Of a stretch of 64,000 nt of DNA, positions 1 to 64,000 are shown in pieces. The position numbers were made by a program, and so were the translations under genes. Each line of letters opens with the position of its first letter. The first letter of the stretch is position 1. Source of the stretch: Gautieria morchelliformis (Eukaryota; Basidiomycota; Agaricomycetes; Gomphales; Gomphaceae); contig WHVA01000060.1 of the NCBI GenBank assembly GCA_015179125.1, positions 248,001-312,000 on the forward strand, in the 5' to 3' direction. Below the pieces are notes generated by a model that ran no database searches, had not been told where the DNA came from, and was given only the letters and a program-made list of their open reading frames with translations.

Positions 1-1
1 A

Positions 2-415
2 TTCCCTCCTGCCATCCACAATGACATGGAAGGTGGATTAAACACAACAGATATTGACATATGGATGTGGATAAGGATCCTGGCTCCCAAAAACAAGCCA
101 CAGTCCACCCTCAAGTTGTATCTAAGAGACTTGTTTGGTATGCCGCGCCAATGGCAAGAGCTTGTGAACGATATCACGATTCCTCCTCCCATGGTGCACA
201 CCCTGCGGGCTTCAGTCACAGGGAAGTTCCCAGTTGAAAACAGGCTCTCACACAGGATCCCGCTGAAGAAACTTGTGTCATGGCTTGCTCTCCATGGTGG
301 CATGACTCAGGGATGTGTCCCTTGGATTGAGGGATACTTCCAACGAGTTCAGGACAAAGAAGTCACAAACACTGCTGCTCGCACAGGGTGGCATGACTCA
401 TTTATTCTTGTATAA
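2..415 (+). CDS. 3' part of an unidentified protein gene
   Basis: The frame is open from base 2 at the window edge to a TAA at 413-415, about 137 residues, with a possible internal start at 26. The product is soluble-looking, has no membrane segment, and is rich in Trp, Ile and basic residues. I do not recognise the family. It could be the last exon of a host gene or of a transposon gene, since the next 10 kb is mobile DNA. No splice acceptor that would fix its 5' limit can be judged from so little upstream sequence. Confidence 0.3.
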   Translation, partial: FPPAIHNDMEGGLNTTDIDIWMWIRILAPKNKPQSTLKLYLRDLFGMPRQWQELVNDITIPPPMVHTLRASVTGKFPVENRLSHRIPLKKLVSWLALHGGMTQGCVPWIEGYFQRVQDKEVTNTAARTGWHDSFILV

Positions 416-930
416 AGTTACTGTTAGCAACTCGGGGTTATGGCAGGGAAGGTTCGGTAGAGCTCTTAGAAAGCTAGAATCAAATTCACTCTCTCAGTGA
501 ATTTATTGTCACTGTTATATTAATACAATACCTAGAATCAAATTCACTACATGATTTTCAGTCAACATGCTATGAAAATATAAAGAATGCTACTCGCCTC
601 TCTCAGTGAATTTATTGTCACTGAGAGAGGAGCACTATCCTGTCTCAGAAGGCATATACGTGCACCCGGCCCTTTAGCGCTCAAGAGCTCGCGCGTCGAA
701 GTCATTTCAAACTCCGCTGGGTGCAGCCGCCTGTGAAAATAGAGACAACAAAATGAAATGGAGAGGTAGAGAGTGACTGGAAAATTTCGAAAATAATCAG
801 AGAAGTGAATGCATGGTACAAGAACAATGTGAGAAGAGAATGAAACACCATACAATAAATCGAATACATTATGCTTGATTTTGGTGCAGGAGCATAAATG
901 CACCCAACAGTTACCTCCATTTTCCCTTCC
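416..930. other. AT-rich intergenic stretch without a supported gene
   Basis: No coding region with family features was found. A 24 bp stretch at 491-514 recurs at 601-624. The second copy sits in a hairpin (597-630). The minus-strand frames across 562-1004 are short and have no recognisable content. Confidence 0.4.
597..630. repeat. Perfect 13 bp stem hairpin
   Basis: CCTCTCTCAGTGA at 597-609 pairs perfectly with 618-630 around an 8-base loop. An unpaired copy of the left arm and loop lies about 110 bp upstream. It may be a relic of a small foldback element or a transcript-end hairpin; the sequence does not decide. Confidence 0.5.
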
Positions 931-1655
931 ATACCTCCACATCTATGCTCGCTCCATTCACTCTTTGCTGAATTCGCCAAACGGCCATTCGCTACTTGCA
1001 TCATTTGCCAGTAGGCATGCCATCAAACACGATCGACATCCTTTACCCGGGGTGATGGTTCATCACTGACCCCATCATCTTCCCAACTGATCCCCTTTGG
1101 GTATCCCTATGGCAGGAATGCATTTGTGGGACATCCTACCTGTAGATCGTGTGGGATCAACCCAGCAGACGAAGAGTCTGTGCAGGGTAACATGTATGCA
1201 GGCCTGAAGGTGTGTTTTCTTACATAGGTACCTTTATCCCCTTTCCTCCCCACCATTTCATGTTCACACTTCCCTTTCATTCTATTGTATATGTGTTTCA
1301 TCTATTTTTATCCCAACTGTGCACCTCAAGACGGCCTCTTTCCTATTCGCTAGCATCATATGAGCATTTGGTATAAGTAGTTTACATTCGCATGTATATT
1401 CCCCAGTTCAATTATCATTCGTTGGAGCAGGGGGATCTGGAGGCCGGAGAAGAGCCTGTGGCTCGCAGCTGTACCCTGGTGGAAGGCAAGAAGGAATGAT
1501 GATATAATCTATGTGACAGTGACTAGCTACAGGTGCCCGGCTCTCCAGCTCTCCCCGCTGTACCAAGGCCTCCTCCCTGGCCTCTGGTCTACTCCGCTAG
1601 CCCAGGAAGCCCCACTCCAACGTCTATCTTGTGCAAAACTTGACCTCACCGTGAC
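930..1655 (+). repeat. Diverged copy of LTR-X (5' part), direct orientation
   Basis: From about 930 to 1410 the sequence follows 31590-32070 base by base with scattered substitutions. Shared stretches include the run around GATGGTTCATCACT, the block near 1140-1210 and the ATTCGCATGTATATTCCCCAG stretch at about 1386-1406. Similarity resumes at about 1626-1655 (TCTTGTGCAAA) after a 200 bp insertion absent from the other copy. It then fades, so the copy is truncated. Confidence 0.65.
1420..1622. mobile_element. MITE-like insertion within LTR-X
   Basis: This segment of about 203 bp begins CGTTGGAG and ends CTCCAACG. It is missing from the otherwise matching copy at 32.07 kb. It has no coding capacity. 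The terminal inverted repeat is only 8 bp perfect, with weaker similarity inward (GGGG/CCCC), and the target duplication is not clear. A non-autonomous DNA transposon is likely but the superfamily is undetermined. Confidence 0.45.
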
Positions 1656-1956
1656 TGTGTAGGAACCATCTTTCTAGTTAGAAAATCTCGAAAAAAGCAT
1701 CAAAAAGCCTGTAAAAACCCTTTTCCCATATTAACCTCAGCCAATACACGCAGCTTTGATGGGGAACTGTCTTTAGAATATTCCTTGAATGTTCTTACAT
1801 TTTTTCGCCAATTGTTCTGACTTCCTTGGCTCAAAACTGCTTTATTTTGCTTGACAAAGGCTATGAACCCATGAGAGTCCCTAACTTTGTCATCGGCGCT
1901 CAATTTCTAACTCCGACCGGAGCGATCCTTTAACCCGCTAATTCAGAGCCGCACTG
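1656..1956. other. Non-coding stretch between two LTR-X copies
   Basis: No gene, repeat or RNA is recognisable in this stretch, apart from a short minus-strand open frame without family features. Confidence 0.4.
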
Positions 1957-1979
1957 TCAAGATTGGTTTTCAGGCGTTA
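1957..1979 (-). repeat. Terminal 22 bp of an inverted LTR-X, left of the TIR element
   Basis: This stretch matches the reverse complement of 32469-32493, the 3' end of the solo LTR-X, with one or two changes. It stops exactly at the TA (1978-1979) where the 8.6 kb element begins. The rest of the same LTR resumes at 10622. It is therefore one half of a split insertion site. Confidence 0.75.
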
Positions 1980-2640
1980 CACCCGTTTGCAGTACCTAAG
2001 GCGCGCGTCGGATTTGCTTCCGTTTTAGCGCGCAAACTTCGAACAACGATATCTTGCTTGATATCGCTCCGATTCGCTTGAAGTTTCATATCTGAAGCTA
2101 TGTGGACCATAGCTAGGGCATAGAACTAAAAAATCCGAATAAAACAAGCATTTGTTATTTGCATTTTGCGTGCTGAGGGGGGAACAATGTCAAGCTTAGC
2201 TTACTGTATGTAGTTCAATGCAGGTTTTAATTTTGTTTGCTACGTTGTACTAATGGTGAGAACCCACTACAGGAGAATCTCCAGAAGAGGGTGTCATAGG
2301 ATTGGAGAGGAAGGGCTTAGCTTCTTCTGACATTGGATCAGTGAGATCTGACGGTAGGCGTTCATTCTCGATGTCGGATTTCCTCCTGTGTAGCATAAGC
2401 CCCGAAAATCTGAGGGATCATATAATGTGGAACATATGCATCATCAAAGTTCATAATAGCATCTTTGATCCCTTCCGCACCGAGTGCCAATGCACCATAA
2501 GGCAACTTCACCAATCCTGACACGTTCTTGAGCTCGGAAACCGCGGGGGCGCACATGTATGCGGTGGGGTGAGGGGCGTGGAGGTGCTGGGGTGGGCAAG
2601 CTGGTGTAGGAGGACGGGGTGGTGGTGGAGCGGGCGGCGG
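1980..2640. repeat. Left long terminal inverted repeat
   Basis: This segment matches the reverse complement of 9960-10621 almost throughout, with scattered substitutions and small indels (for example near 2160-2190). It contains the 3' end of a small coding segment pointing outward (2362-2556). Sequence similarity continues into the GGTGCR minisatellite. Confidence 0.8.
2362..2556 (-). CDS. Terminal-repeat-encoded C-terminal coding segment, left copy
   Basis: A minus-strand frame of about 65 residues from an ATG at 2556 to a TGA at 2362-2364. The right inverted repeat encodes the same peptide with about four changes, also pointing outward (10052-10249). The near-identity of the two copies at protein level could reflect recent duplication rather than selection. 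Upstream lies a proline-rich low-complexity stretch whose correct frame cannot be decided, because all frames are open. I do not recognise the family. It may be the last exon of a transposon gene. Confidence 0.4.
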   Translation of the reverse strand: MCAPAVSELKNVSGLVKLPYGALALGAEGIKDAIMNFDDAYVPHYMIPQIFGAYATQEEIRHRE

Positions 2641-2648
2641 CGGGTGTG

Positions 2649-2679
<31 letters not shown>

Positions 2680-3000
2680 GTGCAGGTACGGGTGCGGGTG
2701 CAGGTACGGGTGCAGATGCAGGTGCAGGTGCAGGTGCGGGTGCGGGTGCAGGGACGGGTTGGGTGGCGATGCGAAGGATGTGGGGGCGGAGGTGGGCGAG
2801 CTGGTATAGGAGGACGGGGTGGTGGGGAAGCGGGTGGCAGCGGGTGCGGGTGCGGCTGCGGGTGCAGGTGCAGGTGCAGGTGCAGGTGCAGGTGTGGGTG
2901 CAGGTGCGGGTGTGGGTGCAGGTACGGGTGCAGGTACGGGTGCAGGTACGGGTGCAGGTACGGGTGCAGGTACGGGTGCAGGTGCGGGTGCGATTGCAGC
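2635..3000. repeat. GGTGCA/GGTGCG hexamer minisatellite
   Basis: Hexamers GGTGCA and GGTGCG, with 12-mers of the type GGTACGGGTGCA, fill this stretch with one GC-rich break near 2755-2850. All six frames stay open as a consequence, so long predicted proteins here are not evidence of genes. An inverted counterpart lies at about 9740-9980. Confidence 0.8.
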
Positions 3001-3613
3001 ACGGACGACACGGAGCTCATCGTGAGGAGACTGGGCATACGGCTAGCAGGGTGCGGGGGCGTCGACACACCTTGACACCCAGGGGACTCCACGCAGGGGA
3101 CATGGGGATACCGGCCCAAACGGCAGCCGGTAGAGGGACGGGAGCACGGACGTGACACGACTGGGCTGGCGGCCCTCGAGGCATGCGAGGGCGCCGCCGT
3201 GGTTGGTGTTGCGGTAGCGCGTGGAGGCGCGGGACGTGGCAGTGGTCATCGTGAGGATGTTGACGGTAGGAGTGATGGAGCTGCGGTCGGTTGGGGTGCG
3301 GGTGGACGACAGGAAGGAACTGCTCGTGCTTGTACGAGTAGAAGGGGTGCTTCAAGTCACAATGGTGGACTTGTAGTTGGGACGCGTGACAGCCCTTTCA
3401 GCGAGGATGTAAAGTAAGCATAAGTAGCAAACTCACCAATAAAAACAGGATAGTGGCCATTCGACACCTGAAAATTACACTTGAGTTGGGGTTCAGCATT
3501 GGGAGTAAGGGTGCAAATGCTGTCGCACGATTCATGTCATAGAATTCTTGGTCTGGGTGTGTGTTTCGGGAACTTCTGTTCTCCTTGTATGTACTACCCA
3601 CACCATCGCTCAT
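3001..3613. other. GC-rich to mixed stretch before the transposase gene
   Basis: Open frames on both strands near 3017-3420 are compositionally driven. No conserved product and no clear terminal repeats of a smaller transposon were found between 3400 and 3613. Confidence 0.3.
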
Positions 3614-4819
3614 ATGCCTCGCCCTGGCAATCCTAAACCTGTTCGTCACATGTACAGCAAGGATCTGTGGGATCACGTTATACACCAAAAATTCAAGCTC
3701 AACAAGAAATCAACCGATATTGCAATTGACCTCGATATATCACTACGTGTAGTTCAACGCACAATCAAACTCTGGCGGGATGTTGGAGACGTCGTGGCAG
3801 AGTCAAAGCGGCTATCTCATGGGTCAAAAATGACCTTAGCTCAGAGTGAAGTAAGTAATTCATGTCTGTGTTTAGCTGTAGCTTATTTTATTTTATAACA
3901 GTTTCTTCTTGCGCTTCTTGAACGCTCTCCCGATCTTTACCTCAATGAGCTTGTCAAAGAGCTAGAGGTGCAGCATGGTATTTTAGTAAGTATATCAACT
4001 GTCTGGAGGACGCTTCGACATCTTGGCTTGCAAAGAAAGAAAGTGAGTCATTAAATCCTCGAAGAATGACAACCTTTATATTTGTCTCCAATCCAGCTTT
4101 CACGGGCAGCCGCAGAGTGCTGTGAAGCCTCGCGGACTGCTTTCCAGTTTCGTATTGGTAGTGAACCACCGGACCGTTTGGTTTTCACAGATGAAAGCGC
4201 AATTGACCTTCACACAACGTATAGACTAATGGGATGGGCTTACAAGAGATGTAGGCCTCGAGTGCGAGCATGTTTCCAAAGGGGCGAAAGGTAATGATTT
4301 GTGCACGGGCCTCCATTATTGTATCGCTAATATCCAGTCAGATTTTCAATCCTTCCGGCGCTCTCACAAGATGGAATCATCTATAGCCATAGCAAATTAG
4401 GGGCATACGACGGTCCAGAGTTCCTTGGGTTTCTGAAGGGCCTTTTAGAGGTAATGAACCCTTACCCGGCACCACAGAGCGTTCTTGTTATGGATAACTG
4501 CGCCATTCACCACATACCTGAGGTCTCACTCTTATGTGCCCAAAGGCTTTTACCATTATAAACTGTTTTCACTAGTGTCTAATCTTGCATTTGCAGAGGA
4601 ATCAAACTGATGTATCTTCCGCCGTACTCGCCTGATCTCAACCCGATCGAAGAATCATTCTCCTTCATCAAAGCTCACCTCAGACGTCATGGTGCCGAGT
4701 TCCGTGCATGTGTTGCAAGTAAGGAGAGGGCTGAGCTATTCATGTTTCTCTACGAGGCACTGGATTGGATTACACGCAGACATGCGCGAGGGTGGATGAA
4801 GGACTGTGGCTATCTGTAG
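3614..4819 (+). CDS. Tc1/mariner (IS630-like) DDE transposase with introns
   Basis: The start at 3614 opens with a basic region and a helix-turn-helix-like segment (about residues 15-60). The gene continues across short introns, for example from about 3850 to 3900 (GTAAGT...AACAG). The catalytic core is visible. VFTDESAID near 4180-4205 gives the first Asp, VMDNCAIHH near 4490-4512 gives the second, and PPYSPDLNPIEE near 4618-4653 supplies the final acidic residue of the DD(E/D) triad. The last exon ends with TAG at 4817-4819. The family cuts and pastes DNA at TA dinucleotides, which fits the TA duplication around the enclosing 8.6 kb element. Exact internal exon borders are tentative, and small disabling changes cannot be excluded. 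Confidence 0.7.
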
Positions 4820-5010
4820 TGCAGTTGTACTACTGTAATGTAATTTTTTTGTTGTCAGAATGTTGAAAATTATCTGCAATGTGATGGATGATATTGGTAA
4901 GCAACACTTAGTAGTGCGAAAAGTACTCATTGTAAGTGCCCGCTCTTCCTACAGTGGCTACAGGATCTCATAATATTATATGTCATGCGTTACATGTGGT
5001 CTTTCCCAGC
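4820..5010. other. Spacer between convergent transposase and kinase genes
   Basis: An AT-rich stretch of about 190 bp without a gene. It lies between the ends of two convergent coding regions and would hold both polyadenylation regions. Confidence 0.35.
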
Positions 5011-7398
5011 TCATCCCCTCTCTTCACCTGTCATTTCCCCCTCCTCCACTCTCTCTTCACCTGTCATTTCCCCCTCCTTGACTCTCTCTTCACCTGTCAT
5101 TTCCCCCTCCTCGACTCTCTCTTCACCTGTCATTTCCCCCTCATTAACATAATCCCAACTCTCTGGCAGGTCTGAAAGAGATTCAATCCCAATCGTTACA
5201 TACTGCTTGTATTGCTTGGTGGCCTGTAAAGTGTACTCATCGGCGTCCGAAAATACGACCTTAACGAAGTCTGGTTTCACCCATTCCAGAGCAGTCTCCC
5301 GAGAAAGCGTTAACCATTGAATCAAGAGGTTGGAGAATGGCTTCAAGCCTGTGGAGAAGTTTTTCGCGGCATCCTGTTGCTTTAACCTATCAAGGAAACT
5401 TCCCCTAGCTTGTAACACAGGTAACTCGTCGGAGAGCATCGTTTGACGGTAATTCAGTTCTAGTAGCGCGAGTGCCCCCTTAGTCTCCAGAATCTCCAGA
5501 ATCGACCAAAATAAAACCCATATAAACGACTCCAGGTCATCAATTACTTGGTGCACAACTGGCGTTCCAGAGTTCCAAGCAACAATCAGCGCCTGAGACA
5601 TGAAAGGCAGCGTACCCTAGAACCATGTAAATCACAAGCCGCACACAACAACTAAAGACCCACCGAGCGATGCTTTGCTAATTCCCGCTTCTGATCCATC
5701 CAACGAATCACCTGGTCCCCATCGCATATGAATCCCACACATCTAGTAACTTCTCGAGTCACGGCAAAACTGAAGCAAACATAAAAAAAATGAAAGGACT
5801 GATGTGAAAGACGGTACGTACTCTGCCACAGGCGGCCGCTCAGCTTCATCCATCAGCATGACGTTCCCGACGCTTACATCGCGGTGCAACCAGCCGTTCT
5901 TAAACAGCCCAAAATGCCCTGTCAATCACCATTATAGGTAAATCATGTCCGATGCCCTCTTCGTTCACATACCCAACATGGTGTGCACTATGCAATGCAC
6001 GAGCAATCGAGGACTTTGTGCAGCTTGCAGTGACGTCCCTTGGGTCTCAAAAACAGATCGCATATGCATTCGTTCGTCAGGCCTAACCCCGGCGTATGGC
6101 TCTGGCACACACACGGGACAATACGTTGCGTCATCAGGTATGAGCTTATCCATTCCGTCCTCGACAGGGTATGAGGCAAGGATGTCTGGCAGTCCAAATC
6201 CCCCTGATAACGCTCCAAACATTGTGCCTTCTTTGTTATGGGTTTTCAATGGCCACGAATCTTTCAGAATGACAGTGTCCGGCAAGAGACAAGATATCCC
6301 TCCCTTCAACCTCAAGGGTTCTCGACCGTCAGTCTCTTTTCCAGGCTGAGAACGTGGGGGTTGGTGACTTTGTAAGTTATACCGGTGAGTGGACGGAGGT
6401 TGAGCGGGAGAACCATCGGTGGCGGTTGCAGCTTCAAACCCAATTGTTAACTACTGGCCTGGATCTCTAAATGTCAAAATGCACCCTTCTTGACCAAAAG
6501 ATACATACGCATTGCTCGTCCGTGAACACAACGTTGGTCACAGTGTTTTCGAAATCTTGAATATACCACTCTCGGGAATCGCAATGTCTGTGATGGTACG
6601 AGTAGTATCGATTCCAGCGTGGTTTCTGTCGGTCCAAGAATTAATCCCAACCACTCCACGGACAAATCCTTTAAAGCCTCCCTCCTTCGAGAGGTCAAGT
6701 TCCGGCGTAACAACCAGACCCATGCGAGAATAAAATCCGAAGCGCACCCCCATTGTTGCGTTGTTGAAATGGATAACAGTGATGAAGAGTCTATCCAATC
6801 GGTGTGTGAACATACAGCGCACGTACGTGCTTGACTGCAGGATCAAACCAGGCCAGTTATTCTTCACCTCTATGCAAATTTAAGCCTCGTTCCATGAGAG
6901 CTTCGGCTTCGAGCCTCGGCTCTCACCAACAGACTGACAACCAACAAGGTCTGGTTTTAGGGGGGAGTCTTTGTCAAGTCCTTCAGCCATTTCCTGACCG
7001 TACACGTAAAACTGAAGACCTCGGTGGATATTGCCATTCGGCAGCTTTTGGGAGGAGATGGAGAGAATCTGGTTGAGTAACCACTCCAATGGCGCATAAT
7101 GAGCGCTTTCTGGACCAGTGCGGCTGGGCCATTCCTTGAAAGTGTCGGTTGGGCTGTCCCAGAACACGCCAGGTTTCAGTTTGGATAGGACAGTGTCGAC
7201 AATTTTTTGATCCGCCCGACAGCGCTCTTCAAGCAGAGAATTACTCTCGAATATCGCACCGGAGAACTCGCCCTTCATCAGCTTTTTCAAATCATCCTGG
7301 GTCCAAATGTGTGATTCATGAGATTTACTGGAACTGACGCTATATGGTGTGCTCGTCATCAACGGAAGCCTGAGAGATTGGGGTGGTGTTGATGGCAT
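5011..7398 (-). pseudogene. FunK1-type fungal protein kinase, interrupted
   Basis: Reading leftwards, the ATG at 7398 follows an intron-like acceptor. The first exon carries the N-terminal FunK1 region to 6883. An in-frame TAA at 6880-6882 follows, and the same frame then continues with the conserved VKNNWPGL block to about 6538. Later exons show the ATP-site lysine context VILKDSW (near 6260), the catalytic loop LHRDVSVGN (about 5875-5900), and the GTLPFMS then VIDDLESFIWVLFW blocks (5605-5500). The introns are about 50-65 bp with GT-AG ends. The tail ends in four copies of an 11-residue acidic repeat. FunK1 kinases are an expanded basidiomycete family. Here the stop codon, and a reading-frame problem near 6530-6540, suggest a dead copy carried inside a transposon-bounded block. 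A sequencing error or an unrecognised intron is the alternative. Confidence 0.7.
5018..5143. repeat. 33 bp minisatellite in the kinase 3' end
   Basis: About four copies of a 33 bp unit containing CTTCACCTGTCATTTCCCCC. On the minus strand it encodes an 11-residue unit, EEGEMTGEERV, as the C-terminal tail of the kinase-like protein. Confidence 0.8.
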
Positions 7399-7706
7399 CT
7401 GGAATAACAAATATCGAGAATTAGAGGCAGACAACAAGTAAAGAACTATGTTGTGCGAGTCTGAGAGGCAGAGCTGTTGTCAACATGCAGACAAGTCACA
7501 TGACAAGTGAACCATCTACATTCTTGCGGTGTGTTGGTGGTAGCGGCCTCAAGGTTAAATACCAATAATGTGCCGTGCACTGCCTCAGACGGTACTAAGG
7601 CCGCCGATCTCAAATATCCATAATTCTCTAAATTGTTCTTTTTGATGTATATAGTAAATCTAATTATTGTGTCCTACTGGCATAATTCTGCTTGCCTCCC
7701 TCCCTC
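7399..7706. other. Intergenic stretch
   Basis: AT-rich spacer between two minus-strand genes. It would contain the promoter of the kinase gene and the 3' end of the next gene. No other feature was seen. Confidence 0.35.
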
Positions 7707-9656
7707 TCACACCTTCTTAGCAAGCTTCCTTATAGCCTTTCTAGCCGCTCCTTTGATGAAATTCGTGTCACCCCATGACATCCCGATGTTGGCCATGAGC
7801 ACATCAGCCGTCACCTCCTTCAGTTCATTTAGGAAGTAAACGTTGTTTGCTTCAAATTTACCTTTGAATTCATCAATGTTCCGCCCCCTAGCCTCAGGCC
7901 AATTACGGACATCGTCAAGAAACTCTTCGATGCTTGGGTAAGCAATGTCACCGGGAGTCACAGGGGTCAACTGTTCCGGTCTCTTGTCAGGATTGACTGG
8001 AGTAACAGGGTGGTTCAGGACCATGTTCTGAGCAAACATTCGATAGTCAATTGGTGGGAACATCATCATAGGAAATGATCCTTGAAGACCCAATGCAGCA
8101 CCGGGCAGGTTCGCCGTTGACCCTTCATCGGTCTTCTCTTTTTGAATAGAGTCTTTGCGATAATGGAAATCTTCGAAGTGAGTGTTGTTTGGAGGAACTT
8201 TCAGAGTGACCCCTTGAATGTTAGAAACCTAAATTCGCATTATTAGCAGCGAGTAATACATATAAATGCAAAGGTTGTACTCACCAAGGCTGTTACCCAG
8301 GACTGGAGTTGGCACCATGATAAATGCGTGTGCTCTCTGTTCTTATTCAGTTTGCAGACTTTTGAAGCACATGCCGGTTTGCCACAGTTTGAATACTCTG
8401 CCTTCAACACCTCCATGAAATCCCTTTCCTGTTTTGTCGGTAGGCCATGCTCTTCGATCTCAGATCCTTCAGTGTCAGAATCGGCGTTCAAGTCCTGAAT
8501 ACGAGCTTTCTTCTTTTTGCCCCTGCCAGCTGCATTTGTCACAGTTTTGTCCCTTTTCCTGGAAAGTGTATGGCGAAGCGATGCGATGTACTATAATTCT
8601 TATAATATCAGATGCGGCTGCCATGCGAAGTCACACGCACACGTACACTTTCATCCAGAACGATGTCTACTTCCACGCCACTGGCATCGCCCTTTTTCTT
8701 CCTTGCCTGAGCGCCCTTCACATCATCCTTGAGGTTGTCCCAGTCCTCTTCTTTTGCCAGTTTCGAAAGGTGTTTATCTCACACACCTTTGAGCCGGTAA
8801 GCTAGGTGCGGCATCTTTTTCACTGTTTGATAGCACCCTATTGCTTTGAAGATACGTTCCTCGACCTTCTTGTAACTGACATTGGCAGGAAGCTTCACAC
8901 GCTCAACAAACCCTTCGGCTTCAGTGCCGTCCGGAACACGCAAGATAATTACTAGGCCGTGAAATGAGCATCAAATTATAAATGAAAAATATGATGGCAT
9001 ACCAGGTTCATCAATATCCTTTACCTGTTTGGGAACTGCCACCTCTACTAACTCTTCAGACTCTGAGTCTTGATTAGGGTCGTTGGGCTCGGCTTCGGAC
9101 TCTGATGCACTTTGAGCCGGCTGGGTCTCTTCCTCATATGAAGACCCTGACTCAGATTCTAAGTCTTCAAAAGTTACTTTTTTTGCCGCCTGACATTTCG
9201 GTCGAAAAGTGCTAGTAGTTTGAACAGATTCTAAATAACTGGTGAGCTTGAAATAGCATCATTATATATAAACCGACCTTTGCCCTGAATTCCCGCGATG
9301 TCAGGTGACAGTTCCTCTGGAGGTTCTTTGACCTTTTTCGTTGCTCGTGTTGACTTGGTGGGCTGTCTTTTATTTTTGTTATTTCCCATTGTTGGTAAGG
9401 CAAGTCGAACTTGGTCGGGTTATGCCGATTCATAATAGGCGGCTTGCCGTGCTGCACCATCGATAACACCACGCACCACAGACACTTCAGCCTCTCTTGG
9501 TTCGGCACTCGTCTTCCATATGAACTTGCCCCGGGCTTCGAAGCATCCACTGACCCTGTTCTTCAATCGTGCCGTTTCGCTTAGCTCCACAGGCTTGCCA
9601 TCAAGTACCAGCAGCTCCCTGTCAACTCCCCCATAACCCCAGGGGCCAACTTCCAT
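7707..9656 (-). pseudogene. Unknown transposon-associated gene, interrupted
   Basis: A minus-strand gene of at least five exons, read from about 9656 to a stop at 7707. The first block (9656-9423) ends in an in-frame TAA at 9420-9422, after which the frame stays open into a lysine-rich segment starting MGNNKNKRQ. An acidic Ser/Glu-rich region follows (about 9190-9030). A conserved-looking block lies around 8940-8790, broken by an in-frame TGA at 8779-8781. A nuclear-style basic segment (GKKKKAR, about 8525-8505) follows. The C-terminal segment near 7930-7710 has a compact SAM-like helical look. I do not recognise a named family. The composition suggests a DNA-associated protein, possibly a transposon accessory protein. 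Two in-frame stops argue for decay. Confidence 0.5.
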
Positions 9657-9734
9657 GAGTATCCTGGCCTATTTTCCTCATACCAGGGTGTCTGACCACT
9701 CGACTCCCACAGAGCTCCACGGCCCAGGCACATT

Positions 9735-9985
9735 CGTGTCCCAGGGCACGCGTACCCGCACCCGCACCCGCACCCGCCGCCGCCCGTTCCCCCACCACCC
9801 CGTCCTCCTGCACCAGCTCGCTCGCCCACGCCTGCTTCCCCACCACCCCATCCTCCTACACCAGCTCGCCCACCTCCACCCCCACGTCCTTCGCGTCGCC
9901 ACCCAACCCGTCCCTGCACCCACACCTGCACCTGCACCCGCACCTGAACCCACACCCACACCTGCACCCGCCGCCGCCCGCTCCC
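9735..9985. repeat. Inverted counterpart of the GC-rich minisatellite
   Basis: CCCGCACCTGCA-type hexamers and 12-mers mirror 2635-3000. All frames are open here, so long plus- and minus-strand frames are artefacts of composition. Confidence 0.75.
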
Positions 9986-10621
9986 CCACCACCCCGTCCT
10001 CCTACACCAGCTCGCCCACCCAAGCACCTCCGCGCCCCTCACCCCACCGCATACGCATGCGCCCCCGCGGTTTCCAAGCTCAAGAACGTGTCAGGATCGG
10101 CGAAGTTGCCTTATGGTGCATTGGCACTCGGTGCGGAAGGGATCAAAGATGCTATTATGAACTTTGATGACGCGTATGTTCCACATTATATGATCCCTCA
10201 GATTTTCAGGGCTTATGCTACACAGGAGGAAATCCGACATCGAGAATGATCGCCTACCGTCAGATCTCACTGATCCAACGTCAGAAGAAGCTAAGCCCTT
10301 CCTCTCCAATCCTACGACACCCTCTTCTGGAGATTCTCCTGTAGTGGGTTCTCACCATTAGTACAAAGTAGCAAACAAAATTAAAACCTGCATTGAACTA
10401 CATACAGTAAGCTAAGCTTGCCCTCAGCACCCAAAATGCACAATAGAAAATGCTTGTTTTATTTGGATTTTTTAGTTCTATGCCCTAGCTATGGTCCACA
10501 TAGCTTCAGATATGAAATTTCAAGCGAATCGGAGCGATATCAAGCAAGATATCGTTGTTTGAAGTTTGCGCGCTAAAACGGAAGCAAATCCGATGCACGC
10601 CTTAGGTACTGCAAACGGGTG
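9986..10621. repeat. Right long terminal inverted repeat
   Basis: Reverse complement of 1980-2640, ending GCAAACGGGTG at 10621 followed by the TA target copy at 10622-10623. Confidence 0.8.
10052..10249 (+). CDS. Terminal-repeat-encoded C-terminal coding segment, right copy
   Basis: Plus-strand counterpart of 2362-2556, open to a TGA at 10247-10249. The peptides are identical except for a few substitutions. The block reads outward from the element, like the left copy. There is no clear start codon in this copy: the left copy's ATG is GCA here, so this is an internal or terminal exon at best. Confidence 0.35.
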   Translation, partial: YACAPAVSKLKNVSGSAKLPYGALALGAEGIKDAIMNFDDAYVPHYMIPQIFRAYATQEEIRHRE

Positions 10622-10939
10622 TAATATCGTGTATTAGTGAACACAGCGAATGCCCGGATAACTTGTGCGAATAAGTATGCCGTTCGGCGAATAGGTGAAC
10701 TAACAAATGTTCACAAGATAAGAGGGCTGCCCAAACGGAGCTTGCCCTATCTACAGTCGTAGCGAAATAGCCAGTGGCACTTGACGGTATAACGTGCAAG
10801 GTGTCACGGAAGGGCTGTCTAAGTAGCGACAATCCCTTCGCCGGCAAAGGTACTCCTTCGGAGTCCTTCGCCGACAGCGCAGAAAATAGTTCGAAGGCTA
10901 AGGTAACGAAGATGAAGTATGAGAACCCACCAGTGATGC
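10622..10939 (-). repeat. Remainder of the LTR-X copy split by the TIR element
   Basis: This segment matches the reverse complement of 32156-32470 closely, including CTTCGCCGGCAAAGG and the GTGTTCACTAATACACGATA region. It breaks off at about 10939, where the Ty3-A leader begins, so this LTR is incomplete. Confidence 0.8.
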
Positions 10940-11297
10940 CTAAGTTGTAAATAACCCATGTACCTACATGTACATTAGTTATTACATAATCCCAGTGGGC
11001 CCCTTAGGGACCCACTGTATAGTTTATGTGTGGGAACCGGCTAGCGGTCCCCATCGCATCTTACTCTTACCTGTCACTACGTAGCATTCAGAATACCACT
11101 CATTGGTCAAGTTCTGCAGTGCCCTTGTGATACAAGGTCCTAAGATCGACATCTTTACACCTTTTTGAACTATTCTGCGGTTGATTGCCACGCGACCAAC
11201 CAATAGTGGATTCGAAGCAATCTTGAAAAAGATCGCTGCGTCGACGACTAAACATCGTTGAGACCCTCCAGTAGACCCTCTACTGTCGGCTGCGAGC
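10940..11297 (+). repeat. Probable 5' LTR remnant and leader of Ty3-A
   Basis: Non-coding sequence directly ahead of the Ty3-A gag start. It has a TATA-like CTGTATAGTTTATG near 11015-11028 and a short inverted repeat GTGGGCCCC...GGGACCCAC nearby. No matching 3' LTR was found after pol, so the LTR borders cannot be confirmed. Confidence 0.4.
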
Positions 11298-14200
11298 ATG
11301 ATGATTCCACGCAGTCGAAGATGGACACGAGCGATGAGCTCGAGGTCCACACCCCAGGCGCAGCCCAGTGACACGACGGCTGACGCTAGCCTGGACCAGG
11401 AAACCAGGACGATAGAAGACGGAGAGATCGTAGATCTCACCGCCCTCGTCCCCTCAGTAGAGAACGAGGAAAACCCCGAACACATCTCGTCGAGCGTGGC
11501 CGAAGAAGAGACGACGCCGAGCGACGAGCCGGCACCGCCCCCCCATCTCCCTCTGCCCGAGGACAAAGGGAAGGGCAGAGAAGTCTGGCCGTCGTCAGAC
11601 GGTAGAGCAACAACGTCGAGACGGGCACAAAGCCACGACTCAAAACGACGCTCACGAAGTAGAGCGATGACGATCGTCCCTGAAGGAGGACGAGGGCAAA
11701 AAAGACGAGCCCCAGATGATGGTCAGGACTCGGAATACTCGAGCTCTAGTCGCAAGAGCTCGAGGGCTCACGCCATCGACCACGAGACGGCAGAGGCCCT
11801 GAACAAACAGGTGCAGGCTGCGTTGCACCGAAGCACGCTGATGCGCCACAAGCACGATCAGCTGGCATCGCAGCTTGATAATGCCGCCGCCGCCCTAATG
11901 GCAATTTGCAAGGAACTCCACCAGGCGGAGGAGGTCAGGCTGCAAGATGCAGCCACGCTGGAGGACGTCCAGAAAGCAGTCCACCCACGCGGGGAACGCG
12001 ACGCAACTCGTCCGAGCTCGCGACAGTCCGCAGCTAACGAATGCAGTCGCGATGCACGCCGAAATGAGCGAGACAAACAGCGAATGCCACCACCAGCCGT
12101 CCCAGTCGAACAGGACGTAAGGTTCGGGAACGAACCTCAGGAGCAACCGGCTGCCCCAACGGCCAGCCGTAAAACGATCCAACAGATCGTTAGGGATCAG
12201 GTCGCTTCAGAGCCTGACTCTGAAACGACGACCGAGAGCTTAGAGCTCGAAGTCGCACACTGGCAGCGTAAAGAAGCCGCAGCCGCGCGCCACCACACAC
12301 GGGCTCTCGAGCTACTAGCCAAGAACGCCGAAGAGACGGTGGCCCACAGCCACACCGCTCAGCTGCCTGATGAGCAGCTCACGCAAGCCGTACAGGAGGC
12401 ACGGCAAGCGCACGCTGCCTACAACAGCAGGCTACGGATCCGCAACGCGGGACTGACCGGGGACACCAGGCACAAAATGCCCCCGGAACCGAGAGCACAA
12501 AATGCTCCCGATCCTGAGCCCGATCCGGGCCCGGGGCCCGTCAGGGCATATAACAGCCTACTCCGCGCGGCGTCACAACCGCGCGAGCGATCCATGGCCC
12601 CAACGGAAGGCCAGGGAATCCCTGACCAGGCCGATGTCGTGCCAATGGAGCCGTACGACAGGATCACGCGGATGATCCGCGTGGCGTTGGCAGACGCCGC
12701 GGACACAGACCCGGAGAAGTCTGTGCTAGCGAAGGCCGGCGTAAAATTGGCCCACCCCGAGCCATATGCAGGGGGATCGGACCTCGAAGAGTTTGAAATC
12801 TTCGTGGCAGCCATCCTACGATGGCTGAAAATGAATTGCCTCCTAGGACCAACCAGCATCGACATGCAGGTCGGCTATGTGGGCACTCGCCTCACCGGCG
12901 AAGCCCAGGAATGGTTCCTTCGAAACGTTGAACGCTTCGATCGCCAGGTCCGCATCTGGACGCTGGAATCTGTGATGCAAGGCCTTCAAAAGAGGTTCCT
13001 GCACACACTGACATACCATCACGTGTCGAATAAGTTCGACGCGGTCATGCAAGGCATGAAAACCGTTCAGGAGATGCTGAACGAGCTCACGAAATACGTG
13101 GCACGTATGATACAGCCGCCAGACGAGTACACGTTCCGGAGACGGTTCGTATCTGCGCTACGCGAAACGCTGCGCAACGAGGTCCTCAAAAAGGGCTATA
13201 ATGCCGAGAGCATCTCAATAGAGCAACTCTTCGAGACGGCCCGGATGATCAAGGAGGCATCCCAATACAACATGGGGATGCGCCACGCAGAAAGCGCAGC
13301 AGCAACGGCAAGCGCCGCCCGGCTCACAGGGAGCAAGCCGTTGACACAAACGGGCCTGACCAGGCCCAGCCTGTTCGCAAGAAGCGGAACAGGTCAATGG
13401 CTACCGCCCTCACACCCAGCACAAGCTGGACGCCCGCCTGAAGCTAAACAGCCTCAAGCGTCAGGACCGTCCCCGCGACCTGCCCCACCGACGATAATGT
13501 CAGGCCGGCCCAATGACAGGCCCAGCGGCAGCCAAAGCAACACTGCATGCTTTGAAGGCAGCCAGCCTGGCCACAAGAAGGCAGAATGCCCCCGGCTTAG
13601 GTCCGGTATAAGGACAGCGGCCATGAGGCACGACGGTGAAGCCGAGGATCCAGAGACGGATCCCGATCAAAGCTCTCTTCAACAGATTGATGAAGAGGGG
13701 GAGGGTGATCCTCAACCCAACGACACTCTGGATAACGGAGACATGCCCGCTGAAGAGTGGGACCCTGAGCCGTCCCAATACTATGAATGGGACGAGGAGG
13801 TGGAAGACACCACCTACAGGTCCAGCGCGATCAGATTCGCGCTGGAAGACGAAACTGCCACGAAAGTCATGGCGGCACGCACATCGGTCACGCCAGACAA
13901 GGCGGCCGAGCCAGTGTATCACCACCGAAGCAAACACAGAACGCGGCCAATGCGTCCGCGTAGTGAGAACCATACCCTATCGGGGTACTGGGAAATAAAC
14001 GGCGTAAAAGCCCACTGCCTGCTAGATAGCGGCAGCGAAGGGGTACTGCTGTCCCCCGAATTCACGCGAGCTACCGGAATGAAGACATTCTCCCTGGAGC
14101 AACCAATCACGCTGCAGCTAGCCTGCATAGGCAGCCATTCCACGATCAACTATGGAATGAACACGACCATCAAGTTTGGTCGCGGGACATACGACGAATA

Positions 14201-14426
14201 CTTCGATGTAGAAAACGTCGAATATTACGATGCGATCTTAGGGACACCGTTCCTAAGGAGATTCGGCATAACCCTGGACTTCTCGAGCCCAGGGACGATC
14301 CGCAAGGGAAACGAGGTGATCCCCACGGGCAAGGTCTCATTCGACGACGACGAATCGAAGAACGAGGACAAGGGGCCACGGGTGAGCAGGATCACCCAAG
14401 CGCCGACGCCGAACCTGGCTCATTGA
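11298..14426 (+). CDS. Ty3-A gag with protease domain
   Basis: Starts with ATG-ATG at 11298 and runs 1042 residues. A long charged N-terminal extension with coiled-coil character is followed by a retrotransposon gag core (about residues 490-660). The C-terminal aspartic protease has active site LDSGSE near residue 909. A zinc-knuckle relic lies near residue 750 (C-F-E-G...G-H...C), where the second Cys of the CCHC pattern is replaced. Gag packages element RNA and the protease would cut the polyprotein. The frame ends at a lone TGA (14424-14426) and continues open in the same phase into pol, so gag and pol were probably one frame or are joined by stop readthrough. Confidence 0.85.
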   Translation: MMIPRSRRWTRAMSSRSTPQAQPSDTTADASLDQETRTIEDGEIVDLTALVPSVENEENPEHISSSVAEEETTPSDEPAPPPHLPLPEDKGKGREVWPSSDGRATTSRRAQSHDSKRRSRSRAMTIVPEGGRGQKRRAPDDGQDSEYSSSSRKSSRAHAIDHETAEALNKQVQAALHRSTLMRHKHDQLASQLDNAAAALMAICKELHQAEEVRLQDAATLEDVQKAVHPRGERDATRPSSRQSAANECSRDARRNERDKQRMPPPAVPVEQDVRFGNEPQEQPAAPTASRKTIQQIVRDQVASEPDSETTTESLELEVAHWQRKEAAAARHHTRALELLAKNAEETVAHSHTAQLPDEQLTQAVQEARQAHAAYNSRLRIRNAGLTGDTRHKMPPEPRAQNAPDPEPDPGPGPVRAYNSLLRAASQPRERSMAPTEGQGIPDQADVVPMEPYDRITRMIRVALADAADTDPEKSVLAKAGVKLAHPEPYAGGSDLEEFEIFVAAILRWLKMNCLLGPTSIDMQVGYVGTRLTGEAQEWFLRNVERFDRQVRIWTLESVMQGLQKRFLHTLTYHHVSNKFDAVMQGMKTVQEMLNELTKYVARMIQPPDEYTFRRRFVSALRETLRNEVLKKGYNAESISIEQLFETARMIKEASQYNMGMRHAESAAATASAARLTGSKPLTQTGLTRPSLFARSGTGQWLPPSHPAQAGRPPEAKQPQASGPSPRPAPPTIMSGRPNDRPSGSQSNTACFEGSQPGHKKAECPRLRSGIRTAAMRHDGEAEDPETDPDQSSLQQIDEEGEGDPQPNDTLDNGDMPAEEWDPEPSQYYEWDEEVEDTTYRSSAIRFALEDETATKVMAARTSVTPDKAAEPVYHHRSKHRTRPMRPRSENHTLSGYWEINGVKAHCLLDSGSEGVLLSPEFTRATGMKTFSLEQPITLQLACIGSHSTINYGMNTTIKFGRGTYDEYFDVENVEYYDAILGTPFLRRFGITLDFSSPGTIRKGNEVIPTGKVSFDDDESKNEDKGPRVSRITQAPTPNLAH

Positions 14427-17400
14427 AGCCAGGAGGACGAGTCGCGAGACGACTCGTCCTCAAACTCACCCTACAGTCGTAGGGAGAGACGCTCTCACCT
14501 AACGGTGAAAGCAATGGGAAAGAGGAAAGTGGGCCGGTGCGCCGCGGGACCTAATAGACGCCATCAGCGCCTAATGGCTTCTAAGCCAACCACTACCATC
14601 ATCCTCATGGATGATGACCTTCCTCGCCTCCGCGAGGAATGGATGGAAAGAATCACTGACCTAGTCAGTGGAATTCCATTAGAACTCCCACCACTACGGG
14701 AGATCAACCATGAGATCAACCTCATCGATCCCAACAAGCACATGCGGTATCGACTACCGAAATGCCCCGAACACTTCCGAGAGGAACTGTCGGCAAAGAT
14801 AGAACGATACACCACTGCAAAGTGGTGGATTCCGGCAGTAGCGCAGCAGGCAGTGCCCATGCTGTGTGTGCCGAAGAAGAACGGTACATTAAGAACTGTC
14901 TTCGATCTGCGCCAGCAGAACGAAAACACGGTGAAGGACGTCACACCCTTCCCGGATCAGGATATCATACGCAGCGACATGGCTCGCTGCCAATATCAAA
15001 CTAAACTCAATATGTCAGAAGCATACGAGCAGATCCGGATCCATCCGGATCACGTAGCAAAGACAGCCTTTGCCACGATCCTCGGCACCTTCAGGAGCCA
15101 GGTGATACAGATGGGGGACTGTAACACCCCGTCAACATTCCAACGGCTGATGACAGCCATTTTCCGCGACTGCATAGGTTGCTTCGTCCATGTATACATG
15201 GATGACATCTTCATATTCTCGCTCTCAATACAAGAGCATGAAGAGCACCTCTACATCGTCTTTGACAGACTGAGGAAGAACCACCTCTTTCTGAGCAAGA
15301 AAAAGGTGGACCTCTACTCCATCCGAATGGAGTGCCTCAGCCATATGATCGATGGCCGAGGGGTACATGCCGACGAGGATAAGATGCAACGCATCCGCGA
15401 GTGGCGCAGGCCACGGACGTTCAACGACGTCCAGCATTTCCTCGGGCTCGTACAGTATCTGGCACACTACATGCCGGATGTTAGCGCATATACCACCCCG
15501 CTATCGGGATGTGTGCGTAATAACCATCCATTCGAATGGACACCACTGCTCGACAAATGCTGGCAAAGCATTAAGGCGTTGGCCTGTAAGGCCCCGATCC
15601 TGCGTCCAGTAGACGCAAGGTGCCCAGAGCCGATCTGGGTGATCACCGACGGATCAAAAGCCGGTGTCGGCGCGGTCTACGGCCACGGTCCTGACTGGAA
15701 AACTTGTCGACCTGCCGGCTTCTTGTCAAAGAAGTTCAGCGTTGCTCAGCAACACTACCGGACTCACGAGCACGAGACGATCATGGTGCTCGAGGCTCTC
15801 ATGAAATGGGAGGACAAACTGCTGGGGCGAAGGTTCACCCTCGTCACAGACCACAAGGGACTCGAGTACTTCGAGACCCAGAAGAGCCTATCTGACCGAC
15901 AGGTCAGATGGTGGGAGTTTCTATCCCGGTTCAATTTCAACACCGTTCATGTAGACGGTGTAGAGAACAAGGTAGCGGACTGCCTGTCGCGCTACTACGA
16001 GAGCGACACGAGTGATGACAATCACCCGGACCACGTCTTCATGACTGCGGATGCGCGTTTAGACCCGTACGGTGAGTTATTGCCCACCGACCGGTATGTC
16101 GAGCTGCGAACAGCGGCGACAAGACGCTCTAAACGCCTCGCTGAGAAGACAGAGGCGAGAGTAACAGAAGCCGCCGCATTAAACAAGGGCTCACCAGAGC
16201 CCGCGAACGTCGCCGCATCCAGCGACGACGAGGATGACGTCAGAGCCATCGCCGCAGGGAATAACGGCGCACCCCTGCGCCGGATCGTCGAGCAAGGCGT
16301 AGACCTGTCTAAGGTCCTGCGAGACACGTACCATAGGGACAGCATGTTCACAAAGATCATGGCGCACCCGGACGCGCACCCGAGATTCGGGATCCGGGAC
16401 AGGCTCATCTGGACTAAGAATCAGCTCAAGAGAGACGTCATTGCCGTCCCCCGCTCTGTTCTTCAAGGGGGAAGGAGGCTGATCGAAATTATCATCGATC
16501 GGGCACATCAGATAGTCGGCCACTACGGCCATCTGAAGACTTCGAACTACGTTCGAAGAGCATATTGGTGGCCGGGCATGAGCCCAGACATAGAGGCGTT
16601 CTGCGCATCGTGCGCGAGGTGTCAGATGACGAAAACCGGGCCACAACGGCCCAAAGGCCTACTACACAGCCTACCCATTCCAGATAGGCCGTGGCAGTCG
16701 ATTGGCATCAACTTCATGGGGCCCCTGCCCAAGTCCAACGACTGTGACTACCTGATGGTAGTCATCGACCGACTAACGTCGCTCGTACACCTGGTGCCAA
16801 CCACGACGAGCGTGTCAGCCAAGGGAGTAGCCTGGCTGTTTCTGAAAGAGGTCATCCGACTGCACGCAGTTCCCGACTCCATCGTCTTGGACAGAGACTC
16901 AAAGTTCACGTCGATCTTCTGGCGTGAACTCCAGCGACTCATGGGGACTAAGCTCCTCATGTCAACTGCCTTCCATCCACAAATGGATGGAGCAACCGAG
17001 CGGGCAAACCGCTCGATCAGCCAGATATTGCGTGCGGTCGTCAGAGACGATCAGAAGGATTGGGCAGTGAAATGCCCAATGGTTGAGGTCGCCCTTAACA
17101 GCAACATCAGCGCGACCACAGGATTCGCACCTTTCGAGCTGAACCACGGCTATATGCCACGGATAGACCTCCCCATATACGCGGACACCCCGTTCAAGGG
17201 GGTGGCCCGATTCGCACATCAGGCAAAATGGAACCTGATGGCGGCACATGATGCAATCATAGAGCATCGAGTGACGCAAACGTTTCACGCAAATAAGAAA
17301 CGTATGGCGAGCGACAGGTACGCGGCCAACGACCGCGTCTACCTTTTGACACAAAACCTAACTCTCCCGAAAGGAAGAGCCAGAAAACTAGTCCCGCGGT

Positions 17401-17804
17401 ACATCGGACCGTACCGCGTCGTCGAGGCTCACAACGACGCCTCGACGGTGACCCTTGATCTTCCCGACGAACTGAAAAGCCGTCGCATTTCACTGGTGTT
17501 CCATCTCGTGTGGCGATACGAGGCTACCAACGACGAATTGTTCCCTCGTCGTGAGGCCAAGTCATTTTATAACTTCGGAGCAAATGACGACGAGGAGTGG
17601 CTCATCGACGGGATTATCGCACATCGATGGATAAACTCGACGGACCTGGAGTTCCAGGTCCGTTGGACCCTAGGCGATGTGACATGGGAACCCATGTCGT
17701 CCTGCAAGGACCTCGAAGCCCTAGATAGCTACCTAGAGCTTCGGGGGGTGGGGGCAAGCTACGTGACCTCCCCAGACGCCGCTAGACGTGTCTGTCACGT
17801 GTAG
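14427..17804 (+). pseudogene. Ty3-A pol: reverse transcriptase, RNase H, integrase, chromodomain
   Basis: The frame is open from 14427, with a first ATG at 14505, to a TAG at 17802-17804. The order is reverse transcriptase with YMDD at residues 231-234 (counted from 14505), RNase H (TDGSKAGVGA), integrase zinc finger (H-H-C-C near 665-720), integrase core, and a C-terminal chromodomain (about 1025-1080). Two catalytic positions are altered. Residue 169, in KLN-MSEAY where the family has KLD, is Asn (15009-15011). Residue 736, the first integrase acidic residue, is Asn (16710-16712). Both fit G-to-A changes of Asp codons. The length is normal for a chromovirus, so this is a structurally intact but probably inactive element. 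Confidence 0.85.
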
Positions 17805-18231
17805 ACCACGTGACGCGCCGGCCATGTTACAATTCCAACATCATACACATTCCCACTCCACATATCCCCATTCCCCCTGCCCAGAACCCATATCATAAAC
17901 CGTGCCACTAATCATCAGTCCACCCCTCGAACACACACATCTCCACTCGCTACACCACAACGCCCCACCGGTCCACGAGTGTACAGACGATGCAGCCATC
18001 AGCGGATCCGCCCCCGAACCCCGAGACCGAGATGCCCCCACGGATCAGTAGTACGATCGTTCCATCACACGCTCCACTTCGTATAGACGCGTTCCGATTC
18101 TGATAGTTTTCGATCACTCGTTTCCATCCCCCCTTCCCCACATACCACACATTCCTTATGTCCATTTCATACGACTCCTTTCCTATTCGACAAGTAGAAT
18201 ACACGTGCATAACAGCAGCCGGCACCCCAAC
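17805..18231. other. Unassigned stretch between Ty3-A pol and Ty3-B
   Basis: C-rich sequence of about 430 bp without a convincing gene. No LTR matching the Ty3-A leader is present, so Ty3-A seems 3' truncated or this is its non-coding tail. CCAAC precedes the Ty3-B LTR. Confidence 0.4.
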
Positions 18232-18711
18232 TGTCAGGGGACACCCTGTTTTCCATTTCCAGTTCCGACACCACACCCAGTTCCGACTCCATTTCCGACT
18301 CCGCTTCCGGTTCCGATTCCATCTCCGCATCCGCTTTCGGGAACGATTCCGCTTCTGGGAGAACTTCCACCAGTTCTGTTCGCCTTGCCAGTTCCACTCC
18401 AATTTCCGACTTCCGCCCCGGAACAGTGTCGGAAATCAAGCGACTCGCATAATAGGTGGCATCAAGGGTCGATCAAGGGTCAGGGGGATGCAGGGTTGAT
18501 GGCGGGTGCCAAGCGTTGTCCCTGGCTGCGCAGCGTAGTATAATACGGGCTCGCTGACATTGGGGGTCCTTAGACTTTTCTCTTTGGATTTCCCCTTGTC
18601 AGGTGAGAACCCCCTCTCTTGTATGCTCTGTTCGTTTATACATACTTTGGATTTCCCCTTGTCAGTTGTGTGGTAGTGTGATCTCCACGACTAGCCAGGG
18701 TTGCCCTTACA
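18232..18711 (+). repeat. Ty3-B 5' LTR
   Basis: 480 bp, dense in TTCCG motifs in its first 200 bp. It is 18 bp longer than the 3' LTR because of one extra copy of an ACACCACACCCAGTTCCG-type segment. The solo LTR at 30990-31470 has the same extra segment. Confidence 0.9.
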
Positions 18712-18898
18712 GCAGAAAAGTCTCTCCCCTAGAGGACCGGCGGTCGTACTGCGCGTTGCATTCGCCATAGGTGCGTTCGGAATCGGAGACAGCGACTCGG
18801 AGATCGCAACCTCTTCCGCACATACAGCGTACGACAGCCCCTCTTCTTACGTCGAGCTCCCAACCCCGGAAACCCCGTCCCATATTGCTCCTTCCAAC

Positions 18899-20073
18899 AT
18901 GGATCCGGACGATCGTCTTCGGAATATGGAGGAGGAATTGACGCGGAACCGGATGAAGACCGACGCGATTGAAACAGCCTTACAAGCGATTTTGGCTAAG
19001 TTAGATATTCCACAAGGTGGTGGAAATGAAATGCTGGATGATCCGGATTTCGGAAAAGCGGAACTAGCGGAAAAGAGGATGTCCGCGAAGTTAGCAAAGG
19101 TCAAACCCGCAACTCCGGCTGACTTTGACGGAGATCGGGAGAAGGGACGCACATTCTTCAACACATGCAGCATCTACTTCGCAATTGTCGGAGACCTCTT
19201 TCCGAACGACCAGGCTCGGATTCACTGGACGTTGTCCTTTTTCAAATCGGACCGCGCAGCCCGTTTTGCAAACAAGGTGATCCGACATGAAGCAAAGGAC
19301 AAGGGGAACTACTTCCGGGACTGGGACGCGCTCGAGAAAACATTTTCCGACCAGTTCTGCCCGAAAAACGAGCAGCTCACAGCCCTTACAAAGCTCGAGG
19401 GGACGGGCTGGTACCAGGCCAAAGATCCGGTCGATGACTACATCGATCGCTTCCAGGAGCTCATCGACCTTGCGGAATATGACGACGACAAGACGATCGT
19501 CATCAAATTCCGATGAGGACTTGATCCGACGCTCCAGAACCAAGTTGCGCTGCTCGGGGATGGAGCTCCGGATTTTGATGACCCGGAAGGGTGGTACCAA
19601 GCTGCGCAGAAGGTTTCTCGGAACAGGGAGGCAAATGAGGCCTTCGTGGAGACGAGTCGGAACACGACACGCAGTTCCGCTCGTCCTACTCAACCTGTGC
19701 CAAAACCCGGAAGCGCATTCATTCCCACACGGAAATTATTTCCGATGCTTGCTCCGCCTGCTCCTATTAGGAACCATAGCCCTCCTCCCTCGAAGGTGGC
19801 CCTGCCCCGATGGATGTTGACCGCATGCGCGGAAAAGGCCACGGAACTATCACCTGCTTCCGCTGCCGACAACCAGGCCACTACGCTCGCGAGTGCCCCC
19901 AAGCCTTTGATATCCGGCTTATGACCACAGAGGAGAAACTCGAGATCCTTCCAGAGTTCCTCGCGCTTGCAGACGTAAACGGAGTGCCCACTGCGGAAGA
20001 GCTTTCCGAAAATGCGGAACATGGTCTACCGGAAGCGGAAGATGCGTCGGATTTTGTGACACGCAGCGGGTGA
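18899..20073 (+). pseudogene. Ty3-B gag, broken
   Basis: From the ATG at 18899 the first 205 residues contain a coiled-coil start and the retrotransposon gag core up to a TGA at 19514-19516. That codon sits where the preceding and following sequence read through as one gag domain. The same frame continues to about 19790. The zinc knuckle CFRCRQPGHYAREC (near 19860-19900) is in another frame (19810-20073), so there is a one-base shift between 19790 and 19810. A further shift at about 20070 separates it from pol. All three lesions fall within 600 bp. Confidence 0.8.
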
Positions 20074-23000
20074 GATGTGTGCCCCTGCTGCCTGTACATA
20101 ACCGGTTTGCCTGTCTTGAAGTAGAGAATGAAAAGCCCCCACTCCCCTCACTTCGTACAGACCCACCGGATAAAGTCACACAAAAACCAAATCTGACACC
20201 CCATCCATCCCGCATCCGCCCTTGGGAGAGACGCCTTCCGAAGCGCTATGTTGTTGCTGCCACCCCTGGCCCCAAGTCACTAGTCATTAAGGTGGAGATC
20301 CAGACGACAGATACGGCGGAAGTCAAATCCGGACCCGCCCTTGTCGATTGCGGGGCCACTGGTCAGTTTATGGACCGGGACTATGTGGAACGGAACCGAC
20401 TGACCACGCGGAAGTTGCAACGTGCAATCCCGGTGTTCAATGTGGATGGAAGCCCCAATGAGGCAGGGTCCATCACGGAGATAGTAGACACAATTCTCCG
20501 CTACGATGGACACTCAGAACGCACTTCCTTTGCAGTCACCAGCCTGGGGAAGCAGGACATCATCCTCGGGTTTACCTGGCTTCAGGAGCACAACCCGGAG
20601 ATCAATTGGCAGACTCGGAAGGTACTGATGAGTCGATGTCCAGCCAAGTGTCACATGTGCAGGTCGGAACTGCGGAAGGAGCGCCAGGAGCAGCGGAAGA
20701 CCGAACGGCTCATACAGACATGTCGTTCTGGCCCCCATCCACTGCTTGCAGAAGAAGACTCGGAAGCGGAATTTGAACCGGATCCCACTTCCGATTCCGA
20801 TTCCGATTCCGATTCCGACGTCATCCGACTCGGCCTGGAAGACATTCTGGCGGAAGGGGAGCGCTTGCTGTACGTAAACCTTCCGCCGGAAGCGGAACAC
20901 ATCCGCGCCACCGGAAATATTTCGCAACGCCTTGCTGAAGCCTCCAAGAGGCATGATAGAGTAGAGGCGGAAATTCCGGAGTACCTGCGAGAGTTCGAGG
21001 ACGTCTTTTCCAAGGAGTCGTTTGATACCCTGCCTCCACGGAAGCTGTGGGACCACGCCATCGAGTTGGAGCCTGGGTCAAAGCCCACCAACTGCAAGGT
21101 CTACCCGCTGTCACCCAAGGAGCAGGTAGAGCTCGATGCATTCCTTGCGGAAAACCTCCGTACAGGGAGGATCCGCCCCTCCAAGTCACCCATGGCATCT
21201 CCGGTGTTCTTCATCAAGAAGAAGGATGGCTCGCTCAGACTTGTGCAGGACTACCGGGCCTTGAATGCGATCACGATCAAGAACCGGTACCCCATTCCAC
21301 TCATTTCCGAACTGATCACACAACTCCGCGGGGCGAGGTACTTCACTAAGCTGGATGTCCGCTGGGGCTTCAACAATGTCCGGATCCGGGAGGGAGACGA
21401 GTGGAAGGCCGCATTCCGCACCAATCGAGGACTCTTTGAGCCACAGGTCATGTTCTTTGGCCTCACCAACAGTCCCGCCACATTCCAGACGATGATGAAT
21501 GACATTTTCCGTGACATGATAGCAGAAGGGGTTGTCTGCGTCTACCTCGATGACATCCTCATTTTCACGAAAACAATGTCCGAACATCGGGAAGTCGTGC
21601 GGAGAGTGCTGGAACGGCTCCGGGAGTACAACCTGTGTCTCAAGCCGGAAAAGTGCGAATTTGAGCGGACGCGGATAGAGTATCTTGGGGTGATTGTGTC
21701 GGAAGGAAAGGTGGAAATGGACCCAGTCAAAGTTTCCGGTGTATCGGATTGGCCCGTGCCGCGAAACAAGAAGGAGGTCCAGTCCTTCATTGGGTTTGTC
21801 AATTTCTACCGGCGGTTCATCAAGGACTTCTCCTGCCACGCCCGTGCCCTCTTCGACCTCACCAAGAAGGAGGTTGGATGGCGGTGGGGAGAGCCGGAAC
21901 AGACTTCCTTTGACAAACTCAAGGAGCTGATCACTTCCGCCCCGGTCCTGATCTTTCCCGACGACTCTCGCCCTTATCGAGTCGAGGCGGATTCTTCCGA
22001 CGCAGCTACCGGAGCGGTCTTGTCACAGCAGTCATCGGAAGATGGTGGGGGGTGGCATCCGATTGCCTTCTTCTCTAAGAGCCTTAGTCCGGTCGAGCGG
22101 AACTATGAGATCCATGACAAGGAGATGCTGGCAATCATCCGAGCGCTGGAGGAGTGGCGACACTTCCTCGAGGGTGCTCTATGCCCTTTTGAGATCTGGA
22201 CAGACCACAAGAACCTCGAGTATTTCCGCACGGCTAAGAAGCTGAACCGACGACAAGCACGGTGGTCCCTACACCTGTCCCGGTTTGACTTCATGCTCCA
22301 CCACCGCCCCGGCCGCACCATGGGCAAGCCCGATGCCCTATCCCGCCGCGCGGATCACGGAAGCGGAAGTGGAGACAACGCGGATATGACACTGCTCCGC
22401 CCAAGTCTCTTTGCAATCCGTGCCCTAGAAGGAGTAACTGCAGTTGGGGCGGAAGCGGAAATGCTCCGGGATATCCGGAGGCAGTACCGGAATGGAGAGA
22501 AGGAGGAGTCGGTGGTGAAGGCAGTGGAGGAACTCCGGAAGGGGCACTCACGGTCTGTACGGGCAGCGGAATGGTCGGAACGTGATGGACTGCTCCACTT
22601 CAGAGGCAAGGTCTATGTTCCGGGTGGGGCGGACCTCCGCCGTCGCATCGTGTCCCAGCACCATGACACACGGGTCGCTGGGCATGCTGGCAGGTGGAAG
22701 ACGCTGGAGTTAGTGGCTCGGAATTACTGGTGGCCTCAGATGTCCCGCTACATCGGACAGTACGTGAAGACGTGTGACCTTTGTCTCCGAACCAAAGCGC
22801 AACGACGTCCGCCCGTCGGAGAACTTGTTCCGCTCCCGATTCCCGAATCCCGCTGGGACACCATCAGTGTCGACTTCATCGTTGAACTCCCAGAGTCTCA
22901 TGGCTACGACGCGATCATGAACGTCGTGGATTCGGTGAGCAAGGTGTCCCACTTCATTCCGACGCACACGACGATCACAGCCCTCGGAGCGGCCCGCCTG

Positions 23001-24193
23001 TTCCTTGCACATGTCTGGAAGTTGCATGGGCTCCCGAAGCAAGTTGTTTCCGACCGAGGTCCGCAGTTTGTCGCGGAACTGACTCGGGAGCTCTACCGCC
23101 TGCTCGGCATAAAGCTGGCTACCACCACAGCGTACCATCCGCAGGGCGACGGACAGACGGAACGGGTCAATCAGGAGTTAGAGCAATATCTCCGCCTCTT
23201 TGTCAATGAGAGGCAGGATGACTGGGATGAGTTACTTCCGCTGGCGGAATTCCAATACAACAACCATGTCCATTCCGCCACGCAACAGACTCCCTTCATG
23301 CTTGACTCCGGACGACACCCGCGGATGGGCTTCGAACCACGCCAGGCTGACTCCCGACTCGAGACGGTCAATGAGTTCCGAGACCGCATGGACTCCACCC
23401 TTTCGGAAGCCAAGTCGGCCCTTGCGAAGGCCAAGGATGACATGGCAAGGTACTACAACCGACGCCGGGTTCCTGCCCCAGAGTACCAGTTGGAGACAAG
23501 GTGTACCTAGATGCAAGTGACATCCGCACCACACGCCCTTCGCAGAAGCTTGCCCACCGCTACCTTGGGCCCTTCACAGTGACGCGGAGGGTTGGACGGA
23601 ATGCATACCGCCTCCGACTTCCGATGTCCATGTCCCGCCTCCACCCCGTCTTCAACGTGGTGAAGTTACTCCCTATGCTTGAGGACCCAATTCCACGTCG
23701 GAAGGCTCATCCGCCACCTCCGCCAGAAATTGTAGATGGGGAAGAGCACTACGTGGTAGAACGGATCCTGGACAGCCGGTTTGTGCGAGGACGACTCCAA
23801 TTCCTCGTGAAATGGGAAGGGTATGGGTACGAGGAGAATTCTTGGGTCCCGGAGCAAGATGTTTCCGCTCCTGACAAACTCCGGGAGTTCTACAGGACAC
23901 ATCCAGGTGCCCCTCGCCGAATCCGCTCGCTGGCATTTCAATCCCTTGTGTCCCGCGCTTCGAGGACGCAGCACGCTAGAGGGGGGGTGATGTCAGGGGA
24001 CACCCTGTTTTCCATTTCCAGTTCCGACTCCATTTCCGACTCCGCTTCCGGTTCCGATTCCATCTCCGCATCCGCTTCCAGGAACGATTCCGCTTCTGGG
24101 AGAACTTCCACCAGTTCCGTTCGCCTTGCCAGTTCCACTCCAATTTCCGACTTCCGCCCCGGAACAGTGTCGGAAATCAAGCGACTCGCATAA
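20070..24193 (+). pseudogene. Ty3-B pol: protease, RT, RNase H, integrase, chromodomain; one frameshift
   Basis: The main frame spans 20070-23510. It has a retropepsin-like site VDCGATGQF near residue 93, then a Ser-Asp repeat coded by TTCCGA units (about 20790-20820). YLDD lies at residues 492-495, followed by RNase H and an integrase with HHCC finger and DDE core. Near 23485-23500 one base is missing. The C-terminal GPY-like region and chromodomain (YVVERILDSRF... near 23750-23880) therefore continue in the frame 23501-24193, which runs on into the 3' LTR. The catalytic residues look intact, unlike in Ty3-A. Confidence 0.85.
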
Positions 24194-24452
24194 TAGGTGG
24201 CATCAAGGGTCGATCAAGGGTCAGGGGGATGCAGGGTTGATGGCGGGTGCCAAGCGTTGTCCCTGGCTGCGCAGCGTAGTATAATACGGGCTCGCTGACA
24301 TTGGGGGTCCTTAGACTTTTCTCTTTGGATTTCCCCTTGTCAGGTGAGAACCCCCTCTCTTGTATGCTCTGTTCATTTATACATACTTTGGATTTCCCCT
24401 TGTCAGTTGTGTGGTAGTGTGACCTCCACGACTAGCCAGGGTTGCCCTTACA
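23991..24452 (+). repeat. Ty3-B 3' LTR
   Basis: 462 bp, nearly identical to the 5' LTR except for the missing 18 bp unit. It abuts the middle of Ty3-C pol coding sequence directly. Confidence 0.9.
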
Positions 24453-27400
24453 CTTGTCCCTAAACCATACCAGGAGATCAAGGATGTGTTTTCTAAGGAG
24501 TCATTTGACCAACTGCCTCCTCGAAAGCCCTGGGACCATGCAATTGAGCTCACTCCAGGTGCACAACCCTTCAGCACAAAGGTTTACCCAATGTCACCGG
24601 TTGAGCAAAGGGAACTGGATAACTTCCTTGAGGAGAACCTGAAGAGCCATCGTATCCGTCCCTCCAAGTCACCTATGGCATCTCCAGTCTTCTTTGTGAA
24701 GAAAAAGGACGGCAGTCTTAGATTTGTGCAAGACTACTGGAAGCTCAATGATATAACAATCAAGAATGCCTATCCTTTGCCCCTTGTTCCAGACATCATG
24801 AATAAGATTGCTGCTGGAAGGGCTAAATACTTCACAAAGCTTGACATTCGCTGGGGATATAATAATGTACGCATAAAAGAGGGAGATGAGTGGAAGGCAG
24901 CCTTTCGGACAAATAGGGGCCTGTATGAACCTCTAGTCATGTTCTTTGGACTCACGAACAGCCCAGCAACCTTCCAGATGATGATGAATGACATCTTCAA
25001 GAGTCTCATCGATGAAGGGGTTGTGGTGGTGTTCATGGACGACATTCTCATCTTCACAGAGTCGCTTGAAGAACATCGTAGGATTGTACGACGTGTCCTT
25101 GAAATCCTCCGGGCCAACAACCTGTACCTCAAACCTGAAAAATGCCTATTTGAGCAACTAGAGGTGGAGTATCTCGGCCTCATCCTCTCTCAAGGACAGG
25201 TTGCCATGGACCCAGTCAAGGTTGCAGGGGTGCAGGACTGGCCAATACCACGTAACATCACTGAAGTCAAATCATTCCTTGGTTTCATCAACTTCTACCG
25301 TAGATTTGTGGAAGACTTCTCACACATTGCAAAGCCCCTCAACCAGTTGACAAAACAGGATGCCCAATGGTCTTGGGATCCAAATGGCCCAGAGCAAGCG
25401 TCCTTTGACAAGCTCAAACTCCTCATCACCTCAACACCGATCCTTGTCCTCCCTGATCAAGACAAACATTTCCGTCTTGAAACAGATGCCTCAGCCTATG
25501 CCACAGGAGCAGTACTGTCCCAGCTATGTGATGATGGCAAATGGCGGCCTGTGGGGTTTGTCTCCAAAAGCCTCAATGATGCTGAACGCAACTATGCCAT
25601 CCATGACAAGGAGCTTCTTTCTGTGATTCGGGGATTAGAGGAATGGCGCCACATCTTAGAGGGAACGAAGCACAAGATTGAGATTCTCAATGACCATCAG
25701 AATCTCACCTACTTCCGCACTGCACAAAACCTGAACCGTCGTCAAGCACGCTGGTCACTCTACCTCTCTCGCTTTGATTTTGAGCTGATCCATCGTCCTG
25801 GTCGTCATTCAGCCAAGCCTGATGCACTCTCACGACGCGTGGATCATAAGCGGGGGGAGGAAGACAACCAAAATCAAGTCTTACTTACCCCTGACTTGTT
25901 CCACATCAAGGCGAATCCTCCAGAGGCTGGTGCGCAGTTAGTCCCAGGTGAAGGTGATGCTTTCCTCAATCGAGTAAGGAACTGTGTAGACCGGGATGAA
26001 AAGGTTGTCAAGGCTCTCAAAGAACTGGGCTCCTCTGGCAATTTACGAGGGGAAGAGTGGTCTGAACAGGATGGGCTTGTCCTCTATCACAACAAAGTGT
26101 ATGTGCCACTTGATGCAAAACTACGACATGACATAGTGAAAGCGCACCATGACATGCCTCTCACCGGTCACCCTGGTCGTTGGAGAACCACTGAACTAGT
26201 TGCTCGGAGTTACTGGTGGCCTGGGATGGGACGTTACATTGCAAAATACGTGAAGGCCTGTGACCTGTGCAACCGGACAAAAACCTTCCCTGCTTCTCCC
26301 ATTGGCAAGCTTCTACCAAACCGTATCCCAGACCGTAGATGGCAGGTTATGTCTGTTGACTTGATTGTAGAACTGCCTACCAGTCATGGCTATGATGCTC
26401 TCCTTGTTGTTGTCGATCGCCTCTCAAAGCGTGCACATGTCATTCCCACCACTTCAGATGTAACTTCAGTGGGAGTTGCCCGACTCTTCCGTGATCATGT
26501 TTGGAAACTTCATGGGCTCCCTGAAGAAATCATCAGTGATCGAGGCACACAGTTCATCTCCCAGTTCATGCGTGAACTGAACAAACTTCTGGTGTCAAAG
26601 TCGCCGCCTCTACTGCTTATCACCCCCAAACTGATGGACAGACTGAAAGGGTTAATCAGGAGATTGAGCAATACCTTCGACTATTCATCAACCAGCGTCA
26701 GGATGATTGGTTTGAATGGATATCCTTGGCCGAGTTTGCCTATAACAACCGAATCCATGCCTCAACCCAGACTACACCCTTCATGTTGGACAGTGGCCAA
26801 CATCCAAGGCTGGGACTGGAACCAGTCCGGGAAACTCGACTCGAGGCCCTGGATGAGTTCACAACGCGGATGGAAGCGGCCACGAGAGAAGCTCGTTCAG
26901 CCCTGTCCAAGGCAGCAGAGGACATGGCACGCTTCTATGACGTGCACCATAAAGCAGCCCCAGTTTATAAGCTTGGTGACAAGGTCTGGCTCAATGCACA
27001 AAACATCACAACCACTCGCCCAATGAAGAAGCTAGACCACAAGTGGCTAGGTCCCTACACGGTTAATAAGGTGGTCTCACGAAATGCCTATGGTCTAAAT
27101 CTTCCTGCATCCTTTGGTCGCACACATCCAGTGTTCTCTGTCGTCCTGCTTCGGCCATATGAAGATGACCCAATTCTTGAACGTCATGCCCCTCCACCAC
27201 CCCCCCCTGTCATACGGGATGGAGCCGAAGAATATGAAGTTGAAAGGATTCTAGACAGCAGGATGTTCTGTGGAAGGTTGGAGTATCTCGTGCGCTGGAA
27301 GGGCTATGGAGCTGCCGATGATCTCTGGCTACCAGCAAAAGATGTCTCTGGGGCAAAGCGACTCATTAAGGAATTTCATCGGCAGAACCCAGAGGCACCT

Positions 27401-27544
27401 CAGCGTATCTCAGCAGCCACATACATGTCCCTCCCTTTCCAGAGATTTCAGAACTTCACAGAACCTTCCAGGCAAACTCTCTTCGACTGGACAGCAGGCA
27501 GGGCTTCTACTCATAATGTCAAGGGTCCAGGACCCCAAAGATAA
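24453..27544 (+). pseudogene. Ty3-C pol fragment: RT, RNase H, integrase, chromodomain; frameshifted
   Basis: The first frame is open from 24453 to 27026, although only the part to about 26590 is real coding. It carries RT with FMDD (near 25034-25045), RNase H and the first part of the integrase including HHCC and both Asp residues. One base is lost near 26590-26600. The catalytic-Glu region (GQTERVNQ) and the C-terminal chromodomain (YEVERILDSRM, near 27235) follow in the other frame, to a TAA at 27542-27544. Two conserved positions also differ from relatives: Trp for Arg after DY in the RT and Asn for Thr in the RNase H (LNDHQ). Confidence 0.8.
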
Positions 27545-27649
27545 GCGATATCAGCCTCCGCCTAACCAATTCATTCCGATAAGCTATATATCCCCTTTCC
27601 ACCTGTGACGCTCGCTTCCACTGCATCGACCCCACCACATCCATCAACC

Positions 27650-28246
27650 ATGTCCTCGCCCGCTATTGAGCTTGTTGCCCTCCCCAGCTTCACCCAAAAC
27701 CTCTCCGACCTGCCAAACATGTCACGTGTCGATCCCACCCTCCTGCACTTCTCCGGCTTCTCGTCATCCAGAGCAGCCAGTGAAGCCAAGCTACAAAGGA
27801 TGCTTGACTACCGTGATCTCGACGTCGCATGGTCTTCAAAGTGGTCCGTCAGCTCTGAGGACCTCACACCAGCGAAGAGTCAGGCGCCCACTCGCCCTGC
27901 ACTCGCATTCCTCAGACCCCGACACAGACGAGAGAACACGTACTACATCGGCGACCCTGTCTTCCTCAACGATGGAACCCCCCCGTGTGGAACCCCCTAC
28001 ACTTTCGAAGGCTGGGTGGGGCGACGTTTCCGTAACATGGCAGGAGAGCGAATACGTCGAGCAAGGTTCCGAGGGCCGCACTTGCCCATGGACCCCAATC
28101 CCCCTGAGCTCATCATTGACCTGCGTTACCAGGAAGGGAAGGGTCAGGAGAGATGGTGGTCCCGCCTGTGGCATACTTGGAAACGATGTCTCGGTGGATG
28201 TTGGGGGCTAGGTGGCAGCTGTGCTTGTCGGGACGACAAGCATTGA
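27650..28246 (+). CDS. Extra ORF between Ty3-C pol and 3' LTR
   Basis: Open from ATG 27650 (possible upstream ATG 27605) to TGA 28244-28246, about 198 residues. The N-terminus is Ser/Pro-rich. The middle has a YYIGDPVFLNDG segment and an Arg-rich stretch. The C-terminus is Trp/Gly/Cys-rich. There is no signal peptide and no convincing transmembrane helix, so it does not look like a classical envelope gene. It lies 105 bp after pol and 11 bp before the LTR, where most Ty3 elements have only a purine tract. I do not recognise the product. It may be an element accessory protein or captured host coding sequence. Confidence 0.5.
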   Translation: MSSPAIELVALPSFTQNLSDLPNMSRVDPTLLHFSGFSSSRAASEAKLQRMLDYRDLDVAWSSKWSVSSEDLTPAKSQAPTRPALAFLRPRHRRENTYYIGDPVFLNDGTPPCGTPYTFEGWVGRRFRNMAGERIRRARFRGPHLPMDPNPPELIIDLRYQEGKGQERWWSRLWHTWKRCLGGCWGLGGSCACRDDKH

Positions 28247-28257
28247 GAGGGGGGTGA

Positions 28258-28557
28258 TGTCAGGGTTCACGTGTTTCCTTCCATAAGTTTCTATTTCCTT
28301 CCACGAGTTTCCGTCACCTTCCGTCACATGTCACTTTCTGTCACATGTCACATTCTGTCACATGTCACTTTCCGTCACTTTCTGTAACCTTCTACAAGTT
28401 TCCATCTCCCCTATTATGTAAGCCTTGCCAGCGCTATAAGACTGTAGCCCTTGTGGTGGCGTTTCCTCAGCTTGATCTCTGAGGATACCCACTACACAGG
28501 CAAGTCCCCATGTATCTATCGTTGGTAGAGTTATAAACTGAGGATACCCACTACACA
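28258..28557 (+). repeat. Ty3-C 3' LTR
   Basis: Begins TGTCAGGGTTCACG after the purine tract and ends CCACTACACA. It contains three to four tandem CACATGTCACWTTCTGT-type units (about 28315-28385) and two copies of GAGGATACCCACTACACA near the end. It abuts the 3' end of the hAT transposase gene. Confidence 0.75.
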
Positions 28558-30764
28558 GTTGGTCATTGTCCTAGTATCGGCTCTTATCTCCTTGAGTATC
28601 TTTGGTTGTGGCTTCGTCATTAGTGTTGCCCTCACACCACCATTCCACAAGCCCCATGTTCTCTGGTAACCGCTTGGTGGATTGGACATATGACCGGAAG
28701 GCATCAAGCCAGGGCTGATCCTCGGCATCGAACCCTTGCGACTGGCTGGAGCCCAACCCAGGGTCATCTGGGTTTTCATCCTCATCGCCGCTCAGTGCTT
28801 CCAGGAGCATATACACATGACGCTTCCGACTGGCACTTGCGGTGGTCAACCGGACACTTTGCAAACAGTCCCACCGCTCTTTGAACTACAAGATGTTAGA
28901 AGATTAATATTTATATGTATATATGTTATGACTTACAAGGTCTTGGACCGTTTGCATGACTTGAGCGGTCAAATCCATACCCCAGTGTTTCTCAAAGTAT
29001 GCCATTTTGTACTCTGGATGGATAACTGCCATAGATATAAGTATTTTGACATGATGCCATTTAATATGAGTGGATACATACCCATGCCCATGATGTATGC
29101 ATCTGAATCCTCAGTCTAATTATAGTACTTGGCGATCTTGTCAATGCCGGCTGCAAGGGGCTTCTGGAAAGCGTCGTACCCTGTGTTATAAATGAGGCGC
29201 TTGGACCAGGCTGTGTGGAGTCCCTCAAGTGCCAGGAGTGCAAGGTATAATGTAGGGTATTGCTCAGCTGAGAACTCATGCTGAGCTGCATATGCAAACT
29301 AAGGAGACTGTGAGTTAACAAAACAAAACATTTATGCATAAGACTTAAACGTAACAGCTGGAGGAAAGCCTTCACAGACTCCCATTCAGCGGCAGTTGGT
29401 GCGAGGCTGAGAAGGTTGGTCGATTTTGTGCGATCTTTCTCTTCCTGGGCGAGTTCAAGTACAAAACGATTGACATGCTGTCGGATCAAAACATGTCAGT
29501 GTAGTCGTGAACAGTGATGAAAGAGATACAGTACTTGTTTGTTATGGTATGCTTGATCAAGCATAACATATGTTGATGACCAACAAACAACCATGTCGAG
29601 GAGCAGCGTAGTTGGCCGCTTGACATCATTGCATACCTGCAAGGCTCTGTACATCTCTTTGCGCTTTGCCGATGATCGCTCCTTGATGCAAATAGCACAG
29701 ATGAGACCTACAGGGTCACACACCCAAGTATCAGTCTCTGGTAGGTGGTTGTCAGGTTCCTTGGGGTCATAGTGTGGTGTTTTTGAATGTGCATTGAGCA
29801 TGGCTTGTGTGGCCAAGTTGATCACATGCGCAAGGCATCGAATGCACCGTTCCTTTGGATTGAAGGGTCCTTTCGTATGTTCTTTGATTTGGATGGCAAG
29901 TTCAGCCATCATGGTCGTGTTATTTGTGGCATTATTGCACGTTACCCAGCCAAGCTATTCATTGTTGTCAGTCAAGGTGTCACAGACTGAGACACACTCA
30001 CTTTGTGTGCAATCCCAACAAGTTCCAGTACCTTGAACATGGCCTGACCCAGTCGAGTTCCCGAGTGGGAATTGTTCATTTGAACAAATCCCACCAACAC
30101 ATTTTGCAGCGTGTGGAGCCCCTCAATTTCCTCAATCCAATGCATGGTGACTGCGAAGTAGCCATCCGTGTTACTGGCTTGCCATGCATCACAAGTTGCA
30201 GATACTAAGCCTTTCACTGATGTACCCTGATATAGACTATTCAGTACTGTGTGTATGTGGCTTGTAAATGATAGACTCACGGCAAATCGTTTTTTGAGAT
30301 CACGAAGGTGGGATTGGAACAGATCGATGATCTCCATCCATGTCGGCCTGGCTCCAGGGAGCTTGACACCTTCCTTGGCACATGAGGCCATTTCGATCAT
30401 AGCCTTGAAATGGGGATGCTCGAACGCCGAGATAGGCTTGGCTCCAAGGTGAGCATAATAGCTGTTATCAAAGCCATGATCTCACCTGATCTGTTGATAT
30501 TAACCACTGCACAGCCAGACGTCTAAAAGTATCATGTGAGTAAGTCACCATCAGTACCTTGGGTTGTTTCGGTGCGGGACCAAAGTGATCGGTCACAAGC
30601 TGGTTTTTAGATTTTGCTTCCTTGATTGCACTTGGAAGCTTGCTGACAAAACCTGTTTTTTTTCACACCATATGTTGTATTGAGCCTGTGCCAAGAAGAT
30701 CAGACTGAGCTACAATTCATTATGAAGGCTTACCTGGTGCGAGGCTTGCATGTGCCGGCGAAGT

Positions 30765-32493
30765 TGTCATGACGCGTTTATTTTCCATACTCAGGTGTTC
30801 TGTCCTCCCATTCTCCACTCTACCTCCGAGTTCGCTCCGATCGCCCTTGCCGTGTTCGGCGATCGATCTTCGCTATTCGCACCATTCACCATAGCCACGC
30901 CATCAAAGCATGATTGACATCTTTGGACCGACTTTGTGGTTCATCACTGGTCCTATCACCTCCTTTGCTCAACCGTCTGTCGATGTTGTTGTCAGGGGAC
31001 ACCCTGTTTTCCAGTTCCAGTTCCGACACCACACCCAGTTCCGACTCCATTTCCGACTCCGCTTCCGGTTCCGATCCCATCTCCGCCTCCACTTTCGGAA
31101 ATGATTCCGCTTCTAGGAGAACTTCCACCAGTTCTGTTTGCCTTGCCAGTTCCACTCCAATTTCCGAGTTCCACTCTCGGAACAGTGTCGGAAATCAAGC
31201 GACTCACGTAATAGGTGGCATCAAGGGTCGATAAAGGGTCAGGGAGATGCAGGGTTGATGGCGGGTGCCAAGTGTTGTCCCTGGCTGCGCAGCGTAATAT
31301 AATATGGGCTCACTGACATTGGGGGTCCTTAGACTTTTCTCTTTGGATTTCCCCTTGTCAGGTGAGAATCCCCCCTCTTGTATACTCTGTCCATTTATAC
31401 AGACTTTGGATTTCCCCTTGTCAGTTGTGTGGTAGTGTGATCTCCACAACTAGCCAGGGTTGCCCTTACAGTTGTTCCTATGATTGGATTGTCATGACCT
31501 GCCTATTTCCCTTACCCCGCTGCCTCTATGTTCCCCCTCGTCACTCCCTAGCATCTTCGCCAGAGTTCGCCTCACCCTTCGACCATGCATCCTCTACATC
31601 CACACTATTCGCTGATCGCCCCATTCTCCGAACCGCTATTCACTGCTCGCACATTTTGAGCAGGCACGCCATCAAATATGATCGATACCATTTACCCGGC
31701 ATGATGGTTCATCACTAGCCCCATCATCTTCTCAATCCAACCCCTTTGGGTGTTCATATGGCCAAAATGTGTTCGCGGGATGTCCCGTCTGTAGGTCCTG
31801 TGGGATCAACCCGGTAGACGAAGAGTCCGTGCAGGATAGCATGCATGCAGGTCCCAAGACATGGTTTCGTACATAAGTGCCTTCGCCACCTTTACCCTCT
31901 GTCGTTTCATGTTCGCACTCTTCCCTCACTCTATTGTATGTTTATTTCATCTATTTTGTATCATGACTGCGCACCCCTATCCCACCCTGACTCACGACGG
32001 CCTCTTTCCTATTTGCTAATACCTTACGAGCATTCGATATAAGTAGTTTACATTCGCATGTATATTCCCCAGTCTTGTGCAAACTCGACCTCGCTGTGAT
32101 CATCATCTTGAGCCTTCTCCTGGAGATTTCTATCTTCGACCAGAAGAGGACTGCATCACTGGTGAGTTCTCATACTTCATCTTTGTTACCTTAGCCTTCC
32201 AACTATTTTCTGTGCTGTCGGCGAAGGGCTCCGAAGGAGCACCTTTGCCGGCGAAGGGATTGTCGCTACTTAGACAGCCCTTCCGTGACGCCTTTCACGT
32301 TACATCGTCAAGTGCCACGGGCTATTTCGCTACGACTGTAGATAGGGCGAGCTCCGTTCGGGCAACCCTCTTATCTTGTGAACATTTATTGGTTCACCTA
32401 TTCGCCGAATGGCATACTTATTCGCACAAGTTATTTGGGCATTCGCTGTGTTCACTAATACACGATATTAATGCCTAAAAACCAATCTTGACA
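30765..32493 (+). mobile_element. Solo LTR-X with 5 bp target duplication, containing a nested solo LTR
   Basis: Starts TGTCATGACGCG at 30765, ends ATCTTGACA at 32493, and is flanked by GAAGT at 30760-30764 and 32494-32498. Minus the nested insertion it is about 1243 bp. It has TG...CA ends and no coding region, as expected for a solo LTR. Deleting it with one GAAGT rejoins the hAT BED finger in frame. Related copies lie at 930-1655 and, inverted, at 1957-10939. Confidence 0.85.
30990..31470 (+). mobile_element. Solo Ty3-B LTR with GTTGT target duplication
   Basis: 481 bp, TGTCAGGGG...CCCTTACA, flanked by GTTGT at 30985-30989 and 31471-31475. It resembles the 5' LTR of Ty3-B, including the 18 bp unit absent from that element's 3' LTR. 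Small differences (about 3%) mean it is not a copy of either LTR of the element at 18-24 kb. Confidence 0.9.
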
Positions 32494-33192
32494 GAAGTGT
32501 ACTTGCTTCAAATACATAAGTTATTTTTTGTCGGTCATTTTTCCTACAAATAATATAGTCCTCATTTGCCTGCCATGGAGGAGACCTGACCCACCAGCAC
32601 AATTTGCAGTCAATAATTTTTTTACCTTCCTCAACATGTAGATTATCGAAAAAATAATGTGTATCCAAAGTACGATCTTTGGACTTGATCGCTGTGTCAG
32701 GTAAGCCATCTACCCCATCTAGATCCTTGAGCCAGCCATCAGGGTGAGCCGGAGCTCCCTGGACTATCTTATCTTGTATGGCTGAAGTCCCCGGTGTAGC
32801 CTTGCTTTGAATACCTGAATCTTAGATCAATAGATAGACAATATTCTATGCAAAGATATGACTCACCAGTAATGCCACCAGATTCCTTATTCATAACCAT
32901 TTCAGTACTACTGAAATCAGTAGGCTTGGCAATGGTCCTTGCATTTGGCTCAATCACCAGGGCAGGCTCAACGATAGTCTTTTTGTTTTTTTTTATTTTT
33001 ATGTTTGTCAGTAGTTTCTACCACCTTAGTCACGACCTTGGCATGCTTGCGTTGACTGAGAACATTGGCCACATTATCCGGATCCTTCAGCGCGGTGCTT
33101 GGCTTTAGTGTTCAGCCCGAACGGGCACTCTTGATAGGGAGCAGCTGAACCTCGTCCTCATTGCTGGGGTCCTGGATACGGGGCAAGGGCAT

Positions 33193-33422
33193 GGCAGTAA
33201 GCAGCAGACAGAATTTTTTTTCAAACTCAACCAATAGAGTACAGGATATACTCAAATTAGCTACCTGAGTGCCACTTGCCACCTGAACAGTGCATACTGG
33301 GTAAGCGCCCATGAGCCGCGGCTTCAGGGCTCGGCTCGGGCTCTCAAAACTCAAGCCGGGCCCTAGATCCCAGCCTCAGGACGGCTTAGGCCGCGGCTGA
33401 AGCCGGGCTTTGCAGAACACTA
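33193..33422. other. hAT element 5' end region
   Basis: Upstream of the hAT start is a GC-rich stretch with inverted runs (AGCCGCGGCTTCAG at about 33314 and its near-inverse at 33390). It ends at TGCAGAACACT near 33419, where repeat R begins. Its minus-strand reading, AGTGTTCTGCAAAGCCCGGC, has the look of a hAT terminal repeat. The opposite terminus was lost. Confidence 0.4.
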
Positions 33423-33775
33423 ATTATAAACGATGCATCGAGTTGTGGCAGCGAAATCGACGAAGAACTTGCAATCGCCTCTGTACCTACGCACGGCGGT
33501 GGCCATAGCGGGCTGTCTCGTGCAGGTAAGCATGCTCGATCGCGTACTATGTATGTGCCTGGCAGATATGACGCGCTTGGGAACCGGGCTTATGGCGCGG
33601 ATCGCTGACGTGTCTGACCCTCGCTGGCATCGGCGACCTATTCTTCACCTGCAGCTCGAACACGAGCCGAAATTTCACGGTTGGATATCGGTTAGGGCAC
33701 GGTAAGCAGCTCGACGAGATACTGGGGAGCCTGGCGCAGGTTCAGGAAGGTCGCAAGTGCAGCATCTACGAATCA
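33423..33775. repeat. Dispersed repeat R, copy 1
   Basis: This sequence recurs downstream of each GAA1 3' end: 37005-37440, about 53145-53460 and 63850-64000. Shared blocks include CGCCTCTGTACCTACGCACG and AATTTCACGGTTGGATATCG. Here it truncates the USP48-like gene. No coding function was recognised. Confidence 0.7.
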
Positions 33776-34231
33776 TAAAAATAAGACTACATCAATAATG
33801 ATACATCGGTCGAACAGACCTTGGGATTCCAACTTGTCCTGTCCCAAATAGTTAAGACAATGAGGGTGTTCCTTGCATCGCTTCCTGTTACAGATAGATT
33901 GTTCCTCGTCGCTCGAGATAATGATAATGTCGTCTTCATCTTCCCCAGCCACCGGTTTAATTCCACTTTGTACCACATCCACCCTGCACTCCTTGTCGTC
34001 CAAGACGTCTGACCCTATGTACTTATTTTTGCATATAGGCTTCCCAGAATTCTCCTGGAAACCGCATGCCGCAAAGAGATGTTCATCAGTTATCAAGGAT
34101 GGATCAGAGATCCTTGACACCCAGCCCCACTGTGAGTAATGTTCAGCGCCAGCAAGTTTATCACGTCTAAGACGCTCTCCAGTAGGAAGACCTTTGCCGG
34201 GGGGCCGTTTCCGGGTTGCACCTACAACCAT
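33773..34231 (-). pseudogene. N-terminal fragment of a USP48-like ubiquitin hydrolase
   Basis: From an ATG at 34231 the frame runs about 150 residues. It shows a basic N-terminus (RKRPPGKGLPTGERLRRDK), an acidic Ser/Glu/Asp stretch and a cysteine motif CKEHPHCLNYLGQ. That arrangement resembles the N-terminus of fungal USP48-type deubiquitinases just before the catalytic domain. The catalytic Cys box and everything after it are missing, because repeat R begins at about 33775. The gene was therefore cut by the repeat or a rearrangement. It starts 145 bp from GAA1 and reads away from it. The assignment rests on motif memory and is moderate. Confidence 0.5.
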
Positions 34232-34376
34232 GGGAAGAAAGTAAGCGCGTGAGGTACCACTGGAACGCGTAAAATCCAGTGGGGTTAAAAACAAGACTGT
34301 CGCGTATCACGTGCACGGTAGCCAGCGTCATAACTCCAAGCGCTTACTCTAGCGGGGACTCAAGCTTCAACGGTCA
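34232..34376. promoter_or_regulatory. Probable shared divergent promoter of GAA1 and the USP48-like gene
   Basis: Only 145 bp separates the two divergent start codons. It contains AT- and GC-mixed sequence with CACGTGCACGG near 34308 (a CACGTG E-box-like core). A promoter role is inferred from geometry alone. Confidence 0.35.
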
Positions 34377-36839
34377 ATGTTAGCTCGAATACAGGCCCGT
34401 TTGAGAGGGCCTCGGGGCCAGCAACCGCCTGCTGACGCAGACGCTGTGTCTCTTTCCAAAAAGCAGCGTAGGCGCAAAGCTATGGAGCGTGGTATATACC
34501 GGGCCCTGCCAGTCATACGGTAAGGTATGGAGTTTCTGGCTGATTAGTACTTCTCACTTGTTCCTACTACTTTAGAGTCTTTCTATTTATCTTGGGATAC
34601 TCATGGATGTTAATGTTACCTTCCCCTCAACTCGGGAGGGGCATTTACATTGACGAAAATGCATTACAACCTGGCCAGGTGAGCACACTGCGTACACATT
34701 AAGCATAGTATTAACGGTCTGGAACCTTTCTTTAGGTAAACACATACTGGTCTTGGGATGATGTGCATTCCGCGGATGTCTACCTTGGCCATCTAGAACA
34801 ACTGCGCGACCAAAACGCCTCCAGTGTGGAGTGAGTCTTTTTACATGATAACTACCCTTTCAAACTTGACAAATTACCATGCAGGAAATCTTCCTTTGTA
34901 AGGTCAGTTTTCTCAGAGCTTGGAATTCCGGCTGCCACTCAGGGCTACTCGTTCAAAACCGGAACAATGGTTTGTAACTTAGTTCAGGTAGCGACGACCA
35001 TCGGATCACTCATATACCAATTGTAGACCTTAGACGGTATAAATACATACGGCGTACTATCTGCTCCTCGTACTTCTGGAACAGAAGCCATCGTGATCGC
35101 GGCATCTTGGATAAGTTTGACCGCAGGCCCGAATTTACGGGGCATTGCAACAGTTTTGTCACTGGCTGCGTATCTGAAAAGTGTGAAGTCTGCCCTTAAC
35201 ACAGTTAATCACGCATACAAATATATCACACAGGATATTCTCTTTGGGCAAAGGATATTATTTTCATCGTTGGCGACGGATATATGGATGGCATGCAGGC
35301 CTGGTTGGGGGCTTATCATGGGCTTGACCAATCCAGTCAGTCGCATACACTATTCTCAGATTTTTGTAGCTCATTGCGCTCTTTAGATCTGGATGCTGAA
35401 CCCATTAAGCTTCACTCGGGTGTGATTTGGACGGCCCTCGCCATTGATTATCCTGGTCACTCCTTTTCCCATCTAGGCATCTTCTATGGTGCGACTTCCT
35501 ACTTCGAAATGATCTGGTAATAATTACCGTTACGTAGAGGGGCTCAATGGCCGTTTACCCAACCAGGACTTGATGAACAGTTTCCATATCATCTCTACCC
35601 ACACAGGAGGTGTCCCAGTGGTCGTATATGATCATGTGGAGGAACAGATGGACTCCATTATTTCTCGCTGGTTGCCACAGCTTTTCAGTCGACAGGCGTA
35701 CATAAAGGAGTACGCCAGACGTGCACGCAATGTTATTCGACATGTTCGATATCAGGCGTTGGGGAGGGCTAGCGGGGTACATGGTCTGTTTCACCGGTGC
35801 TTGAGATTTTTCTTCCTGTTTCAGCCCGATTCTAACCATGGTATAGTTTCCGAGTTGACGCTATCACGGTTTTTGCTGTGCCAGCAACAGGGCCTCACGG
35901 TTTTCATGCTCTTGGTCGGCAAGTATATCATGTTTATTGCCCATGATGTCTGACATATTTATTGTTGGTAGAGTAATTGAATCTACTCTCCGCACAATGA
36001 ACAATCTATTAGAGCGCCTTCACGCTTCCTTCTTTTTCTACGTTCTCACTGGTCCCGGGACATTCCTAAAAATTGGTCAATATCTCCCCAGCGCGGTAAT
36101 CGTTAGCGTGGCAATGATGTTTGGTGGGCTGCGTGTGTGGGTAGATGCGGGCTGGGTCAAGCAACAGTGGTCTTCTGAAAAGGTCAACCACGGGCCTGCA
36201 GGGAAGGCGCCCAAATGGAAAACGCGTCGTAGGAATGTTATCATTCCGCTTGTCGTCATGCTAGCGACTCATGTTGTCGGCGGGATCACGTTCTTTGTGG
36301 TAACAAATTCCTGGTTTTTGACAAGAACAGACGTCAGTCTCCGTATTTTTATTGTTGGCTGTGCGATGGTAACACGTGACTGCCAGAAAACTACTTATCT
36401 ACCTATTATTCCCCTTTCCCTCATCGTCTTCAGTATCCTCTCCGCGCTCCTCACTTCTGACCAGCCCACAAACTCGCAGCATGATGAACCTTCTCCGGCG
36501 CCGCTGTCTTCTCTTCTCAAAGCGTTCAATCTCTGCCTCGCATCTACAGTCATATCCATTACATCTGTGCTCAACTTTTCTCTCGCAGCTTCCCTCGCTA
36601 TCCTACTCGGAATACCGCTATCTGTATCCTCGCCGACCATAGGCCTTACGTCGAAGATGGCCAAAGCCATGTCGTATTTTATGTTACTGCTCCCCATTTG
36701 GTGGACGTTACTCGCGACGCCAATGTCTCAGTCTATATGGGATTGGCAGGTTTGGGGCGTCTGGTTCGCACCATTCGTTTGCATAGTGTACTTGCCGTTG
36801 GTACTTCAGGCAACGGTCGTGTGCATGTTAGACCCGTAG
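34377..36839 (+). CDS. GAA1: GPI transamidase subunit Gaa1, complete nine-exon gene
   Basis: Exons: 34377-34519, 34576-34678, 34736-34830, 34885-34969, 35027-35180, 35234-35488, 35538-35796, 35847-35918 and 35972-36839. Spliced length is 678 codons. The N-terminus has a basic segment then a membrane anchor (FLFILGYSWMLMLP). The lumenal M28-peptidase-like domain follows with LDGINTYGVLSAPRTSGTEA, GDGYMDGMQAWLGAYHG and NSFHIISTHTG. The C-terminal half has several membrane helices. Gaa1 works in the ER membrane complex that attaches GPI anchors to secreted proteins. The order of blocks and the length fit the family. The eighth intron (35919-35971) uses a GC donor (GCAAGT). The 3' third of the last exon is duplicated at 52.6 and 63.3 kb. 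Confidence 0.85.
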
Positions 36840-38100
36840 CATAATCTCATATATGCCTGAGCATACTTGGACTCTGGCAGGCCAACACTACACATTGCGC
36901 TAGCTAGGCTATACGCTGGTCAAGTGTTAATTCTACTGAAGCTAGAATCAAGACCCACATTCAATACTTATTACAGCAGTGTGCATATATATGTAATATT
37001 AAACAATGCATGTCAGCGAACTCGGAGAACTTGCGATCGCCTCTGTACCTACGCACGACGGTGACCCTCTCTAGCTGGTGGTTTTCTCGCGCTCGCTATC
37101 GAGCGCGGCCTGACACTCTCGAAGAGACACGTCCGAATAAGCATCTTCGATCGCGTATGTATTCTATGTCTACAGACTACAGCATTGAACCGTCTTATCC
37201 ACCAGGAGTGTGTATAAGTGCCAGAGCTTATAACACGTGCCTGGCGGAGATGACGCGCATCGGAGCCCGGGCGTATGGCGCTGCGGCCTATTAATTCCTC
37301 ACATGCGAGTCCATAGTCGACGCATGCAGCTCCAAGACGAGCCGAAATTTCACGGTTGGATATCGGTTAGGGCGTGAGCAGCTCGACGACGTACAGGGGA
37401 GCTTGGCGAGTGTTGCAAAAAGCGTCGCGACGTCGAAGGGAGCAAACTCAAAATCGATAAATTGGGCATGCATGCGCCGACTCATAGCGCTTGGCGTGGT
37501 GTGTTGTATGAGGGTAAGGAAGTTACACATCACGAATTTTGCGGTTGACTTGTTTATTTTTATTTTGGCTTTCGACGGCCGTAGGCGTACCAGCTAAGGA
37601 GTAGGCGCGGTGGTTGATGGAGCATCCGGCCGTGGCTGAGGTTGAGCTCCCATGTGATGTGGGAAGTGCTGCGAAGGAGCTCTTGGGAAACTTCCGTCTG
37701 CTAAATATTTTTATTGAATGACAAGGCCCATCGGTGCAGTCGATACGTGACCGAGATGTGGGCTCATCCGCGCGCGGATAGAACATCTAGGAAACAACGT
37801 CACTTTGGACCAACGGCGAAGACCTTGATTGTTATATATGAATTTGTGTTTCCACATTTACAGCGACTTCAATGCGGATCAAAAATGACATAGTATGTAA
37901 TGGTCTACTTCAACGTTCATATGCATGATGACAGCTCATATACAGTATATCAACCTTGATCAACTAGCCCCTTGATTCGCGAGGTATATCGGATGTGGTG
38001 TTTAACCTGTATCATCTATACCTAAAGGCCAGGACCGAATGCATAGCCCATGTGGCCAGCAGCACCTTCTGCTATTCACCTTCACCTCCCGGCAAAGAGA
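36840..38100. repeat. Downstream block of GAA1 shared with the tandem units (S1)
   Basis: Matches 52979-54080 and, as far as the window reaches, 63691-64000. It includes repeat R (37005-37440) and a conserved block at 37520-38100 starting TTATTTTTATTTTGGCTTTCGACGG (first 20 of which suffice to find it). The minus-strand frame 37523-37786 is similar in the copy at 53533-53864 but unrecognised. No supported gene. Confidence 0.65.
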
Positions 38101-38107
38101 TTCTGAC

Positions 38108-38305
38108 TGTTCTTTATTCTTGGCAATTCTAGCGCGCGTGAGTTTTTTATCGTTGTCAATTCCAGCCGCGCGTGAGTCTGGCCTCACCTACTCCTCTGTT
38201 CTTTCTTCATACTGATTTCTCGTCGTTTCTTATCACTAAAAGAAGGTAGAGCCGACGCCGCAACAGTTCTTTATTGTTGTAAACTCTAGCGCGCGTGAGT
38301 CAGGC
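38108..38305. repeat. Three short copies of a TTCTTTATT...TCTAGCGCGCGTGAGT unit
   Basis: Similar units of about 35 bp start near 38118, 38148 and 38266, each ending GCGCGTGAGT. This is where S1 diverges from its copy at 54.08 kb, so it marks a rearrangement edge. Confidence 0.5.
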
Positions 38306-38361
38306 TTCGACCTTTTTTTTCATATACGCTGTGAGATGCTTGCCTAACGGGAAACTTACAG

Positions 38362-38607
38362 ATGCTCCCACATTGCTGCAAGTACTGCCATCGCAGTTTC
38401 CGTACACGACAGGGCCTCCGTGCGCACCTGACCACCCGGGCCTCTTGTCACTTGGCCCATGAGGCGTCGCTGGCACAGCAAGCGATAAGGCGGTATGACC
38501 CGCATGACCCCGAGGCACTGTTTCGGGAAGACGACCCACCTCTGGGCTGGGAGGATGAGGCTATCGATGTCACGTTCGACGACATTGGTATTATTATATT
38601 ATGTTAA
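38362..38607 (+). CDS. C2H2-like zinc-finger fragment, possibly from a Plavaka/KDZ-type transposon
   Basis: 81 residues beginning with a finger of the form C-x2-C...H...C (PHCCKYCHRSFRTRQGLRAH), followed by an acidic segment. Single N-terminal fingers of this style open the first ORF of some basidiomycete DNA transposons. The frame runs into a perfect palindrome (38589-38631) and stops, so the gene is cut off. The family call is tentative. Confidence 0.35.
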   Translation: MLPHCCKYCHRSFRTRQGLRAHLTTRASCHLAHEASLAQQAIRRYDPHDPEALFREDDPPLGWEDEAIDVTFDDIGIIILC

Positions 38608-38631
38608 TTGAATTAACATAATATAATAATA
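38589..38631. repeat. Perfect 43 bp AT palindrome
   Basis: 21 bp arms meet at a single central G (38610). The right arm is also the start of the partial copy of the 39.9 kb region. The left arm is its inverse and ends the zinc-finger frame. The structure looks like an inverted-duplication junction or a strong cruciform. Confidence 0.85.
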
Positions 38632-38775
38632 TCAAATAGCAATACAGAAAGCATAAGAGTTAAAAAGGGCTAGAGCGAGGTTCCGGACGGAAGACCGTTG
38701 AGGGGCGGGCAATACGGGACAAACCTAGAGTCAAAAACTGCTGCGTCCCCTTTGTTTTCCTGCTGAGGGAGAACT
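38612..38775 (-). repeat. Degenerate copy of the last exon of the 39.96-44.02 kb gene
   Basis: Matches 39890-40095: ATATAATAATATC, GGGCGGGCAATAC and GCTGCGTCCCCTTTGTT are shared. On the minus strand it still reads GDAAVFDSRF...YCPP before an early stop. Next to it, 38759-38792 forms a 15 bp hairpin (CCTGCTGAGGGAGAA). Confidence 0.65.
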
Positions 38776-39197
38776 ATTCTCTCTCAGCAGGAGAAGAAAG
38801 GGGAGGCATGGTTTCGGCGCTCTAGATCCTCTCTAGAGATAACCCGCACACACGCCCTCCCCCTCGCTGCCAGTGCTACCGGCCCACGTGGGGCGTGGTG
38901 GTGGTGGTGAGAGAGGAAGAACGTTACTAGTAGTATACTTTATAAGGTCAGGATCCAGAAGGATTGGAGAATTACCTACCATACCGTAGCTTATTAAAAC
39001 CTTGTTCTATATGTCGCAGGCGTAGACTAATTAGTACTGAGACATAATTAGATGACTGACCTCGTGGGGAGTTCTTGATGCGATCCACTGGCCCAAGTAC
39101 CGACGTTCCGTCGGATTCTGGTTCGGTCTGGGGTATTCAGACTTTCACCTGTGCTGAATACTCAAACCAGTGATTCTACAAGAATGCGTAGATAACG
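38776..39197. other. Stretch without a supported gene
   Basis: Mixed sequence of about 420 bp. A (GGT)n run lies near 38895-38910. No coding or RNA feature was recognised. Confidence 0.4.
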
Positions 39198-39465
39198 CTA
39201 CATTACTGACCCCCAAGGCCTATGTATCATGTGGGTCGGGTGCATACTGCGGCATACTTTGAATGGTGGTAGCTGATGCTCGGGGCAGCAGGCATGCGCG
39301 AGATCGTCAGGGTGAAGGCAGAACGAGAAGAAAGTGGTATATGAGGGGACGGATGTATAGAACAGTGGGGTCACTCTCGATCGCTCGGGCAATCGATCGA
39401 CATGCGACGCGTAATATAGAATTCGATCTGTCCAAGAGGGCACCCGTTTTTCACTGGTTCACGAT
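39198..39465 (-). pseudogene. Fragment of an inositol polyphosphate 5-phosphatase
   Basis: A minus-strand exon carries EKRVPSWTDRILYYA (about 39455-39411). This is the conserved P-x-W-x-D-R-I-L signature near the end of the IPPc catalytic domain, followed by about 20 residues to VPSYTT. The next conserved part (DHKPV) is not found in a clear exon, and the upstream catalytic blocks are missing. A neighbouring frame at 39479-39703 is not recognisably part of it. A short gene fragment or an unresolved exon structure are both possible. Confidence 0.45.
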
Positions 39466-39963
39466 CCAGGTCTGTAAATCAGAGCCAGAGATGCCTTAAT
39501 TTGATCGCAAATCGAGATGCTCGCACATAACAAGGAGCGTTATACTCTCGTCGCACGAGAAGTCTTCGTCCGTGTTCATCCTCGGCCAGAGACCATTCAT
39601 CTCCAAGGCCGGGTGGACCTCCCTGGCTTGTGAGTGCCGTTACTCGCCAAGATAGAGTATCAAGCTTGAAGCTCGTAATCAGGAAGAGGCAACTAACTTC
39701 CACTGGAGCGCTCAGCCGCGTCCTACTAGTACTCGCCCTCTGATCTCACATGAGCAAACTGCAAATTTCCCCCCTGCGCGACGAAATTGTGACCCCCCAC
39801 TGCGAAGAGTAGCAAATTCTACAATGCGCATGCGACGGATAAGTATAGTTGGGAAGATTACTGTGGTTTCTTAGTTTCTTAAAATAAATGAACATAATAT
39901 AATAATAATATCAAGTACTAGCAATACAGTACAGAAAGAACGAGAATTAAAAAGCAGGGGAAA
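39466..39963. other. Stretch without a supported gene
   Basis: No conserved coding signal was seen. The last 80 bp is AT-rich and matches 38612-38640, giving the 3' flank of the repeat-protein gene. Confidence 0.35.
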
Positions 39964-42900
39964 CTAACGAGAACATCGAGCAAGGTCAACTAGATTGCGC
40001 ACGGAGGACTGTGCCTGTATGTCCGCACGTTTGAAGGGCGGGCAATACCCAATAAACCTGGGATCAAACACTGCTGCGTCCCCTTTGTTCTGCGGCTGAG
40101 GCAGAATGTCCGCACAGAATATCTTGGGACCAAATACATCGGTTAAAGATTGTTCGACGGGGATTGGGGGCACGTCCTTCTGTGCGACGAACTCCATCGA
40201 ATAATCTTTGTGTCGTGCGCAGCGCGGGGGATCAAAATGGTCCCTGCGTAGTAAGTAATCAGTTCACGCAAAGCATTGGAAACCAGCAAAATACTCACAG
40301 CTGCGATGAGTTTGTGCTCGTCCTGACCAACCTTAGAACGCGCCGTACGAGGTTCGACTGCCGCTCAATCGCTAGCGGATCATATATGGATCTCCCCGGC
40401 AGAGTGTCGACAGTCTCCCTGTGTACTAATTCATCAGCTCACGCAAAACATTGGAGACCAGCAAAATACTCACGGCTGAGATGAATGTGTGCTCGTCCTG
40501 ACGAACCTTAGAACGCGCCGTGCGAGGTTCGACTGCCGCTCAATCGCTAGCGGATCGAACATGGTTCTCCCCGGAAGAGTGTCGACAGTTTCCCTGTGTA
40601 ATAATCCATCAGCTCACGCAAAACATTGGAGACCAGCAAAATACACTCACGGCTGCGACTGATCCGTGCGCCTCCCTGCAGATTTTGAACCCGGGGTATT
40701 AATCATATCTCTCCACACTTGCTGATCGCTACACAAGGCGGTTAGTAAAGCACGCTTTCATTAAAACACATAGAACTAAACCAACCATCGCGGGGGTGAC
40801 AACTGGGGGGGACTGGTTGAAACATGCTTCGTTTGTATGTCTTCCCCTCTGATAAATTCCAGAGGACACGTTTTCCTGGGGGCGGCGCCCCGTGCGAACT
40901 TTCGTATCGTGGATTCGCGCTAAATCTCTCCAGCATCGAATATGAAGGAATCGTCCCTGCATAGTAATTCATCAGTACACGCAAAACTTTGGAAACCAGA
41001 AGACCGTAAAATACGCACAGCTGCGACTCATCCGTGCGCCTCCCTGCAGATTTTGAACCCGAGGTATTAATCATATCTCTCCACACTTGCTGATCGCTAC
41101 ACAAGGCGGTTAGTAAAGCACGCTTTCATTAAAACACATAGAACTAAACCAACCATCGCGGGGGTGACAACTGGGGGGGACTGGTTGAAACATGCTTCGT
41201 TTGTATGTCTTCCCCTCTGATAAATTCCAGAGGACACGTTTTCCTGGGGGCGGCGCCCCGTGCGAACTTTCGTATCGTGGATTCGCGCTGAATCTCTCCA
41301 GCATCGAATATGAAGGAATCGTCCCTGCATAGTAATTCATCAGTACACGCAAAACTTTGGAAACCAGAAGACCGTAAAATACTCACAGCTGCGACTCATC
41401 CGTGCGCCTCCCTACAGATTTTGAACCCGAGGTATTAATCATATCTCTCCACACTTGCTGATCGCTACACAAGGCGGTTAGTAAAACACGCTTTCATTAA
41501 AACGCATAGAACTAAACCAACCACGGCGGGGGTGATAACTGGGGGGGACTGGTTGAAACATGCTTCGTTTGTATGTCTTCCCCTCTGATAAATTCCAGAG
41601 GACACGTTTTCCTGGGGGCGGCGCCCCGTGCGAACTTTCGTATCGTGGATTCGCGCTGAATCTCTCCAGCATCGAATATGAAGGAATCGTCCCTGCATAG
41701 TAATTCATCAGTACACGCAAAACTTTGGAAACCAGAAGACCGTAAAATACTCACAGCTGCGACTCATCCGTGCGCCTCCCTACAGATTTTGAACCCGAGG
41801 TATTAATCATATCTCTCCACACTTGCTGATCGCTACACAAGGCGGTTAGTAAAGCACGCTTTCATTAAAACGCATAGAACTAAACCAACCACGGCGGGGG
41901 TGATAACTGGGGGGGACTGGTTGAAACATGCTTCGTTTGTATGTCTTCCCCTCTGATAAATTCCAGAGGACACGTTTTCCTGGGGGCGGCGCCCCGTGCG
42001 AACTTTCGTATCGTGGATTCGCGCTGAATCTCTCCAGCATCGAATATGAAGGAATCGTCCCTGCATAGTAATTCATCAGTACACGCAAAACTTTGGAAAC
42101 CAGAAGACCGTAAAATACTCACAGCTGCGACTCATCCGTGCGCCTCCCTACAGATTTTGAACCCGAGGTATTAATCATATCTCTCCACACTTGCTGATCG
42201 CTACACAAGGCGGTTAGTAAAGCACGCTTTCATTAAAACGCATAGAACTAAACCAACCACGGCGGGGGTGATAACTGGGGGGGACTGGTTGAAACATGCT
42301 TCGTTTGTATGTCTTCCCCTCTGATAAATTCCAGAGGACACGTTTTCCTGGGGGCGGCGCCCCGTGCGAACTTTCGTATCGTGGATTCGCGCTGAATCTC
42401 TCCAGCATCGAATATGAAGGAATCGTCCCTGCATAGTAATTCATCAGTACACGCGAAACTTTGGAAACCAGAAGACCGTAAAATACTCACAGCTGCGACT
42501 CATCCGTGCGCCTCCCTACAGATTTTGAACCCGAGGTATTAATCATATCTCTCCACACTTGCTGATCGCTACACAAGGCGGTTAGTAAAACACGCTTTCA
42601 TTAAAACGCATAGAACTAAACCAACCACGGCGGAGGTGATAACTGGGGGGGACTGGTTGAAACATGCTTCGTTTGTATGTCTTCCCCTCTGATAAATTCC
42701 AGAGGACACGTTTTCCTGGGGGCGGCGCCCCGTGCGAACTTTCGTATCGTGGATTCGCGCTGAATCTCTCCAGCATCGAATATGAAGGAATCGTCCCTGC
42801 ATAGTAATTCATCAGTACACGCGAAACTTTGGAAACCAGAAGACCGTAAAATACTCACAGCTGCGACTCATCCGTGCGCCTCCCTACAGATTTTGAACCC

Positions 42901-44022
42901 GAGGTATTAATCATATCTCTCCACACTTGCTGATCGCTACACAAGGCGGTTAGTAAAACACGCTTTCATTAAAACGCATAGAACTAAACCAACCACGGCG
43001 GGGGTGATAACTGGGGGGGACTGGTTGAAACATGCTTCTTTGTTATGTCTTCCCCTCTGATAAATTCCGGAGGAAACGGTTTCCTGGAGGCGGAGCGCCG
43101 TGCGAAGTGTTGTATCGTGGATTCACGCTGGATCTCTCCAGCATCGAATATGAAGGAATCGTCCCTGCATAGTAATCAGTACACGCAAAACTTTGGAAAC
43201 CAGAAGACGGCAAAGTACTCACGGCTGCGAGTTCTTCGTGCTCTTCCTTGGAGACTCTGGCCATGCGAGCGTTGATTCCCCTTGAATGTCTAACGGATCA
43301 GATATAAAAAAATCGGTCAACCCGGGTATGTGAGCCTCGGTGAACTCGAATGGTGACTCGGTGCACGATCCGGAACACTGGGCTGCCGCCTCGATATCGC
43401 TGACACGGTCATCTATCACTGCCGTTGACGAAGAGAAATCTTGAGGAGACCATGCACTATCGGCTTTCTCATCTCCGCGGCGAGCCTTGTGGGAGTGTCC
43501 GCAAGTGCCAGCCGTTCCCAGGAGGCTACCCAACGCAATACCCAACGCAATACCCAATGCAATACCCAACGCAAGCCAGAACACGCTATAACCGATCGTG
43601 ACCGAACCATTAGGCCTACAGAGGACGTCCGAGGGAACATCGGAAGCAATGGATACGGAGTGATTCGTGGCTGATTGCGATGGTTCAGCCTGCACCACAA
43701 CCACTTGAAGTATCGGCGTCGGTTTATCGTTATTGAGGTTATTCGAGTGAGGCGGGGAAGCGGGGGCAACCACTTGAAGTTTCGGCGTCGGTTTATCGCT
43801 ATTGATGTTATTCGAGTGGGGCGGGGAAGCGGGGGCAACCACTTGAAGATCGCCATTGAGGTTATTCCAGTGGGGCGGGGCAGCGGGGGAGGCGTACTGG
43901 AAGATATCAAGCGAGACCGAAGGGACGGTCACCGCGATTATATACAGGCCGATACAGCTCTGCAAAAAGACGTATACGTGATGGAGGTTCATGTTCAAGT
44001 GTAGCGATTGAGGCCTTTGCAT
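39964..44022 (-). CDS. Unrecognised membrane protein with seven intron-containing tandem coding repeats
   Basis: Exon 1 (44022-43223; likely start 43992) begins with a signal-like hydrophobic segment. It continues with three copies of a Pro/Asn-rich unit (QVVAPASPPHSNN), a membrane helix containing GIALGIALGIAL, and a charged tail ending in an ISDPLDIQGEST unit. Seven 368 bp repeats follow. Each has an exon of 171 nt (for example 43164-42994 and 40956-40786) and one of 78 nt (42936-42859, 40728-40651), with introns of 57 and 62 bp. All exons keep phase 2, so each repeat adds exactly 83 residues starting DDSFIFDAGEIQREST. Two 120 nt exons (40593-40474, 40418-40299) with a related FDPLAIERQSN motif and a last exon (40243-39964) complete 1020 residues. 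The seventh repeat holds a TAG at 40920-40922, which would end the protein unless that exon is skipped. Consistent frame and splice sites argue for a real gene. I do not recognise the family. Confidence 0.65.
40651..43164. repeat. 368 bp tandem array, about 6.8 copies
   Basis: Successive copies are spaced exactly 368 bp (exon 1-type borders at 40956, 41324, 41692, 42060, 42428, 42796; 43164 in the most diverged copy). Inner copies are almost identical. The copy at the 43.1 kb end and the one at the 40.7 kb end differ most, as expected for an array homogenised from the middle. The spacing unit includes two exons and two introns of the gene above. Confidence 0.95.
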
Positions 44023-44901
44023 GACGGCCCCTTCTTATACTGTGCAGTGGCAGGTAGGGTGGCTGACAACAGCCAGCCGCTCTATTTGCCTCTACACAAC
44101 ACCGAAGGCGAGGCCAGACAATGGTCTGAATTTCTATTATTGACCATGAAGCTATTCTTGCAGGGATTTGTCGTCTGTATAATCGCTGTAATCGCTGTAT
44201 AATCGCGGCAGTGGTGCAGTCATGCATGATATAAACGTGATCGACTGTTGCCACGCTCCCGGGTCCCGCCATCTTCCTGGTCCGGGCAGCTTCGTTCGTC
44301 TCGGCATGTCGCGCGCTTGGCCTCTACCAGCGCGCCTCCCGTCTATTCGTACAGTATGAAGACTCTAATAGAGGCCAAGTCTAAGTGTGCATCTTTCAAC
44401 CCCCTTCACATGTACGGTGAGGACATACATGAGGGTGCTTTATAGATCGGTACTCGCTGGTCTTTTCTCTTGTAGTATATCTGACTAAAGAAAGTTGTCT
44501 CTATTGTCTGTTGGGGCGTTATCTTACTGAAGAGATGAGCATACTCAGTCGCGAGGCCCACTGTTTCTTGGTATGTCGTGATGCTTCGGGAACCCTCCTG
44601 CGAACAGCTGTCCCCAGTCGTGTAAGCGGTTGTTTATGAGCAAGTCGTCACCAAATTTCGAAGTCGCACTTTGCTACTGTAACAGCGTACTGCGATGTGG
44701 AGATGGAGATGACGAGGTTTCTGAGGCTTCAGGGCACGTGTGAACCGTTTCCTGTGCCTTGCCTCGTGGGCGAATTGCATAGCGTTGGTTGTCACGGCCC
44801 TAAACGGCACTAGGGCATTGCCCCGACGAGCGTCAGAATGTCTATATATGAGATGGCAGCGCTGGACTGTCGAGCACCCCCACAACCATCGACTCGATTT
44901 G
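44023..44901. other. Upstream region of NLR1
   Basis: The last 460 bp (from 44439, TTTATAGATCGG) matches 54103-54606 upstream of NLR2 and marks the left edge of the tandem duplication. The minus-strand frame over 43907-44272 is not convincing. No other gene was found. Confidence 0.5.
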
Positions 44902-47900
44902 ATGGCTGAAGCTCTGGCGGGTCTGGGCGTAGCAGGCAAGTTGGCTATACTTATTTTCCTTCTACTACGATGCTCATCAATCCACTCAGCGAGCGTCATT
45001 GCCGTTGTCCAGCTCACCGAAGATGTTATCGGCAAGTGCTCCGCGTATGGAACTGCGTACAGGAATGCGTCCAGAGATATGAGCAGACTCAGTGACCAGA
45101 TCTCCGGGCTACGTCAGGTGCTCATTGACCTGAATGGGCTCATAGTGGCCGAGGACGTCCAAAGGACCTCTCGATTGCCAACTTTGATGGCCGCCCTCAG
45201 TATATCCAATGAGCCTCAAACTTCTGGCCGGCCTCCCGAGCTGACAAACGGCGGGGATGGCTCGCGACCTGGCAATGGACCCACTGAATCCATGCCAATT
45301 GGGCATGCGAGTCTCCTGAAAAGCCTCTTGAAGAAGCTCAAGCGCAAAGGACGCGGGAATACGATAGAAGGCCGGTCTGAATGCACAGATAGCATAGGGT
45401 ATCCCCCTGGGACAACTAGCAATTTCGGGACAACGTCGGAAATCCATGTTGAACGCACAGATGGCATCGCCCCTGCGACTACTGGTGATGGCTTAACAAC
45501 TGAAGGTGGCAATACAGGAGGGACTGCGTCGGACAGCAACAATGATCGCATGAGTTTACCTCGTGTCCTTAGGGATTGTCACGACGAGCTGCAGAGCCTG
45601 GCGAAGAAGCTAGAGACAAAGGATGTACGCGCATCTCGCATGGAAGCGTTGTTTTACACATTCAAGCAAGGCGAGGTTAACAAGACTCTTGAGAACCTCC
45701 AAAGGTTCCAGCAGCAGCTTGTTGCGGCATTGGCCATTGATCAAGCGTAGGTTTGACTGCCTAACTGCGGACTGCAGCTGATGCTTTCATGTCGACAGAC
45801 GTTTGGTGCTGGAGACACATGATAACCAACGTCGTCAGGATATCTATAATTGGCTGTCTGCTCCTGACAATGAGTCGAAACATTTGACTGCCATCACGGA
45901 GCGAGAAGGAAACACCGGCGCGTGGTTTGTGCAGGGAGACTGTTTCCAGGAATGGAGAGGGAAGCCCAAGTCGTTCCTATGGCTTCATGGCAAGGGTGCG
46001 TTCTCTGCTTAGCTTATTTATGGTCGTCGCTGATTAGTATACACAGCTGGTGCAGGGAAGACTATCTTATGGTATATAACTCAAACCTATCGAGATATCT
46101 AGTTATCATGCTAACAAATGCGTGTATCAAGCTCGACCATCATTAGGGAGATCTCCCGTCACTGCGAATCAGACTCCTCGCTCGCAATCGCATTCTTCTA
46201 TTTTGATTTTCACAGCAAGGATACAAAGCCACCTGCCGTCCTTCGTGCACTGATTAAACAGCTGTCCGCGAGGACCTCTGCAAAGACATCCCCGAAGATC
46301 CCTGACTATCTGGCGGACTTATTCTCTAGAAAAGGGGATGGGAAGCAATCACCATCTTCCGAGGAACTGGAGTCGACACTAAAGTCCATCGTTGGGACTT
46401 TCAAGAATGATGTGTATATCATCTTCGATGCCCTTGACGAATGTCCAGATCGACCTGAATTTCTGAAACTGATCACAGAAATCCAAGGATGGAATTTTGA
46501 GAAATTACACCTCCTAGCAACGAGTCGGGACGAGCAAGACATTGAGAAGACACTGAGGGACCTGGTTTCCCATCAGGTACCCATGGATGAGAGTCTCGTC
46601 GACGGCGATATCCAAGTCTATGTGTCAAGACAGTTGAAAGACCCCAAATTTAGTAGATACTCGGAAGAAAAAAGGGAAACCATCGAGACTACTTTAATGG
46701 ATGGTGCGCATGGCATGTATGTGATCATTTTCACGTTCTCGGGGAGCGCTACTAACGGGTCAGGCAGGTTTCGATGGGTTGTTTGTCAGCTAGATTCACT
46801 ACGAAAGTGCCGATCTCCCCACGAGCTCCAGATGGCACTCACCGATCTACCACCGACTCTATACGAGACCTACGATAGGATTCTCCTACACATCAACGAG
46901 CGCGATAGAGTACATGCTCTCAAATTGTTGCAATGGCTCGCTTTCGCGGTCGAAAGGGTGTCGCTCAGCGAGGCTGTGGATGTACTCGCTACGAATGCTG
47001 ACGCCGTAAATGGTCCCTTTTTCGACCGGGATAGGCGGTTTGATGATCCACGGGACATCCTGGCCATATGCTCGAGCCTGGTCACCTTTAGCGTCGTGCA
47101 GCCAAACCCAAATCATTTCGAGTCCAAGGAACGGGAAGGATTCACAGAGCTCAAGCTGGCACATTTCTCCGTGCGCGAATATTTGGTCTCGGAAGGCCTC
47201 CGCAGCCACTTGAAGCTGGCCATTTATCACTGCAACGAAAAACAGGCCAATACATTCATTGCCAAGACATGTGTAGCCTACTTGCTGCAATTCAACCAGC
47301 ATGGTTGCATAAGCAAGGGTACACACATATCCCATCCACTATGTTCATATGCTGCGCGAAACTGGATTCGCCATGCCCAGCCAGATAATGACAATGACAT
47401 TGATTTGTGCCGACTGATTATGGCTCTTCTTCAATCAAAGGATGCAGGGGTGTACTCAAATTGGCTTGATCTTAAAAATCCAAATTCCAAAGAGAGAGGC
47501 GCTCCCATCTACTATACATCAATGGCTGGGTTAGCAAGAGCATGCCAGGATCTTTTGGAGAAGGGAGCAGATGTCAATGTGCAAGGTGGCGAGTATGGAA
47601 ATGCACTCCAGGCGGCATCATTAGGGGGTCATCAAGCTACTGTGGAGCTGCTCCTGGACAAGGGAGCAGATGTCAATGCGCAAGGTGGCTTTTATGGAAA
47701 TGCACTGCAGGTGGCATCATTAGAGGGCCATCAGGCCACCGTTGAGCTGCTCCTGGAGCAGGGAGCAGATGTCAATGCGCAAGGTGGCTTTTATGGAAAT
47801 GCACTCCAGGCGGCGTCATTAGAGGGCCATCATGCTACTGTTGAGCTGCTCTTGGAGAAGGGAGCAGATGTCAATGGGCAAGGTGGCGAGTATGGAAATG

Positions 47901-50900
47901 CACTCCAGGCGGCATCATCATGGGGTCATCTGGCCACTGTTGAGCTCCTCCTGGAGAAGGGAGCAGATGTCAATGTGCAAGGTGGCTATTATGGAAATGC
48001 ACTGCAGGCGGCGTCATTAGGGGGTGATGAAGCTATTGTTGGGCTGCTCCTGGAGAAGGGAGCAGATATCAATGCACAAGGTGGCAAGTATAGAAATGCA
48101 CTGCAGGGGGCATCATTAGTGGGTCATCCAGCTACTGTTGAGCTGCTCCTGGACAAGGGAGCAGATGTCAATGTGCAAGGCGGCTGGTGGGGAAATGCAC
48201 TCCAGGCAGCCTCATCAGTGTGTGATAAGGCCACTGTTGAGCTGCTCCTTCAGAAGGGAGCAGATGTCAATGCGCAAGGTGGTAAGTATGGAAATGCACT
48301 CCAGGCCGCATCATCAAGGGGTTTTCAGGCCATTGTTGAGCTGCTCCTGGACAAGGGGGCAGATGTCAATGGGCAAGGGGGCAAGTATGGAAATGCACTC
48401 CAGGCGGCGTCATTAGAGGGCCATCAGGCCACTGTTGAGCTGCTCCTGGACAATGGAGCTGATGTCAATGCGCGAGGTGGTGAGTATGGAAATGCACTCC
48501 AGGTGGCATCATTAAAGGGTCATCATGCCACTGTTGAGCTGCTCCTGGACAAGGGAGCAGATGTCAATGCGCAAGGTGGCGAGTATGGAAATGCACTCCA
48601 GGTGGCATCATTAAAGGGTCATCACGCCACTGTTGAGCTACTCCTGGACAAGGGAGCACATGTCAATGCACAAGGTGGCGAGTATGGAAATGCACTCCAG
48701 GCAGCGTCATCAGAGGGGCATCAGACCACTGTGGAGCTGCTCTTGGAGAAGGGAGCAGATGTCAATGCGCGAGGTGGCAAGTATGGAAATGCACTCCAGG
48801 CGGCGTCATCAGAGGGCCAACATGCCACTGTTGAGCTGCTCGTGGAGAAGGGAGCAGATGTCAATGCGCAAGGTGGTGAGGATGGAAATGCACTCCAGGC
48901 GGCATCATCATGGGGTCATCTGGCCACTGTTGAGCTCCTCCTGGAGAAGGGAGCAGATGTCAATGTGCAAGGTGGCTATTATGGAAATGCACTGCAGGCG
49001 GCATCATTAGGAGGTGATGAAGCTATTGTTGAGCTGCTCCTGGAGAAGGGAGCAGATATCAATGCACACGGTGGCGAGTATAGAAATGCACTGCAGGGGG
49101 CATCATTAGTGGGTCATCCAGCTACTGTTGAGCTGCTCCTGGACAAGGGAGCAGATGTCAATGTGCAAGGCGGCTGGTGGGGAAATGCACTCCAGGCAGC
49201 CTCATCAGTGTGTGATAAGGCCACTGTTGAGCTGCTCCTTCAGAAGGGAGCAGATGTCAATGCGCAAGGTGGTAAGTATGGAAATGCACTCCAGGCCGCA
49301 TCATCAGGGGGTTTTCAGGCCATTGTTGAGCTGCTCCTGGACAAGGGGGCAGATGTCAATGGGCAAGGGGGCAAGTATGGAAATGCACTCCAGGCGGCGT
49401 CATTAGAGGGCCATCAGGCCACTGTTGAGCTGCTCCTGGACAATGGAGCTGATGTCAATGTGCTAGGTGGCGAGTATGGAAATGCACTCCAGGTGGCATC
49501 ATTAAAGGGTCATCACGCCACTGTTGAGCTGCTCCTGGACAAGGGAGCACATGTCAATGCGCAAGGTGGCGAGTATGGAAATGCACTCCAGGCAGCGTCA
49601 TCAGAGGGGCATCAGACCACTGTGGAGCTGCTCCTGGAGAATGGAGCAGATGTCAATGTGCAAGGTGGCTGGTGGGGCTATGCACTCCAGGCGGCGTCAT
49701 CAGCGGGTCATCAGGCCATTGTTGAGCTGCTCCTGGAGAAGGGAGCAGATGTCAATGCGCAAGGTGGAAAGTATGGAAATGCATTGCAGGCGGCGTCATT
49801 AGGGGCTCATCAAGGTACTGTTCAGCTGCTCCTGGACAAGGGAGTGGATGTCAATGCGAAAGGTGGGGAGTATGGAAATGCACTCCAGGCGGCATCATCA
49901 TGGGGTCATCAGGCCACTGTTGAGCTGCTCCTGGAGAAGGGAGCAGATGTGAATGTGCAAGGTGGTTGGTGGGGCTATGCACTCCAGGCGGCGTCATCAG
50001 CAGGTCATCAGGCCATTGTTGAGCTGCTCCTGGAGCAGGGAGCAGATGTCAATGCGCAAGGTGGCAAGTATGGAAATGCATTGCAGGCGGCATCCTTCGG
50101 GGCTCATCAAGTTACTGTTCAGCTGCTCCTGGACAAGGGAGCGGATGTCAATGTCCATGGTGGCAAATATGGCAGTGCACTGCAGGTGGCATCACTAGTG
50201 GATCAACATGCCATTGTTGAGCTACTCCTGGAGAATGGAGCAGATGTCAATGCACAAGGTGGTGATTGTGGAAATGCACTCCAGGTGGCATCATCACGGG
50301 GTCATCAGTCCACTGTTGAGCTGCTCCTGGAGAATGGAGCAGATGTCAATGTGCAAGGCGGCTGGTGGGGCAATGCACTCCAGGCAGCGTCATTCATGGG
50401 TCATCAGGCCACTGTTGACCTGCTCCTGGACAATGGAGCTGATGTCAATGCGCGAGATGGTCAGTATGGAAATGCACTCCAGGTGGCATCATTAAAGGGT
50501 CATCACGCCACTGTTGAGCTGCTCCTGGACAAGGGAGCACATGTCAATATGCAAGGTGGCGAGTATGGAAATGCACTCCAGGCAGCGTCATCAGAGGGGC
50601 ATCAGACCACTGTGGAGCTGCTCTTGGAGAAGGGAGCAGATGTCAATGTGCAAGGTGCCTATTATGGAAATGCACTGCAGGCAGCGTCATTAGGGGGTCA
50701 TCAAGCTACTGTTGCTCTGCTCCTGGACAAGGGAGCAGATGTCAATGCCCAAGGTGGTGAGTATGGAAATGCACTCCAGGCGGCGTCGTCAGAGGACCAT
50801 CAGGCCACTGTTGAGCTGCTCCTAGAGAATGGAGCAGATGTCACTGTGCAAGGTGGCAAATATGGCAGTGCACTCCAGGCGGCATCATCAGAGGGTCATC

Positions 50901-51001
50901 GGGCCATTGTTGAGTTGCTCTTGATGAGTGCCACACATATGCAGCATAGGACCGACGGCACTCAGGCTGATGCTCGACCACACCCATCTTTATGCATTTG
51001 A
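44902..51001 (+). CDS. NLR1: fungal STAND protein with NACHT domain and about 34 ankyrin repeats
   Basis: Exons: 44902-44935, 44990-45746, 45799-45995, 46047-46071, 46132-46716 and 46768-51001, giving 1943 residues. The N-terminus (MAEALAGLGVA...) resembles the Helo-like domain of fungal STAND proteins. The NACHT has its P-loop (KAGAGKTIL) across the exon 3-5 junctions and Walker B VYIIFDALDEC near 46420-46450. A winged-helix-like region follows, then 33-residue ankyrin units (QGG..GNALQ...ATVELLL..GADVN). Units 4-9 and 14-19 match at 990 bp spacing. Such proteins sense ligands through the repeats, oligomerise through NACHT, and trigger programmed death or defence through the N-terminal domain. 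That role is inferred from the family. The first intron has a GC donor. Reading frame is intact throughout. Confidence 0.85.
47580..50935 (+). repeat. Coding 99 bp ankyrin repeat array of NLR1
   Basis: About 34 near-identical units of 99 bp, with a 10-unit (990 bp) higher-order duplication and a smaller 3-unit one near 49660-50090. Differences between units cluster at the residues after QGG and around the SS-E/W/R-GH turn. Confidence 0.9.
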
Positions 51002-51410
51002 CTGCACGAATGATGGTAACAGAAGAGCCCTCACTGGGTCAGTGGAAACTCGCATCATGTTATACTCTATATCTGAATGTGGCATTGCTAGATCGATGAG
51101 CATGGAGGTGTATTACACATGTGACCTTTTCTTTTATTTTTTATTTTATTTTATTTTATTTCTTTTCATCATTTCATTTGACCAGGGCAACCCATGGAGG
51201 AGGTTGCTACACTTGATGACCTGGCTTCGGCTCATTATTTGTTAGTTTTTCGTGATATCGTGCTAGGTCTGGGTGAAGGCAGGGAAAGAGGTAGGAAAAG
51301 GAGTGTGTGGACAAGGATCAGGGAGGGCGTGCGGGGCGTCTTGTAAATCGCGTCGGACCTTCGGGTCCTGAAGGGGCGGGCGCCGACCACCACGATGCCT
51401 CTAGTTCTAC
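51002..51410. other. 3' flank of NLR1
   Basis: Nearly identical to 61653-62112. Contains a T-rich (TTTTA)n run near 51126-51165, then a spacer to the SAM37-like sequence. No gene was seen. Confidence 0.5.
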
Positions 51411-52524
51411 ATGGTTTGGCCGGGTCGATGGGGCCTAACGTCTATCGATGCTCGATGCCTCGAAGCCATCATATATCTTCACCTGGCCTTGCCAGCTCAT
51501 TATTCCACAGTTGAACCCGCAGATCCCGACCAGTCTCCCAACGCACAGCTGCCATTCTTGACGCATGGTCAAATTATCGTCTCTCCATCACTTTCCTCTA
51601 TTCATCCCTATCCCACGTCCTTCTCAAACCTTCAAACCTTCAGGATGAATACAAGATTGACCCAAGCATGGTCACCCCAAACTTCGATGCAGGACTCAGT
51701 GCGTTGCAGCTCTCACAGAGGACAGCTTGGAGAGGCTACTTTGAAGCGCAGCTAGGAGATCTCGTAGTCCGTGAGCTCCTCCGTTGAATCAGCTACCTGC
51801 TTGTTGACATCTTCGTTTCCTCGTTGAAAGATCCATTCATCGTTTGTCCTGGAGCCCAACTTAGCCTCACACATGCAACGCTAGCCTCCATGCTACCTGT
51901 CCCTCAGCGGTACTACGTCCCATGCCGTATAAAGAGAGTCATCGACCGCGCCTAGAAGTGGTATGTTTGTGGGCAATAGGAAACAAGCCAGAACATCGCC
52001 AGGATGACCCAGGAACCGGGAGAGATCATAATGAAACCAGCGAAGCTCAAAGCAAGCGCGGTTTCAGGCAGGCCCAAGGATGCCACACCATGTGCTGCAG
52101 ACGGGTATATTGATCTTTGGGCCAAGCTGGTTGAGAAGGCCATACTTGTGTTTAATATATTAGCCAAGCTGTTCAGCGAGAAATCATGCCTCTTCATCGA
52201 CCGGTTAGCCTCTCATCTCTGGCGTGTCCGCTGAGTTAACTATCTCATATTAGCCCCACATCTGCGGACATCGCCTTGGCCTCACTTATTCTCCTTCTAC
52301 CCAACGCCCCACTTCCAAATTCCGCTCTCAAGGATCTCCTGCGTGCATCCTATCCTTCTTTGACGTCGCACGCGACTCGCATACACACACTGGCATTTCC
52401 CTCCTCCCCATCTGCCTCCAACCCTCGCCCGCAGATTCTCCTACCGAAGCACATGAATCTTTTAAAGATCTTCAAAAGCTCTTTGAGCCATTTTAGCATG
52501 TCTCACATGAGTCGGAGGAGGTGA
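51411..52524 (+). pseudogene. SAM37/metaxin-like gene, decayed, copy 1
   Basis: The first block (MVWPGRWGLTS..., with SPNAQLPFLTHGQ) resembles the N-terminal Tom37/metaxin thioredoxin-like domain. A second block in another frame (KIDPSMVTPNFDAGLSALQLSQRTAW) and a third (LFSEKSCLFID) continue it. After a GT-AG intron (about 52203-52253) comes ALASLILLLPNAPLPNSALKDLL, typical of the C-terminal GST-like part. At least two frame breaks separate these blocks and are shared with copy 2, so decay came before the duplication. The family sorts beta-barrel proteins into the mitochondrial outer membrane. This copy is probably non-functional. Confidence 0.6.
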
Positions 52525-52602
52525 AACGGTTTCGTAGAAAATTTATTTCAGGAGTATTAATACCTTTTTAAAAAATCAATATAAAGAAACATTAAAAATA
52601 TT

Positions 52603-52978
52603 GCCCACAAACTCTCAGCATGACGAGCCTTCTCTGTGGCCGCTGTACTCGCTTCTCAAAGCATCCAATCTCTGCCTTGTATCCCCACTCACATCCATTA
52701 CATCAGTGCTGAACTTTTCTCTCGCAGCTTCCCTGGCTATCCTGCTCGGAATACCGCTGTCTGTATCCTCGCTGACAATAGGCCTTACGTCGAAGACGGC
52801 CAAAGCCATGTCGTATTTTATGTTACTGTTCCCCATTTGGTGGACGTTACTCCCGATGCCAATGTCTCAGTCTATATGGGATTGGCAGGTTTTGGGTGTT
52901 TGGTTCGCACCATTCGTTTGCATAGTGTACTTGCCGTTGGTACTTCAGGCAACGGTCGTGTGCATGCTAGACCCGTAG
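52603..52978 (+). pseudogene. GAA1 3' end, duplicate 2
   Basis: Matches GAA1 exon 9 from 36464 to its TAG with few substitutions, and the last 125 residues remain in frame. No upstream GAA1 sequence is present. Similarity starts abruptly at GCCCACAAACTC after an AT-rich junction, so this is a passenger fragment of the segmental duplication. Confidence 0.85.
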
Positions 52979-54102
52979 CATAATCTCATTTACGCCTGAG
53001 CATCCTTTGACTCTGGCGTACGAAGGCCAACACTACACATTGCGCTAGCTCTAGCAGGCTATATATGTAGTCGTGTTAATTCTATCGAAGCTAGAATCAA
53101 GACGCAGACATTCAATATTACACCAGCTTGCACAATGTAATATTATAAACAATGCACCGACTTGTGGCAGCGAAATCGACGGAGAACTTGCGATCGCCTC
53201 TGTACCTACGCACGGCGGTGACCCTAGCTCGTGCGGGTAAGCATCACCGTGCCTGGCGGAGATAACGCACATAGGAACCCGGGCGTATGGCGCGGGTCGC
53301 TGACCTTTCTGACCCCTGGCGTGCCGGGTCGAGCGACCTATTCCTCACATGCAGCTCGAAGACGAGCCCAAATTTCACGGTTGGATATCGGCTAGGGCGC
53401 GGTAAGCAGCTCGACGAGATACTGGGGAGCTTGGCGAGTGTTCCCTGTTCCAGAAGGCGTCCCGACGTCGAAGGGTGTTGTATGAGGGTAAGGAATTTTG
53501 AAACACATCACGAATTTTGGGGTTGACTTTTTTTATTTTTTGTTTGGCTTTCGACGGCCGTAGGCGTACCAGCTAAGGAGCGGGCGTGGTGGTTGATGGA
53601 GCATCCAGCCGTGGCTGAACTTGATCTCCCATGTGATGTGGGAGGTACTGCGGAGGAGCTCTTGGGAAACCTCCGTCTGTGAAATATTTTTATTGAATGA
53701 CAAGGCCCATGGGTGCAGTGGATACGTGGCCGAGATGTGCGACTCATCCGCGCACGGATAGAACATCTAGGAAACAACGTCACTTTTGACCAATGGCGAA
53801 GACCTTCATCGTTATATGAATTTGCTTCTGTTTCCACACGTACAGCGACTTCAATGCGGATCAAAGTGGCATAGTACGTAACGGTCTACTTCAACGTTCA
53901 TATGCGTGATGACGGCTCATATACAGTATGCCAACCTTGGTCAACTAGCCCCTTGATTCGCGAGGTATATCGGCTGTGGTATTTACCCTGTATCATCTAT
54001 ACCTAAAGGCCAGGACCGAATGTACAGCCTACGTGGCCAGCAGCACCTTCTGCTATTCACATTCACCTCCCGGCAAAGAGGTTCTCTAAACTGATATTCT
54101 GA
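52979..54102. repeat. GAA1 downstream block, copy 2 (S2)
   Basis: Matches 36840-38100, including repeat R at about 53145-53460. Unlike S1 it leads directly into the NLR2 upstream region at 54103, with only about 22 bp between. The 6.3 kb at 38.1-44.4 kb is absent here. Confidence 0.75.
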
Positions 54103-54606
54103 TTTATAGATCGGTACTTGCTGATCTTGTTTTTGCTCACGAGAATTATACATCCGAACGTCTGACGGCGAAGTATATCTTCCCTGACTAAAGAAGGTTG
54201 TCTCTATTGTCTGTTGGGGCGTTATCTTACTGAAGAGATGAGCATACTCAGTCGCGACGCCAACTGTTTCTTGGTATGTCGTGATGCTTCGGGAACCCTC
54301 CTGCGAACAGCTGTCCCCAGTCGTGTAAGCGGTTGTTTATGAGCAAGTCGTCACCAAATTTCGAAGTCGCATTTTGGTAATGTAACAGCTGCGATGTGGA
54401 GATGGAGAGTGCGAAGTTTCTTACGTTTCAGTGCACGTGTGAACCGTTTCCTGTGTAGACCCTTGCCTCGAGGGCGAAGCGCATAGCGTTGACTGTCACA
54501 GCCCTAAACGGCGCTAGGGCATTGCCACGACGAGCGTCAGAATGTCTATATATGAGATGGCAGCGCTGGACTGTGGAGCACCCCCCACAACCATCGACTC
54601 GATTTG

Positions 54607-57600
54607 ATGGCTGAAGCTCTGGCAGGTCTGGGAGTAGCAGGCAAGTGTGCTATATACTCGTTTAGATTCGACTGCTATGCTCATCAATCCACTCAGCGAG
54701 TGTCATTGCCGTTGTCCAGCTCACCGAAGATGTTATCGGCAGGTGCTCCGCGTATGGAACTGCATACAAGAATGCGTCCAGAGATATGAGCAGACTCAGT
54801 GACCAGATCTCCGGGCTACGTCAGGTGCTCCTTGACCTTAATGGGCTCATAGTGGCCGAGGACGTCCAAAGGACCTCTCGATTGCCAACTTTGATGGCCG
54901 CCCTCAGTATATCCAATGAGCCTCAAACTTCTGGCAGGCCGCCCAAGCTGACAAACAGCGAGGATGGCTCGCGACCTGGCAATAGACCCACTGAATCGAT
55001 GCCAATTGGGCATGCGAGTCACCTGAAAAGCCTCTTGAAGAAGTTCAAGCGCAAAGGACGGGGGAATGCGATAGAAACCCGGTATGAACGCACAGATGGC
55101 ATAGGGTATCCCCCTGCGAGAACTAGCAATTCCGGGAATATGTCGGAAACCCATGGTGAACGCACAGATGGCATCGCACACGCCCCTGCGATAACTGGTG
55201 ATGCCCTAGCAACTGAAGGTGGCAATACAGCAGGGAATGCGTCGGACAGCAACAATGATCGAATAAGTTTACCTCGTGTTCTTAGGGATTGTCACGATGA
55301 GCTGCAGAGCCTGGCGAAGAAGCTAGAAACAAAGGATGTACGCGCATCTCGCATGGAAGCGCTGTTTTACGCATTCAAGCAAGGCGAAGTGAACAAGACT
55401 CTCGACAACCTCCAAAGGTTCCAGCAGCAGCTTGTTGCGGCATTGGCCATTGATCAAGCGTAGGTTCGACTGCCTAACCGCGGACTACAGCTGATCCCTT
55501 CATGTCGACAGACGTTTGGTGCTGGAGACACACGATAATCAACGTCGTCAGGATATCTATAATTGGCTGTCGGCGCCTGACTACGAATCGAAACATTTGA
55601 TTGCCATCACGGAGCGAGAAGGAAACACCGGCGCGTGGTTTGTGCAGGGAGACTGTTTCCAGGAATGGAGAGGGAAGCCCAAGTCGTTCCTATGGCTTCA
55701 TGGCAAGGGTGCGTTCTCTGCTTAGCTTATTGATGGTCGTCGCTGATTAGTATACACAGCTGGTGCAGGGAAGACTATCTTATGGTATATAACTCAAACC
55801 TATTGAGATATCTAGGCATCCTGCTAACAAATGCGTGTACCAAGCTCGACGATCATTAGGGAGATCTCCCGTCACTGCGAATCAGACGCCTCGCTCGCAA
55901 TCGCATTCTTTTACTTTGATTTTCACAGCAAGGATACAAAGGCACCTGCCGTCCTTCGTGCACTGATTAAACAGCTGTCCGCGAGGAGGTCTGCAAAGAC
56001 ATCTCCGAAGATCCCTGACTATCTGGCGGACTTATTCTCTAGAAAAGGTGATGGGAAGCAATCACCATCTTCGGAGGAACTGGAGTCGACACTCAAGTCC
56101 ATCATTGGGACTTTCAAGAATGATGTGTATATTATCTTCGATGCCCTTGACGAGTGCCCGGATCGACCTCAATTTCTGAAACTGATCACAGAAATCCAAG
56201 GATGGAACTTTGACAAATTGCACCTCCTAGCGACGAGTCGGTACGAGCAAGACATTGAGAAGACACTGAGGGACTTGGTTTCACATCAGGTACCCATGGA
56301 TGAGAGTCTCGTCGACGGCGACATCCAAGTCTATGTGTCAAGACAATTGAAGGATCCCAAATTCAGTAGATACACGGAAGAAAAAAGGGAAACCATCAAG
56401 ACTACTTTGATGGACGGTGCGAATGGCATGTATGTGATCATTTTTGCTTTCTCGGGGACCGCTACTAATGTGTCAGCCAGGTTTCGATGGGTTGTTTGTC
56501 AGCTGGATTCACTGCGAAAGTGCCGATCTCCCCACGAGCTCCAGATGGCACTCATTGATCTACCACCGACTCTCTACGAGACCTACGATAGGATTCTCCT
56601 ACACGTTGACGAGCGCGATAGAGGGCATGCTCTCAAATTGCTGCAATGGCTTGCTTTCGCGGTCGACAAGGTGTCACTCAGCGAGGCTGTGGATGTACTC
56701 GCTACGCATGCTGATGCCGTAGATGGTCCCCTATTCAACCAGGATCGGCGGTTTGATGATCCACGGGACATCCTGGCCATATGCTCGAGCCTGGTCACCT
56801 TTAGTGTCGTGCAGCCAAACCCAAATCCTTTCGACCCCAAGGAACGGGAAGGATTCACAGAGATCAAGCTGGCACATTTCTCCGTGCGGGAATATTTGGT
56901 CTCGGAAGGCCTCCGCAACCACGTCAAGCTGACCATCTATCATTGCAGCGAAAAACAGGCTAATACATTCATTGCCAAGACATGCCTAGCCTACTTGCTG
57001 CAATTCACCCAGCATGGTTGCATAAGCGAGGGTACACGCATATCCAATCCACTATGTTCATATGCTGCGCGAAACTGGATTCGCCATGCTCAGCCAGATA
57101 ATGACAATGACATTGATTTGCGCCGACTGATTATGGCTCTTCTTCAATCAAAGGATACAGGGGTGTACTCAAATTGGCTTGAGCTTAAAAACCCAAATGC
57201 CAAAGAGAGAGACACTCCCATCTACTATATGTCAATGGCTGGGCTAGCAAGAGCATGCCAGGATCTTTTGGAGAAGGGAGCAGATGTCAATGCGCAAGGT
57301 GGGTGGTGCGGCAATGGACTGCAGGCAGCGTCATTAGGGGGTCATCAAGCTACTGTTGAGCTGCTCCTGGACAAGGGAGCAGATGTCAATGCGCAAATTG
57401 GCTATTATGGAAATGCACTCCAGGCGGCGTCATCAAAGGGCCATCAGGCCACTGTTGAGCTGCTCTTGGAGAAGGGAGCAGATGTCAATGCACGGGGTGG
57501 CGAGTATGGAAATGCACTCCAGGCGGCGTCATCAGAGGGCCGTCATGCCACTGTTGAGCTGCTCTTGGAGAAGGGAGCAGATGTCAATGCGCAAGATGGC

Positions 57601-60600
57601 GAGTATGGAAATGCACTCCAGGCGGCATCATCATGGGGTCATCTGGCCACTGTTGAGCTCCTCCTGGAGAAGGGAGCAGATGTCAATGTGCAAGGTGGCT
57701 ATTATGGAAATACACTGCAGGCGGCGTCATTAGGAGGTGATGAAGCTATTGTTGAGCTGCTCCTGGAGAAGGGAGCAGATGTCAATGCACAAGGTGGTGA
57801 GTATGGAAATGCACTGCTGGGGGCATCATTAGTGGGTCATCCAGCTACTGTTGAGCTGCTCCTGGACAAGGGAGCAGGTGTCAATGCGCAAGGTGGCTAT
57901 TATGGAAATGCACTCCAGGCGGCGTCATCAGTGGGTGATAAGGCCACTGTTGAGCTGCTCCTGGAGAAGGGAGCAGATGTCAATGCGCAAGGTGGCTGGT
58001 GGGGCAATTCACTGCAGGTGGCGTCGTTAAGGGGTCTTCAGGCCATTGTTGAGCTGCTCCTGGAGAAGGGGGCAGATGTCAATGGGCACGGTGGCAAGTA
58101 TGGAACTGCACTCCAGGCGGCGTCATCAGAGGGCCATCAGGCCACTGTTGAGCTGCTCCTGGACAATGGAGCTGATGTCAATGCGCGAGGTGGTGAGTAT
58201 GGAAATGCACTCCAGGTGGCATCATTAAAGGGTCATCACGCCACTGTTGAGCTGCTCCTGGCCAAGGGAGCACATGTCAATGCACAAGGTGGCGAGTATG
58301 GAAATGCACTCCAGGCGGCGTCATCAAAGGGCCATCAGGCCACTGTTGAGCTGCTCTTGGATAAGGGAGCAGATGTCAATGCACGGGGTGGCGAGTATGG
58401 AAATGCACTCCAGGCGGCGTCATCAGAGGGCCGTCATGCCACTGTTGAGCTGCTCTTGGAGAAGGGAGCAGATGTCAATGCGCAAGATGGCGAGTATGGA
58501 AATGCACTCCAGGCGGCATCATCATGGGGTCATCTGGCCACTGTTGAGCTGCTCCTGGAGCAGGGAGCAGATGTCAATGTGCAAAGTGGCTTTTATGGAA
58601 ATGCACTGCAGGCAGCATCATTAGGGGGTGATCAAGCTATTGTTGAGCTGCTCCTGGAGAAGGGAGCAGATGTCAATGCACAAGGTGGTGAGTATGGAAA
58701 TGCACTGCTGGGGGCATCATTAGTGGGTCATCCAGCTACTGTTGAGCTGCTCCTGGACAAGGGAGCAGGTGTCAATGCGCAAGGTGGCTATTATGGAAAT
58801 GCACTCCAGGCGGCGTCATCAGTGGGTGATAAGGCCACTGTTGAGCTGCTCCTGGAGAAGGGAGCAGATGTCAATGCGCAAGGTGGCTGGTGGGGCAATT
58901 CACTGCAGGTGGCATCGTTAGGGGGTCTTCAGGCCATTGTTGAGCTGCTCCTGGACAAGGGGGCAGATGTCAATGGGCACAGTGGCAAGTATGGAACTGC
59001 ACTCCAGGCGGCGTCATCAGAGGGCCATCAGGCCACTGTTGAGCTGCTCCTGGACAATGGAGCTGATGTCAATGCGCGAGGTGGCGAGAATGGAAATGCA
59101 CTCCAGGTGGCATCATTAAAGGGTCATCACGCCACTGTTGAGCTGCTCCTGGACAATGGAGCTAATGTCAATGCGCGAGGTGGCGAGAATGGAAATGCAC
59201 TCCAGGTGGCATCATTAAAGGGTCATCACGCCACTGTTGAGCTGCTCCTGGCCAAGGGAGCACATGTCAATGCGCAAGGTGGCAAGTATGGAAATGCACT
59301 CCAGGCTGCGTCATCAGAGGGGCATCAGACCACTGTGGAGCTGCTCTTGGAGAAGGGAGCAGATGTCAATGCGCGAGGTGGCAAGTATGGAAATGCACTC
59401 CAGGCAGCGTCATCAGAGGGCCATCATGCCACTGTTGAGCTGCTCGTGGAGAAGGGAGCTGATGTCAATGCGCAAGGTTGTGAGGATGGAAATGCACTCC
59501 AGGCGGCATCATCATGGGGTCATCTGGCCACTGTTGAGCTCCTCCTGGAGAAGGGAGCAGATGTCAATGTGCAAGGTGGCTATTATGGAAATGCACTGCA
59601 GGCGGCGTCATTAGGAGGTGATCAAGCTATTGTTGAGCTGCTCCTGGAGAAGGGAGCAGATGTCAATGCACAAGGTGGTGAGTATGGAAATGCACTGCTG
59701 GGGGCATCATTAGTGGGTCATCCAGCTACTGTTGAGCTGCTCCTGGACAAGGGAGCAGGTGTCAATGCGCAAGGTGGCTATTATGGAAATGCACTCCAGG
59801 CGGCGTCATCAGTGGGTGATAAGGCCACTGTTGAGCTGCTCCTGGAGAAGGGAGCAGATGTCAATGCGCAAGGTGGCTGGTGGGGCAATTCACTGCAGGT
59901 GGCGTCGTTAAGGGGTCTTCAGGCCATTGTTGAGCTGCTCCTGGACAAGGGGGCAGATGTCAATGGGCACAGTGGCAAGTATGGAACTGCACTCCAGGCG
60001 GCGTCATCAGAGGGCCATCAGGCCACTGTTGAGCTGCTCCTGGACAATGGAGCTGATGTCAATGCGCGAGGTGGCGAGAATGGAAATGCACTCCAGGTGG
60101 CATCATTAAAGGGTCATCACGCCACTGTTGAGCTCCTCCTGGACAAGGGAGCAGATGTCAATGGGCAAGGTGGCGAGTATGGAAATGCACTCCAGGCGGC
60201 ATCATCAAGGGGTTATCAGGCCACTGTTGAGCTGCTCCTGCAGAAGGGAGCAGATGTCAATGGGCAAGGTGGCAAGTATGGAACTGCACTCCAGGTGGCA
60301 TCATTAAGGGGTGATCAGGCCACTATTGAACTTCTCCTGCAGAAGGGAGCAGATGCCGATGCGCAAGGTGGTGAGTATGGAAATGCACTGCAGGCGGCAT
60401 CATCAGAGGGCTATCAGGCCACTGTTGAGCTGCTCCTGGAGAAGGGAGCAGATGTCAATGCACAAGGTGGCAAGTATGGAACTGCACTGCAGGTGGCGTC
60501 ATTAAGGGTCATCAGGCCACTGTTGAGCTGCTCCTGGACAAGGGAGCACATGTCAATGCGCAAGGTGGCGAGTATGGACATGCACTCCAGGCAGCGTCAT

Positions 60601-61652
60601 CAGAGGGGCATCAGGCCACTGTTGAGCTGCTCTTGGAGAAGGGAGCAGATGTCAATGTGCGAGGTGGCAAGTATGGAAATGCACTCCAGGCGGCGGCATC
60701 AGAGGGCCATCATGCCACTGTTGAGCTGCTCTTGGAGAAGGGAGCAGATGTCAATGCGCAAGGTGGTGAGGATGGAAATGCACTCCAGGTGGCATCATCA
60801 TGGGGTCATCAGGCCACTGTTGAGCTGCTCCTGGAGCAGGGAGCAGATGTCAATGCGCAAGGTGGCTATTATGGAAATGCACTGCAGGCAGCATCATTAG
60901 AGGGTGATCAAGCTATTGTTGAGCTGCTCCTGGAGAAGGGAGCAGATGTCAATGCACAAGGTGGCTGGTACGGCAATGCACTCCAGGCAGCATCATCAGA
61001 GGGCCATCAGGCCACTGTTGAGCTGCTCCTGCAGATGGGAGCGGATGTCAATGGGCAAGGTGGCTGGTACGGCAAAGCACTCCAGGCAGCATCATCAGGG
61101 GGTCATCAGGCCACTGTTGAGCTGCTCCTGGACATGGGAGCAGATGTCAATGCGCAAGGTGGCTATTATGGAAATGCACTCCAGGCGGCGTCATCAGAGG
61201 GCCATCAGGCCACTGTTGAGCTGCTCCTGGATGAGGGAGAAGATATCAATGGGCAAGGTGGCTATTATGGAAATGCACTCCAGGCGGCGTCATCAGAGGG
61301 CCATCCAGCCACTGTTGAGCTGCTCCTGGAGATGGGAGCGGATGTCAATGCGCAAGGTGGTTGGTACGGCAATGCACTCCAGGCAGCATCATCAGGGGGT
61401 CATCAGGCCACTGTTGAGCTGCTCCTGGACATGGGAGCAGATGTCAATGCGCAAGGTGGCTATTATGGAAATGCACTCCAGGCGGCGTCATCAGAGGGCC
61501 ATGAGGCCACTGGCGAGCTGCTCCTGGACGAGGGAGCAGATGTCAATGCGCAAGGTGGCAAATATGGCAGTGCACTTCAGGCGGCAACATCAGAGGGTCA
61601 TCATGCCATTGGTGACCTGCTCTTGATCAGTGCCACACATATGGAGAACTAG
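54607..61652 (+). pseudogene. NLR2: NACHT-ankyrin STAND paralogue with about 44 repeats and one frameshift
   Basis: Exons: 54607-54640, 54697-55459, 55512-55708, 55760-55784, 55845-56429 and 56481 onward, matching NLR1 junction for junction, including the GC donor of intron 1. Walker A (AGAGKTIL) and Walker B (VYIIFDALDEC) are intact. About 33 ankyrin units are in frame to 60505. One G is missing from a GGGG run at 60506-60508, where sister units read ATTAAGGGGTCATC. The remaining 11-12 units up to the TAG at 61650-61652 then lie in another frame. As read, the protein would end at 60900 with a foreign tail. A real mutation or a consensus error in a repeat array are both plausible. Higher-order repeats of 9 and 10 units (891 and 990 bp) are visible. 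Confidence 0.8.
57290..61630 (+). repeat. Coding 99 bp ankyrin repeat array of NLR2
   Basis: About 44 units. Units 3-9, 12-18 and 22-28 are successive copies of one block, at 891 and 990 bp spacing. Units 38-40 and 41-43 form a recent 3-unit duplication. The array is longer than in NLR1, so copy number changed after the duplication. Confidence 0.9.
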
Positions 61653-62112
61653 GTCGAAGACACTCAGCCTGATGCTTGATCATGCCCCTCTTGATGCATT
61701 TGACTGCAAGAATGATGGTAACAGAAGAGCCCTCACTGGGTCAGTGGAAACTCGCATCATGTTATACTCTATATCTGAATGTGGCATTGCTAGATCGATG
61801 AGCATGGAGGTGTACTACACATGTGACCTTTTCTTTTATTTTTTATTTTATTTTATTTTATTTCTTTTCATCATTTCATTTGACCAGGGCAACCCATGGA
61901 GGAGGTTGCTACACTTGATGACCTGGCTTCGGCTCATTATTTGTTAGTCTTTCGTGATTTCGTGCTAGGTCTGGGTGAAGGCAGGGAAAGAGGTAGGAAA
62001 AGGAGTGTGTGGACAAGGATCAGGGAGGGCGTGCGGGGCGTCTTGTAAATCGCGTCGGACCTTCGGGTTCTGAAGGGGCGGGCGCCGACCACCACGATGC
62101 CTCTAGTTCTAC
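61653..62112. other. 3' flank of NLR2
   Basis: Copy of 51002-51410 with the same (TTTTA)n run near 61835-61865. No gene was seen. Confidence 0.5.
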
Positions 62113-63240
62113 ATGGTTTGGCCGGCTCGATGGGGCCTACCGTCTATCGATGCTCGATGCCTCGAAGCCATCATATATCTTCACCTGGCCTTGCCAGCTC
62201 ATTATTCCACAGTTGAACCCGCAGATCCCGACCAGTCTCCCAACGCACAGCTGCCATTCTTGACGCATGGTCAAATTATCGTCTCTCCATCACTTTCCTC
62301 TATTCATCCCTATCCCACGTCCTTCTCAAACCTTCAAACCTTCAGGATGAATACAAGATTGACCCAAGCATGGTCACCCCAAACTTCGATGCAGGACTCA
62401 GTGCGTTGCAGCTCTCACAGAGGACAGCTTGGAGAGGCTACTTTGAAGCGCAGCTAGGAGATCTCGTAGTCCGTGAGCTCCTCCGTTGAATCAGCTACCT
62501 GCTTGTTGACATCTTCGTTTCCTCGTTGAAAGATCCATTCATTATTTGTCCTGGGGCCCAACCTTAGCCTCACACATGCAATGCTGGCCTCCATGCTACC
62601 TGTATCGCAGCCGTACTACGTCCCACGCCGTATAAAGAGGATCATCGACCGCGCCTTGAGAGGTGGTATGTTTGTGGGCGATAGGAAACAAGCCCGAACA
62701 TCGCCAGGACGGCCCAGGAACCCGGAGAGATCAAAATGAAACCAGCGAAGCTCAAATCAAGCGCGCTTTCAGGCAGGCCGAAGCATGCCACACCATGTGC
62801 TGCAGACGGGTATATTCATCTTGTGGCCAAGCTGGTCGAGAAGGCCAGACTTGTGCTTGATATATTAGCCAAGCTGCTCAGCGAGAAATCATTGCTCTTC
62901 ATCGACCGGTTAGCCTCTCATCTCTCGCGTGTCCGCTGAGTTAACCATCTCATATTAGACCCACATCTGCGGCCTCCCTTATTCTCCTTCTAACCAACGC
63001 CCCACTTCCAAATTCCGCTCTCAAGGATCTTCTGCGTGCATCCTATCCTTCTTTGATATCGCACGCGACTCGCATATCCACACTGGCATTCCCCTTCTCC
63101 CCATCTGCCTCCAACCCTCGCCCGCAGATTCTCCCGCCGAAGCGCAAGAACCCTTTAATGATCTTCAAAAGCTCTTTGACCCATTTTAGCACGTCTCACG
63201 CACATGAGTCGGAGGCGGTGACACGGTTTCGTAGAAAATT
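62113..63240 (+). pseudogene. SAM37/metaxin-like gene, decayed, copy 2
   Basis: Carries the same blocks and the same frame breaks as 51411-52524. In addition, a short deletion just after the last intron (near 62970) removes several codons of the C-terminal block, so it is further decayed. Confidence 0.6.
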
Positions 63241-63303
63241 TATTTTACAAGTATTAATACCTCTTTACATAAAAAATCAATATAAACAAACATTAAAAAT
63301 ATT

Positions 63304-63690
63304 GCCCACAAACTCTCAGTCTGACGAGCCTTCTCCGGTGCCGCTGTACTCTCCTCTCAAAGCATCCATTCTCTGCCTGGTATCCCCAGTCATATCCATT
63401 ACACCTGTCCTCAACTTTTCTCTCGCAGCTTCCCTCGCTATCCTACTCGGAATACCGCTATCTGTATCCTCGCCGAAACTAGGCCTTATATCCAAGATGG
63501 CCATAGCCATGTTGTATTATATGTTACTGTTCCCCATTTGGTGACCGTTACTCGCGACGCCAATGTCTCAGTCTATATGGGATTGGCAGGTTTTGGCCAT
63601 CTGGTTCGCACCATTCGTTTGCATAGTGTACTTGCCGTTGGTACTTCAGGCAACGGTCGCGTGCATGCTAGACCCGTAGCATAATCTCAT
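63304..63690 (+). pseudogene. GAA1 3' end, duplicate 3
   Basis: Same start point as duplicate 2. A TGA (63541-63543) replaces the Trp codon after FPIW, so the frame is broken before the final membrane segments. Confidence 0.85.
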
Positions 63691-64000
63691 TTACGCCTGA
63701 GCATCCTTTGACTCTGGCACACGAAGGTAAGACCAACGCTACACCTTGGGTGTGCTAGCTAGGCTATATAGTAATCTAAATTCTACTGAAGCTAGGATCA
63801 AGACAGATATTCAATATTACAGCAGTTAGCATAATGTAATATTAAACAACGCACGTCACCGAAATCCACGGAGAACTTGCGATCGCCTCTGTACCTCCGC
63901 ACGGCGGTGACCCTAGCGGGCTGTCACGTGCGTGTAAGCATCTTCGATCGCGCTATGTGCGTGCCTGGCGGAGATGACGCACATCGGAACCCGGGCGTAC
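63691..64000. repeat. GAA1 downstream block, copy 3 (S3), cut by the window end
   Basis: Continues to match 36840 onward and 52979 onward, including the start of repeat R at about 63850. It suggests the tandem series continues past the window. Confidence 0.7.

Follow-up and report, generated by a model that had tools for sequence, protein, structure and literature searches.

Apparent growth of inner protein tails through duplication of intron-bearing gene pieces in a Gautieria morchelliformis gene family

Intragenic tandem repeats that include introns have been described previously in a basidiomycete. According to the accessible text of Sharpton et al. (2008, PMC2395259), CNN00420 of Cryptococcus neoformans is a single-copy gene in which each copy of a ~107-nt repeat carries one complete intron; its six introns are EST-supported and near-identical, the number of intron-bearing repeats varies by strain, and unequal crossing over, conversion or slippage is given as the cause of the expansion. 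Other comparable gene types, as far as their accessible descriptions go, are the aphid bicycle genes, which evolve fast and have many short internal exons in phase 2 (PMC9168663), the schistosome micro-exon genes with exons of 3–81 bp (PMC10526429), and the SP7-like effectors of Rhizophagus, in which each repeat closes with a short conserved sequence and which work in nuclear condensates of the plant (PMC11333574). The gene described here lies in a 64,000-nucleotide stretch of Gautieria morchelliformis DNA (hereafter the window). Its host is a truffle-like fungus of forests, and a further plan relevant to it is that of signalling mucins and wall sensors of the Msb2 and Wsc type, which combine a signal, a P/S/T-rich outer part, one transmembrane segment and an inner tail.

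Likened by description, and within what those accounts cover, the gene resembles CNN00420 as a basidiomycete gene with a tandem repeat unit enclosing a complete intron, but it differs in its 368-bp unit with two introns, its seven or five units and its symmetric phase-2 exons; moreover, CNN00420 is single copy whereas here there is a family of loci, one paralogue of which has a different array. The original prediction had implied that the arrangement lacked any precedent, which the intron-containing, strain-variable repeats reported for CNN00420 contradict (PMC2395259): the genetic kind has a precedent, while the family and the scale look new beside that account. Likewise by description, the numerous short internal exons, which all share a single phase, recall bicycle and micro-exon genes, although those of the window copy (78, 120 and 171 nt) are on the whole larger than the 3–81 bp given for schistosomes (PMC10526429). 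Those genes come from animals and are described as encoding proteins known or presumed to be secreted; the exons here, by contrast, repeat one or two modules. The products of bicycle and micro-exon genes are not known to have a membrane anchor after the signal, whereas the intact copy of our gene at locus C536 encodes a second hydrophobic segment at residues ~140–174. The likeness to SP7-like effectors, again by their accessible description, is that of repeat proteins of a mycorrhizal fungus, but those are secreted and not known to be membrane-anchored, and the present protein combines a transmembrane-like segment with a conserved domain at its C-terminus. With the Msb2 and Wsc type it shares the general plan, judging from hydropathy and composition; unlike that type, its outer part is short (~110 residues in C536), its most-expanding repeats sit in the tail, and a Pfam scan of the C536 protein returned no WSC domain.

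A spliced model derived from the minus strand (44022–39964) comprises 18 exons totalling 3063 nt and reproduces the original prediction in exon number, coding length, 83-codon units and introns of 57 and 62 bp (Table 1). Exon lengths are 800, seven times 171 + 78, 120, 120 and 280 nt, the internal exons thus being small and all of one phase. Every one of the 17 introns has GT-AG ends and interrupts its codon in phase 2, as had been claimed for every exon boundary, and all 17 have a branch-point-like CTRAY ≤40 nt from the 3′ end. The four introns at the array edges measure 58, 57, 55 and 55 bp. Exon 1 encodes a hydrophobic N-terminus (residues ~13–41, hydropathy of the C536 copy), a P/S-rich stretch with 69-bp repeats at 43698–43852, and a single transmembrane-like segment at ~43501–43605 that includes a 12-bp repeat (43527–43574). 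It bears the first motif copy, FISDPLDIQGEST, and the two 120-nt exons carry the forms FDPLAIERQSN and YDPLAIERQSN, so that the predicted motif variants are present in all three exons. The C-terminal exon has the signature FGPKIxCxDILPQ...FDPRFxGYxPPFxRADIQAxSS.

Table 1. Coordinates of the gene, its array and its surroundings in the window.
Feature	Position	Strand	Basis or remark
Array of seven 368-bp units	40651..43164	-	repeats, gene model, unit comparison, intron check
Exon 1	43223..44022	-	800 nt; gene model, repeats, hydropathy (run on C536 copy)
Two 120-nt exons with diverged motif	40299..40593 (40593-40474; 40418-40299)	-	~175-bp repeat
C-terminal exon	39964..40243	-	280 nt; conserved part of family
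In-frame TAG, codon 777, unit 7	40920..40922	-	exon 40956-40786
62-bp intron preceding first exon of unit 7	40957..41018	-	sole GTGCGT donor among window-copy introns
6.33-kb insertion, judged against the sequence upstream of seven related loci of NACHT/ankyrin type	38105..44438	.	locus comparison
Dispersed repeat, Plavaka-type transposase fragment (N-terminal zinc-finger part)	38105..38588	+	copies elsewhere
Remnant of a family member: second C-terminal exon, degraded, with 3′ region	38590..38845	-	sequence comparison
Neighbouring NPHP3_N/NACHT-like protein with ~34 ankyrin repeats	46115..51001	+	divergent; separate gene

Tandem Repeats Finder delimits the array at 40645–43230 (period 368, 7.0 copies, 98% matches, score 4876) and agrees with the gene model on the seven direct, coding 368-bp repeats with two introns each that had been predicted. 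Each unit consists of the 171-nt exon, a 57-bp intron, the 78-nt exon and a 62-bp intron, that is, 83 codons and two introns, all in phase 2; the intron behind the last unit is 57 bp long. Exons and introns are homogenised jointly, as anticipated: window units 2–5 (W2–W5) have 0–2 differences in 306 positions made up of two exons and the intron between them. Unit distances and a tree indicate a homogenised middle and diverged edges, W1 clustering with C1 and C2; the comparison of 62-bp introns among units covered all but the last intron of each array. With pN/pS among units at 0.78, constraint on the 368-bp unit itself appears weak at most. Repeats that contain introns are recognisable in two arrays, the 368-bp unit having two GT-AG introns with CTRAY and the unit of the paralogue C282 having one. 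The reading frame, originally thought to run open through all 18 exons, is broken in the window copy by an in-frame TAG in unit 7, and the intact version is that of C536. This stop removes the last 244 residues unless its exon is skipped, and the window copy is thus probably truncated; because the exons are symmetric, skipping a single exon would bypass it.

The C-terminal exon is found at at least seven loci in the genome (C671, which is the window copy, C536, C282, C643, C1026, C260 and C633). Five of the seven are damaged or incomplete: the window copy with its stop, C643 and C1026 with frame changes, C260 with stops, and C633, where the N-terminal part of exon 1 was looked for and not found and where three of three module introns are in phase 2. 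The copies with an intact frame are C536 and C282. C536, which is another contig of this assembly, carries a copy with 14 exons, five units and an open frame of 854 codons; with five units against seven at the window copy, repeat number differs between two loci of one assembly by whole units. That the two are alleles of one locus is disfavoured because merely ~5 kb aligns in 30 kb of C536 (aligned pieces >400 bp considered), and they may represent a rearranged haplotype. The paralogue C282 has a different intron-bearing array of 201–205 bp, with one intron per unit and the same short core motif. Its deposited model P0001, a prediction made independently of the original one, has 16 exons and 15 introns, all in phase 2 and 13 of them 48–49 nt long. 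P0001 begins within exon 1, whose frame is open further upstream, and skips over several units, which suggests that annotation may handle genes of this type badly. The JGI proteins P0002 and P0003 also contain the C-terminal exon, which is 58–71% identical among five relatives including these two; similarity searches for protein relatives returned P0001–P0003 only.

Hydropathy and composition of the protein point to the plan of a surface sensor, with a signal, a P/S/T-rich outer part and a single transmembrane helix, the second of two hydrophobic segments in C536. The basic stretch KARRGDE follows the transmembrane-like helix, and the charge–hydropathy rule classes the tail as disordered and the outer part and C-terminal domain as folded. 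The outer part is short in C536; that of C282 is longer and has its own repeats. The module motif is roughly [FY]D-P/A-x-[DE]-[IV]-Q-x-E-[SC]-[ST], and a strict pattern, picked after the sequences had been seen, occurs 7, 6 and 18 times in C671, C536 and C282, respectively, against ≤0.014 expected in shuffles (0.010 for the window protein). No Pfam family reached its curated cutoff in the intact C536 protein. The nearest was UBA2_C (24.8 bits against a cutoff of 25, E 3.3e-5) at residues 259–295, where exon 1 meets unit 1, with two other families weaker, while P0001 scored above the cutoff for NT-C2 (29.0 against 25.2 bits, E 9.7e-7) across 45 array residues. No single stretch reaches the cutoff for UBA2_C or NT-C2 alone, so we take these scores to be sums over repeats rather than signs of membership and set both families aside. 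PDB sequences gave no match to the C536 protein at E up to 1, and a literature search, mostly without subscription papers, returned no description of this gene family. The idea that no named family has this plan therefore holds for the C536 protein against Pfam and PDB, but gives way where the gene structure of CNN00420 is concerned.

Constraint is clearest at the C-terminus. dN/dS of the C-terminal exon was 0.10–0.50 in all 14 comparisons between diverged loci, over stretches bounded by sequence matches, a choice that biases towards conserved parts (C1026 and C260 partial; C643 and degraded second exons left out). The outer part and transmembrane region gave ~0.59–0.77 in three comparisons, two using the broken C643 locus, and by this measure are changing faster than the C-terminal exon. 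Between C671 and C536, differences amount to 13/1320 positions in unique exons, 3/168 in introns, 4/367 upstream and 67/1072 downstream; exons, introns and upstream sequence diverge about equally and the downstream sequence alone diverges more, so coding-specific constraint, which was sought in this pair, was not found there.

On balance we lean towards the view that these are lineage-restricted single-pass surface proteins in which the cytosolic tail serves as a multivalent docking array growing by symmetric-exon exchange. The gene anatomy is well supported, and the function is what we infer from it. Members would begin with a hydrophobic signal, followed by an outer part that is short, P/S-rich and quick to change, and by a single transmembrane helix; the inner tail, long and probably disordered, would consist of modules with one short motif copy each and would terminate in a conserved domain of ~90 residues. 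Since each module exon is symmetric, being phase 2-2 with a length that is a multiple of three, units could be gained or lost, presumably by unequal exchange or slippage, without loss of frame. Tail growth seems to have come from the duplication of gene pieces including introns, differently in different family members. Each motif may be a docking or modification site, in which case repeat number would set the count of partner molecules bound. A bolder version, which we advance tentatively and think rather unlikely, is a receptor-like family whose signalling valency is fixed genomically, in steps of whole introns. With all tail modules being symmetric phase-2 exons or exon pairs, motif number could be changed in frame both by recombination (inherited) and by exon skipping (per transcript), the latter letting the window copy avoid its stop, and the two paralogues would have evolved variable valency independently from different modules. 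The family offers a compact natural case of the same short motif multiplied via different exon–intron units, next to simpler few-module relatives, and makes it testable whether exon symmetry permits the growth of intron-bearing tandem arrays and whether binding is tuned by the number of repeats that a cytosolic tail carries.

The docking-array reading would apply to C536 and C282 and is compatible with the window copy itself, putatively a duplicate inserted upstream of an NLR-type gene, being a dying duplicate of a C536-related segment in an NLR cluster, its array functionless. We regard this as evenly poised. Unit 7 combines the TAG with an odd donor, other family loci are broken as described above, and the insertion that holds the gene is missing at all seven related NLR-type loci examined, which were read out of a longer list; one of these empty sites lies within the window (54040–54240) and differs by one base. 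The insertion also adjoins a transposase fragment, ~17 bp of the site are lost and terminal repeats are absent. Such decay is harder to reconcile with exon 1 and the C-terminal exon, which differ from the intact copy at only 8 of 1080 positions, with the remaining array exons, which retain frame and splice sites, and with an exon symmetry that could render the TAG avoidable. The seven empty loci also weigh against the notion that the gene is the divergent partner of the neighbouring NLR-type gene, with the membrane protein activating or guarding the NLR. Although the layout is divergent, with ~0.7–0.9 kb from the gene start to the first NLR-side reading frame, we disfavour this as very unlikely because the gene is absent from the site in 7/7 related loci examined; in addition, of the open frames of ≥170 residues in the 50 kb of C536 surrounding the intact copy, none looked ankyrin-like when the first 110 residues were read by eye.

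An SP7-like secreted or surface effector at the plant interface, its repeats facing outward and acting on the host, would suit an ectomycorrhizal fungus, as G. morchelliformis is stated to be in the accessible part of PMC7550596, and SP7-like proteins are described as binding more strongly with increasing repeat number (PMC11333574, likewise in part). No relative was found in any named other species, the outer part is fast-changing and repeat number is variable. We nevertheless consider an effector improbable, as the C-terminus is the constrained part and the presumed outer part the fast one. Basic residues flanking a transmembrane segment mark its inner side (the positive-inside rule), and a second strongly hydrophobic segment with trailing basic residues precedes the array, which would place the array inside. 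It is scarcely credible that the array is non-coding satellite or transposon cargo merely resembling exons, even with units highly identical including their introns and a transposase fragment at one insertion end: satellite DNA is rejected because unit lengths preserve the frame in two different arrays and dN/dS of the C-terminal exon is low, and the deposited gene model with phase-2 introns and the relatives in other JGI contigs argue in the same direction. The insertion ends showed no terminal inverted repeat (the best 20-mer similarity was reached in 93/300 shuffles) and no target-site duplication; with the loss of target sequence, Pack-type transposon cargo was rejected.

At the junction, an AT-rich palindrome at ~38590–38633 closes the degraded second-exon segment. 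A longer copy of the neighbouring transposase occurs on C193 and matches PF18759 (E 4.4e-87).

The gene lies in the window, C671:248001-312000 of an assembly of 122 Mb in 1113 contigs, and is composed of exons of 800, seven times 171 + 78, 120, 120 and 280 nt. Each of its 17 introns has GT-AG ends and interrupts a codon in phase 2, with a CTRAY no more than 40 nt from the acceptor. The repeat, exon and intron figures of the original prediction were reproduced on recomputation (368 bp in 7.0 copies, 18 exons, 3063 nt). The reading frame, which it held to be open across all 18 exons, is interrupted in array unit 7 (FDAGEI*REST) by an in-frame TAG at codon 777, so that with plain splicing the window copy would end 244 residues early and lack the conserved C-terminal (280-nt) exon. 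An intact copy is present on contig C536. Searching the assembly with the 83-residue unit gave at least 18 matches, seven in the window, five on C536 and six more distant (two on C2, three on C282, one on C1026). Repeat number in close copies therefore differs by whole units; variation had been predicted between strains, and the difference observed, seven versus five, is one between two loci of one assembly.

Coordinates of features in the window and of the intact copy (plain numbers are window positions)
Feature	Position	Description	Evidence
Gene, minus strand	44022-39964	ATG at 44022, end at 39964	
Tandem array	40645-43230	period 368, 7.0 copies, 98% matches	repeat detection
Intact copy	C536:42606-45927 (2607-5928 of the C536 stretch L009)	14 exons, 5 units, 854 codons open	
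Interruption (insertion)	38105-44438		
Insertion component		484-bp fragment, Plavaka-type transposase gene	longer copy on contig C193: PF18759, E 4.4e-87
Insertion components, rest		AT-rich palindrome at junction; degraded second C-terminal exon; the gene	
AT-rich palindrome	38590-38633	between Plavaka fragment and family 3' region	
12-bp tandem repeat	43527-43574	in transmembrane segment	
First NPHP3_N/ankyrin-type gene	47556-50920	99-bp ankyrin repeat, ~34 copies, 83% matches	
Second NPHP3_N/ankyrin-type gene	57269-61622	99-bp ankyrin repeat, ~44 copies, 85% matches	
Ty3-type polyprotein-like frames	11262-27544	three blocks of long frames, reverse transcriptase/integrase look	judged by eye

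A comparison of 306 bp of each C671 and C536 unit revealed pairwise differences at only 0–2 positions among window units 2–5, while the most diverged units were those at the array edges. In the unit tree, window unit 1 clusters with the first two C536 units (support 99/99), giving one first-type and six second-type units in the window copy and two and three on C536. A homogenised middle with diverged edges is what would be expected of unequal exchange or slippage. Adding, removing or skipping a 171- or a 78-nt exon, both of phase 2-2, keeps the reading frame, and such symmetry would explain how the array can grow together with its introns. Tandem growth in the gene occurs at 12, 69, ~175 and 368 bp; in C671 and C536, and not in C643 or C282, the 12-bp repeat makes the transmembrane segment (GIALGIALGIALG) longer. 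A study of Cryptococcus CNN00420 describes intron-containing repeats of ~107 nt, with EST-supported introns, whose number varies among strains (PMC2395259), and the genetic process is thus already known. Many small exons of the same phase are described for aphid genes (PMC9168663), a feature shared with the window gene.

The gene belongs to a family dispersed across the genome. The C-terminal exon gave 10 matches on seven contigs (C671, C536, C282, C633, C1026, C260 and, in two pieces, C643), C671 and C536 each carrying a second, degraded C-terminal exon downstream, and exon 1 gave seven matches on C671, C536, C643, C282 and C260. C282 resembles the window gene in its signal and transmembrane plan and C-terminal exon and differs in its array: 12 of its 14 internal exons measure 153 or 156 nt and the remaining two 132 and 393 nt, separated by introns of 48–49 nt. 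With the full-length protein of the intact C536 copy as query, a single protein was recovered, P0001 (JB92DRAFT_2864566), listed as hypothetical in Gautieria morchelliformis. This deposited model maps residue for residue onto 16 exons of C282 with all 15 introns in phase 2; two introns of the model (450 and 694 nt) bypass further array units. The P0001 start lies within exon 1; the frame stays open beyond it as far as an upstream ATG and includes there the signal-like segment that its relatives have (L018 and L012, C282:344436-349900).

A pattern [DE][IV]QxE[SC] is common to the module of C282 (RCAEVQEECAIP) and that of the window gene (FDAGEIQREST). This strict motif, picked after the sequences had been seen, matches 18 times in C282, seven in C671 and six in C536, against at most 0.014 expected from shuffled proteins. 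C633 carries small modules with FDPLEIQREST, VFEPQREST and RFEPQREST and three of three introns in phase 2, which looks like a simpler starting form; the exon 1 search of the assembly did not find the N-terminal part of exon 1 there. Besides C633, the broken loci include C643 (whose last exon changes frame and which has a stop close to the first ATG), C1026 (frame change) and C260 (stops), and the two C2 unit matches are isolated motif exons. The latter are FDPLEIQ exons (L010, C2:95100; L011, C2:142604), the first adjoining a retrotransposon-like frame resembling that at window 14427-17804. Immediately upstream of their motif exons, C643 and C633 (L016, L014) have a sequence in common (LAKHMAEIIDHYSS...); a portion of it recurs in C643, and it has the look of an insertion in exon 1. 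Window 36000-36986 is 99% identical to C633:11993-12979, on a contig also carrying a family member.

Selection was assessed on C-terminal exon stretches delimited by sequence matches, a choice that favours conserved parts. With C671/C536 set apart (two synonymous and no non-synonymous differences), each of the 14 comparisons gave a dN/dS of 0.10–0.50. Exon 1 (start, outer part and transmembrane segment) gave ~0.59–0.77 in three comparisons, two with the broken C643, and its outer part has its own, differing repeats (69 bp in C671, 78 bp in C282); array units have a pN/pS of 0.78. Differences between C671 and C536 amount to 13/1320 in unique exons, 3/168 in introns, 4/367 upstream and 67/1072 downstream; with only the downstream sequence more diverged, this pair is uninformative about coding. 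Two related proteins of JGI source, P0002 and P0003, on probably metagenomic contigs of 2448 and 4262 bp, carry the C-terminal domain and the strict motif (twice and once); no array was seen on these short contigs. Three protein searches, two of them limited to the 8000 candidates with most words in common, found no relatives beyond P0001–P0003.

Profile and structure-database comparison assigned the proteins to no named family. The C536 protein had no Pfam family above cutoff, UBA2_C falling 0.2 bits short, and nothing in the PDB at E up to 1. The NT-C2 match of P0001 passes its cutoff; it covers 45 array residues, and we take it as a sum over repeats and not as membership. PMC7550596 terms G. 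morchelliformis ectomycorrhizal.

Hydropathy of the C536 protein indicates two hydrophobic segments, at residues ~13–41 and ~140–174, the second followed by HSHKARRGDE. Membrane topology can be based on the positive-inside rule, by which the basic residues behind the second segment would place the array in the cytosol. The charge-hydropathy rule predicts a disordered tail and a folded outer part and C-terminal domain. Constant in the family are the motif and last 90 residues, while spacing, unit and number change; from this sequence pattern we infer a docking role for the tail as a putative multivalent array.

The gene sits within an interruption of the otherwise continuous upstream sequence of related NACHT/ankyrin-type loci. 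The empty site was found in 7/7 loci examined out of a longer related set (C285 twice, C266, C540, C781, C237 and window 54040-54240, in a second such gene), and the window form lacks ~17 bp of it. The insertion ends carry no terminal inverted repeat above shuffles. We infer a repair-type insertion of a duplicated segment and not transposition. In the 50 kb around the intact C536 copy no ankyrin-like frame was seen by eye among open frames of at least 170 residues. Other family members have a similar AT-rich stretch after the last exon (matches to window 38611-38666). The window's NPHP3_N/ankyrin-type genes, the first of which was scanned against Pfam, have many relatives in the genome; the ankyrin array of the second appears to shift reading frame at ~60.4–60.9 kb, where frames 55828-60900 and 60429-61652 overlap.
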